64,000 nt of DNA, taken from positions 1-64,000 of the IMG/VR virus record IMGVR_UViG_3300025450_000015; one strand, given 5' to 3'. The notes beneath the pieces were generated by a model that saw only the letters and a program-made list of their open reading frames with translations, ran no database searches and had not been told where the DNA came from. This document shows positions 1 through 64,000 of this stretch, one piece after another (position 1 is the stretch's first letter; each line of letters begins with the position of its first letter). The stretch is from a virus. Both the position numbers and the translations under genes were made by a program.

Positions 1-57
1 GAAGATGTTGAAAAATTCAAAGAGGAACGAGATGCAGAACGCCAAACAAATAACTGA
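1..57 (+). CDS. C-terminal end of an upstream gene (partial)
   Basis: Frame 1 is open from the first base to TGA at 55-57. It reads as a highly charged tail (EDVEKFKEERDAERQTNN) that looks like a real helical C-terminus. The next gene starts inside it at 32, which fits the overlapping gene style of this segment. The remainder lies outside the window, so no function can be given. Confidence 0.35.
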   Translation, partial: EDVEKFKEERDAERQTNN

Positions 58-262
58 TGAATTAATTCACCGTATGAAAACTACAGACCTAAATAAGTTT
101 GAGATCAAACGTGAAGTCGGTGACAATTGGATTCCTAATGGAACTGTTCCTTTTGATATTAGTGCTAGTAAAGGTATCGCTACATTTACAGTATGGGCAG
201 AAAGTATACAAGATGCAGAAGATCAAGTAAGTCAATATTTAGAGAAAGATGAAGATGAGTAA
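32..262 (+). CDS. hypothetical protein, 76 aa
   Basis: Small acidic protein that I do not recognise. I chose ATG 32 over the earlier ATG at 5 because AGAGGA at 20-25 is a ribosome binding site at suitable distance, and because an upstream frame still runs through this segment. The sequence has a charged helical start, a central stretch predicted as beta (FDISASKGIATFTVWAES) and an acidic C-terminus (EKDEDE). It overlaps the start of queE by 8 bases, so the two are probably translationally coupled. Confidence 0.6.
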   Translation: MQNAKQITDELIHRMKTTDLNKFEIKREVGDNWIPNGTVPFDISASKGIATFTVWAESIQDAEDQVSQYLEKDEDE

Positions 263-1100
263 AATTAAAATTGCAGAATTATTTTATAGTGTACAGGGCG
301 AGGGTAGATATATGGGAGTACCTAGCGTGTTCCTTAGAACTTTTGGCTGCAATTTTTCTTGTAAGGGCTTCGGTATGCCACGTGGTGAGTTAAGTACGGA
401 AGCAGAAGATATTTCAGAAGTAGTACATTTATATAACAAGTATGAAGAACTTCCGTTAGTTTCTACTGGTTGCGATAGTTATGCTAGCTGGCATCCTAGT
501 TTTAAAGATCTAAGTCCAATGCTTACTAGTGAAGCTATCACAGATCGTATTATGGAAATTATTCCACATGGTGAATGGCACGACGAGCATTTAGTTATTA
601 CAGGCGGTGAACCTTTACTAGGTTGGCAACGTGCTTATCCAGACTTATTGAACAATCCTAAAATGAAGGCATTAAAAGAGATCACGTTTGAAACAAACGG
701 TACTCAGAAACTTACGCCAGAGTTTAAAGGATACTTGACTAAATGGAATAGTGAAGTAGGTAAAGAACTTACATTCAGTGTAAGTGCTAAACTTCCGGCT
801 AGTGGTGAAAAGTGGGAGGAAGCTATTCTCCCAGAAGTTGTTTGTGAATATGAACAAGTTGGAACAACGTATTTGAAATTTGTAGTAGCAACAGAAGAGG
901 ATGTTAAAGATGCAGAACGAGCAGTTAAACAATTTAGAGAAGCGGGTTTTAAAGGTCACGTATATCTTATGCCTGTCGGTGGTGTTGAGTCTGTTTATAA
1001 TCTCAATGCTAAAGCCATTGCCCTTGCCGCAATGAAGCGTGGCTGGCGTTATAGCGATAGATTGCAAGTTCCATTATTTAAAAACGAATGGGGTACCTAA
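255..1100 (+). CDS. queE: QueE-like 7-carboxy-7-deazaguanine synthase (radical SAM)
   Basis: Radical SAM enzyme of the queuosine/7-deazaguanine pathway; QueE converts 6-carboxytetrahydropterin to 7-carboxy-7-deazaguanine. The N-terminus FYSVQGEG, the FGCNFSC segment, ITGGEP (GGEP near residues 117-120) and FETNGT are family hallmarks. The cluster motif is odd: C32-x3-C36 is followed by about 36 residues before C73-D-S-Y-A-S-W, which corresponds to the third cysteine and CDS..W of the normal CX3CX2C loop. Related phage QueE proteins appear to share such an insertion. ATG 255 gives a family-like start (MSKIKIAELFYS); ATG 249 is possible. Phages use this pathway to make modified guanines in DNA or tRNA precursors. 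Other pathway genes (folE, queD, queC, a DNA transglycosylase) are not in this window. Confidence 0.88.
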   Translation: MSKIKIAELFYSVQGEGRYMGVPSVFLRTFGCNFSCKGFGMPRGELSTEAEDISEVVHLYNKYEELPLVSTGCDSYASWHPSFKDLSPMLTSEAITDRIMEIIPHGEWHDEHLVITGGEPLLGWQRAYPDLLNNPKMKALKEITFETNGTQKLTPEFKGYLTKWNSEVGKELTFSVSAKLPASGEKWEEAILPEVVCEYEQVGTTYLKFVVATEEDVKDAERAVKQFREAGFKGHVYLMPVGGVESVYNLNAKAIALAAMKRGWRYSDRLQVPLFKNEWGT

Positions 1101-1240
1101 TGTTAGAGATGATTGTTGCATTACTTTTAGTAGCAGTTTTAATAGGAGTGATTATGATTAATACTCCTAAAAATAATACGGCATGTACTGGTAATTGCCG
1201 ACAAGGTAGACTTTGTGATTGTAAGGATAAAAATGATTAA
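1100..1240 (+). CDS. small membrane-anchored Cys-rich protein, 46 aa
   Basis: Short ORF that fills the gap between queE and the next gene. The start ATG shares a base with the queE stop (TAATG) and the stop TAA is at 1238-1240. Residues 4-20 form one hydrophobic segment (MIVALLLVAVLIGVIMI). They are followed by a small hydrophilic tail with four cysteines, CTGNCRQGRLCDC, which could bind a metal or form disulfides. The C-x3-C-x-QGR-x2-C pattern resembles small phage proteins of unknown function. Start and stop overlaps with both neighbours support translation. No function is assigned. Confidence 0.6.
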   Translation: MLEMIVALLLVAVLIGVIMINTPKNNTACTGNCRQGRLCDCKDKND

Positions 1241-1661
1241 ACTATTAAAAAAATGGATGGGAATTGATAAGTTAGAAGCAAACTTAGAAAATCTTAAAAA
1301 ACAAGAAGCCGATGCTATTGCATCAACAGCTACAGCTCAACAAGCTGAACAAAAAGCAAAGATGACTCCAAAAGAACGTGCCACTGCCAAAGGTGAGCCG
1401 TGGGTAGCTGTTTTGGACACCCATGTTAATAAAGATAATATTAGAAATGGATTCTTTGAGCTTGACTGGAACCCAGAATTTATTGTACAATTAAAGCAAG
1501 AGGGCTACGGATTTGAAGGTGATCCAGAAGAGGAAATTGTGGATCGTTGGTTCCGAGATTTGGCAAGAAACATGTTAGCCGAAGAAGGACAAGACACAAG
1601 TCGTGGCATGGGTTATATTAACGTAAGTAAATTGCCTAATGGCAGAGCACAAATAGAATGA
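1233..1661 (+). CDS. conserved hypothetical protein, 142 aa
   Basis: Start ATG 1233 is preceded by AAGGA at 1223-1227 and overlaps the end of the small Cys-rich gene. Residues about 12-50 are predicted coiled coil rich in Ala, Gln, Lys and Glu. The C-terminal part is globular and acidic (PWVAVLDTHVNKDNIRNGFFELDWNPEFI, in two blocks, then a DPEEEIVDRWFRDLARNML helix). It looks like a small protein conserved among T4-like phages of aquatic bacteria, but I cannot name a function. It overlaps the RNase H gene by 4 bases (ATGA). Confidence 0.7.
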   Translation: MIKLLKKWMGIDKLEANLENLKKQEADAIASTATAQQAEQKAKMTPKERATAKGEPWVAVLDTHVNKDNIRNGFFELDWNPEFIVQLKQEGYGFEGDPEEEIVDRWFRDLARNMLAEEGQDTSRGMGYINVSKLPNGRAQIE

Positions 1662-2653
1662 CATACATTATAGTAGATACTGCTAACACTTTCTTTCGTG
1701 CTAGACACGTTGTTCAAGGCAGTGCCGATATCAAACTTGGCATGGCCTTTCATATTACACTCAACAGTATCAAAAAAGCATGGCAAGATTTTAACGGTAG
1801 TCATATTGTTTTCTGCCTCGAAGGTCGCTCGTGGCGTAAGGACTACTACAAGCCTTACAAAGCAAATAGGCAAGAAACTCGTGCGGCTATGACGCAGAAA
1901 GAACAAGATGAAGACAAGTTATTCTGGGAAGCATTTGACGAGTTTAAAAATTTCATTACAGAAAAGACCAATGCTACTGTAATGCAACATCCTAATCTAG
2001 AAGCTGACGATTTAATTGCTGGTTGGATACAGGCGCATCCAGATGCAAAACACGTTATTGTTTCAACAGATGGAGATTTTGCACAACTTATCGGTCCTAA
2101 TGTAAGTCAGTACAACGGTGTAGGTGATTTACATATTACACACGAAGGAACATTCGATGCCAAAGGTAAACCCGTTAAAGACAAAAAGACAGGCGAGCCT
2201 AAACCAGCACAAGACCCAGAGTGGATGCTGTTCGAAAAATGCATGCGTGGTGATACCAGTGATAATGTCTTCTCGGCGTATCCAGGTGTGCGTACTAAAG
2301 GTTCTAAAAACAAAGTTGGTCTTACTGAAGCGTTCGAAGACCGTAAAAGCAAAGGATTTGCGTGGAACAATCTCATGCTTCAGAGATGGGTTGACCACAA
2401 TGGAGTCGAACACAGAGTTTTAGAAGATTATCATCGTAATGTTCAATTATGCGATCTTACAGCACAACCAGAAGATATTAAAGTTAAAATTAGAGAAACT
2501 ATCGAAGCTAATGCAAAACCTAAAACAGTAGATCAGGTTGGTATCCGTATGCTAAAATTCTGCAATGCATGGGATATGAAGAAAATTGCAGACAACATTC
2601 AGCAGTATGCAGAACCGTTCCAAGCAAAGTATCCAGAAAAGGAAACAGTATAA
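1658..2653 (+). CDS. rnh: RNase H-like 5'-3' exonuclease (T4 Rnh / FEN family)
   Basis: Flap/5' nuclease family protein equivalent to T4 RNase H, which removes RNA primers and adjacent DNA from lagging-strand fragments. Visible acidic metal-binding motifs are VDTANTFFRAR near the N-terminus, LEADDLIAGW, STDGDFAQL and RGDTSDNV, spaced as in PIN/FEN-type 5' nucleases. The helix-turn region after RGDTSDNVFSAYPGV would bind the duplex. Length (331 aa) is close to T4 Rnh (about 305 aa). It overlaps its neighbours at both ends (ATGA upstream, TAATG downstream), so it is co-translated with unknown genes rather than with other replication genes. Confidence 0.85.
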   Translation: MTYIIVDTANTFFRARHVVQGSADIKLGMAFHITLNSIKKAWQDFNGSHIVFCLEGRSWRKDYYKPYKANRQETRAAMTQKEQDEDKLFWEAFDEFKNFITEKTNATVMQHPNLEADDLIAGWIQAHPDAKHVIVSTDGDFAQLIGPNVSQYNGVGDLHITHEGTFDAKGKPVKDKKTGEPKPAQDPEWMLFEKCMRGDTSDNVFSAYPGVRTKGSKNKVGLTEAFEDRKSKGFAWNNLMLQRWVDHNGVEHRVLEDYHRNVQLCDLTAQPEDIKVKIRETIEANAKPKTVDQVGIRMLKFCNAWDMKKIADNIQQYAEPFQAKYPEKETV

Positions 2654-3570
2654 TGGCAACTAGAGAAGAAAAACAAGAATTGATGGAAATTCTTAAATTT
2701 ACACCACGTACTTATAAAATCTCAATGTGGGGTTACGGTGGTGAAAAAGTCATGGGTACCGTAGATCGAAAGATTTATGATTACTTTAAACAACGTAGGC
2801 TTGATCTAAGCGACTATTGCTGGAACAGTGACTATGCAGAAGATCATAACATTCCTGAAGACATGCAACCTTTTCCTTCTGGTAGCTGGTACGAAGGCGA
2901 CGGCATGGGTCATGCAGGTGGAGTAAGTCGTAGTGCTGGCACACTACAGATTGAAGACGAAAACGGTAATACTGTCTTTGAACGCAGTTTAGAAGATATG
3001 GACGGCGGCAGCGATGACAGTGTAGAATGGGAATGTAACGATGAAGTCTGGATTGGTAGTCAACCTGACGGTACTGTGGTATTCCTTGGTAACTCAAATG
3101 AAAAAGGTACATTCTTTGAAGCAGACTTAGAATTAAAAATGCCTTTTGATATTACTAAATTAACACTAGGCTACGATGAAATTGACGGTGAAGAAATTGT
3201 TAATGCTGTAAAATACGATGGCGAGGATATTGACAACTGGGGCGGCAGTACTGATGGCAAAAGTAGTGACTTTGGTTTCTATATTGCCGGCAGTAAAGAT
3301 GCTACGGGCAAGTGGGAAAAGTACACCAACATGGATGATATTGAATATCCCATGACCGAATGGTTCCCTAAAAAGAGCAAACCTGTCCGTGTAGGCAATT
3401 ACATGATTAAAACCGCAGGTAAAAAGTCCTGGACTCATCGAGGGCTTTGGACTGGTACAAAATGGGTAAGCTCATGGACCGAAGAATCAGAATTTGACAC
3501 AGCAGAAGAAATCAAAATTAAAGAATGGCAAGGACTTGCCATTGATCCAGATGCAGAGGCATCGGTATAA
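2653..3570 (+). CDS. conserved hypothetical acidic protein, 305 aa
   Basis: The start ATG 2653 shares its A with the stop of the exonuclease gene. The upstream in-frame extension lies within that gene and is not used. The protein is strongly acidic with many short beta-prone blocks and Trp and Gly residues (SMWGYGGEKVMGTVDRKIYDYF, DNWGGSTDGKSSDFGFYIAG, THRGLWTGTKWVSSW). WGYGGEKVMGTV at the start and the paired WTGTKW/SSW near the end suggest an all-beta fold. No catalytic motif or membrane segment is seen. I do not recognise the family beyond likely homologs in other T4-like phages of aquatic bacteria. Confidence 0.7.
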   Translation: MATREEKQELMEILKFTPRTYKISMWGYGGEKVMGTVDRKIYDYFKQRRLDLSDYCWNSDYAEDHNIPEDMQPFPSGSWYEGDGMGHAGGVSRSAGTLQIEDENGNTVFERSLEDMDGGSDDSVEWECNDEVWIGSQPDGTVVFLGNSNEKGTFFEADLELKMPFDITKLTLGYDEIDGEEIVNAVKYDGEDIDNWGGSTDGKSSDFGFYIAGSKDATGKWEKYTNMDDIEYPMTEWFPKKSKPVRVGNYMIKTAGKKSWTHRGLWTGTKWVSSWTEESEFDTAEEIKIKEWQGLAIDPDAEASV

Positions 3571-4307
3571 TGTTATTTTTCTTTAAACCATCTGTTATTA
3601 CTGTAGATTGTTTCTGTAATGATGAAATTATTTTTAGTAATTTCAAACCTGACAGGGCAAATAAATTTGTCCCTGAATATTGGAAATCTTTACCAGCTTA
3701 TTTAGAACAATCTGTAAGAGGTAATAATTCCGATAGTCAGTTAAAAATACAAGTAGGAACATTGAAAAAATGTAACGGCTTTACTGACTTGTTTAGTAAC
3801 GGATTTATTATTCCTAGTTGGGGTGATTTTCAAATAGAAGTATTAAAAGATGGTAAGTTTATAGTTGCAGGGCATCAAACTACAGAACCAAATGTTAGAG
3901 TATCCAACCATAGTAAGCTACAATATGGATACGAACTTTATAAAAACTCAGGACATGTTAAAATAGAAAGTCCTTGGTTTTTAAAAGAAAAGACAGGTGT
4001 TAAATTTGTTTGGAATGGGTGCAGTTGGCATAATACAGATAATTTAGAAAATTTCTATGTTCTGTCAGCAATCGTAGACTACAAATATCAGGCAGGAACT
4101 AATATCAATGCATTCCAGCGTAAGAATACTATAGTAAAATTCAATGCCGGCGATCCGTTGGTACATGTTATTCCTATGAGTGAAAAGAAACTTAAAATGA
4201 AACATCATCTAGTTAGTAGAGATGAATATGAAAAAATGTTGACTAAAGAACAGTCAACCGTACATTATCACAATGCAAGAGAATTAAGAGCTAAATGTCC
4301 AATCTAA
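3570..4307 (+). CDS. conserved hypothetical phage protein, 245 aa
   Basis: The start overlaps the preceding stop (TAATG). The protein has the layout of a widespread uncharacterised phage family: an N-terminal strand, FVPEYWKSLPAYL, then KKCNGFTDLFSNGFIIPSWGDFQIEV, and later a beta-rich C-terminal half with FNAGDPLVHVIPMSE. The block C-x-GF-D-x-F-x-x-GF-I-P-x-W-D/G is its most recognisable part. No enzyme signature is evident. It lies in an unknown-gene run and overlaps the next ORF's upstream region. Confidence 0.72.
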   Translation: MLFFFKPSVITVDCFCNDEIIFSNFKPDRANKFVPEYWKSLPAYLEQSVRGNNSDSQLKIQVGTLKKCNGFTDLFSNGFIIPSWGDFQIEVLKDGKFIVAGHQTTEPNVRVSNHSKLQYGYELYKNSGHVKIESPWFLKEKTGVKFVWNGCSWHNTDNLENFYVLSAIVDYKYQAGTNINAFQRKNTIVKFNAGDPLVHVIPMSEKKLKMKHHLVSRDEYEKMLTKEQSTVHYHNARELRAKCPI

Positions 4308-4315
4308 GGAAAAAT

Positions 4316-4798
4316 ATGATGACAGAGATACACGCAAAACCAATTGTAGATGGAAAATTTTGGATCGTTGAACAAGACGGAACTAAAATTGCTACACTAC
4401 ATAAAAAAGAAAACAATAAATTTGTCTTGAGTAGTACTAAAGGCGAAGTGATGTTTAATAAAAAAGATGATTTGACTAAACAATTCGGTACTGAGTTCTT
4501 CTTGTCTAGTACCAAAGTTAAAGTTACAGCATCAGACGTACACGAGTGTCATGGTTATCCTACTAGTGTTAAACCTTACAATGCCATGTACGATATAAGA
4601 CATAAACTACCATTATTCACTAAAAGCAATGCTAGTAAAAGTTTGTATTGTGCAGGTTATTACACAATTCAATTTAACAAAGGTTGGGTCAAATCATTTT
4701 GTCCTAAACTAATTACATTAGAACGTAATCCTTATAAAGGTCCGTTTAAAACTGAATTTGAAATGAAACAGGTGCTTGCTAATGCAAAATCAGATTAA
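4316..4798 (+). CDS. conserved hypothetical protein, 160 aa
   Basis: Start chosen at ATG 4316 (4319 is also possible) because AAGGA at 4306-4310 lies 5-8 bases upstream. An in-frame ATG at 4295 lacks such a site. The N-terminal half reads as a beta sheet (DGKFWIVEQDGTKIATLHKKENNKFVLSS). The rest holds two basic loops and several Tyr/Lys pairs (KSLYCAGYYTIQFNKGWVKSFCPKLITLERNPYKGP). The pattern YCAGYYxIxFxxGWVxxFCPKLIT is typical of a family seen in T4-like cyanophages, of unknown role. Overlaps the next gene by 17 bases. Confidence 0.72.
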   Translation: MMTEIHAKPIVDGKFWIVEQDGTKIATLHKKENNKFVLSSTKGEVMFNKKDDLTKQFGTEFFLSSTKVKVTASDVHECHGYPTSVKPYNAMYDIRHKLPLFTKSNASKSLYCAGYYTIQFNKGWVKSFCPKLITLERNPYKGPFKTEFEMKQVLANAKSD

Positions 4799-5027
4799 TT
4801 TAACTCCCATTACACAATTTATTCAGGTACTCCGTAGTGCAGAACTTGCTCAACAAAAAGAAATAAAAATACCTATTCAAACTGCCAGGTTGCTAAGTTT
4901 GGCACTTAATGAAATACAAGATAAGTTACTGCAAGATTACGAAAGTATGTATAATACGCTTAAACGTAGTCAAGAAACCGAAATTGTACAAGTTCAACTA
5001 GATGGTGGTGGGTTCGAAGACAAATAA
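4782..5027 (+). CDS. hypothetical helical protein, 81 aa
   Basis: ATG 4782 lies inside the end of the upstream gene. The sequence is almost entirely predicted helix (FIQVLRSAELAQQKEIKIPIQ, LALNEIQDKLLQDYESMYNTLKRS) and probably forms a coiled coil or small helical bundle. No motif is recognised. It is the last gene before a T4-type late promoter box and ends two bases upstream of it. Confidence 0.62.
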   Translation: MQNQINLTPITQFIQVLRSAELAQQKEIKIPIQTARLLSLALNEIQDKLLQDYESMYNTLKRSQETEIVQVQLDGGGFEDK

Positions 5028-5028
5028 G

Positions 5029-5036
5029 TATAAATA
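5029..5036 (+). promoter_or_regulatory. T4-type late promoter -10 box
   Basis: Exact TATAAATA, the consensus -10 element of T4 late promoters recognised by gp55-RNA polymerase. It lies in a 35-base gap between genes and 26 bases upstream of ATG 5063. Confidence 0.65.
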
Positions 5037-5062
5037 TACGTAGTTAATTGGATACGTATATT

Positions 5063-5347
5063 ATGTCAAGACCTAAACCACGAATACTGTTAGATTACAC
5101 TAACAAAAAAACTTATAAGACAGAGCAGGTTTTAGAAGCTGACGCCATTTGGGCTGTATTCTATAAAAACGAGCCTTTCAATTTGAAAAGTTTTAATAGC
5201 CTTACAAGTTATCCAGGACCAAAATATAAAAAAGTTTCATTCAGTAATCCTGGACATGCACGTAACTTGGCAAAAAAACTAAACGCAATTTTTGGTGTCG
5301 ATGATTTCGAAGTTGTCAAGCTAACACAAGGTACTGTTGTAAAATGA
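5063..5347 (+). CDS. conserved hypothetical protein, 94 aa
   Basis: Start ATG 5063 gives MSRPKPRILLDYTNKKTYKTEQ, which fits the usual N-terminus of a small family in T4-like cyanophages. The earlier in-frame TTG at 5048 is less likely. Features include WAVFYKNEPFNLKSFN, YPGPKYKKVSFSNPGHARNLAKKLN and a C-terminal FEVVKL. The basic, compact sequence with a Gly-His-Ala helix could bind nucleic acid, but this is a guess. It directly follows a late promoter box, so late expression is likely. Overlaps the next gene by 4 bases. Confidence 0.72.
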   Translation: MSRPKPRILLDYTNKKTYKTEQVLEADAIWAVFYKNEPFNLKSFNSLTSYPGPKYKKVSFSNPGHARNLAKKLNAIFGVDDFEVVKLTQGTVVK

Positions 5348-5751
5348 TAACAAGAGATGCCCTTACAAAGATTTTTTTACAGCAATGGGGCAAAAGTACA
5401 GACGATGTAAATTTTAAAATTTATAGTCGTAAATGGTGGCAAAGTAATCGAGCCGGTAAACAAACTGCATTTCGACTAACCGACGAAGGTTATGAGTTTT
5501 TGATAAAAGAATTGGAATTGAAAGACTACGAAATTCCATTTACCGAACCAATTGAACTTAGTCCTCAAACTATTGTATTTTTGGAAAGGTATGTAGACTG
5601 TCCTTACTACCTTACCAATATGTCAATTACAGTATTTTCCGAACGCAAAAGTTTTGAACTGTATTTGTTCTCAGATGACATACGCAAATTTGGACTAATT
5701 AAGGCTATGAATGAGCGTGAAAAAGAACTAGCAACGCCTAAAGACAGTTGA
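5344..5751 (+). CDS. hypothetical protein, 135 aa
   Basis: Start overlaps the preceding stop by ATGA. The N-terminal 50 residues (LTKIFLQQWGKSTDDVNFKI then WQSNRAGKQTAFRLTDEGYEFL) resemble a small winged-helix-like arrangement, ending in a Thr-Asp-Glu-Gly-Tyr turn followed by a helix. The second half contains SPQTIVFLERYVDCPYYL and TVFSERKSFELYLFSDDIRKFG. No family is recognised with confidence. The -35 hexamer of the next promoter overlaps its stop codon. Confidence 0.65.
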   Translation: MITRDALTKIFLQQWGKSTDDVNFKIYSRKWWQSNRAGKQTAFRLTDEGYEFLIKELELKDYEIPFTEPIELSPQTIVFLERYVDCPYYLTNMSITVFSERKSFELYLFSDDIRKFGLIKAMNEREKELATPKDS

Positions 5752-5776
5752 CACATCCTGCTTCCTAACGTATAAT
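5748..5776 (+). promoter_or_regulatory. sigma70-type promoter upstream of the AAA+ gene
   Basis: TTGACA (5748-5753), a 17-base spacer and TATAAT (5771-5776) are a perfect consensus. The start codon of the AAA+ gene is 56 bases downstream. The stretch following the -10 (ACATACATACAG) is nearly repeated after the next promoter at 6960. An 8-base inverted repeat, GCTTCCTA at 5760 and TAGGAAGC at 5821, flanks the start region. Confidence 0.85.
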
Positions 5777-5831
5777 ACATACATACAGCGTTAATTCAAC
5801 AACACTTTTTTTAATTAAGATAGGAAGCAAA

Positions 5832-6920
5832 ATGGCAGAAATCGTCAGTCGCACAGTGGGCCCAAGCGGTGCCAAAAAATCTTTGCGTAAAGCATTTAAA
5901 AATCAGCGTCCACTGTTCCTTTGGGGTCCCCCAGGCATTGGTAAGTCTGACATTATTAAACAACTTGGCACTGAGCTAGATGCTCACGTGATCGATGTTC
6001 GTTTAAGTCTTTGGGAACCTACTGATATTAAAGGTATTCCATATTTTGATTCTAACGATGGCACAATGCGTTGGGCTCCGCCAAGTGAGTTGCCAAGCAA
6101 GACATTTGCCGCAAATCATAAACAAATTATCCTATTCTTGGATGAAATGAACTCTGCGGCACCTAGTGTACAGGCCGCGGCTTATCAACTAATTTTGAAT
6201 CGTCGTGTTGGCGCATACGAATTGCCAGACAATGTTGTAATTGTTGCGGCTGGTAACCGTGAAACTGATAAGGGTGTTACATTCCGTATGCCTGCTCCGT
6301 TGGCAAACCGGTTTGTTCACTTGGAAATGCAAGTTGATTGGGCTGACTGGTTCGACTGGGCTGTGGACAATAAGATTCACAAAGACGTAGTTGGTTATTT
6401 GACCTTTGCTAAAAAGGACTTGTACGATTTTGATCCAAAAAGCTCAAGCCGTGCATTTGCTACTCCACGTAGCTGGTCTTTTGTAAGCGAATTACTTACA
6501 GATGATGACACGGATGTGGATACACTTACCGATTTAACTTGTGGTTCAATCGGTGAAGGATTGGCTATTAAGTTTATGGCTCACCGTAAACATGCATCTA
6601 AAATGCCTAATCCAACCGAAATCTTAAATGGTAAGGTTAAAAAGATGGAATCCAAAGAAATTTCAGCTATGTACTCTTTGACTGTGTCACTGTGCTACGA
6701 ATTGAAAGATGCTTGCGATAAAAAAGCTAAAACTTGGAATGACATGACTAATAACTTCTTCGAATTTATGATGAATAATTTCGAAACAGAATTGGTTATT
6801 ATGGGTACTAAGTTGGCATTGTCGACTTACAAGTTGCCTTTGGACCCAGATGAGATCAAATGCTTTGACGATTTCCATGCCAAATACGGCAAATACATTA
6901 GCCAAGCTACTGAAAAGTAA
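5832..6920 (+). CDS. MoxR-like AAA+ ATPase
   Basis: AAA+ ATPase of 362 aa. The Walker A loop is WGPPGIGKSD (about residues 31-40) and the Walker B is ILFLDEMN with D104-E105. Sensor 1 appears as VAAGNRE, and the arginine-finger region as PAPLANRFVHLEM, which is typical of MoxR/RavA-type ATPases. These usually act with a VWA-domain partner to load metals or remodel complexes. The next gene encodes exactly such a partner with a MIDAS motif. SD AGGAAG at 5822-5827. Expression is probably early, from the consensus promoter just upstream. Its role in the infection is unknown. Confidence 0.85.
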   Translation: MAEIVSRTVGPSGAKKSLRKAFKNQRPLFLWGPPGIGKSDIIKQLGTELDAHVIDVRLSLWEPTDIKGIPYFDSNDGTMRWAPPSELPSKTFAANHKQIILFLDEMNSAAPSVQAAAYQLILNRRVGAYELPDNVVIVAAGNRETDKGVTFRMPAPLANRFVHLEMQVDWADWFDWAVDNKIHKDVVGYLTFAKKDLYDFDPKSSSRAFATPRSWSFVSELLTDDDTDVDTLTDLTCGSIGEGLAIKFMAHRKHASKMPNPTEILNGKVKKMESKEISAMYSLTVSLCYELKDACDKKAKTWNDMTNNFFEFMMNNFETELVIMGTKLALSTYKLPLDPDEIKCFDDFHAKYGKYISQATEK

Positions 6921-6936
6921 TTAAATTTGGTACTAT

Positions 6937-6965
6937 TTGACAGGACCTTCGGGTCCTGTTATAAT
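6937..6965 (+). promoter_or_regulatory. sigma70-type promoter upstream of the VWA gene
   Basis: TTGACA (6937-6942), a 17-base spacer and TATAAT (6960-6965) are again a perfect consensus. The downstream stretch ATATACATACAG resembles that of the promoter at 5748. The spacer is a palindrome, listed separately. The gene start ATG 6991 follows AAAGGAG. Confidence 0.85.
6940..6959 (+). terminator. C(UUCG)G palindrome in promoter spacer (terminator, operator or mRNA 3' end)
   Basis: ACAGGACC-TTCG-GGTCCTGT is a perfect 8-bp inverted repeat with the extra-stable cUUCGg tetraloop, 20 bases after the AAA+ stop codon. The C(UUCG)G hairpin is a known T4 intercistronic element and can terminate or stabilise mRNA. 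There is no clear U-tract after it (TATAATATATA follows), so terminator function is uncertain. It occupies nearly the whole spacer of the sigma70 promoter at 6937-6965. Confidence 0.5.
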
Positions 6966-6990
6966 ATATACATACAGTAAAGGAGCATTC

Positions 6991-8175
6991 ATGTCACATA
7001 CAGATCCAATTATCGACAAAATTATCGTAGCCCGTGTGGGTCTACTACTTCGCCATCCATTCTTTGGTAATTTGGCTACTCGTTTACAAATCAAAGAAGG
7101 CACAGATTGGTTACCGACAGCCGCTACAGACGGACGTCATATCTATTTTAATCGCGATTTCTTTAGTAATTTGTCTATTAAACAAGTAGAATTTGTTATT
7201 GCACACGAAATCTTGCACAATGTATTTGATCATATGGGACGTCGAGAAGGACGTGATCCACAAATTTTTAACATTGCCGCTGACTATTGTGTTAACGGAC
7301 AAATTGTGCGTGATCGCATCGGAGAGCACAACATCGATGGCATCAAAATCTTTCATGATCCAAAATACTATGGCTGGGGTGCAGAACAGGTTTACGATGA
7401 GATTTACGAAAAGTACAGTGAAGAACAACTTAAACAGTTGGGTCAATTATTGGACGAACATATTGACTGGGGTGAGAACGGTAAAGACGGTCAGCCAAAG
7501 TATAGTAAAGAAGAACTAAAACAGATTCGTGACGAAATGCGTGAAGCTACAATGCAGGCCGCACAGGCCGCAGGTGCAGGTAATGTTCCTGAAAGTGTAG
7601 CACGTATGATTAAAGATTTTACAGAACCTAAGATGAATTGGCGTGAAATTTTGCGTCAACAAATCCAAAGTGTTATTAAGAATGACTTTAGTTTTATGCG
7701 TCCTAATCGTAAAGGTTGGCATATGAATGCTATCCTACCAGGTCAACAATTCCAAGAAACTATCGATATCTGTGTAGCAATTGACATGTCAGGCTCAATC
7801 GGTGACGAGCAGGCCAAAGACTTCTTGTCAGAGATTAAGGGTATTATGCAAGAGTATAAAGACTTTAAGATTAAAGTATGGTGCTTTGACACTCGAGTGT
7901 ATAATGAGGCAGACTTTGACGGTTACAACATTGACGAGTTTGATGAATATGAACCAATGGGCGGTGGCGGAACTGAGTTCGATGCCAACTGGGAATACAT
8001 GAAGGAACATGACATTCAACCTAAAAAGTTTATCATGTTTACAGACGGTTATCCTTGGGGTAGCTGGGGCGATGAAAACTACTGTGATACAGTATTCATT
8101 ATTCACGGCAATGACAAGATTGTTCCTCCATTTGGAGAACATGCTTATTACGATTTTGCAAAGGCAACAGCATAA
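6991..8175 (+). CDS. DUF2201-like metallopeptidase/VWA domain protein
   Basis: 394 aa from ATG 6991 (SD AAAGGAG). It has two modules. The N-terminal half carries a zinc metallopeptidase-like motif, H72-E-I-L-H76 with H81, and the downstream NIAADYCVN typical of predicted metal-dependent peptidases fused to VWA. The C-terminal half is a VWA fold with MIDAS D265-M-S267-G-S269, then GGGGTEF and FTDGYPWG. A polar linker at about 120-210 separates them. It pairs with the MoxR-like ATPase just upstream. Such pairs act in chaperone or metal-handling complexes in bacteria; the role in this phage is inferred only. The upstream in-frame TTG at 6937 belongs to the promoter, not the gene. Confidence 0.82.
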   Translation: MSHTDPIIDKIIVARVGLLLRHPFFGNLATRLQIKEGTDWLPTAATDGRHIYFNRDFFSNLSIKQVEFVIAHEILHNVFDHMGRREGRDPQIFNIAADYCVNGQIVRDRIGEHNIDGIKIFHDPKYYGWGAEQVYDEIYEKYSEEQLKQLGQLLDEHIDWGENGKDGQPKYSKEELKQIRDEMREATMQAAQAAGAGNVPESVARMIKDFTEPKMNWREILRQQIQSVIKNDFSFMRPNRKGWHMNAILPGQQFQETIDICVAIDMSGSIGDEQAKDFLSEIKGIMQEYKDFKIKVWCFDTRVYNEADFDGYNIDEFDEYEPMGGGGTEFDANWEYMKEHDIQPKKFIMFTDGYPWGSWGDENYCDTVFIIHGNDKIVPPFGEHAYYDFAKATA

Positions 8176-8453
8176 TGGCATTAAAATCAGGCAAACCTAA
8201 TCCTTTAAATTATTTCAATTTACGCAGGGTTGAGTTTGCCTGCCCGCATTTTAAATACACTACTATAAGCAAATTTAATCCAAGTCTAGCTAAAAGCCTA
8301 GATAGTTGGATTAGGCAAAATCTTAACAATAGATATTACATAGGACAGGGTTTAGAACTAGATAATACCAATACTATAGTATACAATACTACTATTGGAT
8401 TTGAGTCAGAAAAAGAACTAAGTTTTTTCACAATTGCCTGTCCATATCTTTAA
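8175..8453 (+). CDS. conserved hypothetical protein, 92 aa
   Basis: Start shares a base with the stop of the VWA gene (TAATG). The protein is small and basic (GKPNPLNYFNLRRVEFACPHF), with a central helix (SLAKSLDSWIRQNLNNRYYIGQG) and a C-terminal FESEKELSFFTIACPYL. The pairing CPHF...ACPYL and the ending resemble a family in cyanophages with no known function. It may cooperate with the upstream ATPase/VWA pair because it is translationally coupled, but nothing in the sequence shows that. Confidence 0.65.
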   Translation: MALKSGKPNPLNYFNLRRVEFACPHFKYTTISKFNPSLAKSLDSWIRQNLNNRYYIGQGLELDNTNTIVYNTTIGFESEKELSFFTIACPYL

Positions 8454-8490
8454 AGAAGATAATTAAGTATGTACTTTAAAGGAGATACTA

Positions 8491-8751
8491 ATGACAGATA
8501 CAGTACAACAACCACAACAAGAAAGCACAGATCTTACCATTAACGATTTGAACGCATTAAAGACAATCATCGATATTGCTAGCTCACGTGGTGCATTTAA
8601 ACCAAATGAAATGGTAGCAGTTGGTCAAACTTATACTAAATTAGATACGTTCTTGGCAACAGTTGCTAAACAACAACAAGCCGCCCAAGCTCAACAACCA
8701 GCTCAAACCCCAGCCGATCAAGCAGTTGCTAATACGGTAGCAGGAGTCTAA
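8491..8751 (+). CDS. hypothetical protein with Gln/Ala-rich tail, 86 aa
   Basis: Start preceded by a strong ribosome binding site AAAGGAGA. Residues 14-55 are a short helical domain (NDLNALKTIIDIASSRGAFKP, NEMVAVGQTYTKLDTFLATVAK). The rest is low-complexity Gln, Ala and Pro (KQQQAAQAQQPAQTPADQA). The ASSRGAFKPNEM core resembles small conserved proteins in T4-like cyanophages. The strong SD suggests high expression. Function unknown. Confidence 0.7.
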   Translation: MTDTVQQPQQESTDLTINDLNALKTIIDIASSRGAFKPNEMVAVGQTYTKLDTFLATVAKQQQAAQAQQPAQTPADQAVANTVAGV

Positions 8752-8752
8752 T

Positions 8753-9394
8753 ATGGCCGAACTCAAACACGTAGGCCGTGTTAAAGCCACTAACAAAAAA
8801 TGTTTAGTGGCTTATCGCACGTTACCTGGCGATGCATACTATTGTCTAGTTATTCCGACAGAAAATTTACCAGACATCTATCACGATGCTTTGATCAATT
8901 TAGTCGAGAGTACATCTGGACAAGATGCATACGAATTTGCAGAAGCATTGGATCGTACACAATTTCCAGACGGCAGTAACATGCTACGTAACTTACATGC
9001 AAGTGGAAGATTGATCAAAGTTGGAACAAGTGATATTGAAATGACTCCTACTACAGGATTTTCAATTCAATTATCTGAACTTAATCAACTTATTGCCGAA
9101 CAGCGTGGTCTATCAGTTGACGACTTATCTTTAAAATCTAGCACAGATCCAAAAGATAATGCAGTTCCAAAAGTTACAGATGAACAATTAGTTAAAAACG
9201 ACAAAGCCGTTGAAACTAAAAAAGCAGATGCTAAACCAACTGCTACAGTAACTACAACTCCGAAAGCAGATGCTAGTCCAGAAGAACAAGCAAAATTCTT
9301 CCGTAGTCAAGCAGACAAGTTAGCTAAAGAAGCTGCCGAGATGCGTCGCAAAGCAGAGGAATTGGTTCCGACCAAGAAAAAAATAGTTAAATGA
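8753..9394 (+). CDS. conserved hypothetical protein with Lys/Ala-rich C-terminus, 213 aa
   Basis: Begins one base after the stop of the previous gene. The N-terminal 120 residues look like a compact alpha/beta domain (HVGRVKATNKKCLVAYRTLPGD, YCLVIPTENLPDIYHDALINLV, EFAEALDRTQFPDGSNMLRNLH). The C-terminal 90 residues are low-complexity linker then helix (KADAKPTATVTTTPKADASP, FFRSQADKLAKEAAEMRRKAEEL), ending in a basic tail. The fold resembles a family seen in T4-like cyanophages. The gene overlaps the next one by 4 bases (ATGA). Confidence 0.7.
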   Translation: MAELKHVGRVKATNKKCLVAYRTLPGDAYYCLVIPTENLPDIYHDALINLVESTSGQDAYEFAEALDRTQFPDGSNMLRNLHASGRLIKVGTSDIEMTPTTGFSIQLSELNQLIAEQRGLSVDDLSLKSSTDPKDNAVPKVTDEQLVKNDKAVETKKADAKPTATVTTTPKADASPEEQAKFFRSQADKLAKEAAEMRRKAEELVPTKKKIVK

Positions 9395-9711
9395 AGCCTA
9401 GGGGAAGAGTTCTTCCCAAGGATGTCATAGCAAACTGGCCAGAAGTATTCGGAGACGTACATCTAAACGTGTTACCTTTAGGGTATCTCCACTCCGTTTT
9501 GGTCAATTTTAAGGATGGCAAAACTTGGGAAATTAAAATAACACAGCAAACCAAACGTGGTGGATGGTCCACTTTTGAAAAAAATCTGTCCGAGTTAGTT
9601 AAAAATTACGAAGAAAAAATCGATAATATAGATTTTAAATTAGATACAACCCGTGTTAGAAAAGATATAGAAAAATCAACCCAAAAATTCCTTAAGAAAA
9701 AGAAGTTATAA
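9391..9711 (+). CDS. conserved hypothetical protein, 106 aa
   Basis: Start overlaps the preceding stop (ATGA). The N-terminus MKPRGRVLPKDVIANWPEVFG and the block LHSVLVNFKDGKTWEIKI are characteristic of a small family in T4-like cyanophages. The C-terminal half is a charged helix with NIDFKLDTTRVRKDIEKSTQ and a very basic tail KKFLKKKKL-like. The basic tail could contact nucleic acid, but there is no recognised domain. It ends three bases before thyX. Confidence 0.72.
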   Translation: MKPRGRVLPKDVIANWPEVFGDVHLNVLPLGYLHSVLVNFKDGKTWEIKITQQTKRGGWSTFEKNLSELVKNYEEKIDNIDFKLDTTRVRKDIEKSTQKFLKKKKL

Positions 9712-9714
9712 ATA

Positions 9715-10401
9715 ATGCATGTTCGATTACTTAGTTTCTCTCAGCCAACAGAAGAGTTTGCATCAATGGGCATTGAAGACGCACAGGAACTCATTGCGTA
9801 TTGTGCCCGTGTCAGCAATCCCTCCAACCAACTTAACACCGAAACATCAGCAAAACTCATACAATACCTCATCCGACACCAACATTGGAGCCCGCTCGAA
9901 ATGGTGTCAGCCTGTATTGAAATCACCACTACCAGAGATATTGCCCGTCAAATACTTAGACACAGAAGTTTCAGTTTCCAAGAATTCAGTCAGCGATATG
10001 CTGACCCTACTAAAGACTTGTCGTTTGTATTGCGAGATGCACGAAAACAAGATAACAAAAATAGACAAAACAGTATAGAACTTGATATTCATAATAACGA
10101 TGAAGATCGATTCCTTGCCTATCAATGGGAACGTATGCAAGAGTTAGTTATTAAACAAAGCCGTGATGCATACGAATGGGCGATTAATAAAGGTATTGCT
10201 AAAGAACAAGCTCGTGCTGTATTGCCAGAAGGACTTATTGAAAGTCGATTATATATGAACGGCACACTACGCAGTTGGATTCATTTTATTGAATTACGGT
10301 CGGCTAATGGTACACAAAAAGAACATCAAGAAGTTGCTATAGCTTGTGCTCAAGTGATAGCTCAGATATTCCCGCTTGCCACTGATCTTTTAGCCAAGTA
10401 A
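9715..10401 (+). CDS. thyX: ThyX flavin-dependent thymidylate synthase
   Basis: Methylates dUMP to dTMP using methylene-tetrahydrofolate, FAD and NADPH, giving the phage its own thymidine supply. The ThyX signature RHRX7S is present as R82-H-R84-SFSFQEF-S92, followed by QRYADP. ESRLYMNGTLRSWIHFIELR and QKEHQEVA match the C-terminal nucleotide-binding part. Length (228 aa) is normal. The start follows the preceding stop after 3 bases. The 3' end overlaps the convergent glycosyltransferase-like gene by 65 bases. A strong hairpin terminator lies just beyond the stop. Confidence 0.95.
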   Translation: MHVRLLSFSQPTEEFASMGIEDAQELIAYCARVSNPSNQLNTETSAKLIQYLIRHQHWSPLEMVSACIEITTTRDIARQILRHRSFSFQEFSQRYADPTKDLSFVLRDARKQDNKNRQNSIELDIHNNDEDRFLAYQWERMQELVIKQSRDAYEWAINKGIAKEQARAVLPEGLIESRLYMNGTLRSWIHFIELRSANGTQKEHQEVAIACAQVIAQIFPLATDLLAK

Positions 10402-11029
10402 AATCATTTATCCTAGCAAGTGCCTCCGGATTGGAGGCATTTTTTTCTCCGTACATTTTACCAGAAATAGCACCCATATAAGCATATCCGCCAAATGATG
10501 CATTGTTGTTTAGTTGTGTCCAAAAATATAATCTAGTAATGGATTCTTCATTATTAATTACTGCCAATTTGCAACACTCTCTAAATGCACTACGCCAAGT
10601 AGTAAATGGATCTGTATTGAATGCTGTAATATTACTAGCCTGATCTATTGCTTTAAATTTTGTACTAATATTGGTAGTCATATCTACTGTATCTGTACTC
10701 ATATTCATTGTGAGAAATTTTGGTAATAATTTAACTCCGCCATAACCATATGTTAGACTATTAATAGGATTAATACTACGCCATACGTGAACAACATCTA
10801 AATCCCATTCACTTACTTCATAGTCAAAATTGAAATCATTTAATATAACAGCGTCTGCATCGACTGCCCAAAACATTTTAGTCATAGCTTTTTTGGCAGC
10901 CGAAATGTGTGCTTGATGTATACCTTTAATTCCATGTACACGTTTTGCAAGAGGAAAACGTTCTTTTAAACTGGCAAAGTTTTCATCTGCATTTTCTTCA
11001 TCGTATGAAATAAAAATAATATCGTACAT
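10337..11029 (-). CDS. glycosyltransferase-like protein (GT-A type, pair 1)
   Basis: 230 aa. The N-terminus IIFISYDEENADENFASLKERFP, the block KRVHGIKGIHQAH and WAVDADAVIL with D57-A-D59 resemble the nucleotide-sugar binding and DXD part of GT-A glycosyltransferases. YGYGGVKLLP and ITAFNTDPFTTWRSAFREC continue the family pattern seen in T4-like phages. It is a shorter paralog of the gene immediately upstream on this strand, sharing SYDE.NA..N, RVHG.KG and the DAD motif. Its last 65 bases overlap thyX antisense and contain the thyX terminator hairpin. Target sugar and acceptor are unknown. Confidence 0.68.
   Translation of the reverse strand: MYDIIFISYDEENADENFASLKERFPLAKRVHGIKGIHQAHISAAKKAMTKMFWAVDADAVILNDFNFDYEVSEWDLDVVHVWRSINPINSLTYGYGGVKLLPKFLTMNMSTDTVDMTTNISTKFKAIDQASNITAFNTDPFTTWRSAFRECCKLAVINNEESITRLYFWTQLNNNASFGGYAYMGAISGKMYGEKNASNPEALARINDFTWLKDQWQAGISELSLEHKL
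10421..10446 (+). terminator. rho-independent terminator of thyX
   Basis: TGCCTCC (10421-10427), a 5-base loop, GGAGGCA (10433-10439), then a run of seven T (10440-10446). The stem starts 20 bases after the thyX stop. The element lies inside the convergent glycosyltransferase-like coding sequence on the other strand. Confidence 0.9.
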
Positions 11030-11928
11030 TATTTGCGTCTTCCAATAATGCGTGGAGTATTAAGATATACAGTTTTGAAAAACTTACTGCCTGCACCGTC
11101 TAAATTAGCAATTTCTAATCCGCCATGCTTGTTTAATTCTTTACCTAAAAAATTAATGTATTTTGTCATTTCTTCCGGGTCTGCTAGTTCATGCGTAGTT
11201 TCCCAGAAGTTAGTTAACCATTCAAAATCACGTACCTGGCTATAATCCCAATCAGTAAACATTGTCTTATAACAGCCTTCTCTGGCACCTAGTATTGACC
11301 AAATACCGTGTTCTACATCTGCGCCAACACTACACCAAATCAATAATCTGTGATAATTTTGCCACCAGATTTTTTTAAGGTCATTTGTTTTTCCGCCCTG
11401 CTCTAATGACATTTTTACCCCTTCTCTAAAGCCTGCTCTCCATGCTTGAAACGGTGTAGCATTAGTAAAGCTCTCGCTATAGTTTTCATTAAATTGGTAG
11501 TATCGATGATCAAAACAAAATTCAACACGACCTTTTACATCCATTGGATCCGAGTTTTCATGTGTACGCATTTCATTGACAAATTTACGTGTCCATAATT
11601 TAAGTCCGCCATTACCATACATAAGTCCGTTAACATGAACTTTACCACACCAACTAAAAACATTTTCGCTAGTAAGACCCAACGCATCTAAATCAATTTC
11701 TACATTTAAAAATTCTGGGCTAACGATATTATCAGCATCTACTGTAACAAAATATTCAGTTTCACTTAGTGCCGCACAAGCCTTATGTGCCGCATCACTA
11801 CCTTTAACACCATGTACACGTTTTGCCCAAGGCATTTTTGTTAGTAAATCTGCATAATTTTTTTCGGCGTTTGGCTCATCATAACTGAGAAATATGATGT
11901 CCTGATCAATAATTTTAATTTTATCCAT
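11029..11928 (-). CDS. glycosyltransferase-like protein (GT-A type, pair 1, longer copy)
   Basis: 299 aa. Shares with its downstream neighbour the segments FLSYDEPNAEKNYADLL, WAKRVHGVKGSDAAHKA and VTVDADN (D64-A-D66), then YGNGGLKLW and ATPFQAWRAGFREGVKM. The extra length is a C-terminal extension of about 70 residues. The DAD triplet suggests metal-assisted sugar transfer. The start overlaps the upstream gene by 8 bases and its stop shares one base with the downstream start, so the two paralogs are coupled. Whether it modifies phage DNA, virion proteins or the host envelope is not visible in the sequence. Confidence 0.68.
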   Translation of the reverse strand: MDKIKIIDQDIIFLSYDEPNAEKNYADLLTKMPWAKRVHGVKGSDAAHKACAALSETEYFVTVDADNIVSPEFLNVEIDLDALGLTSENVFSWCGKVHVNGLMYGNGGLKLWTRKFVNEMRTHENSDPMDVKGRVEFCFDHRYYQFNENYSESFTNATPFQAWRAGFREGVKMSLEQGGKTNDLKKIWWQNYHRLLIWCSVGADVEHGIWSILGAREGCYKTMFTDWDYSQVRDFEWLTNFWETTHELADPEEMTKYINFLGKELNKHGGLEIANLDGAGSKFFKTVYLNTPRIIGRRK

Positions 11929-12508
11929 TTTTAATTAGTCCGTAACTTTGAAAATATATCCTAGAGGATATCGATATCTTATCTATTTGAGTTTCTATTT
12001 TACTAGTGAAAGGAATACGCACTTCGGGTTCTTCCATTAATTCCTTAACATTAACTAGCATAGTTCTTATTAAGAAATCAAAATCATTTTTAAGCATTAT
12101 AAAAAATACTGCATTACTAGTTATGCTATCTGCAAGTCTTGTTTTAGCTTTTTGTGAAAGAGTAAAAATCCAAGTTTGGTTTTCTAAATTCCATTCAACT
12201 GTTAGTTCTGTTGTTTTTGTTGGAGGGTTTTTAATCCATTGAAATATGTTATTTCTAAATCCGTATAACTGATTAGATACTTGTATTAAAGATAGTTCAG
12301 TTTTACCTGTAACACCTTTAGTATATCCAATTACATAGTCCCGTGTGTACTTTTCTTTTTCTAAAAACGACACATACTCTTCTGCCGATATTTCGTAAGC
12401 ATATTTTTCAGCAGGATCTTTTTGATTAGTAAGACTAGTTATAATTCCTGTTTTTTTATCATACACTAGGTAATATTTTTGAGGAGGCGTAAATTTAAAC
12501 TTTGGCAT
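11921..12508 (-). CDS. hypothetical protein, 195 aa
   Basis: Not recognised. It starts with MPKFKFTPPQKYYLVYDKKTG, followed by beta-rich segments and a helix (ISAEEYVSFLEKEKYTRDYVI). A middle block, VEWNLENQTWIFTLSQKAKTR, and a basic C-terminus follow. It lies between the two pairs of glycosyltransferase-like genes and overlaps both neighbours (8 and 14 bases), so it is likely part of the same functional unit. The sequence shows no DXD or other catalytic motif, so an accessory role is only a guess. Confidence 0.62.
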   Translation of the reverse strand: MPKFKFTPPQKYYLVYDKKTGIITSLTNQKDPAEKYAYEISAEEYVSFLEKEKYTRDYVIGYTKGVTGKTELSLIQVSNQLYGFRNNIFQWIKNPPTKTTELTVEWNLENQTWIFTLSQKAKTRLADSITSNAVFFIMLKNDFDFLIRTMLVNVKELMEEPEVRIPFTSKIETQIDKISISSRIYFQSYGLIKNG

Positions 12509-13346
12509 CGATTAACTCCTCTAGCTGAGATATAATTTCTTTTGATAAGAAATCTTTTTCAACATAATGAAATAATTGCGGTTGTTTAATATTACCTACA
12601 ACTAGTTCTCCTTTATTGTTCAGTACAAAAGGTACAATATCCTGCCATCTATCTGCACCAGATGGCCACCCTTGTAATGGAATTTTCATATGAACAAATT
12701 TCATAGGGTTTAATCTATCTATTGCAGTCTGTTGTAGTCCTGTTATTTCAATAGTAATGGCAGCGGCCAAATCCATACTAAGCCATTTTTGATAGTAATC
12801 TGGGGCATATATAGTGTAGCATGCTTCCCAGTTATTACAAACAAATTCTAGTACTTTGTAAAAATCGTAAGCAATATCTGATTTTTTAAAATAATGACAT
12901 GCAAAATACGGGTTAGTTAATCGATTTGCAATAAAAGTTTTTCTATGAAAAGTATCTAACGGAATATGTTCTTGTTTATAATTATTAATATGTGAGCAAA
13001 ATTTAATGTCAAAATTACTACAATATGTCCACCAATCACTGATATCACCGGACATTAACATGTCTGTATCCAACACTATTGTTTCATGATAAGGTGTTAC
13101 GTGATAAAATTTCCAACGGTGTTCTGCCGCTAACGGGCTATTACCAATTTCTTCAAACCATGGAATAGGAATTATTTGATCAAATGCTCGTAGATATTTT
13201 TTAGGAACTGTGTTGTTAGTAATTAAAGAAACATTGGTTATTTCTTTTTGACTATTTTTAATACTTAACGCCAGTGCATAGGCCTGTTGAACATAGTCAA
13301 CTGTGTCGGTATTTTGTGCAAATAATAAAAATCCTTTAGACACCAT
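12495..13346 (-). CDS. glycosyltransferase-like protein (GT8-like, pair 2)
   Basis: 283 aa. The layout is that of retaining GT8-like enzymes: an N-terminal GFLLFAQNTDTVDYVQQAYALALSIK segment, LITNN, then ETIVLDTDMLMSGD with the metal-binding triplet D93-T-D95. Later NPYFACHYFKKSDIAYDFYK and a C-terminal half with MKFVHMKIPLQGW follow, the His being a possible second metal ligand. It is a clear relative of the next gene upstream, which has the same start and DTD. Function is probably sugar transfer; the acceptor is unknown. Confidence 0.65.
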   Translation of the reverse strand: MVSKGFLLFAQNTDTVDYVQQAYALALSIKNSQKEITNVSLITNNTVPKKYLRAFDQIIPIPWFEEIGNSPLAAEHRWKFYHVTPYHETIVLDTDMLMSGDISDWWTYCSNFDIKFCSHINNYKQEHIPLDTFHRKTFIANRLTNPYFACHYFKKSDIAYDFYKVLEFVCNNWEACYTIYAPDYYQKWLSMDLAAAITIEITGLQQTAIDRLNPMKFVHMKIPLQGWPSGADRWQDIVPFVLNNKGELVVGNIKQPQLFHYVEKDFLSKEIISQLEELIDAKV

Positions 13347-14184
13347 AACCTCCGTCGATGTAACGATTTAAACTAAATTTATTCATTACATGGACATCCA
13401 ATCCTGTAGTCTTAATAAGAGTATATTCGCCTAGATGACTTTTCTTTTCAATTAAGAATTTCATTTTATTATCATCTGTACTTACTAAAACATCCTTATC
13501 GGATGTATATGTCATTTGTCCAGGTAATTCAATTACAAAATTACCTTCTGTTTTTCCATTAAAAATATGTATAGCAATACTGAACGCATAATCATTTCTA
13601 AAAGTGTTTGTCTCAATAGCATATAGAGTTCTGAAATAAACCCAATTATTTTTAATGTATTCAATCATATCAAAAAAAGATTGCATTAATATATTTTTAT
13701 CAAATATAAAAACACTTGCCCAATAAAAAGGAATGCTATAGGGATTTATTCTCTTAAATGCATCTTCATTTCTATCCGATGCTAGATCAAAACTTTTTCT
13801 GTATATTTGAAATTCGTATTGATTATGTAACGCAGGTTTTAAAATACTAGAATTTAAAATATAATCTGTATCCATGACCAATGTGCGATCGTAAGGCGAT
13901 AAATTATAAACACTGGTACGACTAAAATTTTTCCATTCGGACGTTACTCCTGTAATAGATCCGTCGAAAAATTTTCTTGTTTGGATTGGTCCTGTTGTGT
14001 CTAGTTCTATAACTTGATCAAACCCGTGATTAGGATAATTACTAGACAACCATCGTGTATTATCTGTAATTAAACTAACAGGAATATCTAAATATTTTTT
14101 AATTCTACTAGCGGCAAAAATTGCCATTTTGATGTAATCAATTTTAGAATTATTCTGTGCAATTAGTACAGCACCTATTGTCAT
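13336..14184 (-). CDS. glycosyltransferase-like protein (GT8-like, pair 2)
   Basis: 282 aa. Paralog of the neighbouring downstream gene: MTIGAVLIAQNNSKIDYIKMA, VSLITDN, FDQVIEL and TLVMDTDYIL (D105-T-D107) align in order with that protein. The second half is more diverged (YSIPFYWASVFIFDKNILM, TGLDVHVMNKFSLNRY). The conserved DTD and the C-terminal DVHVMN suggest metal binding. Starts by ATGA overlap with the upstream unknown gene. As for the other pair, the target is unknown. Confidence 0.63.
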   Translation of the reverse strand: MTIGAVLIAQNNSKIDYIKMAIFAASRIKKYLDIPVSLITDNTRWLSSNYPNHGFDQVIELDTTGPIQTRKFFDGSITGVTSEWKNFSRTSVYNLSPYDRTLVMDTDYILNSSILKPALHNQYEFQIYRKSFDLASDRNEDAFKRINPYSIPFYWASVFIFDKNILMQSFFDMIEYIKNNWVYFRTLYAIETNTFRNDYAFSIAIHIFNGKTEGNFVIELPGQMTYTSDKDVLVSTDDNKMKFLIEKKSHLGEYTLIKTTGLDVHVMNKFSLNRYIDGGYGV

Positions 14185-14531
14185 AATTCAACTATGTCCG
14201 CAATCTTTCTTTTACGTTTTAATTCATTATACTTTGCCGCATAATCGTTAGTTGATTCAAAATATACAAATACAATATCATTTAAAAATTTCTGTACGTC
14301 TTCAATTAGTACAGGCAAATCATTAGAGTCGACAAATACTGCATCAGTTGTATATCCTAGATCAATAACTGTTTTAATAAACGTAATTAATTCAGAATTT
14401 ATTTTGAATGCCGCACCGTTGGTATAATATACCAATTTTTGATTGTATTCTTCTAGTATTATTCTGCGTTGATTTGAAAGTGTAGCAGTATAATTGGCTA
14501 CAGCAAACGCTTTTTCAATTCTCTCATCCAT
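14181..14531 (-). CDS. conserved hypothetical protein, 116 aa, first gene of the GT cluster
   Basis: I chose the ATG at 14531 (MDERIEKAFAVANY) because GGAG lies 8 bases upstream; an in-frame TTG at 14537 is too close to that site. The mostly helical sequence (ATLSNQRRIILEEYNQKLVYY, ITFIKTVIDLGY, FVYFESTNDYAAKYNELKRK) resembles a family conserved in T4-like cyanophages, where it is also uncharacterised. It sits directly behind a candidate promoter and overlaps the next gene by ATGA. Confidence 0.7.
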   Translation of the reverse strand: MDERIEKAFAVANYTATLSNQRRIILEEYNQKLVYYTNGAAFKINSELITFIKTVIDLGYTTDAVFVDSNDLPVLIEDVQKFLNDIVFVYFESTNDYAAKYNELKRKRKIADIVEL

Positions 14532-14543
14532 AAACAAACTCCG

Positions 14544-14581
14544 TAGTGTACTATATTACACTAGTATAATTAGCTTGTCAA
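14544..14581 (-). promoter_or_regulatory. candidate promoter with palindromic -10 region for the GT cluster
   Basis: Read on the minus strand: TTGACA (14581-14576), a 17-base spacer, then TAATAT (14558-14553; 4 of 6 consensus). The -10 sits in the loop of a perfect inverted repeat TAGTGTA-N6-TACACTA (14544-14563). The inverted repeat could be a repressor site. The start codon at 14531 would give a very short leader. The -35 overlaps no gene: the stop of the late operon is just beyond, at 14586. Confidence 0.5.
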
Positions 14582-14585
14582 TGAT

Positions 14586-16424
14586 TTAGAATGATGAAAC
14601 TTGGGCAACTGTCGGCAAATAACTATAAGTATTGATACCAGTTGTTTGGTTAGCTGTTACATGGCTGCCTGATGCATACGTGATATTGACTTGAGCGGCT
14701 ACTGTGCCAGTAACGTCCTCATCTATATCAAAGGTATTTCCGCTACTCTTGTAAGTGTCTTCCGTTGCGGCTGTCGACAAATCTTGCAATTCAATTTTAA
14801 ATGTTAATACACTACCGCCAGCATCTAATTTTGCCAATATGTCATATTGGTTTGGTGCATATAACACAGATCCTGAACTGCCTAAACTAGCTGTATATAT
14901 AGTAACATATGAACCGCCTTTATTTGCTAAAAAATAATTCCAGCCATTACTAGTATTTCCAGCAGTTGTTGTAGCAGAACGTGTGCCAGTTAAACCAAAA
15001 GAAATAGTTCCCATGTTGTTTAACAATGTGTACCAGGAATCATTTTTATTTGCAGGTACAACTGTTGCAGGAGGATAAGTTGCAGGTATTGTTGCACTAG
15101 CAGTTGATGTTCCTGCTTCACTCATACTGGCAGTAAATTGTATTAGTCCGCCCGAATTAAAGAAATACTGTGCGGCTTGTGCGGCAGTATATGAACCTCC
15201 ACCGCCGTATGTACCACCATTCCATGTCACTGTGAACACATTATTAATTGTTTGAATATTACTTTCAATAACGTTAAGATTGTACGTCATTGTCGTTGTA
15301 GCAACTGATTGAGATATGTTAACTGAGTAACTTGTAGCAATAAATGGACGACTTGGAGAAGGTAATCCTGGTCCTCCCACTGACTGACTTAAATTGACAT
15401 ACCATTGAGATCCGCCGGCAAAGCCATTAATAATTGTACCTTGCGTAACACCTCCGTAAGCATCTCCTGTTCCGCCGCCATACAACATCATATTAACAGC
15501 AAGAGTACCGCTTGTAATACTAGTAATAGTTAATGTACTATTGACAATATATCCTGAAAAAACACAAGTGTTTACCGATGTGATCTTTGTGCCAGATGCA
15601 ACTCCAGAACCTGTTACTGTCATGCCTGCAACAAGAGATGCACTTGGAAATGCAGTTGTTGTCATTATATTTCCAACAATATATGCACTTGCTGTAGGGT
15701 TTGGGTTTGGATTTGTTATAGTTGATCCACCCCAAGGATACGATGAACCTACTCTATACGCAGTATACGGAAAATTATTTAAAGGAGAAGATAATCCTGT
15801 AGTGCTAGCTAGCATTGTGCCTGGAGGTGTTGCATAACATCCAGGATACGTGACTCCGTTCACAGTAGTACTACTAGAATTAGCTAATGCTGATGCTATT
15901 ACACCATATGCTATTTTATCAACTTCTCGAATGTCTGTGCTTGTTGTAGGTATTGTAAGAGCAGGACTAGTAGCTACACCTAACTGATGATAATTTAAAT
16001 TTGTAATATCTAAATATAAATTATTCCAATCGCTTACTTTAACTTTACCTCCGGCACCTGCTAACTGAGAACTATTTAAAATTTGCCCGTAACCGGGATA
16101 CACGCCACCACCCGAAGTATACACGCTCATAATATTATATACTATTGTTTGAATAGCATTATAATCTTCATAAACAATTGGTATCACAGTACCTGTGAAC
16201 GTTGTTGGAGAACCCGAACTTCCTACTGTTTGACTAGTGCTAACAGTATAAGTTCCTGTACCTCCAGTTCCTGTACCTTGAGCAAGTATATAAGTACTAT
16301 TTGCACCAGCATTCCATGTAATAAGCATTGGCACTATTACAGGTTGGTTGGCAGTAACAGAGGTAACAGTTAATGTTGTCCCTGAAATATAACCAGAAAA
16401 TGTTTCAGCTGTTGGAAAAGTCAT
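14586..16424 (-). CDS. tail fibre-like structural protein with shuffled GYI cassettes
   Basis: 612 aa, Gly, Ser and Thr rich, with little charge. The start contains FSGYISGTTLTVTSV and a segment ending TYTVSTSQTVG, a cassette that recurs twice more in the protein and again in the neighbouring gene and a fibre further on. A central block (NAIQTIVYNIMSVYTSG, KVSDWNNLYLDITNLNYHQLG) and a C-terminal block (FDIDEDVTGTVAAQVNITYASG) are shared with the next gene upstream. It is the last gene of the late operon. No catalytic motif is seen. Likely a virion surface protein, but the exact role is inferred from the operon and from paralogy only. Confidence 0.6.
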   Translation of the reverse strand: MTFPTAETFSGYISGTTLTVTSVTANQPVIVPMLITWNAGANSTYILAQGTGTGGTGTYTVSTSQTVGSSGSPTTFTGTVIPIVYEDYNAIQTIVYNIMSVYTSGGGVYPGYGQILNSSQLAGAGGKVKVSDWNNLYLDITNLNYHQLGVATSPALTIPTTSTDIREVDKIAYGVIASALANSSSTTVNGVTYPGCYATPPGTMLASTTGLSSPLNNFPYTAYRVGSSYPWGGSTITNPNPNPTASAYIVGNIMTTTAFPSASLVAGMTVTGSGVASGTKITSVNTCVFSGYIVNSTLTITSITSGTLAVNMMLYGGGTGDAYGGVTQGTIINGFAGGSQWYVNLSQSVGGPGLPSPSRPFIATSYSVNISQSVATTTMTYNLNVIESNIQTINNVFTVTWNGGTYGGGGSYTAAQAAQYFFNSGGLIQFTASMSEAGTSTASATIPATYPPATVVPANKNDSWYTLLNNMGTISFGLTGTRSATTTAGNTSNGWNYFLANKGGSYVTIYTASLGSSGSVLYAPNQYDILAKLDAGGSVLTFKIELQDLSTAATEDTYKSSGNTFDIDEDVTGTVAAQVNITYASGSHVTANQTTGINTYSYLPTVAQVSSF

Positions 16425-16425
16425 A

Positions 16426-18522
16426 TTAGAGAGGATTTACTGTTGTAATGTTTGGCAAATAATTATAAACGTTTTGTCCGGTAGCATTTACCATAGTTAC
16501 ATAATTACCAGAAGCGTAAGATATGTTTACTTCACTGGATAATGTTCCTGTAACATCCTCATCGATATCATAAGGATTAGTACCGCCTGAACCAAATGCA
16601 ACTTGTTTATAGTAATCTTCAGTTCCTGCCGCTTGGAAAGATGTTCCAGATAATGTAGCTGTAATTAAATTACTAATTACAATGGGTGTGGCTGCCGTAG
16701 CATTATTATAACTAGTGGCTAGTGTAACACTATTGTTACCGGCATTTACACTTGCTACATAATAAGTTGTTGCTGAAGATCCTGTGCCTCCAGTCAATCC
16801 ATTTCCGCCAGTACCTGTTAATATAATAATTGTTCCTTGTAGTATGCTTGAAATATTGCCTTGCGAAATATTTAAAAATACTGAGCTAGGAGCACCTGTA
16901 CTGGAAACTGTTCCTGTTACTGTAGGGAAACTACTTGATAAATCTTCAAAATCAATCTGGAATGTCAATTGATTTGCTTGAGCATTTAATTGTGCCCAAA
17001 TTGTATATTGGTTCGGTGCATATAAATTGGTACCTGGAGTACCTGCACTCTGTACAAATATTGGAGTAAATTGATTTCCAGCCTGTGATAGGAAATATTG
17101 CCAACCATAACTAGTTCCAGTACCGCCCGATCCACTTTGTGTAACACCATAATAACTAAAATTAATAGTACCCATGTTGTTTAACAAGGTATACCATGAA
17201 TAATTTTTAGTACCAGTAGTAGGAATAGCACCGGCACTGGTAGGAATTGTAGGTGTTAATGTTCCTGGACTACTCATGCTGGCATTAAACTGTATACTAC
17301 CACCCGAATTAAAGAAATATTGTGCGGCTTGTGCGGCACTATAACCATTACCGCCTGTCCAACTAACTGTAATGATATTACTAATAACCGATACATTACT
17401 TTCAGGAGTACCAAAAGAAGCGGAAAAAGTTACAGGAGAACTGATATTTCCAACAGACTGACTACTACTGATAGTGTAAGATGTTGCGTTGAATTGTACA
17501 GGATTTCCCGAAGTTCCTACATTAGTAAGTGTGTTATTTGTTTGATATTGAGTACCACTACCGTATAAAATAATTGGTTTTACTGGCAAATATGATTGCC
17601 CTGCACCATCTAACATTGCTGGACTTACTATTGCTTGGCTAATTGGTCCTATTGTGTTTATAAGACCTGTACTATTAATATAACCTGAAAATACTGAATA
17701 ATTTACAGTTGAAATTGTTGTTCCTGCGGCAATACTTCCACCAGAAATTTTCATACCTGCGGCAATACTTCCGGAAGGTAATGCTGTTGTAGTTAATGTA
17801 GTACCTGTTATATAACCCGTAGCTGTAATTGGTGTTGTAGGATTACTTGTACTTGTTCCGCCCCACGGACGACTAGTGCCAATTCTGTTAGCAATATATG
17901 GAAATCCGCCTGCTGTAGGGCTTGATGCAGAATTAGTTAATTGTGTGCTTGGTGGAATAGCATAAGCTCCAGGATAACTTACACCATTAACTGTAGCTGT
18001 ACCAATGTTTGCTAAATTAGTAGCTATTGTCTGATAGGCTAATCTATCAGTCTCTTTAATTTTAATTGCATTAGTAGCTGTTGTTAAACTAAGTGCAGGA
18101 GTTTGTATTTGGTGATAATAAACATTTGTAATATCTTGTTGTAAAGCATTCCAATCTGTTACTTTAATATTATTACCTGTACTTACTGCTGTACTATTTA
18201 AAGGCTGTCCGTAACCTGTACTAGCATTGCCTAATATTCCAGCGATTGTTCCCTGAATAGTGTTATAATCATTAGCTAATATTAAAGGAGTAGTACCGTG
18301 AAAAGTAACCGGTGATAAACTAGTTCCTACCGATTGACTTATGTTAACTTGATACGATCCGGCTTGACCACTGCCAGAAATTGCGGCAACAATGTATGTA
18401 ATTGGCGTTGTTGGAGAACCCGACCATGTTATAGCCATTGGCCATTGTATCGAACCGCTTGAAGGAGCATTGGCATATAAAGTTGTTCCTGCAATATAAC
18501 CGGTAAATGTTACTGATGCCAT
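16426..18522 (-). CDS. tail fibre-like structural protein, paralog of the downstream gene
   Basis: 698 aa. It shares with the downstream 612-aa protein, in order: a GYIAGTT-type cassette at the N-terminus, KVTDWNALQQDITNVYYHQ, a block ending in NGVSYPGAYAIPPSTQL, WYTLLNNMGTINFSYYG, LYAPNQYTIWAQLNAQ, and YDIDEDVTGTLSSEVNISYASG. The two are evidently a tandem duplication. The SD AAGGA precedes the start. The pair probably forms trimeric or multimeric fibres or decoration proteins. Nothing identifies a receptor. Confidence 0.6.
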   Translation of the reverse strand: MASVTFTGYIAGTTLYANAPSSGSIQWPMAITWSGSPTTPITYIVAAISGSGQAGSYQVNISQSVGTSLSPVTFHGTTPLILANDYNTIQGTIAGILGNASTGYGQPLNSTAVSTGNNIKVTDWNALQQDITNVYYHQIQTPALSLTTATNAIKIKETDRLAYQTIATNLANIGTATVNGVSYPGAYAIPPSTQLTNSASSPTAGGFPYIANRIGTSRPWGGTSTSNPTTPITATGYITGTTLTTTALPSGSIAAGMKISGGSIAAGTTISTVNYSVFSGYINSTGLINTIGPISQAIVSPAMLDGAGQSYLPVKPIILYGSGTQYQTNNTLTNVGTSGNPVQFNATSYTISSSQSVGNISSPVTFSASFGTPESNVSVISNIITVSWTGGNGYSAAQAAQYFFNSGGSIQFNASMSSPGTLTPTIPTSAGAIPTTGTKNYSWYTLLNNMGTINFSYYGVTQSGSGGTGTSYGWQYFLSQAGNQFTPIFVQSAGTPGTNLYAPNQYTIWAQLNAQANQLTFQIDFEDLSSSFPTVTGTVSSTGAPSSVFLNISQGNISSILQGTIIILTGTGGNGLTGGTGSSATTYYVASVNAGNNSVTLATSYNNATAATPIVISNLITATLSGTSFQAAGTEDYYKQVAFGSGGTNPYDIDEDVTGTLSSEVNISYASGNYVTMVNATGQNVYNYLPNITTVNPL

Positions 18523-18541
18523 TTAAATTCCTTTTTATAAA

Positions 18542-20029
18542 TTATAGAACTAAACATTCTACAAGTTTTGGACCATTATCGGCATTAGATTCTAATGCAA
18601 TAGCAAAAATAAATTGTCCGTCTGCAGGTGCATTGTTGTCAGATTGTCCTGTTCCAGCACTACCTGCTGTGATAAAATCACCTTTATTAACTGGTCCTGA
18701 AATTATAGTTGGCACACGCCCTTTGATTGCAATATAAGTTCCACCTTCTTGCTCTGAATTCATCATATATGCCGGATTAGTACTTACTACTCCAACAGCA
18801 AATGTACCAATTTGGCATTGAGTAACTTCTTTTGTTCCGCCAACCATTACGACAGTCCCTTTAGGATAGTCTCGATCCATTATGTATTTTTCTGCTAAGT
18901 CGGCATAGTTAGCAGAAGTTGCTGTTCCTTGGAAAATGTTTGCAGATAAATTTCCATTTGAATCACGACCAGCAATAGTATTTGCAGAAGCGGTCGTTGT
19001 AGCTGATGCATAACCGTAACTAGCAAGACTTAATAATCCTGCTTGTGTTGCAGTACCAATAAACTGACTAGCATATACATTTAACCATTGATAAGCACTA
19101 CTACCCAAACTGCTAGTTCCTCCAATAACTGGAAGAGCATCAGTTCCTGTTAGTCTAAGTACCGGAGTAACTGTTCCGTTCAATTGTGTTGTTTGGAAGA
19201 AAATATCGTTAGAGCTAGTAAATGTAGGAGCTGTAACGTTTGCAATTAATCCGCTCTGGACTTGAGCAAGTAAACTAGGATTTGAACCAATTGTAAATCC
19301 TGTGCTAAAATTAGCACTGGTTAATGTTGCGTTTGCAGACTGAACAAACGCACTGGTAGGCAATCCATTAAATAAAATTGAATTACTTGCAGTTCCATGG
19401 AATTGATATCCGCCAGTTGTAACACCGTTAGTCGATTGGGTAGTATTAACTAGCGTAATACCTTGTTGTATAGTATCAAATCCAGTAAATCCTGCTGTGT
19501 TACTAGGAATTTGGAATGTTTCATTACTAATAACTGCAACTGTTACACCTTCTGCTTGTACTTGTACGATTGGAATAGTTTTTGTACCAGCTGAATTAGT
19601 TAAACTTGTTGCATTTACTTGAGTAGTTAAACCGCCTACAGTAACTTCTTGTGGTCCGATTAGTACTGAGCTAGATCCGTTATAAACATAAAGTTGATTA
19701 CTTGCTGTATTAAAATAAAAATCGCCAGATGTTAAACCAGCTGGCTGGGTTGTGCCGGTTTCTGCACCATTTGCTGTACGGAAATAGCTTCCGTCCCAGA
19801 ATTTTAATTTTTTATTACCGCTATCATACCAGATTTGACCAGCTAATGGATTTGGCGGTTGGGTTGTATTTGCAAAATTTTCAAGCAACCAAACAAAATT
19901 ATCATTTTGTGCCTGACCGTATCCAGCGTAGTTTTTACCGATTAGGGTAAGATCTGTACTAGTATCAACTGTGCCGTCCGCAACTGTTGCTAATAATACT
20001 CCATTATAGTGATTAATTGTATATGACAT
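18542..20029 (-). CDS. tail fibre-like structural protein (LLENFA family)
   Basis: 495 aa. The N-terminal 110 residues (TVADGTVDTSTDLTLIGKNY, NDNFVWLLENFANTTQPPNP, AGQIWYDSGNKKLKFWDG) define a module repeated in the next two genes upstream. The middle is Thr/Ser-rich beta sequence. The C-terminal ADLAEKYIMDRDYPKGTVVMVGG and VNKGDFITAGSAGTG region looks like the C-terminal chaperone or autocleavage-type domain found on some phage fibres, though I cannot decide which. A late promoter lies 26 bases upstream. Confidence 0.65.
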   Translation of the reverse strand: MSYTINHYNGVLLATVADGTVDTSTDLTLIGKNYAGYGQAQNDNFVWLLENFANTTQPPNPLAGQIWYDSGNKKLKFWDGSYFRTANGAETGTTQPAGLTSGDFYFNTASNQLYVYNGSSSVLIGPQEVTVGGLTTQVNATSLTNSAGTKTIPIVQVQAEGVTVAVISNETFQIPSNTAGFTGFDTIQQGITLVNTTQSTNGVTTGGYQFHGTASNSILFNGLPTSAFVQSANATLTSANFSTGFTIGSNPSLLAQVQSGLIANVTAPTFTSSNDIFFQTTQLNGTVTPVLRLTGTDALPVIGGTSSLGSSAYQWLNVYASQFIGTATQAGLLSLASYGYASATTTASANTIAGRDSNGNLSANIFQGTATSANYADLAEKYIMDRDYPKGTVVMVGGTKEVTQCQIGTFAVGVVSTNPAYMMNSEQEGGTYIAIKGRVPTIISGPVNKGDFITAGSAGTGQSDNNAPADGQFIFAIALESNADNGPKLVECLVL

Positions 20030-20055
20030 GGTTGTCGCTCATCCTTATTTCAGTA

Positions 20056-20063
20056 TATTTATC
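20056..20063 (-). promoter_or_regulatory. T4-type late promoter -10 box (GATAAATA)
   Basis: On the minus strand GATAAATA, one base from the consensus TATAAATA, in the 44-base gap between two fibre genes. It is 26 bases upstream of ATG 20029 and is followed by the SD AAGGATGAG. Confidence 0.6.
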
Positions 20064-20073
20064 ATAGTTTTGC

Positions 20074-21465
20074 TTACCAACCAGATGTTGTTAAAGCCGC
20101 TCTACCCCATGTAGCATTTCCGGTAGTTCCACCGCTTACACATACATAGATATAACTAGAATCCCATGCAATCTGCCCTGTTGTACCTGCCGCTGAATGA
20201 CTTGCAGGAGTTGATGTTGCAGTTGCAATGAAATTAGTTGCTATGACACTTGAACTGGAATGTATTATTCCGCCCACATCTAATGGATATTGAGGTCTAC
20301 TAGACGATGTAAATCCGTTGATACCAATATTACCAGTATTAGAACTTATAAAAAGTGCCGAACTATTAGAACTTACCGGTAAAGAAATTTCAAAATCCTG
20401 AGATGAAATATTAGATTGTATTAAAAATTGTGTAGAATTAACATTGATTTGCGATTGGTTTGCTGTTCCTAATGTTAAAGGTATAGCATTGTTAATCTGT
20501 AAAGATCCGCTTGTTGTATTTTGATAAGTGTCGGTTGATAAGAATTGTTCAGCTGATTTTAAAGATCCGTTGGCCGCAAGTAGTTTGCTGGCTTGACTTG
20601 TTGGAACATTAAAACTAATTCCTGCCCAAGTACTAACATTAAACCCAACATTGATTGTACCTTGAATTGCATTTAAAGTTGTAGGATTTCCGCTAGTTGC
20701 AACAGTTTGGCTTACACTGACACTATATGTTCCAACTCCGCCTTGTGCTACTCCGGCACCGCCTGGCCCTGTACCATATGCAGTAATAACTGTATTAGAA
20801 GCAATAGTGTTAATGCCTGGAGTTGTTATTGATTGTCCAACGCTGAGTGTTCCAGAAGTTACACCAGTCACTGTTAATGTATTGCCAACAATATATCCTT
20901 GAAATACTGCTGTACTTGTGTATCCGCTTATACTGCTAGAAGGACTAGGTGTAAATGAATCTTTAGAAAAGACACCCATCAATGTACTACCAACATATAA
21001 CAATACGATTACGTGAGATACTCCGTTTACATCTGTTACAGTTTCAACTACAAATCCCGAAGGACCTTGTTTTTTAGTATAAATTGGTCCAGCTAAATTA
21101 TTTGCAGTACCATCATTAAAATATAATTGACTAGTTGCTGTATTAATCCAGAAACCGCCTGTACTTAATCCGCTAGGAGCAGTATCGCCTAAGAGTGTAT
21201 TACCAGTTGGGGCAAATGTTGTTCCATTCCAAACTTTTAAAATATTTGCACTGGTATCGTACCATAGCTGACCTATAATTGGATAATTAGGTTGACTTGT
21301 ATTTGCAAAATTTTCTAACAACTGTACAAAATTTTCGTTGATGTACTGTCCATAACTAGTAGCGTTTTGTCCGATTAAAGTTAATGATGTATGACTTTGA
21401 TCGATTGCACCGTTAGAAACTGCTGTTAATTTATTGCCATTTGTTAGATAAATTGAATAGGTCAT
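20074..21465 (-). CDS. tail fibre-like structural protein (LLENFA family)
   Basis: 463 aa. Same N-terminal module as its neighbours (NGAIDQSHTSLTLIGQNATS, NENFVQLLENFANTSQPNYP, GQLWYDTSANILKVWNG). A middle cassette (FQGYIVGNTLTVTGVTSG ... TYSVSVSQTV) belongs to the GYI type also found in the two genes at 14586-18522. The C-terminal end is short and Ser/Thr/Gly rich (TGQIAWDSSYIYVCVSGG). Its ATG overlaps the stop of the collar-domain fibre gene (ATGA). Likely a virion fibre or adhesin; receptor unknown. Confidence 0.65.
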   Translation of the reverse strand: MTYSIYLTNGNKLTAVSNGAIDQSHTSLTLIGQNATSYGQYINENFVQLLENFANTSQPNYPIIGQLWYDTSANILKVWNGTTFAPTGNTLLGDTAPSGLSTGGFWINTATSQLYFNDGTANNLAGPIYTKKQGPSGFVVETVTDVNGVSHVIVLLYVGSTLMGVFSKDSFTPSPSSSISGYTSTAVFQGYIVGNTLTVTGVTSGTLSVGQSITTPGINTIASNTVITAYGTGPGGAGVAQGGVGTYSVSVSQTVATSGNPTTLNAIQGTINVGFNVSTWAGISFNVPTSQASKLLAANGSLKSAEQFLSTDTYQNTTSGSLQINNAIPLTLGTANQSQINVNSTQFLIQSNISSQDFEISLPVSSNSSALFISSNTGNIGINGFTSSSRPQYPLDVGGIIHSSSSVIATNFIATATSTPASHSAAGTTGQIAWDSSYIYVCVSGGTTGNATWGRAALTTSGW

Positions 21466-23744
21466 GATAAGTTAGCACCAGTAAAGATAAGATAGTTAAT
21501 AGTCAAGTAAGGATTCATCACATTAAATCCTGTTCCTATATTAGATACTGTACTTGTTCCATCCGAAGAAACAGATCCTACTGTAATACCAGTAGTAGAA
21601 GAACTTGTAAAGAAACGAGTTTGGTCGCTGTCTGTTGACCCTGAACCGGCCGCACCGTATGATCCAGGTACTGCATTAAAAGGTACTCCGCCCTCGGCAT
21701 ATGGATCAATGTGTGAGTGTCCAGTTTGCCCTGGATTATTAGGATCACTAGGTTCGACAACTACGTGTTGGTGCTGTGGTAAGTTTGATATACCCAATGT
21801 TACATTTTGCCCGCCGTTTGTTCCGCCTTCTGTTTGAGCAGAACTTGCAGTTACGTTTTGAGAATTGCCTGCTTGACCGCCTGTAGCTATTGGACCAGGT
21901 GGAGTAAACCCTGCGACTTCCTGATAGTTATTCATTGTGCTTCTTCCTAACGGAAATCTAGCACGTAGGTCTGGTAATACAAACGCATTTGGATTTTGTG
22001 CAGTACCATATGTACTACCAATCACTTTATAAAGAGCAGAATATGTAACTGTGCTTACTTCTGATCCATCGCATAACAACCAACCAACTGGTATAGCATG
22101 AATAGAAGATTTGCCTGCCCAAGGAATAATTCCTCCAACAGGCATACCATAAGCACTGGTATTTAATAAAGGATCAATTTGTAAAAATGTTTGTTTAGAC
22201 ATATTTACAAGACTACCGCTACCTGCACTACCTTGGAAAACTAAGAACTGATCGGATTTACTACTTGATTGAGCTACAGTCCTAGCAGTACCATTACTGT
22301 TAGTCGTAACAACTGACGGACTCAATGAGGTATTAAGTACAGCATACCCTGAAGCACTAGATCCATTGAACCCTGTTCCATTGTCTGCACTAACGACATC
22401 TCCTGCCAATTGGAATGTAATAGTTTGTGTAAGACTACTTGCTGTTCCTGTGACACTACCAGTAACTGTTCCTGTAAAATTTCCATTAAAACTTCCCACA
22501 AATGACTGGGCGTACATGTTTCTGAATGGCTGTGTTTGACTTCCAATATCGTATTGTGGTGTAGAGTTTACCAGTACTGGAGGTAATATTATTGCGCCAG
22601 CAGTAGTATTTGATGTAATCTGTAATGCACCGCCTAAATTTAAATTATTGTTAATTGTTGTTGCTAAATTTGTTGTTATTGCTGTCGAAGATACTGAAAA
22701 TATACTTGCATTGCTTGAATTATTAACAACAATACCACCGGTTGTACCAGTTGTACCTGATGTAATTATACCACTGACTGTTGTCGGAGCACCTAATGCA
22801 ACTTTACCAGATACATCAAGATGTAATAAATTATTTCCATTTAACAAAAAATCAATATTGTTTGTACTGGTCTTACTATTAAATAGGAATGTGTTGTTGC
22901 CTTGGCCAATAGTTAAACTTAAATCAGTTCCAATACTAAGACCATTTGTATTTCTAATGTTGAAAGCATTATTTGTGGTACTTACAACATCCGATCTTAA
23001 AAAATTACTACCTTGTACAACTGATTGTGACGACCCCGAACCAACAATAAGTGCATTTGAAGACTGAGCTATACCCCAAACATAGGCTACGCCTTTATCT
23101 AATGAGTTACTGTATAAGTTTACACCAATATTAATAGTTGAAAAGCCGGCAATCGTAGCTTTAGGAGTAAAGGAATCAATACTAATAATTGCTACACGAT
23201 ATGCAACATTATTTGTAGCACTTGAAGCATATAATGAAATTACGCTATGTGATATGTTACTTGTATCAACAATAGATTCTACTAAAGGTCCTGTACTTGC
23301 ACCTGCACTAAACTGTGGACCTATTAGCAACCATGTGGTTCCTGAAAACAAATACAACTGACTATTGTCGGTATCGACCCATAGGTCACCTTGATTACTA
23401 TTTGTAACATCAGGAACACCGCCCGTGCTAGCTAATGTGCCTTTACCTTCACGTCTAATAGCACCAGCTTCCGGCCAGTTGCCTGCACCGTCATAAACTC
23501 TAAGTACGTTATTGCCAGATGCAGTATCATACCATAATTGTCCTTGAACAGGATTGCTAGGAGGACTTGAATAAGCAAAATTTTCTAATAAATGTAATAA
23601 ATTTCCAGCAATTAACGAACCATATCCTGCATATCCTTGACCGGGAAATGCAAGACTAGTTTGCTGATTAACCGTACCATCGGCAACTGTAATAGCTGGT
23701 TTTGCTGGATTAGCAGAATCTGTAAATGCAACTGAATATGTCAT
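21462..23744 (-). CDS. tail fibre with phage tail collar domain
   Basis: 760 aa. N-terminal LLENFA module (SLIAGNLLHLLENFAYSS, GQLWYDTASGNNVLRVYDG) as in the two following genes. The C-terminal 230 residues are a phage tail collar domain: GGIIPWAGKSSIHAIPVGWLL, CDGSEVSTVTYSALYKVIGST, VLPDLRARFPLGRS, and GGTNGGQNVTLGISNLPQHQH, then NPYLTINYLI. This domain is known from short tail fibres (T4 gp12 type) and fibre adhesins. The middle is beta-rich Ser/Thr linker. It is the best candidate in this operon for a receptor-contacting fibre with known architecture. Confidence 0.82.
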   Translation of the reverse strand: MTYSVAFTDSANPAKPAITVADGTVNQQTSLAFPGQGYAGYGSLIAGNLLHLLENFAYSSPPSNPVQGQLWYDTASGNNVLRVYDGAGNWPEAGAIRREGKGTLASTGGVPDVTNSNQGDLWVDTDNSQLYLFSGTTWLLIGPQFSAGASTGPLVESIVDTSNISHSVISLYASSATNNVAYRVAIISIDSFTPKATIAGFSTINIGVNLYSNSLDKGVAYVWGIAQSSNALIVGSGSSQSVVQGSNFLRSDVVSTTNNAFNIRNTNGLSIGTDLSLTIGQGNNTFLFNSKTSTNNIDFLLNGNNLLHLDVSGKVALGAPTTVSGIITSGTTGTTGGIVVNNSSNASIFSVSSTAITTNLATTINNNLNLGGALQITSNTTAGAIILPPVLVNSTPQYDIGSQTQPFRNMYAQSFVGSFNGNFTGTVTGSVTGTASSLTQTITFQLAGDVVSADNGTGFNGSSASGYAVLNTSLSPSVVTTNSNGTARTVAQSSSKSDQFLVFQGSAGSGSLVNMSKQTFLQIDPLLNTSAYGMPVGGIIPWAGKSSIHAIPVGWLLCDGSEVSTVTYSALYKVIGSTYGTAQNPNAFVLPDLRARFPLGRSTMNNYQEVAGFTPPGPIATGGQAGNSQNVTASSAQTEGGTNGGQNVTLGISNLPQHQHVVVEPSDPNNPGQTGHSHIDPYAEGGVPFNAVPGSYGAAGSGSTDSDQTRFFTSSSTTGITVGSVSSDGTSTVSNIGTGFNVMNPYLTINYLIFTGANLS

Positions 23745-23747
23745 CTA

Positions 23748-24359
23748 TTATACTCCTACTAGGCCAGTTAAACTTTGGATACGTACAGTATAATCGATTT
23801 GAATTAATCTGTTAAGACTTTTTAAAACTGGATGAAATATAACATGAGTTAGTAGTAAACTATTTCCGCTTGCACTATAACTTTGTAATCCTAATTCATC
23901 GAACACATACGTTGTTTCGCCTGTTGAAGAAGTATCGTATGCACTTTGTCCGCCGGGCTCACCGTAATCCAGTAAACAAGTACAGAAAATATCTGTGTAG
24001 TTAACACCGGTCACATGGCGAACTTCAGTAAAGTTGCGAGTTGGATCGGTATTTGTGCTAGCAGTTGGGTCGATTACTTTTTTATATGTTTGATTGTACA
24101 AGCTGGCATTTGTTCCGCTGGTATTAGGTGTAAGATATGTAATAATTCCTGTAGGATCAATACTGGTTCCACCGTTACCAAAATTCATCTGGTAGATATA
24201 TCCGCCATCTGTATTGTTTGACAAACTGGCAGCCAGGGCGTAACTTATGTTTTCATAATGAATAGCGTTACGTTTATTAACGAAAATTTCTTTGGAAACT
24301 GGGTCAAATATTTTAATATGACCTTCCACATGAATTCCTGTTTGATCTTTAGTCTGCAT
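23748..24359 (-). CDS. conserved virion structural protein, 203 aa
   Basis: I chose ATG 24359 (MQTKDQTGIHVEGHIKIFDP) over an earlier in-frame ATG, because the late promoter box is at 24380-24387 and the longer start would lie within it. The start VEGHIKIFDPVSKEIFVNKR and NAIHYENISYALAASL are typical of a conserved structural protein of T4-like cyanophages. The protein is beta-rich with few Lys or Arg residues. Function within the tail is unknown; it sits between the S53 protease and the collar fibre. Confidence 0.75.
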   Translation of the reverse strand: MQTKDQTGIHVEGHIKIFDPVSKEIFVNKRNAIHYENISYALAASLSNNTDGGYIYQMNFGNGGTSIDPTGIITYLTPNTSGTNASLYNQTYKKVIDPTASTNTDPTRNFTEVRHVTGVNYTDIFCTCLLDYGEPGGQSAYDTSSTGETTYVFDELGLQSYSASGNSLLLTHVIFHPVLKSLNRLIQIDYTVRIQSLTGLVGV

Positions 24360-24379
24360 AGTTGTCTCTCTTAGTCTTA

Positions 24380-24387
24380 TATTTATC
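24380..24387 (-). promoter_or_regulatory. T4-type late promoter -10 box (GATAAATA)
   Basis: GATAAATA on the minus strand, in the gap after the S53 protease gene and 20 bases upstream of ATG 24359. Confidence 0.62.
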
Positions 24388-24410
24388 AATATTTTAATAT
24401 GCTAGTTTAA

Positions 24411-25985
24411 TTATCTAACACCTGTTGTTTTTCTTGGATATGACGGTCCTGATGTAGGTCTAAAACCATAATTTTGTTTTGGAAAAGTACTTCCTGTATG
24501 GAAGTATTTGTATATCTGATCAACTTTTGGAGTACCAAGACCTGTAACCGCATCCCAGCCTGTAGTTGTAGTATAGCCCGTAGTATAGCCGTCTCTATTA
24601 TCACCGCTAGTAATATCGTTAAACAATAATGCTCTGTTTGAATACCATGTGGACATATTGAATGGAATACGCTGTCCTAATTGTTGATTTAATCTAGCCC
24701 AAATACCCGCCAATAAAGGCGCCGCGGCGCTGGTTCCGCCTACTTGATTTAGCACACCATTTACGTAGTACGCATATCCCGTGTTAGGATCAGCAGGAGC
24801 ACTTATATCTGGAACACCCCGATAAGGTAGTGCAGTTGGTGAACCTGTCGATGATGCTGTAATAGTAGTTGTTGTTAGTCCTGATTGCCAGCTAGGGAGA
24901 GGAACACTAGCACTAACGCCGCCGCCAGATCCGCTCCAAGCTGTTTCACTAGTAATTTGAGCACTACCGTTTAGATTAATTGAAGTTCCGCCGGCCGATA
25001 CCATATATGGACTACAACATGTAGCGGCTGTACTTAGATTAACTGCACCGTTATCGCCTGAGCTTATAAAAACTGTTATACCCTTAACTACACAAGACTG
25101 AAGTGCTGTATCATATTGTGTTCCATCACCGATGCCCCAACTCACATCAAGGGCAGTTGGATTATTTGTAGTGTCTGCGGCTACTGCTAGAAAAATATCA
25201 TTAATAGGTGCGGTTCCAGTATTGGGTGCGGTATAGTATGCAATCAATGCCTTTGGTGCTACACCACCTGCACAAAATATATCTAGCATACTTTCCAAAT
25301 CACTAGTTGTGCTGGCAGTAGCACCGTCGACACTTATTTGTACTATAGTTGGAGCTGAAAGTCCAATCCTACTAAAACTACTATTAACATCAGTTTGGTT
25401 GTATCCTGTTACGTATCCGCTATAGGTTAATTCAAAAATTCCAACACATCCGCCGTAGCCATTAGACGGAGGCATATTATAAGCTATGGACATTTGTACA
25501 GGAGTTACTGCTGTCAAAGGATTTGCTACACTAGCTTCACAAACTACCGCATGTTTCTTTGCAATAAAACTTTCATCAAACCCTAGTACCTGTTCAACCA
25601 TACTGGAAATATCTGCAGGTACTATTACTGGACTGTCGTGTGATGTATATGTTCTACCAGTATCATCGGTAACATCCAAAAGTGTTATATTAAAAATATT
25701 ATTAAAATTTTCAACAGTTCCAAAAACTCTAATTAATCCTTTAACTCTGCTAGCTTCTACTATTTTAAATCCTATGTCTTGGAAAAAATCATTCACTTCT
25801 ATAGTATTAGATTCTGTTGATCCGAACTGATACACATACTCATCGTGATCCAAAATTGGGTGAGTACCGTCAATTACAGCATCTGCATATTCTTTCAAAG
25901 TCATCCCATTATCGTGCGTATCCCTATGCAGGTACACACTGATTGTCATTGTATCTGAAAGATTTTTTAATCTACTAAACGTCAT
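24411..25985 (-). CDS. S53 family (sedolisin/kumamolisin-like) serine-carboxyl peptidase
   Basis: 524 aa. It has the full layout of a pro-kumamolisin. Residues about 15-137 form the activation domain (MTLKEYADAVIDG, DFFQDIGFKIVEASRVKGLI, RVFGTVENFNNIFNITLLDV, SPVIVPADISSMVEQVLGFD), and residues about 160-505 the peptidase. Catalytic residues are readable: E231 and D235 in LESMLDIFCAGGVAPKA, oxyanion D311 in FISSGDNG, and S419 in GGTSAAAPLLAG. The C-terminal calcium loop region shows FNDITSGDN (D457) and GWDAVTGLGTP. S53 enzymes are acid endopeptidases; no signal peptide is visible. The gene lies between the repeat fibre and a conserved virion protein in the late operon, so a virion-associated or assembly role is inferred. 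Confidence 0.9.
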   Translation of the reverse strand: MTFSRLKNLSDTMTISVYLHRDTHDNGMTLKEYADAVIDGTHPILDHDEYVYQFGSTESNTIEVNDFFQDIGFKIVEASRVKGLIRVFGTVENFNNIFNITLLDVTDDTGRTYTSHDSPVIVPADISSMVEQVLGFDESFIAKKHAVVCEASVANPLTAVTPVQMSIAYNMPPSNGYGGCVGIFELTYSGYVTGYNQTDVNSSFSRIGLSAPTIVQISVDGATASTTSDLESMLDIFCAGGVAPKALIAYYTAPNTGTAPINDIFLAVAADTTNNPTALDVSWGIGDGTQYDTALQSCVVKGITVFISSGDNGAVNLSTAATCCSPYMVSAGGTSINLNGSAQITSETAWSGSGGGVSASVPLPSWQSGLTTTTITASSTGSPTALPYRGVPDISAPADPNTGYAYYVNGVLNQVGGTSAAAPLLAGIWARLNQQLGQRIPFNMSTWYSNRALLFNDITSGDNRDGYTTGYTTTTGWDAVTGLGTPKVDQIYKYFHTGSTFPKQNYGFRPTSGPSYPRKTTGVR

Positions 25986-25986
25986 A

Positions 25987-28659
25987 TTATACTTCCAACT
26001 TCAGATATGAGATTGTAACTGTTAGGTTAGATTGTGAAATACTGCTATTGTTGTATATTTTCAAATACATATTTGTGCTAGGAGTTGCATCACCATTGAA
26101 TCCTATGACTGCTGGTGTGAAATAAACAGTACCGCTTACAGTACCAGTAGTTATTGCTTCGGCGATAACTCCTGATCCTGGAGTAGGATCTGTAGTAATA
26201 CTTCTACTGCTGTCGTTTGATTGTGCTGTAGTAGTTGTATAAACAGTTACCCATGCACCCGCTGAACATGTTATACTATACAATGCATATCCTTTAGCTG
26301 CCGTTACAGTTGTAGTTGTGCTTGCACCAGATGTTAAGTTTACGCTTGTGCTAACTGTAGCTCTACTACTTAATGTTCCAGCAGATACGTTTGCTGTAAT
26401 TATTCCGCCACTAATTGTAATAGTGGACCCGTCAACTTTGACTGCACCTAGCTGTGTTGTTGAAGCCGTAGGAACTGAAATTGTTCCTCCGCTAACTGTA
26501 ATTGTAGTTCCATCTGGTTTAACAATACCTGCCGCGCCAGTTGTTGCTAAAGTTCCGCCTGAACTGCTAATCACTCCGCCACTGATTGTAATTGTAGAAC
26601 CGTCAACTTTTACGCCACCCAGTACACTTGTTGTTGCAGTTGGCAATGAATAAGAACTATTTGCACTAATTACTCCGCCACTGATTGTAATTGTAGAACC
26701 GTCAACTTTTACGCCGCCCAGTACACTTGTTGTTGCAGTCGGCAATGAATAAGTTTGAGCTGTAATAACTCCACTACCGTTAATTGTAATTGTTGATCCG
26801 TCTACTTTGACTCCGCCCAATGTTCCGCCACTAGTTGTACCTGCTATTGGGAGAGTATATCCGCTACCTCCTGCGGCACTGATAACTCCTCCTAAGATTG
26901 TAATTGTCGATCCGTCAACTTTTACGCCACCTAATTGTGTAGTAGATGCAACTGCTAAACTAATTGATCCGCCAGTATTATTAATACCGCTTGAACTAAC
27001 TGGTTGTATACTTACACCGCCAAGTGTACTTGTACCGGCAGCTGGCAATGAATAGCCGCTACCAGATGCTGATATAACTCCATTACTAATAGTAATAGTG
27101 CTTCCGTCCACTTTAACTCCACCCAACGTATTTGTACTTGCTGTGGGCAATGTATAAGTTGCTGACATTAGTCCGCTAATACCATTGACAGTGATAGTCG
27201 TTCCATCAGGTTTAACACCGCCTAACACACTAGTTGTAGCTATCGGTAATGCGTAAGTTGAACTAATAACACCATTACTAATAGTAATAGTAGATCCATC
27301 TACCTTAACTCCACCCAGCGTATTTGTACTTGCTGTAGGCAATGTATAACCACCAGAACCTCCAGTAGAACTAATAACTCCGTTAGTTATAATAATTGTA
27401 CTTCCGTCTACCTTAACTCCGCCCAATACACTTGTAGTTGCTGTTGGTAACGTATAATTATTACTTGGTGTTGCACTAATGACTCCGTTACTAATTGTAA
27501 TCGTTGACCCATCTATTTTAACTCCGCCTAATACACTTGTAGTTGCTGTTGGAAGTGCATATTGTGTACTGCTAATAACTCCATTGTTTATTGTTATTGT
27601 AGATCCATCTATTTTAACTCCGCCAAGTATACTTGTAGTTGCAGTAGGTAGACTGTATTGTTGAGCACTAATAACTCCGCCTACACTAGTGATAGTAGAT
27701 CCATCAATCTTAACTCCGCCTAATTGCGTTGTAGTTGCTGTTGCTAAAGTTATTGTTCCGCTTGAATTGTTTAATCCGCTAGTAGTAACCGTAGGAATTA
27801 TTACACCACCCAAATTGCTAGTAGTAGCCGATGGCAATGAATAATTGATTGCACTACTAATAACACCATTGCTAATCGTAATAGTGCTTCCGTCTACTTT
27901 AACTCCGCCAAGTATACTTGTAGTTGCTATTGGTAATGAATAATTTGAACTAATAACACCGAGGCCACTGATTGTAATAGTAGATCCATCTACCTTAACT
28001 CCGCCCAAAGTACCAGTACTTGCTGTTGGAAGTGTATATCCGCTACCGCCTGCACCTGTTGCACTAATTACTCCGTTACTGATTACAATAGTGGATCCGT
28101 CAACTTTGACACCGCCCAGTACGGAATTAGTAGCAACTGGTAAAGTATAGCTACTGGCTGTTGAGCTTATTACACCATTGTTAATTGTTATGGTTGTACC
28201 GTCAACTTTAACACCGCCAAGTATTGCTGTAGTAGCAGTTGGCAATGAGTATTGAGTAGTAGTTAATTGGTTTGAACCGTTTAGAGTTATTGTTGTACCG
28301 TCAATTTTAACACCGCCAAGTATACTTGTAGTTGCAGTAGGTAGACTGTATTGACTAGTACTTGCTTTAATAATTCCGTTGGTAATAGTAATTGTTGTAC
28401 CGTCAACTTTAACGCCGCCCAACTGCGTTGTAGATGCTATGGCTAAACTAATTGCTCCGCTAGAATTTATTAGTCCGCTGGCAGCGGTAGCAGGAATAGT
28501 TACTCCTCCTAATATTGATGTTGTTGCTGTAGGCAATACATAAGATGGCTTATTATACAATTCTGTAAAATTAGCATTAATTTTTATGCCGGCTGTACGT
28601 AATGTGTCTCCCGTACCTGAATTAACAGCCGTTCCTGTGTTGATTAATTGTTGTGCCAT
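25987..28659 (-). CDS. repetitive tail fibre (about 22 LGGV repeats)
   Basis: 890 aa. The N-terminus QLINTGTAVNSGTGDTLRTA followed by GIKINANFTELYNK is a common start of marine phage structural proteins. Residues about 40-760 are roughly 22 repeats of the type LGGVKVDGSTITISNGVIS, separated by YTLPTATTS-like linkers. Three divergent long repeats (…SGLNNSSG.I.LA) recur at about every seventh or eighth unit. The C-terminal 130 residues are non-repetitive (SSRATVSTSVNLTSG, ITCSAGAWVTVY, MYLKIYNNSSISQSN) and probably form the tip domain. Three bases separate its start codon from the stop of the giant gene, so it is in the same operon. A trimeric beta-fibre shaft is likely. Confidence 0.78.
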   Translation of the reverse strand: MAQQLINTGTAVNSGTGDTLRTAGIKINANFTELYNKPSYVLPTATTSILGGVTIPATAASGLINSSGAISLAIASTTQLGGVKVDGTTITITNGIIKASTSQYSLPTATTSILGGVKIDGTTITLNGSNQLTTTQYSLPTATTAILGGVKVDGTTITINNGVISSTASSYTLPVATNSVLGGVKVDGSTIVISNGVISATGAGGSGYTLPTASTGTLGGVKVDGSTITISGLGVISSNYSLPIATTSILGGVKVDGSTITISNGVISSAINYSLPSATTSNLGGVIIPTVTTSGLNNSSGTITLATATTTQLGGVKIDGSTITSVGGVISAQQYSLPTATTSILGGVKIDGSTITINNGVISSTQYALPTATTSVLGGVKIDGSTITISNGVISATPSNNYTLPTATTSVLGGVKVDGSTIIITNGVISSTGGSGGYTLPTASTNTLGGVKVDGSTITISNGVISSTYALPIATTSVLGGVKPDGTTITVNGISGLMSATYTLPTASTNTLGGVKVDGSTITISNGVISASGSGYSLPAAGTSTLGGVSIQPVSSSGINNTGGSISLAVASTTQLGGVKVDGSTITILGGVISAAGGSGYTLPIAGTTSGGTLGGVKVDGSTITINGSGVITAQTYSLPTATTSVLGGVKVDGSTITISGGVISANSSYSLPTATTSVLGGVKVDGSTITISGGVISSSGGTLATTGAAGIVKPDGTTITVSGGTISVPTASTTQLGAVKVDGSTITISGGIITANVSAGTLSSRATVSTSVNLTSGASTTTTVTAAKGYALYSITCSAGAWVTVYTTTTAQSNDSSRSITTDPTPGSGVIAEAITTGTVSGTVYFTPAVIGFNGDATPSTNMYLKIYNNSSISQSNLTVTISYLKLEV
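26390..28545 (-). repeat. tandem coding repeats of about 90-100 bases in the fibre gene
   Basis: About 22 degenerate units encoding LGGVKVDGST(I/V)TI plus a linker. Three long-form units at repeats 1, 8 and 16 mark a higher-order period. Neighbouring copies differ at silent sites, so this is not a recent slippage array. It is coding, not CRISPR. Confidence 0.85.
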
Positions 28660-28662
28660 CTT

Positions 28663-31600
28663 TTATCCTTGGTCCATTGTTGTGTTTCCGGTATCTAAAC
28701 TAACATTATTACCGTCAAATGTTGGGTCTGTACTATTACTTATTTGAATAAAGCCATTATACCATATGCCAGGTTGTGCCTTAACAAAGGTTGATACAGT
28801 ATCTTTTCCTTGTAAAATACTAGTCGTAGAAGTACCAGCACGTACACTTGGGGACTGATTTAATTGTTTTAAATCGTATCCATCCCATAGTGTTCCAGTA
28901 GTTCTGACCACTGTTATTAATGTACCAAACGCTGGAGCATTTGTTAATGTAATTGTTGAAGTTCCATTAACTGTAAAATCCGCAGGATAACTTACATCAC
29001 CTGCTGGACTATACGGTGCATTATTAATATCAAATATCTTGTAAGATTGTTTCTTTAATCGAACAAGATCATTTTGTCCACCTACAAATATTTCAATCTG
29101 GTTAGCCGATGTAACAGTATACGGCAATGTGATTGTAGTTGTACCTAAACTTGTTATTTGTGTTGTCTGAACTGTGTCAATATAAGGAATAGTTTCACTT
29201 GGGCCGATACCTTGTACAAATGTTCCAGATGGATTTACTTTTGTTACTCCTGTACCTAACGTACCTCTGCGAAGTTGTCCTAGTGTATTTCCGGTTAATG
29301 TGAAGTATTCAATACGTTCGCCTCGAATTTCAACAACGCCTGGTTTATTATTAGAAGGACTCGGTATATCAAGATTGCTTGCATCTGATACAATAATTGT
29401 AGTATCATTCCAATGTAGTGTTTGTGCTAGTGTTGTTTGTTTATTCAAATTCAAACGTTTATAATTTACACGATTCAACATGTCTTTAAATTGCATATAT
29501 GCAATACTAGTTTGAACTACATTATTACCAAATGTAATTAATGTAACTGTATCCGTAGGAGATAATGTTTTTGCCAATGTGATACTTTGGAAATCACTAT
29601 TTAAAATGTAATCAATGCTGTTAGATAACAATGTTGAATTTTTTATTACCCAAACATAATTTCCATCAATTACTGGACGATCTAATTTGATAATGCCGCC
29701 TGGTATATTTTTATAATTGAAATAACTAGTTGAGCTTGGAGTTATGTTATAACTTGAGTTATACTGAATAGTTGTTCTTTGAATATCCAATACATTCTGC
29801 ACATAAGAACTAATAATTTCAACCACACCAGATGGAACTGTTGCAAATGTTATTTGACTAGTAGAAGGATTATAAGCATAGGCATTGTTTGCAACAATAC
29901 TTACAATTAATTGCTGTCCAGAATATTGAGAATAAATTGCTCTATTAATCTTAATAGTAATACCAGTTGGGTCTATGCTATAATCAGAAGATGCATTTAA
30001 TAAATTATTACCTGCATAAACTAGAATGTTATTAGTTGTTACTGACTGAGGAACAGCCTTAGATGGATCAATGGTATAATTTAATCTATTACCACCAATT
30101 GTAAAATAACTGTTGACTGGTGCGGACAATATTGATTGTCCTACACGTACAATCATATTACTTTCGTAAGGTAAATTATTTCCAATTGGGTATGACAAAG
30201 TGTAAGCCGATACACCAACTACTGGTGTAATTGATTGTGTTGTTGTGATTGCAAATGTTTGTTGCAAACCAGACACTATAATATAATTGATTAATGCACC
30301 GGCTGGTGGAGGAGATGCAAATTGTATTCCAATAAATCCAGCAACTTCATAAGATGTATCTGTTTCAAATAAAGTCACTGATGTTGCAACACCGTTTACA
30401 TACACTAAACTTGTTACAGTACTATTCCAACTAGCTCTTGTTATAAAATCAACTGTTGTACCATCACCAATAAAATAATCAATATCTAACAAATTAGATC
30501 CACTAAATCCGACACTATAAATTGATACAAGTTGGTTTGCTGTTGGAGTATTGATGAATGTAATATTAGGAGTTGTAGTGTAGTTAATCAAATAATCAGT
30601 ATTATAAGTTACAATATTACCATTAAGTTTAACAATAATAGCTCTTGAACTATTAGGTTGTTGTCCAATATTATAAGTCGATGTTATTCCATCAGTTTCA
30701 TAGTTAACAACTTTTATGTTAGCTGAACCTGTTCCAGTTTGATCATATACTTTAATTGCAAGTGTATCTACTACTTGTCCCGGTACTACTTCTTCTGGTG
30801 CAGGGCTAGATGTTGGTGTAACAAATCCGTCACCGTCTAATAAAATATCATCAGGTGCTAGTCCGGTTGCAGTTGTATAAGCTAAATTGCCGCCATCTAA
30901 TTTTGTATCGTAATCAGTATCCGGTGTTGGTACTGAACCATCACTAGTACTTTCACGTAGAATAAATCGGTCTCCAGTATTTACAGTAAAAGAAGCAGGA
31001 AGTTCTATGACATTTGTAATAGATTGATCAATCACAGTTCCACTTAAAGTAGATGCAAAACTAGTAGTACTAGCCGACCCGCCATAATCGACAGCACTAA
31101 AAGATACTGATAAACTAGCACCACCGCCACCGATCGTTGCAGGAGTAATAGTAGTACCAACTACTGGAGTTTTTATAATAGCGTTGGCATTGGTTTGCTG
31201 TGCTGTTCCAAAATTAGGATCATCTAATCTAATTGGACTATATGTTCCAGTTATATTAATGGTAGATCCCACTGGGTACGCTGTTTTTAATGTAGCACTA
31301 CCTGGTATTAGTACAACATCAGTTAATTCTTGTAATTTTTCTGTAAATGTAACTTGTGTCGAAGGTAACATGTTAGTTAAAATAACTTGACTCAACGTTA
31401 CAGCATTAGTCGATGTGTTAATTGCTGTAATTGTTGTATCATAACTAAAAGAACTCACTGTAGCGGCTGTTCCTGTTCCTGATCCTACACCTGTTGCAGT
31501 AAATGATTCTCCTGTTTGATTAGCTAATGCGCCGATTAATGTAAAATCGGTTGATCCAATACTGCTAATTGTATAAAGAATACCCGGAGTAAATGACCCC

Positions 31601-34600
31601 GCAGTAACCAATGCGTTAGTGACTACGGCTCCAACTTTTAATCCGTTTAAAGAATTAAGTGTTAATACATTACCTCCTGCAATATTAGAAACTGTAAGAG
31701 AACTACCGTTAGTAGGTAAAGAAGAAAATATTATTGCTTGATCATTTGGTGGAGTTGCATCCGGTGGAGCACTAATTTTTAAAATTGTGCTACTGACAAC
31801 ACTAACTACAGTTTGTCCAGACAAGAAATATGCCGGAGTTGCAACACCGTTGACTGAAGTAGTCGATGTTATTAACATTCCAGGAATAATTTTTGAAGTG
31901 CTTGACACTTGTAAAAGTATACCTGAACTACCGAACGAATTATAAAAACGTAGGTAAGATAAATTATCTGGAATAGAATCTAAGATAAGTGTTGTACTAT
32001 TTTCTATTCGAAGAATTTTTTGTCTACTTAAAAATCCTTGTCCATAAATTCTCATACCAGGTACCATACCTGTAGTAGACGCAACTTTAACTGTAAACCC
32101 TGCACTACCTAAAGAATTATATGTTGTAGTAATTCCAGAAGTTAACGCACTAGTTGTAATTGTTACCGATGGACTAATTAAATTTTGATCCACTGGGTAA
32201 ACAAGTGTACTACCGTCCGATGTGTATGAATAAGTTTTTTGTTTAACATAATATACGTTGATATTAGTATTGTTAGGTGGTGTATATGGTAACGTGAATA
32301 CGTGAGTATTTGCTAATACTTGAACAGAGTAATCATTAAAATTAGGATCTCTACTATCCCATGTATCACTCAAATAAGGTGCATCGTCCCAACCACCTGA
32401 AATGTTAAAGTTTAATCCTGTAACTGTTACACCGCCGTAATCTGTTCCTGTCATTAACTGACTTAAATCTTTACCTAACTGTCCTGTTGTAGGATTGTAA
32501 AAATATTGAATTCTGTCTGTAGCTGTTAATACTGAGATATCTTTATGATAAGTTACAATAATTGTTGATCCAACTGCTATATTAAAAGTAAATGTAATGC
32601 TACCGGTATACTGAGTATAACCTGATTCCATTGATGTCACTTTTGAAAGAGTATATAATTCTCTCAAGACAGGTGTTCCATTTACAGTCACTACTGTTTG
32701 ATCTATTCTAGTATCAGGTGCCCATGTCAATGGATACTGTACACGATTAATTATTGCAGTAAATGTATCAACTTGTTGCAGATTAGTAATATAATATCCA
32801 TAATTAACTCTATCAAATTTCATACCTACTAAATTTGAACGTACTAATCCGTTGCCAATAATTGCAACTGCTTGAGCTTGCACTCCGTTTGCACCTAGCC
32901 CGCCATTAATTGTCACTGTAGGTGCAAATAAATAACCGTTACCACTTGCACCAAATTGATCAACATTTAATAAAGTTATTTTAGAAACTTTACCATTTGA
33001 AATCAATGCGTCGGCTGTTGCTGTAACAGGATTTGATCCTGTTGGAGATGATATTATAATCTGCGGAACATTAGTATAACCGCTTCCTCCATTTGTAATG
33101 ACAATTTCAATAACTTTAAATCCAACATTGTCATTCCAAAATTTCCAAGGATAACTTTCAATCAACGGATTACTTGTTTGAAGTGTTCCATTAACATCTG
33201 TTACTTGTATTGTTGTAAATCCGCCATTTTCGTAAGTAGTTTGTAAATCAAAATCAGTTACAGCACTTTCAGTTGTATCCATACCAGTATAGTCACTGAT
33301 ATATTCTCTAACTTTTGTTCTGTAAGGTTTAACTTCAGCTACATAATCTTCAAAATTTCTTAAATTATCAATTGGATAGTTTACAGGCTGACCTAATGTA
33401 CCTACTTTATGGGTAGCACGTACAAAACTTGTTTTAAATATCCAGTCAATGAAAGGCTGTTCGCTATGTGCATAACGAACATTAGTAAAGAATAGATCTA
33501 AATAATCTTGTTTTAAATCGTCTATTAGAATATTATTTTTAATACAATTAAGAATTATTCTTAATTCAGCACTGGCTTGTACGTCAAAGTCACCGCCATC
33601 GAAAATGTTAGCATCATATCCAACATCTGTACCTGAGAACGAATACAAGCTAGATTTAAACTGGATCGTTCCATTTTCTATACCGACAATTCGATAACTT
33701 TGTGTCCAGTCTACGCTAGTTGAACTAGCATATTTTTCTAATAATATCCAATTGCTACTGCTACCATTTATAATCTTAACTAATATACCGATACCCTGGT
33801 CACTTAATGCCGAAAGACTTTCATTAACTGCAAACAAATCTGCAAATGTGTTTATTTTAAAATCTGGTCCGTTAAACTGGCTAAAACCAGTTGCATACCA
33901 ATCAGTGTAACTCCAGTATTTTCTAACATCATATGACTGTGATAAGGATCTTGACCAAATTCCAGTAGCAGGATCATAAGAGTAAATACTCCATGCACCG
34001 TATGCGGTACTGTCGGATAAAATTAATACAGAATAACTTCTAATTGTACATATTGTATTGTTGTTATATCCTTGTCCACCATTAATAATAGTAGCACCAG
34101 TTATCTGACCTAGTGCATTAATAGTGGCTTTTACTATTGCGCCTTCACCTGATCCAGTAATTTCAATATAAGGTGCATATCCATAACCATTTCCAGCATT
34201 TACTATTGTTATCCCAGTGATAGATCCGTTAGTTATAACAGGTTTTACTGATGGTAACGCAAATGATCCAATACTAGCAAATTTTAATTCTGCTTCTGTA
34301 TTATAAGAAATATCCCATAATCCTAGAATTTTATCAGGAGTAGGATCATAACTTTCCAACGCCGATATGTTTCTAGAATTAGTTGTTTGGTATGTACTTA
34401 ATACAAGATTGGTACGTTCAATTAATTCTTTAATTGCTTCTACACGATTAACAAACATTCCTTGACGAGGACGATTTTCAATACCGTAACGCAATTTAAC
34501 TGGTAAGCTAGGATCCGGTACTGGTCTACCACCCTGGTCGACACCACATAAACTATCAAACCATTTTTGTTCAATGGTATTTGGTAAATCTACAACAGGA

Positions 34601-37600
34601 TCGTTACTAATTAATTTCCATTGGCTATGAATATTTTGGTCTGTTTTATCAATAGTCCAATATTCAATTGCTAGTGCTACATCAGTTCCGTTTAGATATC
34701 GACTTGCATTTATAAGACTAAAGCTATTAGTACCAGTTAATGCAAGACATGTATAATCTTGTCCGCTTGGATTTGCAATTAAATTTGCAACATCATTTGC
34801 AGACATATTTCTTCCATCGACGCTAGGAATAATTTTTTTATTTTTTACCCAGAAATAATAAGTGTTTGTAAATGTTTTACTTACTGTGTCATATTTTGTA
34901 GTTGAGCTATAGGCTGAATTACCGTATAAACTTTTTCCGCTGATACCTGCTGTTAGTCCAGCTGGTGTATCAGCAATACTATCCCATACACTAGGTAATT
35001 GATTATAACTTACCCATTCGTAAATATCAACACTTGCACCTGCGGCAAGTGTATTCCATGCAGTGTTTCTATATAAAGGATCTGCAAAATAATTATTAAC
35101 AAATTTACAAGTTCTCAGATCCCACCATAGTTGACCGACTGGTTGGTCTGACCACCATCCTTCAATTCCGTTTGAAGATGCAACATTAACTGTTACTGTA
35201 CTATCACTGTAACTATAAGTTGCTGGGTCAAAGAACGTTTGATATTTGATTTCTTCTTCGGCAGGACCTGGAATTTTTCCTTGTAAAGGATCTACAACAT
35301 CCAAATAAGTAGACAATGTTCCTAATTTTTTATTATACAGGAATGCTTTTTTAATTTTACTTACATCTGGAATGGATACTTGCGTGTTATAAATTGTCCA
35401 GGCAAATACATTACTTAACTTTGTATATGTATAAACTTGTCCAGATTCAATATTATTAAACATTGCATACGGGGCACTAATTGCAATTTGATTATTGCCT
35501 ACTGCAAATCCAGTTCCGTATCCTTCTCCAAATTTATTTTCAGTTGCTAATGATTCGCTGAATATCCATTTACTATTGTATCTGTCGTAAATGTCAACCC
35601 TACCACTTGCATTATCTGCTGTTAAAAAATCAGTTGAATTTCTGTCAAATGTCGTTGTAGAGCTATCAAAGGAAGTACTAACTGTAGTATCACCGTATAA
35701 ACTATAAACAACAATAGTTTGACTATCATTCATAAATGATATCTTGTTACCAAATAAAGAATTAGTTTCAGGATTATTACTAATTAATGCTTGATTAAAA
35801 ATATACTGTCCATTTACAAGAGAATATACATTGATACCGCCTGCTTGCACTTTTGTATTACTTTGTGTATCATCGGAAATAGCAATATAATTTCCATAGT
35901 CGGATATTGCTATTCCAAATCCAAAATTAGAGTCAGATCCAACTAACACCTGCATAAAATCAGGATTGTTAACATCAGACACATCGTACACACTTACTGC
36001 ACCGGATGACGATACTAATAATGTGTTTCCATCTGCTGTTATTTTTAATGCACTACCAAAATTTACAGGGTTAGTTAACGATGCATCTGGATCGATATGT
36101 CCACTATAAGTCCATGTGTGTTCTACAAAGTTAATTGTTCCGCCTGGTAAACTGTTTTGATCAACCGGTGAATCTAAGAATAACGTATTCAAAGGTATAA
36201 TTGGAGCAGAAGTTCCGCTTAGTTGATTAGTGCTAGCAACAGCAAATGTTAAATTAACATCGTTATTAATAACCAGTTGTGTAATGGATGTACTCATGTC
36301 TTGAGTAGAACCAACAATCAAATAACTAAATGCTTGTTGTGATCCGTTTATTGTAAGATTTTCTTGTCCCTGGCTTATTACAATAGTATCAGGTAGAATA
36401 TTTGTACCTGTAACTGTCATACCTGCCAACACCTGACTTAAATTATAACTAGCACTATTGGTTACACTATAGTAAGAATATAATATGAATTTGGTTAATA
36501 CATAATCAACTTTTTGACCGCTAGTGTATCCACCGTTTGCACCAGACACTGCTATCATACCTGCACGTATTCCAAGAGTTGAATTAACTACTAAAATATT
36601 TTGTCCTGACTGAACTAAATTGTTGAATATAACTGTAGTTGCAACTCCTGATCCTGATCCAACGTTAGTTGCAATAAACGTTACGCCAACAGTATTTGCA
36701 GTTGCACCAATTGTAGTAAAATCTGTTGTACCTAGAGTGTAAATTGTATAAGTTGTTCCTATAACAAATGACCCAGCCGTTACTTTAAGTATTTCAGATG
36801 TAGTAACTCCTTGGTTTACTGCTTCACTGCCTACAGGATTATACTGTGACGAAGCCAGTGTGACTGTTGTATATCTTAATTGATAAACTCTACCTGCTCC
36901 GTTATTATGTCCAGGAGCACCAACGTACATAACATTATTTCCAAAAGCTACACTAGAACCAAATTGTTCATTAGTACTAGGAGATGGACTAATAATTGAA
37001 TCAACTAAACTATAATTGTTATTTAAATCTTTAACATACAGGCTTATCGCACCTTGTCCTACTATTGTGGAATTTATTCCCGATAAAGAATTTACAGGAA
37101 CATACGGAATAATTTGCCATGATAAAGATGTTGAGGACGGAGCAATTCCATTACTAGTAATCAAACACTCATAAAATATTCCATTTGTATCAGATACAAT
37201 ACTTCCAGGAGTATACGTATTGCTACTGTTATACAGTCCTACATAGCTGGTTGCTACTCGGTTGACTGTTGGACTACCGCCAACTAGCCAGACTCCGTCA
37301 TCACTAAAACTTAACACAGTAGAAAGTTGTGTAGGTTTTGTATTTTGTATTGGATACAACGGATTAGGGTTAGACATGAAAGGTGCAGTAAGAGTTGAGC
37401 GTTGTGCCCAAGGAACTACTGTTCCTGCTTTATCATAGGTAGTAATAACACCGGTTGATCCATTAGTTACTGCTAGTACAGAACCTTTACGATTCATAGC
37501 TACAACTGAACCAAATTGTAAATTTGCAGAGAATGAAATATTTGCCAAGGAAGATTGGCTAAACGCTGGATTGTATTTCCAAGTAGCCCAAGATCCTGCC

Positions 37601-40600
37601 CCACTATCATCGGTCCAAACTAATTCACCGGCTTTAAGTTTAACTGTATTACTTGTTGAATTCACAGTGTCTATACCTGCAAATCTTCTTGATACTAAAG
37701 AATACATTACCATCTGTCCAGTTTGTGTAAACGGAGATGGAAAATTTGAGATTTTAGTATTGATAGTAATTACATTTAAATTAACAGTAGCAATTTGATA
37801 AAACCCATCAAAAGTACTTAGATAAACACCTTGACTATTAATAGTTCCAGTTTCTCTTACTCCAATGTAAGAACCTGCTGTTAATGGTAAGCTATTCAAT
37901 GCTGTTATTGTTAGTACTCCGTTACTGTATGCAACAGATGATACTCTGATTTTTAAATCTGTAAAACGATATATATTCCAACTGTTATTATCAAATGCAG
38001 TCCAAATATACTGGCCTTCATCGATTGAAGTAATGGGGTATAACAAATTTCCTTTACTATCGGTATCGTTAATATTTGATAATGATTTTAAACTAAATTT
38101 AACATCTGCTGGATTAATATAACCAGCATCACGCAATAACGGATTATAATTTGTGTTTACTGGAAATGGATTAGAATTATAGCCGAGTGGTTTTACATAT
38201 ACATCATTAGGTGTTTGTTGATTCACAAAGTCGCTAATATTTTTATTAATAGAATTTGTTAAAAAATATCCTTGAGGATTATTTCTAAAATCTTTTTGGT
38301 CTAACACAAATTCTATATCCTCAAAAGCATTAGTTGCCCCATATCGGCCAACACGCAATGCCCACTCTTCATAAAATACTAGACTCTCCGCTTTGTCTTC
38401 GCTCAATACTCCAAACAAATGATTCAGCACATTTTGTGTACCTTTATCTCGAATCATACCTTGATAGAATTTAAATTCGCTGACAGGGTCTTGTATGATA
38501 TTATCCAGGTACTGTCTTTTTTGATAACCAATTAAATGTTGTGCAAATTTCTGTTGATCTGTATTAAAATTATCAACGTTAAGACTATAAAAATCTACAA
38601 ACTGTGTAGCAACATTTGTCCAGTTTGGCAATAGCTGTGCCGATGGTTTAGATTTTAATCTGGTCCATTGCTCAGATACAAAATTAATTGTTCCTGCTGT
38701 AAAGGCATTAGCACTATAATAGTTTCCTTGATATTCAATGATATCGGCCATATTATAATCTTGCCACGCTTGCCAAGAATCGATCTTAGCGGCATCATAC
38801 ACAAATCCAGGAATATCTAATCCGCCGTACCAGCCTTCGGTTACATACCCTGACAATTTTAAACGTTCTCTTCTATAACCTGTAGCAGGATTATAAATGA
38901 TATCATTAAAAATATCTGTATTATTAATTGTTACTACATGTTCATTTTGTATCAAATAAAAACTTGCACAATAAATTCCATGTGTACCTCTTGGACTATA
39001 TGTAACGGTATTTCCAGTTCGATAGCTATCTATATCGTTTGGAGTTAAAGGCGTACCGTCCACTTTAAATATTTCATAGCTGTTGAACGGATTACTTATA
39101 CTGTCAACAACTGTCAAATTAGTAATAAAATTGATACCATTGGCACTAGGACTTAAACTGATAACACTACTTCCAAGATTGCTTAATCCAGGTAATGCAG
39201 TCCATAGATTGTATTCAAACACAGCAGATGCCGGAATATTGTAGTTGGCACTATAATAATTGCCGTCGTATCGCACTACAGTTCCGTAACTATAAGGTTG
39301 ATTTACAGACCAGTCAGACCATTTTTCTTGTCCGTTACTCCAGTTTTGTGTTGTCCAGAACATGAACTCTCTAGCACTAGTGGACCAATTAGCAACACGG
39401 CCAAGATTATTATTGAAATCATCAAATATGAATCCTTGACTTAAAAGATATTGTTCATATCCTAATAAAAAGTCTACTACTTCTTGAATAGTAGTTAATT
39501 GTGTTCCGTAAGGCAATGTTTGTAAAGATGTGGTATCCCATGCCGATCTGAAAACAGCAGATACTCCGCCAGTTAACGGAAGAGATGCCAATAATGCGAA
39601 TGATTGACTATTAAAAGTTTCAGTAGCAACTGTACTAGTTACTGCTCTGTAATAAGAATTTCCATATTGCACAATCTGTCCGGCTGTATAAGATTGTCTC
39701 GGAGTCCAAGTTACAAAACTTTCTGAAATTCCTCCGACATTGACTGTGATGCCTGATTCTAAATAATTAAAATAATTAAAATATGGTTGTGTTTTACTAT
39801 AACCTTTAATTTCAAAACCGGTTGATAATTTTGTAATAATCACACCACTATAGGTTATTTTTTGAACAGGGCTAGAACTATTTAAAAATATGTTATAACT
39901 TTCTGGAGGAATAAAAACACTACCGGTAGCCAATGGGGTTTTACTTTCTAATAGTAAATTAAATTGTGGCTGGTTAGTAAATGCTCCAACTCTATAACTT
40001 AATTGAGGAGTTAAATTAGCTAAATTTGCAACATATAAATTATATGAATCTTGATTATTACTAAAAATAATATTTGAAATAAGATCAACTACATAATTGA
40101 TTAATCCAGCTGTTTGTACTCTAGATTTACTAGAATATAAATTAGGAATTTTTACATCAGCTGGTCGAATACGTAGCCCAGTGTCTTTATAAATTAATTG
40201 GCCGGCAATATTTCTTTCAATTCTATATCGATCTAACAAAATTCCAAAAGTTTTAGCAGGAGTTAACAACAAAGAAGATACTAACACACTAAATGGATAA
40301 TAGCTACTACGTCTCCATGCTGATTCAACTGGTCCCACATCTCCAAATACAAAGACACTATTTGTATTTTGTAATAATGGTCCGCTGGCTAATCCGCTAG
40401 TTGCAGGACTTACTAAGTTTCCAGATTCGTCAACTGGTAAATGATTTATTAAGAAAGGTCTTGCAAATTTAGATAATTTAATAACAGGCATCCCAGGTTC
40501 TTTAACAAGTCCTGCAGAGATATCTTGCCACATAGGTAAATTATCACTAGTATAAGGTGCTGGACCATACACACTAACCCACCAATTGGGTTGCTGACTA

Positions 40601-43600
40601 AATCCTAACATTTCCCATGGGCAAAGATTAGGACGATCGGTATCTAGCATCCAGCGATATACACCTCTCCAAAATCCCGGAACAGGGTTACCGTCCGGTG
40701 ATGTATCAAAAGAATAGTTATAAGTGAACAGATTAGCAACATCAAAATTTACAGGTTGAGTAAAATCTACGCCTACTAATCCAACCCAAGAATAGAATGA
40801 AGGAGAAAGTACCTCGTTAAATTCGCTTAGGGTGTAAGGAGTAGTTCGGTTATATCCTGGAATTATATCTGCGACATCAAAAATTGTAGAATCGTATTTT
40901 ACTTTAATATTATTAAAAATTCGTGTTTCTAATTCTAATAATACTGCATCTCTATAGTCGCCATATGCTAACACAATGCTACCGTCGTGCCCTTGTATTA
41001 CGTTTTGCGGAGATGCTAGTGTTGTATCTAAATAAATTTTAGGAACAAATGCAGGCCAAATTCCTAATTTAGTAGGAGTTGGCGGAACAAAACTTCCATC
41101 TGTACTGTCATACTCTACTGTAGTAATTGTATCACCGTTAGTTAACACAACAATATCTGTAATGACAATAAATCCTTGACTATTAAATGTATAGTCTTGT
41201 CCGTATATTAACTGAGTTTTTATAGCATTAGTTGTATGATAAACACCAACCGCCTGATTGCTAAGTTTATCTAACGTAAAAACACTAGTTAAAGGATAAG
41301 TTTTTATTCTATAATCTACAACTGTAAGATGTGTAGTAATACTTGCACCGTATGGCACCATATCACTAAAATAATAAGGAGCAGTATTTGGTTTGTTACC
41401 GTTAATAGATTGCATTACTAATTCAACCATAGTAACTGGATCTGTATCTACTCCTAAATTACTAGCTGCCGCAATAAAATTACGTTTAAAACTATTATAA
41501 TCATCCCTTGCTGTTTCAATAGCTTTAATAATATTATTAGATTCGGATGTAATATGATATAAACTTAAACTTAAAGGTCCGCTATGTTGTACAAATTTTG
41601 TTCCGTATTGTGTTACATTTCCTAAATCTCTTAAATTATCATCTCCCGGGAACACTCCAACAAATCCCGTTGGGAGGTTGTCAATAATACTAACAACATG
41701 GTCAGTAACTTCTCCCAATGTAAATGTATCAATAATATCATTTAATGGATTATTTTGAAGATTCAACGGTATTTCATAATAGCCGTTACTGTTAATTGCT
41801 TGCGAACTAAATGCTCTTATTGTTAATACATCTGTTGTAGTAATTGGCGTATTCAACACTAATTGTTTGTATTGAGGCGTATCGACTATTGTCCATTCTG
41901 AAGGACTAACTCTAAAACTATTAATATAAACTTTAACTACAAGATCTGATAAGTTTTTTATGTCATCAAAGATGTCAATGTTAAAATTATTTGTTTGTTC
42001 AGCACCTTCATAGATACGCACAGCGGCTTGTACTGTTGGTGTGGTACATGTTTGCCAGCCGTTTACATAACTAGAAACTCCTGCAAAATTAGTTTTTAAT
42101 AAAAATCCGGTATCAATACCTGTTGTGATAGTAGTCGAATTGTCTTTATAATTGAATGTATCTGTTGCAAGATTAAAATTAAAAACAATATCTCCAATAT
42201 TTGCAACATTTAAGTAGCTTAATGGAAATCCTAAAACTGAATCACTTGGGCCTGATCCTACTTGATAAGAAAACAGTTTAGTTCCTGTAAACGTAGAACC
42301 TGGATAAGTGGAAACATCACTAAAACTTATTTCATTATTGTCAAATATATCAAATAACGGTGGTTGATTTGAAGTTGTTTTTTGTTGTCCTTCAACCCAT
42401 ACTGTACCATTATACCAATACATCTGGCTTTGACCTTTAACTCCTTGTAATACTAGTACTGATTGATTCAATTCTGGGGTTGCTACTCGAGTTAACTGTA
42501 TTTGATTGCGACCTTGAATGTTTACAAAACTTACTTGATATATATTTCCTCGCACTAAAGGATCGGCATTTGCATTTGTAAACAATATGCGTTGCCCATC
42601 GGCTAATGAAATACCATCAATCGTATATCCTAACGACCCTTCAATTACATTAAAGACATCAGTTGTGTATGTATCAACTAAATCCACATCTGCTATTGAT
42701 ATCGTTCCTGTATTAAATAATTTTAAACCAGCTTCAAATTCAATAATAGGTCTGTTAGCTCTTGCTGTTTGATCTAATGAAGGAACATCTTTATTATAAT
42801 TTGCACTAGCTATAATAACATCTTTATGAAACCAACGATTGATCCTAGACCAAGGATTATGATCAGTACTTGCACGATTAATTACTATATAATCTTTAAC
42901 ATTTGCATAGCCTGTTGAATCATCAAAGGGCAACGAAGCAAATGGTGAAGAATCAAATTCGACTGATAAATTGGAAGTATAAGGACTCAATATCTCTAGT
43001 AATTTTTCAGAAACTAATTTAATTGCAACGCCAACTCCTTCAACATAATAGCTACCAACAGCATATTGCGATGGAGCTACATTTCCACCAAAATTTACTT
43101 TCATCCCGTTACTTAATGCAGTTCCGTCTGAAAGGGTGTATGTTTGTTTTCCAATAATTTCTTTATCTACGTCAAGAAATGTATTATCTACAATGTCAAA
43201 AATTTCAATAGCGCCGCCTAAATTAATATCAGTTTCGCTTTGATAAAATATTAAACTAGGAGCATTAAGCGGTACTGTAAATGTTATTGTTCCTAACTCT
43301 ACGCTATGATCACTAACTCCTTCTTTATATAGATACCCTTGTTCTATACTACGTTCAGTCATAAAACTAAAAGGATTACCCGGGCTTACAATATTAAAAT
43401 TGTAGGTTTGACCTCTATATAATTTTAATACAGGATTTAAAGTTAGTCCGTCAGGTGTAAACAAATATTCATTTGTATTACCTTCAGCCTGTATTGCAAC
43501 ATTGTAAGTACTATTCGTACCTAGTTGCTGACCGTAAATTGTAATAGTGTCAGGGCCGTATGGTAACCAATAGTAATCTTGAAAGTTTACAAATTTGTCC

Positions 43601-43992
43601 CAATCGATATGAGGATCCCAACTATAGAATTCTTGATTGTTTAATCTGTTATGATTTTTTGTGTTGGCTCCAAACACTCCTAACTGATTGATATAGTCAA
43701 TATAATCTTTAAAGAATGTAACATTGCCTAACGCATCTGTTACTGTAAATCCTGGCTCTAATTGATAATTCTGTCTAGTATTATCTGCCGCAGTAACATA
43801 AACATCTTTACCAGTTGCGGCTTTTGCATTTTTACGACCAATAAATCCACTAGTTTTTGTTATTGTACCAGGTTGATATAACTGATCAATCGTCGATTGC
43901 AAAAACTTTTTATTTGCAATAGTCTGATAAAAATCAGGAAGAAAATTAACACCTAGACCAGTGTTGCCGGTTGGAATATTACTATTGGCCAT
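28663..43992 (-). CDS. giant virion structural protein, 5109 aa
   Basis: A single open frame of 15.3 kb, nearly a quarter of the window. The start (MANSNIPTGNTGLGVNFLPDFY, in two blocks with QTIANKKFLQSTIDQLYQPGT, then GFIGRKNAKAATGKDVYV and FFKDYIDYINQLGVF) matches the conserved beginning of very large structural proteins of T4-like marine phages. It overlaps the gp6 stop (TAATG). It occupies the slot between gp6 and the fibres, where T4 has gp7 to gp11, so it may replace several wedge proteins. Visible modules include four CBM5/12-like motifs (residues about 1429-1470, 1561-1600, 1740-1775, 2250-2295), a run of seven propeller-like repeats at about 2150-2860, and two copies of a TDFT.IGA cassette. 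There is no catalytic motif I can identify. Presumed baseplate or side-fibre component. Confidence 0.72.
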   Translation of the reverse strand: MANSNIPTGNTGLGVNFLPDFYQTIANKKFLQSTIDQLYQPGTITKTSGFIGRKNAKAATGKDVYVTAADNTRQNYQLEPGFTVTDALGNVTFFKDYIDYINQLGVFGANTKNHNRLNNQEFYSWDPHIDWDKFVNFQDYYWLPYGPDTITIYGQQLGTNSTYNVAIQAEGNTNEYLFTPDGLTLNPVLKLYRGQTYNFNIVSPGNPFSFMTERSIEQGYLYKEGVSDHSVELGTITFTVPLNAPSLIFYQSETDINLGGAIEIFDIVDNTFLDVDKEIIGKQTYTLSDGTALSNGMKVNFGGNVAPSQYAVGSYYVEGVGVAIKLVSEKLLEILSPYTSNLSVEFDSSPFASLPFDDSTGYANVKDYIVINRASTDHNPWSRINRWFHKDVIIASANYNKDVPSLDQTARANRPIIEFEAGLKLFNTGTISIADVDLVDTYTTDVFNVIEGSLGYTIDGISLADGQRILFTNANADPLVRGNIYQVSFVNIQGRNQIQLTRVATPELNQSVLVLQGVKGQSQMYWYNGTVWVEGQQKTTSNQPPLFDIFDNNEISFSDVSTYPGSTFTGTKLFSYQVGSGPSDSVLGFPLSYLNVANIGDIVFNFNLATDTFNYKDNSTTITTGIDTGFLLKTNFAGVSSYVNGWQTCTTPTVQAAVRIYEGAEQTNNFNIDIFDDIKNLSDLVVKVYINSFRVSPSEWTIVDTPQYKQLVLNTPITTTDVLTIRAFSSQAINSNGYYEIPLNLQNNPLNDIIDTFTLGEVTDHVVSIIDNLPTGFVGVFPGDDNLRDLGNVTQYGTKFVQHSGPLSLSLYHITSESNNIIKAIETARDDYNSFKRNFIAAASNLGVDTDPVTMVELVMQSINGNKPNTAPYYFSDMVPYGASITTHLTVVDYRIKTYPLTSVFTLDKLSNQAVGVYHTTNAIKTQLIYGQDYTFNSQGFIVITDIVVLTNGDTITTVEYDSTDGSFVPPTPTKLGIWPAFVPKIYLDTTLASPQNVIQGHDGSIVLAYGDYRDAVLLELETRIFNNIKVKYDSTIFDVADIIPGYNRTTPYTLSEFNEVLSPSFYSWVGLVGVDFTQPVNFDVANLFTYNYSFDTSPDGNPVPGFWRGVYRWMLDTDRPNLCPWEMLGFSQQPNWWVSVYGPAPYTSDNLPMWQDISAGLVKEPGMPVIKLSKFARPFLINHLPVDESGNLVSPATSGLASGPLLQNTNSVFVFGDVGPVESAWRRSSYYPFSVLVSSLLLTPAKTFGILLDRYRIERNIAGQLIYKDTGLRIRPADVKIPNLYSSKSRVQTAGLINYVVDLISNIIFSNNQDSYNLYVANLANLTPQLSYRVGAFTNQPQFNLLLESKTPLATGSVFIPPESYNIFLNSSSPVQKITYSGVIITKLSTGFEIKGYSKTQPYFNYFNYLESGITVNVGGISESFVTWTPRQSYTAGQIVQYGNSYYRAVTSTVATETFNSQSFALLASLPLTGGVSAVFRSAWDTTSLQTLPYGTQLTTIQEVVDFLLGYEQYLLSQGFIFDDFNNNLGRVANWSTSAREFMFWTTQNWSNGQEKWSDWSVNQPYSYGTVVRYDGNYYSANYNIPASAVFEYNLWTALPGLSNLGSSVISLSPSANGINFITNLTVVDSISNPFNSYEIFKVDGTPLTPNDIDSYRTGNTVTYSPRGTHGIYCASFYLIQNEHVVTINNTDIFNDIIYNPATGYRRERLKLSGYVTEGWYGGLDIPGFVYDAAKIDSWQAWQDYNMADIIEYQGNYYSANAFTAGTINFVSEQWTRLKSKPSAQLLPNWTNVATQFVDFYSLNVDNFNTDQQKFAQHLIGYQKRQYLDNIIQDPVSEFKFYQGMIRDKGTQNVLNHLFGVLSEDKAESLVFYEEWALRVGRYGATNAFEDIEFVLDQKDFRNNPQGYFLTNSINKNISDFVNQQTPNDVYVKPLGYNSNPFPVNTNYNPLLRDAGYINPADVKFSLKSLSNINDTDSKGNLLYPITSIDEGQYIWTAFDNNSWNIYRFTDLKIRVSSVAYSNGVLTITALNSLPLTAGSYIGVRETGTINSQGVYLSTFDGFYQIATVNLNVITINTKISNFPSPFTQTGQMVMYSLVSRRFAGIDTVNSTSNTVKLKAGELVWTDDSGAGSWATWKYNPAFSQSSLANISFSANLQFGSVVAMNRKGSVLAVTNGSTGVITTYDKAGTVVPWAQRSTLTAPFMSNPNPLYPIQNTKPTQLSTVLSFSDDGVWLVGGSPTVNRVATSYVGLYNSSNTYTPGSIVSDTNGIFYECLITSNGIAPSSTSLSWQIIPYVPVNSLSGINSTIVGQGAISLYVKDLNNNYSLVDSIISPSPSTNEQFGSSVAFGNNVMYVGAPGHNNGAGRVYQLRYTTVTLASSQYNPVGSEAVNQGVTTSEILKVTAGSFVIGTTYTIYTLGTTDFTTIGATANTVGVTFIATNVGSGSGVATTVIFNNLVQSGQNILVVNSTLGIRAGMIAVSGANGGYTSGQKVDYVLTKFILYSYYSVTNSASYNLSQVLAGMTVTGTNILPDTIVISQGQENLTINGSQQAFSYLIVGSTQDMSTSITQLVINNDVNLTFAVASTNQLSGTSAPIIPLNTLFLDSPVDQNSLPGGTINFVEHTWTYSGHIDPDASLTNPVNFGSALKITADGNTLLVSSSGAVSVYDVSDVNNPDFMQVLVGSDSNFGFGIAISDYGNYIAISDDTQSNTKVQAGGINVYSLVNGQYIFNQALISNNPETNSLFGNKISFMNDSQTIVVYSLYGDTTVSTSFDSSTTTFDRNSTDFLTADNASGRVDIYDRYNSKWIFSESLATENKFGEGYGTGFAVGNNQIAISAPYAMFNNIESGQVYTYTKLSNVFAWTIYNTQVSIPDVSKIKKAFLYNKKLGTLSTYLDVVDPLQGKIPGPAEEEIKYQTFFDPATYSYSDSTVTVNVASSNGIEGWWSDQPVGQLWWDLRTCKFVNNYFADPLYRNTAWNTLAAGASVDIYEWVSYNQLPSVWDSIADTPAGLTAGISGKSLYGNSAYSSTTKYDTVSKTFTNTYYFWVKNKKIIPSVDGRNMSANDVANLIANPSGQDYTCLALTGTNSFSLINASRYLNGTDVALAIEYWTIDKTDQNIHSQWKLISNDPVVDLPNTIEQKWFDSLCGVDQGGRPVPDPSLPVKLRYGIENRPRQGMFVNRVEAIKELIERTNLVLSTYQTTNSRNISALESYDPTPDKILGLWDISYNTEAELKFASIGSFALPSVKPVITNGSITGITIVNAGNGYGYAPYIEITGSGEGAIVKATINALGQITGATIINGGQGYNNNTICTIRSYSVLILSDSTAYGAWSIYSYDPATGIWSRSLSQSYDVRKYWSYTDWYATGFSQFNGPDFKINTFADLFAVNESLSALSDQGIGILVKIINGSSSNWILLEKYASSTSVDWTQSYRIVGIENGTIQFKSSLYSFSGTDVGYDANIFDGGDFDVQASAELRIILNCIKNNILIDDLKQDYLDLFFTNVRYAHSEQPFIDWIFKTSFVRATHKVGTLGQPVNYPIDNLRNFEDYVAEVKPYRTKVREYISDYTGMDTTESAVTDFDLQTTYENGGFTTIQVTDVNGTLQTSNPLIESYPWKFWNDNVGFKVIEIVITNGGSGYTNVPQIIISSPTGSNPVTATADALISNGKVSKITLLNVDQFGASGNGYLFAPTVTINGGLGANGVQAQAVAIIGNGLVRSNLVGMKFDRVNYGYYITNLQQVDTFTAIINRVQYPLTWAPDTRIDQTVVTVNGTPVLRELYTLSKVTSMESGYTQYTGSITFTFNIAVGSTIIVTYHKDISVLTATDRIQYFYNPTTGQLGKDLSQLMTGTDYGGVTVTGLNFNISGGWDDAPYLSDTWDSRDPNFNDYSVQVLANTHVFTLPYTPPNNTNINVYYVKQKTYSYTSDGSTLVYPVDQNLISPSVTITTSALTSGITTTYNSLGSAGFTVKVASTTGMVPGMRIYGQGFLSRQKILRIENSTTLILDSIPDNLSYLRFYNSFGSSGILLQVSSTSKIIPGMLITSTTSVNGVATPAYFLSGQTVVSVVSSTILKISAPPDATPPNDQAIIFSSLPTNGSSLTVSNIAGGNVLTLNSLNGLKVGAVVTNALVTAGSFTPGILYTISSIGSTDFTLIGALANQTGESFTATGVGSGTGTAATVSSFSYDTTITAINTSTNAVTLSQVILTNMLPSTQVTFTEKLQELTDVVLIPGSATLKTAYPVGSTINITGTYSPIRLDDPNFGTAQQTNANAIIKTPVVGTTITPATIGGGGASLSVSFSAVDYGGSASTTSFASTLSGTVIDQSITNVIELPASFTVNTGDRFILRESTSDGSVPTPDTDYDTKLDGGNLAYTTATGLAPDDILLDGDGFVTPTSSPAPEEVVPGQVVDTLAIKVYDQTGTGSANIKVVNYETDGITSTYNIGQQPNSSRAIIVKLNGNIVTYNTDYLINYTTTPNITFINTPTANQLVSIYSVGFSGSNLLDIDYFIGDGTTVDFITRASWNSTVTSLVYVNGVATSVTLFETDTSYEVAGFIGIQFASPPPAGALINYIIVSGLQQTFAITTTQSITPVVGVSAYTLSYPIGNNLPYESNMIVRVGQSILSAPVNSYFTIGGNRLNYTIDPSKAVPQSVTTNNILVYAGNNLLNASSDYSIDPTGITIKINRAIYSQYSGQQLIVSIVANNAYAYNPSTSQITFATVPSGVVEIISSYVQNVLDIQRTTIQYNSSYNITPSSTSYFNYKNIPGGIIKLDRPVIDGNYVWVIKNSTLLSNSIDYILNSDFQSITLAKTLSPTDTVTLITFGNNVVQTSIAYMQFKDMLNRVNYKRLNLNKQTTLAQTLHWNDTTIIVSDASNLDIPSPSNNKPGVVEIRGERIEYFTLTGNTLGQLRRGTLGTGVTKVNPSGTFVQGIGPSETIPYIDTVQTTQITSLGTTTITLPYTVTSANQIEIFVGGQNDLVRLKKQSYKIFDINNAPYSPAGDVSYPADFTVNGTSTITLTNAPAFGTLITVVRTTGTLWDGYDLKQLNQSPSVRAGTSTTSILQGKDTVSTFVKAQPGIWYNGFIQISNSTDPTFDGNNVSLDTGNTTMDQG

Positions 43993-46900
43993 TAACTATT
44001 TGCCCCATAATTTGCACTTGTTATTTGTTGAAGATTTGCTGTTGAAGATAATGCAGTACCTGTAACTGTCTTAAGGTTACTTGGAGTTAGTCCAGATACT
44101 ACTTGGATATTGCTAAATGTAGCACAGCTTAAGAAAATACTATCACTTGCACATGTTATTTCAAATAAACTTCCAAAATACTGACCAGATTGTGTTGGAA
44201 CTATAACGAAACTAATAATATCTGGTGCTAATTGTTGCATTACATAAGTTGATAATTCAGTAAAATAGAATGTATCTCCAAAATTCCAATTTTCTAAAGC
44301 AAAGAATTGATTGATAGCTGTTAGAATACGTGCAGTAACATTGGCATTAGATACTGCCGAACTAGGATTAATAATAACTTCAAACACAGCTTGAAGACCT
44401 GGATCAGCTGCCGCTCCGAACAGTAATGTATAATTTACTGGATGATAGATTATTTCGTCTGAGATTGATTTAATTATGTTAAGATTTGGTGCTAATAAAT
44501 TATTCAACTCATCCTGACTTGGGGGCAATGGTTCAGTGCCTGTCGTTCCGCCATCCACCCATTGTCTAAATGCAGTATCGTAACTCTTAGTTAAGATATA
44601 AACATCTATAATATTACTTGCGCCTGGGTCAATTCTTGAATTATAATCTGCACTATGAGTATATTGAAATTTTAATCCGTCGCGGCCGACATAAACTTTA
44701 TAGTCTAATGTTGGATTTAATATTCCGCTTGCCACGGTATACTGAACTACTATTTGTGTATCTATAAAATAAAAATACTGTCCGTCAGTCCATTGTGATA
44801 ACGGATAAGCCAAACTTTGTGAAGCTAAAATTGTAACTGGTCCAGCTCCGCCAATCGCAGGATCATTATAGACATATTTGTAATCTTCTTGTCCTTGAGA
44901 AATAGAATACTTTTTCTGTACAATATAAGATGTTGGTAATGAAGGGTCAACAATATCTATGAATCCCTGAGGGTTGTCAACACTACCATTGTTTAATGGA
45001 TCTGCAAAAGTAATTATAACTTTTTTAGGATCAATGTATCCGTCTTGTCCAAAATATTCATTTACAACTTGCCATGAGTAATCAGTTGTGAATGCAGATG
45101 TCGATAATGGCTGTGTATTAATGCTTAGTACTTTAATGATATCTGAAATTGTTGAACTTGATACTATATCGTAAATTTTTACACTATCGTCAAAGTAAAA
45201 TGAAACTTCTGCATCACTTTCAAAAACATATCTTAAAGATCGCTGTGTAATTGTATAAGTTTGATTATCTGTTGTAAACAATAAAAACCAGCTAGCATCT
45301 AATTGTGTACTAGAAACATCTCCTTGATTTGTTAGACTAAAAGAACCTGTAGTATTAAGATTATTTTCAAATATAATTTGCCATGTCTGGGTTGGGCTGT
45401 CATATCTCAAACCAAAAGATTGATTATTAAAAATTAAATCAATTATTTGTGTTTGTACGCTCGAGGTTAATGCTGTTGAAAATGCTGGAATAATTTGTGT
45501 TAGTAACGGAGTGGCTGTTATTGCTCCTAAACTATTAAACAAAGTACTTACAGGTTTACTTAATGTAATTGGACCTTGACCATTAGACAGCGTAGCGGTT
45601 GTTCCGTCACCTGACACAGATTCAACTGTCGCCCACAAATAAGTAATACCCCCTGATGGCAAAACTCCCGAAGCAGGTATAGCAGTTAGTATATTTTTTT
45701 GCAAGGTATTAAAATAATATCCGGTCGGTGCTGTAAACTTAATCAAAGCCCCTACTCCAAGATACAGTAACGCATTTGATGTATTATTGTATCCAACTGC
45801 TAACGGCGTTTGGTCAATTGCACCAACATATCCAGTAGAACTGTTGTTATCAATAGTTTTAGAATACCAATTAGCACTAACACTCTTTGAAATAAAGTTA
45901 ATAAAATTGCTATAAAAGAAATTTCTAATGTTAGGATCTTCTAATATTGGAAGAATTTTATTATCAATAACTCCTTGAATATCTGTTTGTGTTACATAGG
46001 TAAATGTTGTTCCAGTATTGAATAATTGTTGATATAGTATACCATCATCAGCAAATAAATTTGTTGATGAATATTTTCCGGTTGGGTCTGTCAGGTCAAA
46101 ATATCGACTAATTCCGCTTGATGTTCTATTAATAGCTTTAACTTTTGCCACTTGTAAACTTGCACTCAACGGACTAATATTATAATCTTCTCCTGTGATC
46201 ATACGATTTTGTGTGTAGTATGTTTGAGGAGCATTTTGTTTTATGCTTGCATTGGATTCAGTTGTGGTTGCATTAATTACTGACGTTTTTAAAGATAATG
46301 TCAATGTTATAACTTCTGGTGCATTATTAGCAGAGATATAAGGAACAGAAATTGAAACGTTATTAATATCCGTCGAGTTAATAACGTAAGACAATCCGTT
46401 ACTAATTCTGTAGTATACTCTAAAAGTACCAAGAGGCATCTGACCAAATATACCGTCTGCAAAATTTAATATAATAGAATCGTTAGTTTGTGTTGTAACA
46501 CTATAAATTGTTGTCACATTTTGATTCAAACTGTTGTATATAATATTATTACCGGTAAGTGCTGGAATCTTTGTCCACAAAACACTTTCATTTCCGTTAG
46601 AATCTAATTGCCATAACCAAACATCTGTATTGTTTATATTAGGTGTGTCAATGTTAATTTGCATGTTAGTACTTGGAGTAGTAACTGTAAATGTTGCATT
46701 GTTCAATGTACCTTGCGTGAATCGAAAGAAAAAACCTGTGCCTGGACTACCGGCGCCGTACCCGTCATCAGTGTAAACACATGCTACTTGATTTCCAATT
46801 TTTGGAGTTTCTTCGTATATGTACGTCTGTGCATTAAAAGTTGTACTAGTAATATCAAAGTCCATCGATCTGCCAGCTACCGAAGAACTAAAAGAATACA

Positions 46901-47492
46901 CAGGAAGATTTGCGGCTACAGCATTAAATCGATATTGTGCTGTTGGGATATTGTAAATTGTTGCACTATCGGATGGATTTCCAAATTGTTGATTTTGTGG
47001 AAGTGCCGCGTTGATAATTCTAATAAATTGATCATACCAATTAGTATTACTAGGATCGTTCCATGCAATAACTTGTCCTGACAAATCTCTTGAATTAGAA
47101 TCTAAAACATTTTCAGTTGTAGAAACCGTGGCAACTTTTAACAATCCGCTAGCACTAACACATCTACTAGGAACATAACTAACAAGTTGTGCCAGGTTGA
47201 TAAGACTACTACGACGTTCTGCCGTTTCAATAAAATTTTCACGAGCGTTTAGATCTACACGAAATGCAATACTTTGTCCTACAAAAGCAATCAGGTCAAT
47301 AAGAGCTAGATACTCACTAGATTCAATATAATCATTAAAATCTTCAGGAAAATTTGTACGGATATAATCAATCATTGTACGGCGTAGATTATCAAAATCG
47401 TAGCTTTGGAAATTTGCATTGCTAAAAGTTTGATATATCTTTTGCCAATCTTCTGCTAGTAGTAGATTATTTTGTCTAGTAGTTGAACTCAT
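43992..47492 (-). CDS. gp6: baseplate wedge protein gp6
   Basis: 1166 aa. The start is typical of gp6 in T4-like phages: LLLAEDWQKIYQTFSNANFQ, DFDNLRRTMIDYIRTNFPED, IESSEYLALIDLIAFVGQSI, and RVDLNARENFIETAERRSSL. It forms the ring linking wedges in the baseplate. T4 gp6 is 660 aa; the size here is comparable to the extended versions in cyanophages. It follows gp25, as in T4-like order, and precedes the giant protein. A late promoter lies 18 bases upstream of its start. Confidence 0.88.
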   Translation of the reverse strand: MSSTTRQNNLLLAEDWQKIYQTFSNANFQSYDFDNLRRTMIDYIRTNFPEDFNDYIESSEYLALIDLIAFVGQSIAFRVDLNARENFIETAERRSSLINLAQLVSYVPSRCVSASGLLKVATVSTTENVLDSNSRDLSGQVIAWNDPSNTNWYDQFIRIINAALPQNQQFGNPSDSATIYNIPTAQYRFNAVAANLPVYSFSSSVAGRSMDFDITSTTFNAQTYIYEETPKIGNQVACVYTDDGYGAGSPGTGFFFRFTQGTLNNATFTVTTPSTNMQINIDTPNINNTDVWLWQLDSNGNESVLWTKIPALTGNNIIYNSLNQNVTTIYSVTTQTNDSIILNFADGIFGQMPLGTFRVYYRISNGLSYVINSTDINNVSISVPYISANNAPEVITLTLSLKTSVINATTTESNASIKQNAPQTYYTQNRMITGEDYNISPLSASLQVAKVKAINRTSSGISRYFDLTDPTGKYSSTNLFADDGILYQQLFNTGTTFTYVTQTDIQGVIDNKILPILEDPNIRNFFYSNFINFISKSVSANWYSKTIDNNSSTGYVGAIDQTPLAVGYNNTSNALLYLGVGALIKFTAPTGYYFNTLQKNILTAIPASGVLPSGGITYLWATVESVSGDGTTATLSNGQGPITLSKPVSTLFNSLGAITATPLLTQIIPAFSTALTSSVQTQIIDLIFNNQSFGLRYDSPTQTWQIIFENNLNTTGSFSLTNQGDVSSTQLDASWFLLFTTDNQTYTITQRSLRYVFESDAEVSFYFDDSVKIYDIVSSSTISDIIKVLSINTQPLSTSAFTTDYSWQVVNEYFGQDGYIDPKKVIITFADPLNNGSVDNPQGFIDIVDPSLPTSYIVQKKYSISQGQEDYKYVYNDPAIGGAGPVTILASQSLAYPLSQWTDGQYFYFIDTQIVVQYTVASGILNPTLDYKVYVGRDGLKFQYTHSADYNSRIDPGASNIIDVYILTKSYDTAFRQWVDGGTTGTEPLPPSQDELNNLLAPNLNIIKSISDEIIYHPVNYTLLFGAAADPGLQAVFEVIINPSSAVSNANVTARILTAINQFFALENWNFGDTFYFTELSTYVMQQLAPDIISFVIVPTQSGQYFGSLFEITCASDSIFLSCATFSNIQVVSGLTPSNLKTVTGTALSSTANLQQITSANYGANS

Positions 47493-47510
47493 GATTTATC
47501 CTAATATTAA

Positions 47511-47518
47511 TATTTATC
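47511..47518 (-). promoter_or_regulatory. T4-type late promoter -10 box (GATAAATA)
   Basis: GATAAATA on the minus strand between gp25 and gp6, 18 bases upstream of the gp6 start ATG 47492; SD AGGAT follows. Confidence 0.65.
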
Positions 47519-47542
47519 GAACAAAATTATATGCGTATTTTA

Positions 47543-47986
47543 TTAGATATTTGATACTAGACCGTTGTTTTGATCGAATTTTAATTGCAGATTTTCACTA
47601 AGATTGTACGCTGAATATGTCAATCTAAACTCAATTTGTAGTCCTGTATCATACTGAGATATGATTACATTGGTTGCCTGAACCCTAGGATCTGCATTTA
47701 CGATTGCATTGACATTCTGCAATAATAGTTCCTTTATGTTTTCTGTCAAAGGTTCAAACAACAAGTCCCATATTATACAACCGTAAGCTGGATTCATGAG
47801 TCTTTCGCCCTGACGTACATAAAAACTGTTTAGCAAGTCTTGTTTGATTAGTTCAAAATCATACAATGCAAAATTTTTACTATTTGTATTAACTGTGCTG
47901 AATCCTCTGTACAAACGAGAAGTTGGCTTGTTATTAATGTTCGATTTTGTTGTAAGATTTGTTTTTGTGTATAAACTGTTTGCCAT
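47543..47986 (-). CDS. gp25: baseplate wedge protein gp25
   Basis: 147 aa. GPW/gp25 family: FYVRQGERLMNPAYGCIIWD, LLFEPLTENIKELLLQNVNA and VNADPRVQATNVIISQYDTG are characteristic of the small wedge protein that attaches to gp6 and the sheath initiation complex. Length matches T4 gp25 (132 aa). It lies between gp5 and gp6, as expected for a contractile-tail baseplate operon. Confidence 0.93.
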   Translation of the reverse strand: MANSLYTKTNLTTKSNINNKPTSRLYRGFSTVNTNSKNFALYDFELIKQDLLNSFYVRQGERLMNPAYGCIIWDLLFEPLTENIKELLLQNVNAIVNADPRVQATNVIISQYDTGLQIEFRLTYSAYNLSENLQLKFDQNNGLVSNI

Positions 47987-47998
47987 GTTAGGTCTCCG

Positions 47999-49627
47999 TT
48001 ACTTTGCAGATTGGTTTGAACTTGGTGGAATAAAGTTAAACGTGTCTGTTGCTGTAGTATACTTTAAATAAAAATCTGGTGCTGTAGTTTTTCCATTACT
48101 AAATGTTATTGGCGAAGTCGATGTTATATCTGTCTGCGAAGCTGCCATCGATTTTGGATCTAAATTTTCGTGCTGAGGCCAAGGTTCATGATTAGGAATA
48201 CGCTTCATAATACTCACTATTTGACTACCGTTAGTGTCGTAAATATTATTAAATGTTGGCAAAGGTTTAGGAGCAGTTGTTAATGCCTTTGATGCAACTC
48301 CTGCACCGTTTATACCAAGGACACTTGATGCAGTTATTATTAAATTGTTACTGCTGTTTAAATTTGTATTAACGCTAGTTAAATTTACTGATGTACTTGC
48401 ACTAACATTAAAATCTTTAACTACATTAATATAATCGCCTGTTACTTTTACTTTATAATTTCCGTTAACAATAAAATTAAAGTTGCCGCCTGATTCTAAT
48501 TGTGTTTGTGTCGTAGATTTCATATTAATACTACGTCCAGCTTCCATATTAATATCTCGGTCAGCATAAAAATTCATATCTGCTTTTGTATGGATGCTGA
48601 CACTGTCCGAAGCAAATATATCAATTTTTCCCATGCTAGACATTTCTATCCAACTAGTACCTGAGGCATTTCCAATGTAAATTAAATCTTCACTGTTATG
48701 CAATAATATCTGATGTCCGGTACGTGTACGAATTCTAACCATCTCGTTGTGAGGTAGAGTAGGATCTCCAGATTTATCGCCTGCTTGAAAACTTGCATAA
48801 TCAGGAGGACCTTCGCTAGCGTTCTTTTTTCTTCTAAATCCAGAATCGCCATCATCCATTACAAATGTTGTTCCGCCAAGTCTGCTGATTGGCTGGACTA
48901 TTGGATTATTATTAAGGGAATCCAAGCCAACTTTGCCTGTTGGAGCACCTGGTGTTTTATCTACTGGGCCAGGAGTACTAATTCCAAATACAGTACTAGG
49001 TGCTTCTCTCCTTGCACCGCTAGTTGTAATTCCTCTGATATCGTCAAGATTTAATCCTTGATTTGTTAGTATTTGTGAAAAATATTTGTGAGTAGGTTTA
49101 GGAATTTGTGTTGCTGGTTTAGATGCATTAGCAGTATCCGTATTTGCAATTACTTTATTATATTCCGATGTAGGAGCCCTTAATGGTTGTCCGCTTGGAG
49201 TAGTTCCTTGCTCAACAGTAAATTCTGTTGAAGGCATTCCGGGAACCATAAAGTTACTTTCGGTATCAGGAACACATCCTATCCAAAATCCACGAGATGG
49301 ATCGCCATTGATAAAAATTACAACTACTTGTGTCCCCACATCCGGTGGTACAAACCACATACCGTAACTTTTTTGTGTTCCGTCATAGTCATTATTATTA
49401 CCAACAAAGTCAGCATTAGTTTGCCCTGCAAAAGGAAACATAGCTTTTACTTGGAATGATTGATTGTCAAATCTAGAGTCGCCTGCTTCTCTTAAGATTC
49501 GTACTTTAAGACCTCCCATGAATTTGCTGTCAAGATGACCTTCTACTATGGCTAGTCTAGGGACTTCGGGTGCTTTTTGTCCGCCTGAACCTTTAGCTGT
49601 ATCTATTCTGGATATGGTACCTGTCAT
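47999..49627 (-). CDS. gp5: baseplate central spike/hub protein gp5-like (no lysozyme domain)
   Basis: 542 aa. The N-terminal OB-fold region is evident: VEGHLDSKFMGGLKVRILRE, QVKAMFPFAGQTN, WFVPPDVGTQVVVIFINGDP, and RGFWIGCVPD. The C-terminal part is the triple-stranded beta-helix stem: DIFASDSVSIHTKADMNFYA, DRDINMEAGRSINMKSTTQT, NGNYKVKVTGDYI. T4 gp5 has a lysozyme domain between these; here that section is a Pro/Thr-rich linker with TPGPVDKTPGAP and no lysozyme signature. As in VgrG-like spikes, the peptidoglycan activity must be elsewhere or not needed. Confidence 0.85.
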   Translation of the reverse strand: MTGTISRIDTAKGSGGQKAPEVPRLAIVEGHLDSKFMGGLKVRILREAGDSRFDNQSFQVKAMFPFAGQTNADFVGNNNDYDGTQKSYGMWFVPPDVGTQVVVIFINGDPSRGFWIGCVPDTESNFMVPGMPSTEFTVEQGTTPSGQPLRAPTSEYNKVIANTDTANASKPATQIPKPTHKYFSQILTNQGLNLDDIRGITTSGARREAPSTVFGISTPGPVDKTPGAPTGKVGLDSLNNNPIVQPISRLGGTTFVMDDGDSGFRRKKNASEGPPDYASFQAGDKSGDPTLPHNEMVRIRTRTGHQILLHNSEDLIYIGNASGTSWIEMSSMGKIDIFASDSVSIHTKADMNFYADRDINMEAGRSINMKSTTQTQLESGGNFNFIVNGNYKVKVTGDYINVVKDFNVSASTSVNLTSVNTNLNSSNNLIITASSVLGINGAGVASKALTTAPKPLPTFNNIYDTNGSQIVSIMKRIPNHEPWPQHENLDPKSMAASQTDITSTSPITFSNGKTTAPDFYLKYTTATDTFNFIPPSSNQSAK

Positions 49628-49629
49628 TA

Positions 49630-51828
49630 TTAAACCTGCGGTATATCGCCACGATTATATGCGGCTGTGTATTCGGGAGTGCCGGGTGCCGGTTGAGCGG
49701 CAGCTGGAGATTGTTTGTCTGTACCAATAGCTTGTCCAGGTTTCAAGCCAGAACTTGAAGTTACTGAATTTGGCGGTGGCTGATTTGGTAATCTAATACC
49801 GTTGAGTACTTGTGTAAATTTGCCGTCTTTAAATGTACTCTTAACTGTAGTTAATTTATACAGTCCTTGCCATTGATATGCTGTCTTATTTGATGAGAAG
49901 TCATACAGTCCAGTTGACTGATTTATATCGTTAGGTGATTTAAAATTAACAATAAAAGAAACTTCTCCTCCTTGATAATTCATATCTCCGTCTGATGTTA
50001 TATTAACCTGGCTACTGACGTTTGCTGTATAGTTGCCCATTCCAGAATTAGAAATATAGTAAGGGTCTCCCATAATTGTTATGTTAGCATTAGACATGTC
50101 GTAAGGAGTATTAATTACATCATGGTACCAAGCCGCGGCTTGTGCTGTTTGAGCGGCTCCGTATGTACCTCCTATCCTACCTAAAGATGTTTCAGTTCCT
50201 GTATAACGCAAAGTCTGAGCGGCATTTACATTGCCCTTGTTAACTTTTGCACCATTGTCGTTGACTTGAACTTCATCTTTTTTAGCATCCTTATTTGCTT
50301 CACTAGCAAAATCGTTTCTATTTTGTAAAAGTTCACTTTGTGTATTTTTAAACAAATCAGGAGCCATTCTCATAATGAATGCATTTTTAATTTCAATATT
50401 AAAATTTAAAATTTCCGTGTTTAATCCTGTGTAGATATAGTTGTAAACTTTTGCTACTTTTTTTCTAAGACTATCTAGACCAGGAGGAACTACGTTAGTT
50501 GCTAGACTCCATGCAACGTGCGATTTGTATTCGCAAACTCTGTATACAACAATCTTAGGTAGTCTTCCTTTTGATTTTATATTGTCATCAGAATTTATAT
50601 GATAAACTTGTGTATCAACTCGCCACCATGTTCTAAATCCGTCGGCATCAACTGCACTACTTTTAAGATTATTAACCGCATATTTGCTAACAAATAACAC
50701 TTTATTAATCATATCAATAATGCTAGTGCCTTGTGGAAATTCAAATTCAATCGATTTTGGATCTACAACCTGCGTAGATGCTTTGTTTACTTCTCCGGTA
50801 TTAGGATCTACTACCGATTTTGCAAAAGGTTTATTGGCTGCTTTTATTGTCTCACCGTCAAACTCTGAAGATCCAATTTTATTTACAGTACTAGTATCTT
50901 GTTGTGCAATTGCCTGTTGCTGATCTGCTGTTTTTAATCCTATACTTTTTAAAAAACTTGCATCTGTACCTGATGTAATTTTACTTACTGTGGCAGATGA
51001 TACATTGTATTTGCTGGAAGCATTTGGAGTTTGTGATCCAGATTTACCTGTTTGCAAAGTGGATGGAAAAACTATATAAATTCTTTCGGGTTGATCTGCA
51101 CCACCGTCTTTCTTTAAATTATCATAGTACTTGTTCAAGGCAGCTTGCAAACTATGAGCACCGCTTTGCAAGGCTTCTTGTACAGTAAGGCCTGAAAAAT
51201 TTACGTTTGTTTTAAGAGCAAGATATTCATCTTTTAAAGATTCTCCGTTGGCAACATAGCCTGCACAGTCATACGTTGCGCCAGCGGGAGTCATTTTCAT
51301 ATCAATTTTTGTAAATTTAAACGGAATATATTTTGAAGTAGATGGTATTGATGAAATTGCTCCGCCTTCCGTGTTTCCCCTAAAATCAATAGTAATCAAA
51401 TAAACAGCATCATTATAATTTTGATACCCAGCTAGCCCTGCCGCACCAGATAATGCTGTAGGAAATCCGCACATGCTGTATGGCTCAACTATTTTAAATT
51501 CTAAAGTTAAATTGCTTGTGTTAGTCAATTTAGGTGTGAATGAAACTGTACTATTGACTGTAAGTTCAGTCATATAAAATTCAAATTTAGTGCCGCCGAT
51601 AATAAATCTGTTGTCAGGATTCGCACCAGCACTTTTTAAAATTGCAGTCGGTAGTTGTCCTGCAAGGTATGATGAATTTGGAAAATTATAACTTGCAGGA
51701 TCTAAACAATAAAGACCAAACACATAATCGTAAGATGCATAACTGCTCAAGACATTTGGTCTAGGCAAAGAAAATTTTGTAAAGGCATCCGATATTGCAG
51801 ATCCAAGATTAGATAATACAGAAGCCAT
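49630..51828 (-). CDS. putative baseplate hub protein (gp27-like position)
   Basis: 732 aa, between gp53 and the gp5-like spike and coupled to both. The N-terminal half is typical of hub proteins of T4-like marine phages: YDYVFGLYCLDPASYNFPNS, TLEFKIVEPYSMCGFPTALS, and YLITIDFRGNTEGG. A polar linker (about 270-370 with SGSQTPNASSKYN, DQQQAIAQQDTSTV) leads to a second domain with FPQGTSIIDMINKVLFVSKY, RTWWRVDTQVYHINSDDNIK and YRVCEYKSHVAW. The fold of gp27 cannot be verified here, so the assignment rests mainly on synteny. It would connect the spike to the tail tube. Confidence 0.6.
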   Translation of the reverse strand: MASVLSNLGSAISDAFTKFSLPRPNVLSSYASYDYVFGLYCLDPASYNFPNSSYLAGQLPTAILKSAGANPDNRFIIGGTKFEFYMTELTVNSTVSFTPKLTNTSNLTLEFKIVEPYSMCGFPTALSGAAGLAGYQNYNDAVYLITIDFRGNTEGGAISSIPSTSKYIPFKFTKIDMKMTPAGATYDCAGYVANGESLKDEYLALKTNVNFSGLTVQEALQSGAHSLQAALNKYYDNLKKDGGADQPERIYIVFPSTLQTGKSGSQTPNASSKYNVSSATVSKITSGTDASFLKSIGLKTADQQQAIAQQDTSTVNKIGSSEFDGETIKAANKPFAKSVVDPNTGEVNKASTQVVDPKSIEFEFPQGTSIIDMINKVLFVSKYAVNNLKSSAVDADGFRTWWRVDTQVYHINSDDNIKSKGRLPKIVVYRVCEYKSHVAWSLATNVVPPGLDSLRKKVAKVYNYIYTGLNTEILNFNIEIKNAFIMRMAPDLFKNTQSELLQNRNDFASEANKDAKKDEVQVNDNGAKVNKGNVNAAQTLRYTGTETSLGRIGGTYGAAQTAQAAAWYHDVINTPYDMSNANITIMGDPYYISNSGMGNYTANVSSQVNITSDGDMNYQGGEVSFIVNFKSPNDINQSTGLYDFSSNKTAYQWQGLYKLTTVKSTFKDGKFTQVLNGIRLPNQPPPNSVTSSSGLKPGQAIGTDKQSPAAAQPAPGTPEYTAAYNRGDIPQV

Positions 51829-51829
51829 A

Positions 51830-52132
51830 TTATATTCCCAATGCTTGTGTTAATTCGCTTAATTTACAAATATATATTTGTGTTCCTGGAATAAAATCTA
51901 AAATAGGATCTTGTAATACATCTAAATTTCGTTGAATGAAAACCCACCATAAATTAGCATCGCCGTATAAGTCAAATGCCAGTAGGTCTGGTCTATAGGT
52001 ATATTGCGGTTCAATAGTATATAAAAAATCGTCTGGATTTGCACTGACAGGTCTGATATTTAAAATGTCTAGATAGTTATTTGTAATAGATGTCAAGTAC
52101 CAAGGACTACTTGTAGAATAATCTGCTTGCAT
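51830..52132 (-). CDS. gp53: baseplate wedge protein gp53
   Basis: 100 aa. gp53 family, LysM-like small wedge protein: SPWYLTSITNNYLDILNIRP, YTIEPQYTYRPDLLAFDLYG, DANLWWVFIQRNLDVLQDPI, and FIPGTQIYI. The WW-x-F-x-x-RN-x-D-x-x-x-DP pattern with a following G-T-x-I is the family core. T4 gp53 (196 aa) is longer. Lies between the tube/baseplate protein and the hub candidate with 1-base gaps. Confidence 0.85.
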   Translation of the reverse strand: MQADYSTSSPWYLTSITNNYLDILNIRPVSANPDDFLYTIEPQYTYRPDLLAFDLYGDANLWWVFIQRNLDVLQDPILDFIPGTQIYICKLSELTQALGI

Positions 52133-52133
52133 T

Positions 52134-53123
52134 TTAAATGTATCCCGGAGTTGTGTTTAGATATCCGCCTTCAACAAATCTGTCAAGGCTAAATCTTTGA
52201 CTTGTATTTCTTGCATACATTGGCTGTAGTGTAACTGTAAATGTACTTTTTACAGGAACATGAGTATATCCTCCTGGGATAGACCCGCCAGTTCCAAATA
52301 ATCCTGCAAGGGCGGCCACTTGTCCAACACCGCCTGCAATACTTCCTATTCCGGCAGTAACATCTCCCGCTCCTGGAAAGATTGAACCAAGTGCATCTGT
52401 TATTCCACCGACTGCATCTGCGGCACCTTGTGCTATACTAGCGGCACTGTTGACTACTGGTACACTGATATAATCACAATCTTTTGCCAACTGAGTTTGA
52501 AATGATGTAACTGCAACTGGTACATTGTTAAACACATACTGACCATACGCATTAAAATTTACAATCGGTGGAGGATTGCCAGCCTTTGGATCATTTCCGT
52601 TAAACATTTTGGTAAGACTTCTTAAATAATGCATGGCTGCAATCCAGTACAAGCCTTGTGTTTGATCCTCAACATACATTGGAGCAGTAATCTGAATTTG
52701 TCCAGGATCACTATTTTGATATGCATGGAAATTGTAATTTGTATGCGGAATATTCAAAGGTGTGTACTTTGCCTGTGCAGTTATATTAATGTCTGGAGTG
52801 TAAGGAAAAATCATGCCGCCTGCATCGATTAATGGTTTCATTACTACACTGGTTCTAAAACTAGGCCAGGTAGGTATGCTTAAACGAACACGCCATTCAT
52901 GGGCGCCTTCCAAATCAGTAAAAGCGGCCGAAGCGGCGTATATATCGCCTACTGATTCACCAGCAGTTGGTAAACTTATCGAACGTACAGAACTTAATAA
53001 ATTGGCGGCATTACCCACCGCTCCTGCCAATGCAGTGATTTTACCTGCTTTATTGATAGCAGATCCAATCGAATTAGCACTTGCGCCTTGTTGTACCTGT
53101 GCTGTTGCTCCTGTTACGGCCAT
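52134..53123 (-). CDS. conserved virion structural protein (possible tail-tube cap/initiator)
   Basis: 329 aa, first gene of the late operon on this strand. An N-terminal helical Ala/Gly-rich segment (GSAINKAGKITALAGAVGNA) and HEWRVRLSIPTWP are followed by FPYTPDINITAQAKYTPLNI, PHTNYNFHAYQNSDPGQIQI and MHYLRSLTKMFNG. A second Ala/Gly-rich helix leads to TFTVTLQPMYARNTSQRFSL and DRFVEGGYLNTTPGYI. Such proteins are conserved in T4-like cyanophages, where they sit beside baseplate and tube genes. The gp48/gp54 role is an inference from position. Confidence 0.68.
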   Translation of the reverse strand: MAVTGATAQVQQGASANSIGSAINKAGKITALAGAVGNAANLLSSVRSISLPTAGESVGDIYAASAAFTDLEGAHEWRVRLSIPTWPSFRTSVVMKPLIDAGGMIFPYTPDINITAQAKYTPLNIPHTNYNFHAYQNSDPGQIQITAPMYVEDQTQGLYWIAAMHYLRSLTKMFNGNDPKAGNPPPIVNFNAYGQYVFNNVPVAVTSFQTQLAKDCDYISVPVVNSAASIAQGAADAVGGITDALGSIFPGAGDVTAGIGSIAGGVGQVAALAGLFGTGGSIPGGYTHVPVKSTFTVTLQPMYARNTSQRFSLDRFVEGGYLNTTPGYI

Positions 53124-53146
53124 AATATTATTCCTTTTTGGTATAA

Positions 53147-53154
53147 TATTTAGT
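53147..53154 (-). promoter_or_regulatory. weak late promoter-like box (ACTAAATA)
   Basis: On the minus strand ACTAAATA, two bases from TATAAATA, 23 bases upstream of ATG 53123. It touches the -35 of the opposite gp55 promoter. Plausible only by position. Confidence 0.3.
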
Positions 53155-53182
53155 TGACTTTATAAAGTGCGTAGTTTATAAT
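53154..53182 (+). promoter_or_regulatory. sigma70-type promoter for gp55-gp47-gp46
   Basis: TTGACT (53154-53159; 5 of 6), a 17-base spacer and TATAAT (53177-53182; 6 of 6), 23 bases upstream of gp55 ATG 53206. Being of host type, it would allow gp55 to be made before late transcription. Confidence 0.8.
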
Positions 53183-53205
53183 TAACCATTAGAGGACTCT
53201 TAAGG

Positions 53206-54054
53206 ATGACAATACCAGCAAACCCGCCCAAAGTAAATTACTTAAACAACAAAGACATGTTGGCCGAAATACACAAATCAAAAAGTAGTTATTGTGTATT
53301 TTCCAAACCAGAATATCATCAATACGATATAATCCTGCCCAGCGTAGATAAAATTAATATTAGAACTATTGCAGAAGCCAAACGTAATCGTGCCAAACGT
53401 ATTGGAGACACCGATTATGCCGCTCGTAAAAAGGGCGGAGAAAAAATTAAACAAGCCGACTGCGAAATTGATTATAAAAAAATTCCAAAGACAGATGTAG
53501 TCTTCAGGATCATGACATTTGATCATATTCCACTTAACAATACACGTAAGAAAAATCCAAAGAGTCTTGCAGATCACCGTGATAAGGTTAATTTTCCTCC
53601 TTTCCAACATTGGAAATTTAATGACGAAGATGAACTCATATGTGTTGGTAAAAGTCATTGGAAAGGTGGATTGAAGACTGGTCATTTTGACAAAAATGCG
53701 GGCCAAATAACTAACACCTTAGCTCGTATGATGTTAAAATTATGTGAGCGTTATGCTACTCGGGGTAACGTTCGTGGGTACACATATAATGACGAAATGA
53801 AAGGTCAGGCTATTTTGCAACTTACACAGATAGGACTACAATTTGATGAATCGAAATCAGACAATCCTTTTGCGTATTTTACTGCGGCTGTTACTAATAG
53901 CTTTGTTCGTGTTATTAATATAGAAAAACGCAATCAAAATATCCGTGACGACATACTGGAAATCAACGGAATGAATCCTAGTTATAGCCGTACTGGCGCA
54001 GGTGAACATGCAAACGCATTAAAACGACACAACGAGGATACTGCTAGTGAGTAA
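53206..54054 (+). CDS. gp55: late-transcription sigma factor gp55
   Basis: 282 aa. The C-terminal half is the recognisable sigma region: NTLARMMLKLCERYATRGNV, RGYTYNDEMKGQAILQLTQI, GLQFDESKSDNPFAYFTAAV, TNSFVRVINIEKRNQNIRDD. This matches gp55 of T4-like phages, which redirects host RNA polymerase to TATAAATA late promoters. The N-terminal YLNNKDMLAEIHKSK also fits. Between them lies a lysine-rich segment of about 120 residues (HQYDIILPSVDKINIRTIAE, ARKKGGEKIKQADCEIDYKK) not present in T4 gp55 (185 aa). Several TATAAATA-type boxes near virion genes in this window agree with the assignment. Overlaps gp47 by 8 bases. Confidence 0.9.
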   Translation: MTIPANPPKVNYLNNKDMLAEIHKSKSSYCVFSKPEYHQYDIILPSVDKINIRTIAEAKRNRAKRIGDTDYAARKKGGEKIKQADCEIDYKKIPKTDVVFRIMTFDHIPLNNTRKKNPKSLADHRDKVNFPPFQHWKFNDEDELICVGKSHWKGGLKTGHFDKNAGQITNTLARMMLKLCERYATRGNVRGYTYNDEMKGQAILQLTQIGLQFDESKSDNPFAYFTAAVTNSFVRVINIEKRNQNIRDDILEINGMNPSYSRTGAGEHANALKRHNEDTASE

Positions 54055-55060
54055 TATGTTTAAAAAGATTGCCGCTTTTACTGACATACATTTTGGTCTT
54101 AAAAGTAATTCATCAATTCACAATCAAGATTGTGAGGAATTTGTGGATTGGTATATCGCTAAAGCAAAGGAGGAAGGTTGTGATACAGGTATCTTTATGG
54201 GTGATTGGCACCATAACCGTAATAGCCTTAACATTACTACAATGGATTATAGCCTTAGGGCCTTGGAAAAGTTGGGTCAGGCGTTTAACAACTTCTATTT
54301 CTTTCCTGGTAATCATGATTTGTATTACAAAGACAAACGAGACATACACTCTGTGGAATTTGGAAAATACATTCCTGGTGTTACTGTCATACACGAGCCT
54401 ACTACTATTGGAGATGTCACCCTTTATCCGTGGTTGGTGGGAGAAGAATGGAAAAACATAAACAAACGTACAGGCAAATATTGCTTTGGACATTTTGAAC
54501 TTCCTAAATTTTTTATGAATGCCATGGTGCAAATGCCGGATCACGGAGAACTACAAGTTGACGCATTTAAAGGTTTTGAATTAGGGTTTAGTGGACATTT
54601 CCACAAACGTCAACAAAATGAAAACATGGTTTATATTGGCAATGCGTTCCCGCACAACTATTCGGATGCATGGGATGATGAACGTGGTATGATGATATTG
54701 GAGTGGGGTGGACAACCTGTATATCATAGCTGGCCTGGACAACCTACATATCGAACTCTTAAATTAAGTGAACTGATTGATCGTGCCGATGAAATTATTC
54801 TGCCTAGACAACATCTTCGTGTTGCATTAGACATTGATATTAGTTTTGAAGAAGCAAGTTTTATCAAAGAAAAATTCATTGCAGACTACAATATCAGAGA
54901 ACTTACATTGATAGCTGAAAAGAAAGAAATCGAAATTAACACTAATATAGATATTCAAAGTTTTGAAAGTGTTGATCAAATTGTCAGTAATCAAATTGTC
55001 AGCATTGATTCAGACACCTACGACAAAAATACACTACTATCGATTTACAGTAACCTATGA
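54047..55060 (+). CDS. gp47: recombination endonuclease subunit gp47 (SbcD/Mre11-like)
   Basis: 337 aa. Calcineurin-like metallophosphoesterase motifs in order: FTDIHFG (D-x-H), FMGDWHHNRNSLN (GD), FFPGNHDLY (GNHD), KYCFGHFEL and GFSGHFHKRQ (GHFH). These bind two metals for nuclease activity in the gp46/gp47 complex, which resects DNA ends for T4-type recombination-dependent replication. Length matches T4 gp47 (339 aa). The start overlaps the gp55 end and the stop overlaps gp46, so the three are coupled. Confidence 0.95.
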   Translation: MSNMFKKIAAFTDIHFGLKSNSSIHNQDCEEFVDWYIAKAKEEGCDTGIFMGDWHHNRNSLNITTMDYSLRALEKLGQAFNNFYFFPGNHDLYYKDKRDIHSVEFGKYIPGVTVIHEPTTIGDVTLYPWLVGEEWKNINKRTGKYCFGHFELPKFFMNAMVQMPDHGELQVDAFKGFELGFSGHFHKRQQNENMVYIGNAFPHNYSDAWDDERGMMILEWGGQPVYHSWPGQPTYRTLKLSELIDRADEIILPRQHLRVALDIDISFEEASFIKEKFIADYNIRELTLIAEKKEIEINTNIDIQSFESVDQIVSNQIVSIDSDTYDKNTLLSIYSNL

Positions 55061-56835
55061 TTATAATAAAAGAACTAACAGTACGTAACTTCATGAGTGT
55101 GGGCAACCAGACTCAAGCTGTAGACTTTGGTAAAGAAAATTTAACACTCGTATTAGGTGAGAATTTAGATCAAGGCGGTGATGATAGCGGAAGTCGTAAC
55201 GGTACAGGTAAGACAACCATTGTAAATGCTTTAAGTTATGCACTTTACGGTATTGCACTCACTAACATTAAAAAAGATAATCTTATCAATAAGATTAACG
55301 CCAAAGGTATGTTGGTTACACTTACATTTGAAAAAAATGGTGTTCTCTATCGTATAGAACGTGGGCGTAAACCTAACATATTAAAGTTTTTTATTGATGA
55401 CCAAGAGCAAGAAACAGACGAAACAGACGATGCTCAAGGAGATATGCGTGAAACCCAGAAGGACTTAGATGACTTGCTGGGCATGAGCCACGATATGTTC
55501 AAACATATTGTTGCTCTTAACACTTATACAGAACCTTTCTTAAGTATGCGGGCTAACGACCAACGTGCTATCATTGAACAGTTGTTGGGTATTACATTAC
55601 TAAGTGAAAAAGCAGAAACTCTTAAAGAACAAGTTAAAGAAACTAAAGATGCTATTACACAAGAGACTGCCAATCTCGAAGCTACAAAGAAAAGCAACGA
55701 AAAAATACAATTAAGTATTGATAGTTTGCTAACCAAACAAATGGCTTGGGGTAATCAACATACTCAAGAGCTAGAAAAGATGGGCAGAGCCATTGTCGAA
55801 TTGGAGGACGTAGATATTGACGCTGAGCTTGCGAAGCATGCGGAGCTCAAAGTGTATGACGAGAAGTCAGCGAAGCTGAAAAGCCTAAATAAAGAGCGTG
55901 CAACGCTCGAAAGTGCGATAGCACAAGCGGAGCGAAGCGTCACGAAGTACGACGGCGAGCTCGTCAAGTTGGCTAACAAGACCTGTCACGCATGTGAACA
56001 AGAGCTACATGATCACAAGCATGAAGAAATGACATCAACAGCACAAGGGCACCTTGACGAGGCCCGAAAGTATTTCGACAAGGTCACTAAGGATTTGTCA
56101 AAAATACAAGCCGAAATTGCTACCCTGGGTGAGCTGACTCAACGTCCTTCAACGTACTATGACAGCGTGGAGCAGACTCTTAAACATCAAAACAACTTAA
56201 AAACTCTTGAAACACAGTTGACTATCAAAGCGGGTGAAACTGATCCGTATCAAGAGCAAATTGAAGAACTGCGTATGACTGCCATGCAGGAAATTTCTTG
56301 GGACTTGGTCAATGAGCTGACTCGCTTGAAGGATCATCAAGAGTTCTTGTTGAAATTGCTGACATCAAAAGATTCATTTATTCGCAAAAAGATTATAGAT
56401 CAAAACCTAGCATACTTAAACAATCGCTTGACCTATTACTTGGACAAGCTGGGGTTACCACACACAGTTACATTCCAAAACGACTTGACGGTCTTAATCA
56501 CACAGCTGGGGCAAGATTTAGATTTTGATAATCTAAGTCGAGGCGAACGCAATAGACTCATACTGGGCTTGTCGTGGGCTTTCCGTGATGTATGGGAAAG
56601 TCTATATCAAAGTATTAATTTGCTGTTTGTTGACGAGCTCATAGACAACGGACTAGATCCTTCAGGAGTAGAAGGTGCCCTGGGCATACTGAAAAAGATG
56701 GGTCGTGAACGCAAGAAAAACATATTCTTGATCAGTCACAAGGAAGAGCTGATAGGCCGTGTAAACAATGTACTGAGAGTTATCAAAGAAAACGGTTTTA
56801 CCAGCTATGCAAACGATTTAGAGATACATGAGTAG
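55057..56835 (+). CDS. gp46: recombination endonuclease subunit gp46 (SbcC/Rad50-like)
   Basis: 592 aa ABC-type ATPase. Walker A GSRNGTGKTTIVNAL at about 45-59; long coiled-coil arms; zinc hook C310-HA-C313; signature LSRGERNRLILGLSWAF near 493; Walker B LLFVDELIDNGLD near 523. It partners with gp47 in double-strand-break processing and recombination-dependent replication. T4 gp46 has 560 aa. The segment encoding the coiled-coil arm just before the hook (55820-55966) uses unusually GC-rich codons and contains a series of small perfect hairpins, unlike the rest of the gene. Stop overlaps the next gene by ATGA-type overlap (8 bases). Confidence 0.95.
   Translation: MIIIKELTVRNFMSVGNQTQAVDFGKENLTLVLGENLDQGGDDSGSRNGTGKTTIVNALSYALYGIALTNIKKDNLINKINAKGMLVTLTFEKNGVLYRIERGRKPNILKFFIDDQEQETDETDDAQGDMRETQKDLDDLLGMSHDMFKHIVALNTYTEPFLSMRANDQRAIIEQLLGITLLSEKAETLKEQVKETKDAITQETANLEATKKSNEKIQLSIDSLLTKQMAWGNQHTQELEKMGRAIVELEDVDIDAELAKHAELKVYDEKSAKLKSLNKERATLESAIAQAERSVTKYDGELVKLANKTCHACEQELHDHKHEEMTSTAQGHLDEARKYFDKVTKDLSKIQAEIATLGELTQRPSTYYDSVEQTLKHQNNLKTLETQLTIKAGETDPYQEQIEELRMTAMQEISWDLVNELTRLKDHQEFLLKLLTSKDSFIRKKIIDQNLAYLNNRLTYYLDKLGLPHTVTFQNDLTVLITQLGQDLDFDNLSRGERNRLILGLSWAFRDVWESLYQSINLLFVDELIDNGLDPSGVEGALGILKKMGRERKKNIFLISHKEELIGRVNNVLRVIKENGFTSYANDLEIHE
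55827..55965 (+). repeat. cluster of mini-hairpins within gp46 (GCGAAGC motifs)
   Basis: Three exact GCGAAGC motifs (55831, 55870, 55932), plus hairpins GCTT-GCG-AAGC (55827-55837), TCAGC-GAA-GCTGA (55867-55879), GAGCGT-GCA-ACGCTC (55894-55908), GTGC-GATA-GCAC (55913-55924) and GACG-N7-CGTC (55951-55965). Five stems in about 140 bases, in a visibly GC-rich patch of an AT-rich gene. d(GCGAAGC) is known to form an unusually stable DNA mini-hairpin. Confidence 0.7.
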
Positions 56836-57097
56836 ACACGTAGAACCCAGTCCCTATCAAAATGAAGAGTCACATGAGCGTTTGATGCATGCTTTTAAGG
56901 AATACTTTAAAGAAAATCAAAAATGGCAAGCTCGTGGGACTCGTCGTGCTGGGGAAAACATGCGATACTGGCTGGCACAAATACGCATTATTGCCCGGGA
57001 ACGCAGGGAACATGTGCAACAGTATCGCGTATGGTTAGATAAAAACAAGGCAGAACGCAAGGCAAATCAAAAGGCAGGGGAGGGTGAGTCCGAATAA
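56828..57097 (+). CDS. hypothetical basic protein, 89 aa
   Basis: Starts within the end of gp46. Highly charged and helical: HERLMHAFKEYFKENQKWQA, RGTRRAGENMRYWLAQIRII, ARERREHVQQYRVWLDKNKA, then a Lys/Glu tail. The composition is that of a small nucleic acid-associated or adaptor protein, but no family is recognised. Its coupling to gp46 suggests a role with the recombination complex, which is inference only. Confidence 0.62.
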   Translation: MSRHVEPSPYQNEESHERLMHAFKEYFKENQKWQARGTRRAGENMRYWLAQIRIIARERREHVQQYRVWLDKNKAERKANQKAGEGESE

Positions 57098-57109
57098 ACT
57101 ACATAGTTA

Positions 57110-57553
57110 ATGTCTTGGACTTATCAATCTCAACCAATAGAAACACTACCAGAAGACTGTATAGGATTTGTTTATATCATAACAAACACTACTAACGGTC
57201 GCATGTACATAGGCAAAAAACTAGCTAAATTCTCAAAAACCACATACAAGACAGTAAAATTAAAGAACGGCAACAAGAAAAAAAAGAAAATTCGTAGCAA
57301 AATTGACTCAGACTGGCGGGAATATTATGGTTCAAGCCCAGAATTAAGCAAGGATGTTACGGCATTAGGCACAGAAAATTTTACAAGAGAGATACTGTTT
57401 CTCTGTCGAAGCAAGGCAGAATGCAGTTATATAGAGGCTAGAGAACAATTTTCACGCAGAGTTTTAGAATCAAATGACTATTATAATGGTCATATTCAAG
57501 TGCGTGTACATGGTTCGCATATTCGCAAACTTCAAGAAAACCAGGCAAAATAA
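57110..57553 (+). CDS. GIY-YIG family nuclease-like protein
   Basis: 147 aa. The GIY-YIG core is visible as GFVYIITNTTNGRMYIGKK, followed by a Lys-rich loop, SDWREYYGSSPELSKDV and GTENFTREILFLCRSKAECS, with YIEAREQ supplying a candidate Glu. Its size is that of a single-domain nuclease; many T4-like phages carry similar proteins, while homing enzymes of this family (T4 Seg) usually have an extra DNA-binding domain. Whether it is a homing endonuclease or a repair-type nuclease is not decided by sequence. It is immediately followed by the large structured noncoding region. Confidence 0.75.
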   Translation: MSWTYQSQPIETLPEDCIGFVYIITNTTNGRMYIGKKLAKFSKTTYKTVKLKNGNKKKKKIRSKIDSDWREYYGSSPELSKDVTALGTENFTREILFLCRSKAECSYIEAREQFSRRVLESNDYYNGHIQVRVHGSHIRKLQENQAK

Positions 57554-58020
57554 CGCCAAATAAGCCCGCACAGGCGATAGTATTGTGCCCTGAATCCGCT
57601 CTGATGTGTGGCGGCAAGGAATCTCTGCTTGGCGCAGAGTAGCTGGATCACTATCCTTTACAGGACGCGGATGGGATATGCCTATGAATAAACCCGTTTG
57701 ATCAGCAAGAAAATATATTTTACAGGCTAAAAGAGAGGAGAGAAACCTCGGGTTTAATAAACGTTTTACGTTGTTTATTAGACTGCCGTCATATAAAGAC
57801 TTGGCTCGTGGTACCGGATGACCGCCACTGTAATGCCAAAACGTAAGAGTGAGCATGTTCGACTCGGATAATGTTTGTCATTTTGCCCGCCAGGGCAAAG
57901 TGTGACTGAACGATCTGGATAATATCTTAAACGCTTCGCGTTATAAGTGTTGTTAACTAATCCTTAATAGTTCGAGCGAAAGCGAAGAATAGAAGAACGC
58001 AAGTTCTTCTTAAATGACTT
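57554..58020 (+). ncRNA. hairpin-rich noncoding region, possible structured RNA
   Basis: About 470 bases without a convincing gene, visibly richer in GC than its flanks. Stems seen: CGCC/GGCG (57554/57573), long-range GATAGT/ACTATC (57576/57650) enclosing CCGC/GCGG (57596/57611) and CTCTGC/GCAGAG (57623/57634), AAACCCG/CGGGTTT (57690/57749), TAATAAAC/GTTTATTA (57755/57773), TTTGCCC-GCCA-GGGCAAA (57882), AACGC-TTC-GCGTT (57930) and AGAAGAAC-GCAA-GTTCTTCT (57991, GNRA loop). Together they look like a multi-branched RNA or several stacked 3' structures. I match it to no known RNA family. The strand is assumed from the neighbours. Confidence 0.45.
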
Positions 58021-58028
58021 GATAAATA
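58021..58028 (+). promoter_or_regulatory. T4-type late promoter -10 box (GATAAATA)
   Basis: GATAAATA, 18 bases upstream of ATG 58047, with SD AGGAA in between. Confidence 0.62.
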
Positions 58029-58046
58029 TCTTACAGGAATTGAATA

Positions 58047-58931
58047 ATGAAAGTTTATGAAATAATCTCAGAAGGAACTGGCAGTAGTATATTGGCAGCT
58101 ATTGATAAATTTGCCAGTACTACACCTATTTCCGGCAAAGCTGTTACACTTAAAACAGAAAAAGTTCTTGGTGGTTATTTAAAAATCATCAAGTATTTGA
58201 ATCTTGCCACTTTTATCTATCAGTTCATGCAACACAGAATGGTCATTGAAAAGATGATTCAAGCTGGAGAGCTAGAAAAAGAAGACTATCCTGTGGCCAT
58301 GCGTCTTGAAGCTGAAAAGATGGTGGTGTCTATGATAGCAAGCGGTGCTATACTGCGTGTTATTCAATTTTTCTTTAGAATATTTTTAGTTGGTAGAATT
58401 GCAACTGGCGTAGTTGGAACTGCCGCTGGTATTTTTACCGGGGGCATACTTGCTCCAGAAAGTATTGCTTTATTGTTGGCTCAAGAAGCCGCGGCATTGT
58501 ATTTGCAAAAATGGCTAGCTACCAAAGAAGGTCAACAATGCGTGGCCTATGTTGTACTACACTTGGTCGATCCAGGTGTAAAAGTATTATGGGATTTAGG
58601 ACCAGGCACATTTGCTGGCAAACTAAAAGACTTAAGTAGCAAAGGCCAAGCTGGATACGATAAGAAATTAGGACCTGGCGATATCGGCGATAAAATTTCA
58701 AACAAACTTAACGGTTTGGCAGGCACTGCTGGCACAGCATTGGGTGTAGATGCCACAAGTTCTAACAGTAAAGATACTACAGCTGGCAGTTCAACTCCTA
58801 ATGCATCAATCAACGCTACTTCAGCTTCGGGCAATGGTCTTGACACGGATAAACTATTACATGATCCTGCCAACTATACATCAGACAATGCGTTTGCTAA
58901 AAAATACGGAAATCCTTGGCAAAAGAATTAA
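58047..58931 (+). CDS. hypothetical late protein with hydrophobic segments, 294 aa
   Basis: Not recognised. MKVYEIISEG resembles starts of late proteins in some T4-like aquatic phages. Residues about 90-165 contain hydrophobic stretches (MIASGAILRVIQFFFRIFLV, VVGTAAGIFTGGILAPESIA, LLLAQEAAALYLQKWLA), probably membrane segments. The C-terminal 90 residues are polar, Gly, Ser and Thr rich (GLAGTAGTALGVDATSSNSK). The late promoter and context fit a virion or membrane-disrupting role (ejection or lysis related), but nothing proves either. Its TAA overlaps the stop of the convergent gene in a shared TTAA. Confidence 0.6.
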   Translation: MKVYEIISEGTGSSILAAIDKFASTTPISGKAVTLKTEKVLGGYLKIIKYLNLATFIYQFMQHRMVIEKMIQAGELEKEDYPVAMRLEAEKMVVSMIASGAILRVIQFFFRIFLVGRIATGVVGTAAGIFTGGILAPESIALLLAQEAAALYLQKWLATKEGQQCVAYVVLHLVDPGVKVLWDLGPGTFAGKLKDLSSKGQAGYDKKLGPGDIGDKISNKLNGLAGTAGTALGVDATSSNSKDTTAGSSTPNASINATSASGNGLDTDKLLHDPANYTSDNAFAKKYGNPWQKN

Positions 58932-59143
58932 ATCAGTGGCAGGCCTGAATTCTTAGTAGCTTCTGTATTACCCTTAATTATTTCTGAAATCAACTTGATA
59001 TCTTCATGACTGTACGTGTGAAATAAATCGTTTATATTCACTCCACCACGCATGAACCAACTTATTCTAAATAATTCTTCTTTAAAATCTAAAACTTCTT
59101 TTTCTAGCCTAACAAGATAATCTTTAATATCTTCGTTAGTCAT
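58928..59143 (-). CDS. small conserved tail/baseplate assembly-like protein, 71 aa
   Basis: Short helical protein: YLVRLEKEVLDFKEELFRIS, WFMRGGVNINDLFHTYSHED, IKLISEIIKGNTEATKNSGL. The W-x-M-R-G-G-V/I-x-x-x-x-x-x-x-x-Y-x-x-x-D pattern and a C-terminal N-x-E-x-T-K-x-S-G-L-P are known in small proteins encoded next to the hub gene in T4-like phages, probably equivalents of gp51-like assembly factors. It follows gp26 after 5 bases on the same transcript. Function otherwise unproven. Confidence 0.65.
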   Translation of the reverse strand: MTNEDIKDYLVRLEKEVLDFKEELFRISWFMRGGVNINDLFHTYSHEDIKLISEIIKGNTEATKNSGLPLI

Positions 59144-59148
59144 CTTTG

Positions 59149-59973
59149 TTAGGCGCCAACGAAAAAATTTGTCTGATTTAACTCCAATAAAATTTTGTCA
59201 GCTGTATCGCAAGAAGAGCAAACTATATCAATATCTGGATACTTCATATTTTTAATATTATTTTCAAACTGTGTTTTAAGTGATTGAAAAACAGCTCGGT
59301 CACATTTCTCTACAAATTCTTTAATGAATTCTCTTTCAACTACCACAGTGTCAGGTAATTCAATGCTTTCAATGCTTTCAAACATCATGTTTGTTTGTAT
59401 TACTCCAAGCGATTCATATATTTCACGCAAGAATCCTTCTTGATCAGCTTCTGGAACATTGTTTATTTGAAATAATCTTCTTTGAAGGTTAAAAGTTTCT
59501 ATGTTGAATTTGTTTGATTCTTTGTATGATAACGGTCTTACATTTATAACAATTTCATCTTCTTTGATTTTGTTAGAGAATGACGCATGTTTATAATGTT
59601 CTAAAATAATTCCTAAATCTGCATCATAATCATTTTCTGATTGACATTTTTTACATGTATGGGTCAGTGATATACTATTGCCATAGGTTGCTACTCTAAT
59701 AGCCACCACTAGCATTTCTATATCCATACTGGGTAATTCATAAGGATCTGTAATATCTGGACAACAACTTTTAACAGTTCGTGTAATTGCTTCGCCTGAC
59801 AGTAAAGCATCAGGTGTCTTTAAAATGATTTCATCCATGCCGGTTAATCCATATACAGCTAGATTACTGTGTTTGTTTAAAGAACCGGGCTTATTATAGA
59901 TCCCTTTAGAAGGTAAATCTACAAATATTTTTGGTTGTCTAAAGTATTGCTGTAAAGGGTTGTTTTCTGCCAT
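59149..59973 (-). CDS. gp26: baseplate hub protein gp26-like
   Basis: 274 aa of the T4 baseplate hub family. Family motifs include RQPKIFVDLPSKGIYN, YGLTGMDEIILKTPDALLSG, and VKSCCPDITDPYELPSMDIE, followed by VVAIRVATYG. Two CxxC pairs (THTCKKCQSE; IVCSSCDTAD) suggest a zinc-binding fold as in other marine homologs. A late promoter lies 29 bases upstream, overlapping the region of the opposite gene's promoter. It is transcribed against the flanking plus-strand genes. Confidence 0.85.
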   Translation of the reverse strand: MAENNPLQQYFRQPKIFVDLPSKGIYNKPGSLNKHSNLAVYGLTGMDEIILKTPDALLSGEAITRTVKSCCPDITDPYELPSMDIEMLVVAIRVATYGNSISLTHTCKKCQSENDYDADLGIILEHYKHASFSNKIKEDEIVINVRPLSYKESNKFNIETFNLQRRLFQINNVPEADQEGFLREIYESLGVIQTNMMFESIESIELPDTVVVEREFIKEFVEKCDRAVFQSLKTQFENNIKNMKYPDIDIVCSSCDTADKILLELNQTNFFVGA

Positions 59974-59984
59974 TTTAGGCTCCT

Positions 59985-59992
59985 GATAAATA
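59985..59992 (+). promoter_or_regulatory. T4-type late promoter -10 box (GATAAATA), plus strand
   Basis: GATAAATA, 43 bases upstream of ATG 60036. It lies inside the predicted transcribed leader of the opposite late promoter at 60003-60010. Confidence 0.6.
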
Positions 59993-60002
59993 TAGTGTAC
60001 AG

Positions 60003-60010
60003 TATTTATA
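60003..60010 (-). promoter_or_regulatory. T4-type late promoter -10 box (TATAAATA), minus strand
   Basis: Exact TATAAATA on the minus strand, 29 bases upstream of the gp26 start 59973. Confidence 0.7.
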
Positions 60011-60035
60011 TACGCATATTTTCAGGATTTTTTTT

Positions 60036-61961
60036 ATGTCAGATAAAGACGAAATCATTGCCGCAATCAAAGACGGATTCAAAAGTGCCGGAAGCTCTTT
60101 TGGCTCTGGAGCTGGAAGTGGAAGTGGAAATATTACAAATTTAATTGGTAATATGGGACTACTAAGTGGAACGTTTGGTACTGTAGTAACCTCGGCAAAA
60201 TTAGTAGCAAGTGCGTTTCAATCTATTGCAAAAGCATCAGAACAGTTAATAACAAATTTTCAACAAGCGTCCGATACCGGCGTAACATTTACAAAAAATC
60301 TTGTAGGTTTCAACATTGCAGTTTTGCAAACTATGTTGTCTACAGAAGACTTTGTTAAAGTAATCAATAAAAATAAAATTGGCTTTACTGGACTCGGTGG
60401 CGGCATGGAGGAAAGTACAAAAGCATTTGCTCAATTGAGTAAAGATCTTTCTAAGAGCGATTTTGCAACACAGTTGAGAGATCTAGGATATGACACAGAA
60501 GGTTACAATGAGTTGCTAGCCATATCGGCTACACAATTTGGAGCATTAAATTCTAAAATGGGTAGACTAGGTCCTGATGGCATCGATCGGACTCTTCAAG
60601 CAACACGTGATTTAGGGCAACAATTATCTTTAGTTGCTGAACTGACCGGCGAAAGTAGAAAAGCCCAGATGGAAGAAATACAAAAATCCAGAGAGAATGA
60701 GGCCTTACAAGTAGCATACGATCAATTAGGTGAAGGAGCGAGAGCCGCTTTTGAATCTATGGAAAGTGAACTAAAAGCATTTGGTGTTGGAGACCTTAGC
60801 AAAGCGATTGTAGCACAAAACGGTAATTTAACACAAAAACAATCAGAACAATTAGCTGTGTTAGGTGCACCTGGTATTCAATTTAGAGATGCATTATTAA
60901 ATTATACTAAGACCATGGCGTCAGATGCAGAACCTGCGGTCAAAGAAAAAGCAAAAGCCGATTTAAGAGCGGCTGAACAAGGCATTAACGAATTAACAAA
61001 AACTAAAGAATTTCAAGACAGAGTAAGATATCAACAGTTTTACACAGATGCAGGCAGCCAAGTGGGAGAATTTTCTTCAAAAGTATCTGCCGCTAATCGA
61101 AACATTAACGAAGCTATTCGTGCCGAACGATCAAAAGAAGGCGGAGACAAAAATGCAAGTGTAACTTCTATAATACAGGCATATACGAAAAAAGTAGAAA
61201 AAGACGAAGAACAAAGAAAAAATGAAACAGAAGAGCAGAAAAAAGAAAGAAAAGCTCAGGAAGAATTATCAAAAGACATGCTTCGTGGACAACAGATATT
61301 AAATCAACAGAATACAATACTACTAGGTGAGTTATTAAAAGTAGGAGCAAATAAATTAGGTTCTGAAGCTTTGAAATATGATATATCGAGTAAATTAAAT
61401 CAACAAAAACCGGACGGTAGTCCTAATACATTTAACCCTGACAACATACAGCGTAAGACCGAGGAGATTTTTAATGCAATAACAGATGCTGTAGGTAAAA
61501 CTATGCCTGCTGGATTTGTTAAAGGCTTAGAAAATGCTACAGACATTATTGCAAAATATGGTAAATCAGCATTCGATTGGGCTTCAGATAAATTAACTGG
61601 AAATGTAAAACCCCATGCAACTGGAACTATGGGAGTGTGGGGAGAACTATTTCACGACTTTAATACTAACGGTGAACTGCATCAGTTAGACGGTCGAGAA
61701 GCAGTGGTCACCGAAGCCCAATTTTCTAATATTATCAATAGTGTTGCCGGAACTGCAATGAATATTTCAAGCGATATTCAAAAAACTAATAGTAATACTG
61801 CCGGAGCTCAAGTTAATCAACTCAATGATGCTCATTTAACTGATATCAAACAACTGCTAGGACAGTTAAATACATTTATGTCACATTTGCCTGAAATTGC
61901 CAGCAATACTGATAAACAAATACGTGCCTTAAAAGATCTGCATCCAGATCTTCACGCCTAA
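60036..61961 (+). CDS. probable tail tape measure protein (gp29-like position)
   Basis: 641 aa. The N-terminal 120 residues contain helices with weakly hydrophobic stretches (NMGLLSGTFGTVVTSAKLVA, FNIAVLQTML). The middle is long helical sequence rich in Ala, Glu, Gln and Lys (ELTKTKEFQDRVRYQQFYTD, QRKNETEEQKKERKAQEELS). The C-terminal GELFHDFNTNGELHQLDGRE-AVVTEAQF is the kind of conserved end found in tape measure proteins. It lies between the hub gp26 and the portal, as expected for tail genes. At about 0.15 nm per residue it would imply a tail of roughly 95 nm, as inference. SD AGGA precedes the start. Confidence 0.55.
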   Translation: MSDKDEIIAAIKDGFKSAGSSFGSGAGSGSGNITNLIGNMGLLSGTFGTVVTSAKLVASAFQSIAKASEQLITNFQQASDTGVTFTKNLVGFNIAVLQTMLSTEDFVKVINKNKIGFTGLGGGMEESTKAFAQLSKDLSKSDFATQLRDLGYDTEGYNELLAISATQFGALNSKMGRLGPDGIDRTLQATRDLGQQLSLVAELTGESRKAQMEEIQKSRENEALQVAYDQLGEGARAAFESMESELKAFGVGDLSKAIVAQNGNLTQKQSEQLAVLGAPGIQFRDALLNYTKTMASDAEPAVKEKAKADLRAAEQGINELTKTKEFQDRVRYQQFYTDAGSQVGEFSSKVSAANRNINEAIRAERSKEGGDKNASVTSIIQAYTKKVEKDEEQRKNETEEQKKERKAQEELSKDMLRGQQILNQQNTILLGELLKVGANKLGSEALKYDISSKLNQQKPDGSPNTFNPDNIQRKTEEIFNAITDAVGKTMPAGFVKGLENATDIIAKYGKSAFDWASDKLTGNVKPHATGTMGVWGELFHDFNTNGELHQLDGREAVVTEAQFSNIINSVAGTAMNISSDIQKTNSNTAGAQVNQLNDAHLTDIKQLLGQLNTFMSHLPEIASNTDKQIRALKDLHPDLHA

Positions 61962-61971
61962 AGGATAATCG

Positions 61972-63729
61972 ATGAGTTGGAAAAAATATTTTACACCCGT
62001 CCCTGTTAACGGTCAGTTACTAAGCCCTATCAGCGGGCAATCTAGCGGAAACCGTCCAGGACCAGCACGTACAAATTATTCCAGCTATTTGCCAGATGTG
62101 TACACTGGTAGTCCAAACCGTATTGAACGTTATGCTCAATACGAAGTCATGGATAGCGATCCAGAAGTTAATGCGGCACTAGATATTCTTGCAGAATTCT
62201 GCACACAAAAATTAAAAGATTCTAAGAGTCCATTTGCTATTAAATGGCGCAACAAAGCAACTAACGCTGAAATTAAAATCTTAGGTGAATATCTACAGCA
62301 ATGGAACAAGCTACAACAGTTTGATACTCGCATGTTCCGTATTGTGCGTAACACATTCAAATACGGAGATGCATTCTTTGTACGTGATCCAGAAAATCAA
62401 AAATGGAATTGGGTCGATTCTGCACAAATTATTAAAGTTATTGTAAATGAAAGCGAAGGTAAGAAACCAGAGCAGTTCATTATTAAAGATCTTGCTCCTA
62501 ATTTTGAAAATTTAGTAGCAACACAGATCACTCCACAAGTTGGACCACGCCAAGGCGGACAAGGATCACAACCTAGCGGTGGAAATTTTGGTGGAAGCAC
62601 AAGTGGCGGTCCAGGTGGTGGCAAAGGTCCTACTCCAGGCAACACTAGTCGCTTTGGTTTAAATCAAAAAGAATCTGCTGTCAATGCAGAACATGTCATA
62701 CATTTAAGTTTGTCAGAAGGGTTAGACAACAACTATCCATTTGGCAACAGTTTATTAGAGAATATCTTTAAAGTTTACAAACAAAAAGAATTATTAGAAG
62801 ATGCTATTCTAATCTATCGTATACAACGTGCTCCAGAACGCAGAGTATTCCACATTGATGTAGGTAATATGCCTCCGCATTTGGCCATGGCATTTGTAGA
62901 ACGTGTAAAGAACGAAATCCACCAACGTCGTATTCCTTCACAAACAGGTGGAGGACAGAACGTCATAGACTCTGCATACAACCCTCTAAGCATTAACGAA
63001 GATTATTTCTTCCCTAAAACTCCAGACGGCAAAGGTTCCGACGTAACAATGCTAGAAGGCGGTAAGAATATTGGCGAGATTGATGACTTGAAGTATTTTA
63101 CTAACAAGTTATTCCGTGGATTGCGTATTCCTAGTAGCTATTTGCCTACAGGACAAGATGACAGTCAAAGCAATTTCAATGACGGTCGTGTCGGAACAGC
63201 ATACATTCAAGAACTACGTTTCAACAAATATTGCGAACGTTTGCAAAGTTTGTTAGTTCATATCTTTGATGAAGAGTTTAAACGCTTCATGTATTACAAA
63301 GGCATGAACATTGATCCTAATTTGTTTGAATTAAACTTTAATCCACCGATGAACTTTGCAAGTAGCCGTCAAGCTACTATCGATGCAGAGCGTATTAACA
63401 CCTTTAGTACCATCAGTGCATTGCCTTTCGTGTCAAAACGCTTTGCATTTAAACGTTTCCTAGCCCTAACAGACGAAGAAATTGCAGAAAATGAACGCAT
63501 GTGGGCAGAAGAAAACGGTCACGGTGAGCCAACTACTACAGATAGTCAAGGTGAATTGCGTGGTGCAGGGCTTAGTGCCGCTGGTATTGCAGGCGATTTA
63601 GCTGGTGCAAGCGATATGGAAGCACCTGAAGATATGCAAGGTCCTGAATCTGGTGAAGGTGCAGGCGGTGCAGTACCTCCTAGTACCGGCGGAGCAGGTG
63701 TAGCAGGTGGTGCTCAAGGACCGGTTTAA
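61972..63729 (+). CDS. gp20: portal vertex protein gp20
   Basis: 585 aa. gp20 family: VYTGSPNRIERYAQYEVMDS, DPEVNAALDILAEFCTQKLK, AIKWRNKATNAEIKI, WNKLQQFDTRMFRIVRNTFK, YGDAFFVRDPENQKWNWVDS. The later FFPKTPDGKGSDVTMLEGG, IDDLKYFTNKLFRGLRIPSS and LRFNKYCERLQSLLVHIFDE are strongly conserved in T4-like portals. It forms the dodecameric ring for DNA packaging. A Gly/Pro/Ser-rich insert (about 62533-62652, PRQGGQGSQPSGGNFGGSTS) and a Gly-rich C-terminus are extras. SD AAGGA precedes the start. Confidence 0.95.
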   Translation: MSWKKYFTPVPVNGQLLSPISGQSSGNRPGPARTNYSSYLPDVYTGSPNRIERYAQYEVMDSDPEVNAALDILAEFCTQKLKDSKSPFAIKWRNKATNAEIKILGEYLQQWNKLQQFDTRMFRIVRNTFKYGDAFFVRDPENQKWNWVDSAQIIKVIVNESEGKKPEQFIIKDLAPNFENLVATQITPQVGPRQGGQGSQPSGGNFGGSTSGGPGGGKGPTPGNTSRFGLNQKESAVNAEHVIHLSLSEGLDNNYPFGNSLLENIFKVYKQKELLEDAILIYRIQRAPERRVFHIDVGNMPPHLAMAFVERVKNEIHQRRIPSQTGGGQNVIDSAYNPLSINEDYFFPKTPDGKGSDVTMLEGGKNIGEIDDLKYFTNKLFRGLRIPSSYLPTGQDDSQSNFNDGRVGTAYIQELRFNKYCERLQSLLVHIFDEEFKRFMYYKGMNIDPNLFELNFNPPMNFASSRQATIDAERINTFSTISALPFVSKRFAFKRFLALTDEEIAENERMWAEENGHGEPTTTDSQGELRGAGLSAAGIAGDLAGASDMEAPEDMQGPESGEGAGGAVPPSTGGAGVAGGAQGPV

Positions 63730-63737
63730 TATAAATA
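63730..63737 (+). promoter_or_regulatory. T4-type late promoter -10 box (TATAAATA) next to a start codon
   Basis: Exact TATAAATA directly after the gp20 stop. It ends 4 bases before ATG 63742, closer than a normal leader allows. Confidence 0.6.
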
Positions 63738-63741
63738 TAGT

Positions 63742-63990
63742 ATGATCCTACGTGAATTGTTTTATATTGATCCAAGCACTCGTAATGTAGCTAACGACTT
63801 ACGCTACGAGCCCCATCGTGACGATACTCAATTACATAGAGACGATACACGTAAGACACGTTTAACTCTTAGACAAATCAACGAATTACGCAAAAGCACA
63901 GAAGCACACATTCTAGAACAAGAAAAAGAACTAGAATTTATACATGCCATGTATGCAATGCCCGCTCCTGAAGCTGGTGCACCTCAATAA
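63742..63990 (+). CDS. conserved hypothetical protein downstream of the portal, 82 aa
   Basis: Small charged protein: ELFYIDPSTRNVANDLRYEP, HRDDTQLHRDDTRKTRLTLR, QINELRKSTEAHILEQEKEL, then FIHAMYAMPAPEAGAPQ. The DTRKTRLTLRQIN-LRK block is typical of the small protein that follows gp20 in T4-like phages of aquatic bacteria; function unknown. No ribosome binding site is visible before the ATG. The next gene, outside the window, is likely the head protease gp21 by synteny. Confidence 0.7.
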   Translation: MILRELFYIDPSTRNVANDLRYEPHRDDTQLHRDDTRKTRLTLRQINELRKSTEAHILEQEKELEFIHAMYAMPAPEAGAPQ

Positions 63991-64000
63991 TAATAAAACT

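Follow-up and report, generated by a model that had tools for sequence, protein, structure and literature searches.

An S53 protease gene one base behind a phage fibre gene, and the different protease heads paired with its fibre-end domain

Most of the enzymes known from phage tails cut sugars or the cell wall. In the tail-borne depolymerases, and in the branched receptor-binding complexes of jumbo and T4-like phages, an enzyme is carried on a fibre and polysaccharide is cut. Phage maturation proteases, such as the prohead protease and the Peptidase_G2/S74-type self-cleaving chaperone domains, are not known to belong to clan SB. The S53 peptidases (kumamolisin/sedolisin, MEROPS S53, PDB 1t1e) are known mainly as secreted degradative enzymes of the acid type. 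Among the known systems closest to the one reported here are also S8 peptidases of cyanophages. The T4-like cyanophages P-HM1 and P-HM2 carry the S8 peptidase T4-GC518 (PMC3037559), and mentions of cyanophage S8 peptidases occur among the available text of PMC9004378, PMC3037559, PMC10665884, PMC7824862, PMC5332604, PMC9964418 and PMC9602691. In these available portions they appear as annotations only, with no mention of a pairing with a fibre. For cyanophage S-CREM1, 14 virion proteins are reported, and the available main text of that paper contains neither "peptidase" nor "protease" (PMC9964418). In the accessible text of the open-licence literature we found no description of a phage S53 peptidase or of the fibre-end/protease pair treated below; one may exist elsewhere.

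The window analysed here, the whole stretch of 64,000 nucleotides, is part of a 153.7-kb virus record (IMGVR_UViG_3300025450_000015). On its minus strand, at 24411-25985, it carries an ATG-initiated gene of 524 amino acids plus stop, which by its sequence is a complete, intact S53 (kumamolisin-like) zymogen. Pfam, above its curated cut-offs, places Pro-kuma_activ (PF09286) on residues 10-137 (25575-25958, E 4.9e-11) and Peptidase_S8 on residues 238-463 (E 1.6e-11). Residues 14-486 align by phmmer to kumamolisin 1t1e with an E-value of 3.5e-61, and the catalytic domain spans residues 158-486 (24528-25514) when aligned to the mature enzyme. The initial annotation had described a full zymogen with an activation domain and had placed E231, D235, D311 and S419 in the correct motifs; both statements hold, the four residues lying at these positions and pairing in the phmmer alignments with kumamolisin's E..LD, GD.G and GTS motifs. 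The AF2 model of the protein is poor (pLDDT 50.8), and the geometry of the triad is taken from the sequence alignment. Asp457 and Asp478 are invariant in all 26 distinct viral S53 proteins, with residue 458 variable among them (I in 15, V in 5, Q in 4, T in 2), and their motifs are presumably the C-terminal motifs of kumamolisin's Ca site. By Kyte-Doolittle hydropathy alone, the protein has no hydrophobic N-terminal stretch and no visible export signal: the highest 12-residue mean in its first 51 residues is 0.64, the N-termini of 26 relatives giving 0.40-1.67, which agrees with the earlier remark that no signal peptide is visible. The phage protein resembles kumamolisin in its prodomain, its catalytic domain and its E..D, D and S residues, and it differs in lying one base behind a fibre gene, in having no visible signal peptide and in an extra conserved C-terminal tail; some of its phage relatives also differ in having no prodomain.

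Two scans of viral contigs gave 37 S53 loci with 26 distinct proteins, every one of which keeps the residues corresponding to E231, D235, D311 and S419. Six pairs of these S53 genes have dN/dS values of 0.05-0.16, and one near-identical pair has 0.25. These data support the view that the window sequence encodes an intact gene under selection, and the complete catalytic conservation together with the low dN/dS rules out a degraded relic, as had been maintained from the start. Catalytic residues are also intact in eight complete S53 proteins that have no prodomain (L055, L059, L066, L067, L078, L090, L091 and L100); the 408-aa protein of L067 has no match to the Pro-kumamolisin activation domain. 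The finding adds S53 to the phage repertoire: at E 1e-3 two different S53 queries matched none of 50,697 named phage records, and PHROGs gave no match at E 0.01. Genome contigs yielded 36 pattern matches, none of them confirmed as a relative, in a single-sequence scan that reaches close relatives only; on that scan we set aside a recent capture from a bacterium, while an older one may have taken place. Photosystem reaction-centre genes were found in one of 16 records, that of L104.

Upstream of the protease lies a repeat fibre gene of 890 aa (25987-28659, minus strand), which matches Phage_head_fibr (E 5.7e-23) and phrog_15343 (E 3.6e-149) and, at residues 3-37, the baseplate-wedge family phrog_958 (E 1.2e-6). 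The two genes meet in TAA-T-ATG (25983-25989, minus strand), that is, the fibre stop, one base and the protease start, and this arrangement, in which a single base separates stop from start codon, recurs in 36 of the 37 S53 loci, mostly as TAATATG. Downstream is a conserved phrog_11259-like gene (23748-24389, minus strand, E 1.8e-67). The protease had been placed between a repeat fibre and a conserved structural protein; the fibre and the conservation of the second neighbour stand, the structural role of the latter being putative. A search for S53 homologues at the same position elsewhere, which had been proposed as a check, shows that in 34 of 37 loci the gene immediately upstream of S53 carries the same end domain as the fibre of the window. 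The minus-strand orientation, the one-base junction, the conserved C-terminal tail and the S8 proteases behind the same fibre end are points beyond the initial annotation. The late transcript named in the initial annotation is putative; neither promoter-like matches (40 vs 54.1 in shuffled sequence) nor terminator-like matches (8 vs 8.5) rise above the shuffled level.

A single ORF of 5109 aa (28663-43992, minus strand) adjoins the fibre gene on its other side. The suggestion that this giant protein is a target or partner of the protease is weakened, since in the stretches fetched for the first 22 loci its relatives occur in 15, against a fibre-like gene beside S53 in all 22, and it is thus less likely to be a constant partner. 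In seven of these 22 loci (L008, L013, L014, L015, L017, L019 and L021) the fetched stretch has only fibre-like genes and S53 in common with the window. The records of L013 (G002) and L021 (G008) contain window-type portal and gp6-like proteins elsewhere, so in these the pair sits at another place in a related phage. Because two further records, G004 (L015, 127 kb) and G009 (L028, 142 kb), which may be fragments, carry the pair with no match to the portal or gp6-like protein of the window, we regard the pair as portable. L034 and L038 keep the junction, but their records, 24.7 and 37.5 kb long, contain no fibre-end gene. In these two loci (L034:4159-4174 and L038:9971-9986) the giant-type gene is separated from S53 only by bases reading LEF-stop, T, ATG; the LEF-stop resembles the last codons of a fibre gene and is possibly the scar of a lost one. 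The 860-aa S53 protein of L036 has no junction, no upstream fibre and no usual tail, and a fibre-end protein is encoded two genes downstream; there (L036:19298-21289) the fibre-end domain is borne by a collagen-repeat protein with a weak C1q-like match.

Several other features of the window are recorded for completeness. A baseplate gp6-like gene (43992-47492, minus strand) has its nearest named relatives, at about 33-35% identity, in jumbo myoviruses of the RaK2/GAP32/CBB/Atu_ph07 type. Behind the fibre cluster are genes that by sequence appearance are glycosyltransferase-like (10337-14184, minus strand), with relatives in several related loci. An AAA/MoxR-like ATPase adjoins a DUF2201 metallopeptidase-VWA protein (5832-8175, plus strand), and this looks like a known feature, as a pair of AAA/MoxR ATPase and metallopeptidase-VWA protein is described for group 2.2 jumbo phages in the available text of PMC7824862.

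The element that predicts a downstream protease is the conserved fibre-end domain, the last 129 aa of the fibre (25990-26376, minus strand). Its AF2 model is a confident beta-sandwich (pLDDT 96.2, pTM 0.90), and its best five viral structure matches are cyanophage fibre proteins (TMq 0.91-0.94). The best PDB match of the model is weak (PBSX exported protein XepA, Z 8.4, rmsd 3.3, 101 aligned residues), and the C-terminal jelly-roll of the subtilisin Tk-SP (3afg; Z 7.4, rmsd 2.9, 93 aligned) ties with unrelated entries; as modelled, the domain gives PDB matches too weak to name a function. Searches with alignments A2, A4 and A6, of which A2 was built from protease-linked fibres only and is biased accordingly, gave 227 loci, each scan keeping its best 80 of 499 to more than 568 relatives. 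In these best-80 sets a clan-SB protease, whether S53, prodomain-less S53 or S8, is encoded by the gene that follows the fibre end in 210 of 227 loci (72/80, 3/3, 79/79 and 56/65 by search). Loci from different scans may lie on one contig, and we therefore count by distinct fibre ends, 130 of 136 of which, again among the best 80 per scan, are followed by a protease. These comprise 86 S8a, 14 S8b, 19 S53 and 11 prodomain-less S53, where S8a, S8b and S53short (for the last) are our own group names, assigned by phmmer against 11 reference proteins. A single base separates fibre end and protease in 153 of the 210 loci; in the others the gap ranges from -4 to +35. Pfam searches of 50 distinct downstream proteins from the first scan found Peptidase_S8 in 34 and Pro-kuma_activ in 19, the rest including truncated, divergent and non-protease sequences. 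The 17 loci that have no classified protease comprise 13 with a phrog_11259-like gene directly after the fibre end and four unclassified ones (L119, L240, L255 and L268); on the 4.2-kb contig of L255 there is an S8 match on the other strand. G002 and G008 each have two fibre ends, one beside S53 and one with no protease. All ten larger records examined have one clan-SB protease beside a fibre end, and G016 has in addition a second, distant S8 match.

The same domain occurs in 48 named records, all of them cyanophages or marine viruses. Among the 40 of these that were listed, an S8 match is present in 37 and absent at 1e-5 in three; it is listed as the next gene downstream in 31 of the 37 and at another place in six. 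In S-CREM1 the annotation of the fibre gene reads baseplate wedge and tail pin, and the gene that begins one base further on is called peptidase. The annotated subtilisin-like (S8) proteases of the T4-like cyanophages S-CREM1, S-H38 and S-WAM2 are like the window protease in having this fibre-end domain directly upstream, that of S-CREM1 having the tail as well, and they differ in belonging to another protease family.

The tail comprises residues 495-524 of the window protein (24414-24503, minus strand), lies beyond the kumamolisin match and is of a type common to the S8 proteases of other phages; the window S53 ends in ..TFPKQNYGFRPTSGPSYPRKTTGVR and the S8 protein of L194 in ..TFPKINYKPRPTTGAVYPRTRIRRTL. 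An HMM built from 25 S53 tails and run on 533 ORFs of S8-type loci matched, at E<=0.01, 27 of 81 S8 proteases vs 1 of 452 other ORFs, leaving 54 of the 81 unmatched; the S8 protein of S-CREM1 gave an E-value of 8.4e-5 and that of S-MbCM7 2.9. In the reversed-sequence control no E-value fell below 0.15. These profile matches point to a C-terminal tail that is common to S53 and S8 heads, though not universal among them. The tail motif occurs in 110 of 134 distinct complete proteases, being present within the last 60 aa in 91 and absent there in 43. With regular expressions composed after the sequences had been seen, a narrow form, applied to the last 150 aa of 602 distinct ORFs, found the motif in 48, every one a fibre-adjacent protease. 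A wide form that adds V, I and W before PR, applied to the last 60 aa of the ORFs from all loci, found it in 98 of 148 proteases vs 3 of 1056 others. One of these three, L263:8205-10880, resembles a further protease by its tail. In L091 and L131 the tail is inside the protein, with more sequence after it. The sole other ORF matched by the HMM is L201:3537-4289, which encodes a 250-aa protein with no Pfam or protease match and ends in the protease-type tail ..RPSSGQQYPRGNRGN; because this protein carries it, the tail may be a more general docking tag. The tail peptide on its own gave no match against the named phages.

Different heads stand behind one fibre-end family. On a tree of 99 fibre ends, built from few columns and with 45 of 96 inner branches open, two changes are needed for the S8/S53 distinction and ten for a scheme of five labels; full and prodomain-less S53 intermingle, and the prodomain-less S53 of L139 falls among S8-linked fibre ends. 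G016 has a portal 83% identical to that of the window and a prodomain-less S53 as its fibre-adjacent protease. G015, whose gp6-like protein is 45% identical to the window's with one stop inside the match, has S8. Some S8 proteins, among them those of L065, L068, L075 and L131, contain stretches like WYQCTAHPNMKN or YYYICQYHGGM, and the end of the L131 protein has a sub-threshold Copper-bind (plastocyanin) match. The pairing of fibre end and protease suggests an exchangeable protein-cutting tool mounted on a fibre.

Our preferred explanation, to which we give a probability of about 0.58, is that the protease is an exchangeable enzyme that would be docked on the fibre through its tail, carried by the virion and used to cut host surface protein. 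Fibre and protease would be made from adjacent genes whose translation is probably coupled, given the junction of stop, one base and start. The protease, which has no visible export signal, would be joined in the cytoplasm to the C-terminal beta-sandwich of the fibre by its own C-terminal tail, with the prodomain silencing the full-length form inside the host cell, and the enzyme would then travel on the outside of the virion and cut receptor-masking or surface-layer proteins at adsorption. Tail and fibre-end domain would be the constant parts, and the catalytic head (S53, prodomain-less S53 or S8) the exchanged one. The proposed likeness to tail-borne depolymerases lies in the fibre-mounted enzyme and the exchanged head; the differences are that the enzyme here is a protease and that its docking is putative. 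Receptor-binding tips are typically variable, and we count the conserved, well-folded fibre end, unlike such a tip, in favour of a docked protease. On the other side we count the conservation of the fibre end in the 13 loci where a phrog_11259-like gene and not a protease follows it, the S53 genes of L034 and L038 with no fibre end and of L036 with neither junction, upstream fibre nor tail, and the proteases in which the tail motif (43 of 134, last 60 aa) or the HMM match (54 of 81 S8) is missing.

A maturation protease that cuts the fibre or another virion protein at assembly and is then released or left in place, the fibre end being its substrate or a chaperone-like cap, would account for the tight linkage to the fibre nearly as well as a docked protease does, and we consider it unlikely while giving it more weight than the other alternatives. 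It would also account for the absence of a visible export signal, and proteases of this role are common in phages, jumbo phages included according to the available text of PMC7824862. Some fibre ends have no adjacent protease, and in G002 and G008 one has it and one does not, which speaks against this role even if one protease could serve both. Heads as unlike as S53 and S8 would moreover both have to retain one kind of fibre as their substrate, and an S53 enzyme of the acid type is an odd choice for the cytoplasm. The known maturation proteases are alike in being linked to virion parts and differ in being uncoupled from this fibre end in the loci examined.

We think it improbable that the enzyme is a free protease, acting in the cell or after lysis in host breakdown, lysis or phage exclusion, that merely rides with the fibre genes. 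Such a role would suit an S53 zymogen, the family being known chiefly for degradative enzymes that are secreted, and also the S53 genes of L034 and L038 that have no fibre-end gene. Hydropathy finds no N-terminal export signal of the kind a secreted S53 exo-enzyme would have, the junction is fixed to one fibre domain even in records where the window's portal and gp6-like proteins have no match, the tail is common to S53 and S8 heads, and the LEF-stop, T, ATG of L034 and L038 looks as though the pair there may have shed its fibre gene. Least probable is a protease fold that serves as an adhesin or structural tip and in which catalysis is unimportant. The S8 proteins lend this some colour: of 86 complete S8a proteins, simple and crude patterns detect the D motif in 70 and the H motif in 80, and S8b has Glu at the usual Asp position. 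The GTS serine motif is nevertheless present in 98 of 101 complete S8 proteins, and the catalytic residues of all 26 distinct S53 proteins and of the eight complete prodomain-less forms, together with the low dN/dS of S53, argue against such a role.

If the protease is docked on the fibre, host-surface proteins would be digested during adsorption by a widespread class of proteases tied to one fibre domain. The fibre end and the tail together would then serve as a sequence rule by which such enzymes could be recognised in viromes that have no annotation, and the loci would be a natural source of exchangeable protease heads. More tentatively, and at somewhat less than even odds in our estimation, many aquatic phages may possess an overlooked class of protein-cutting fibres, with a constant socket and tail and at least three exchanged heads (S8, S53 and prodomain-less S53), which would be the proteolytic counterpart of the capsule depolymerases and would decide which protein-coated hosts can be infected.
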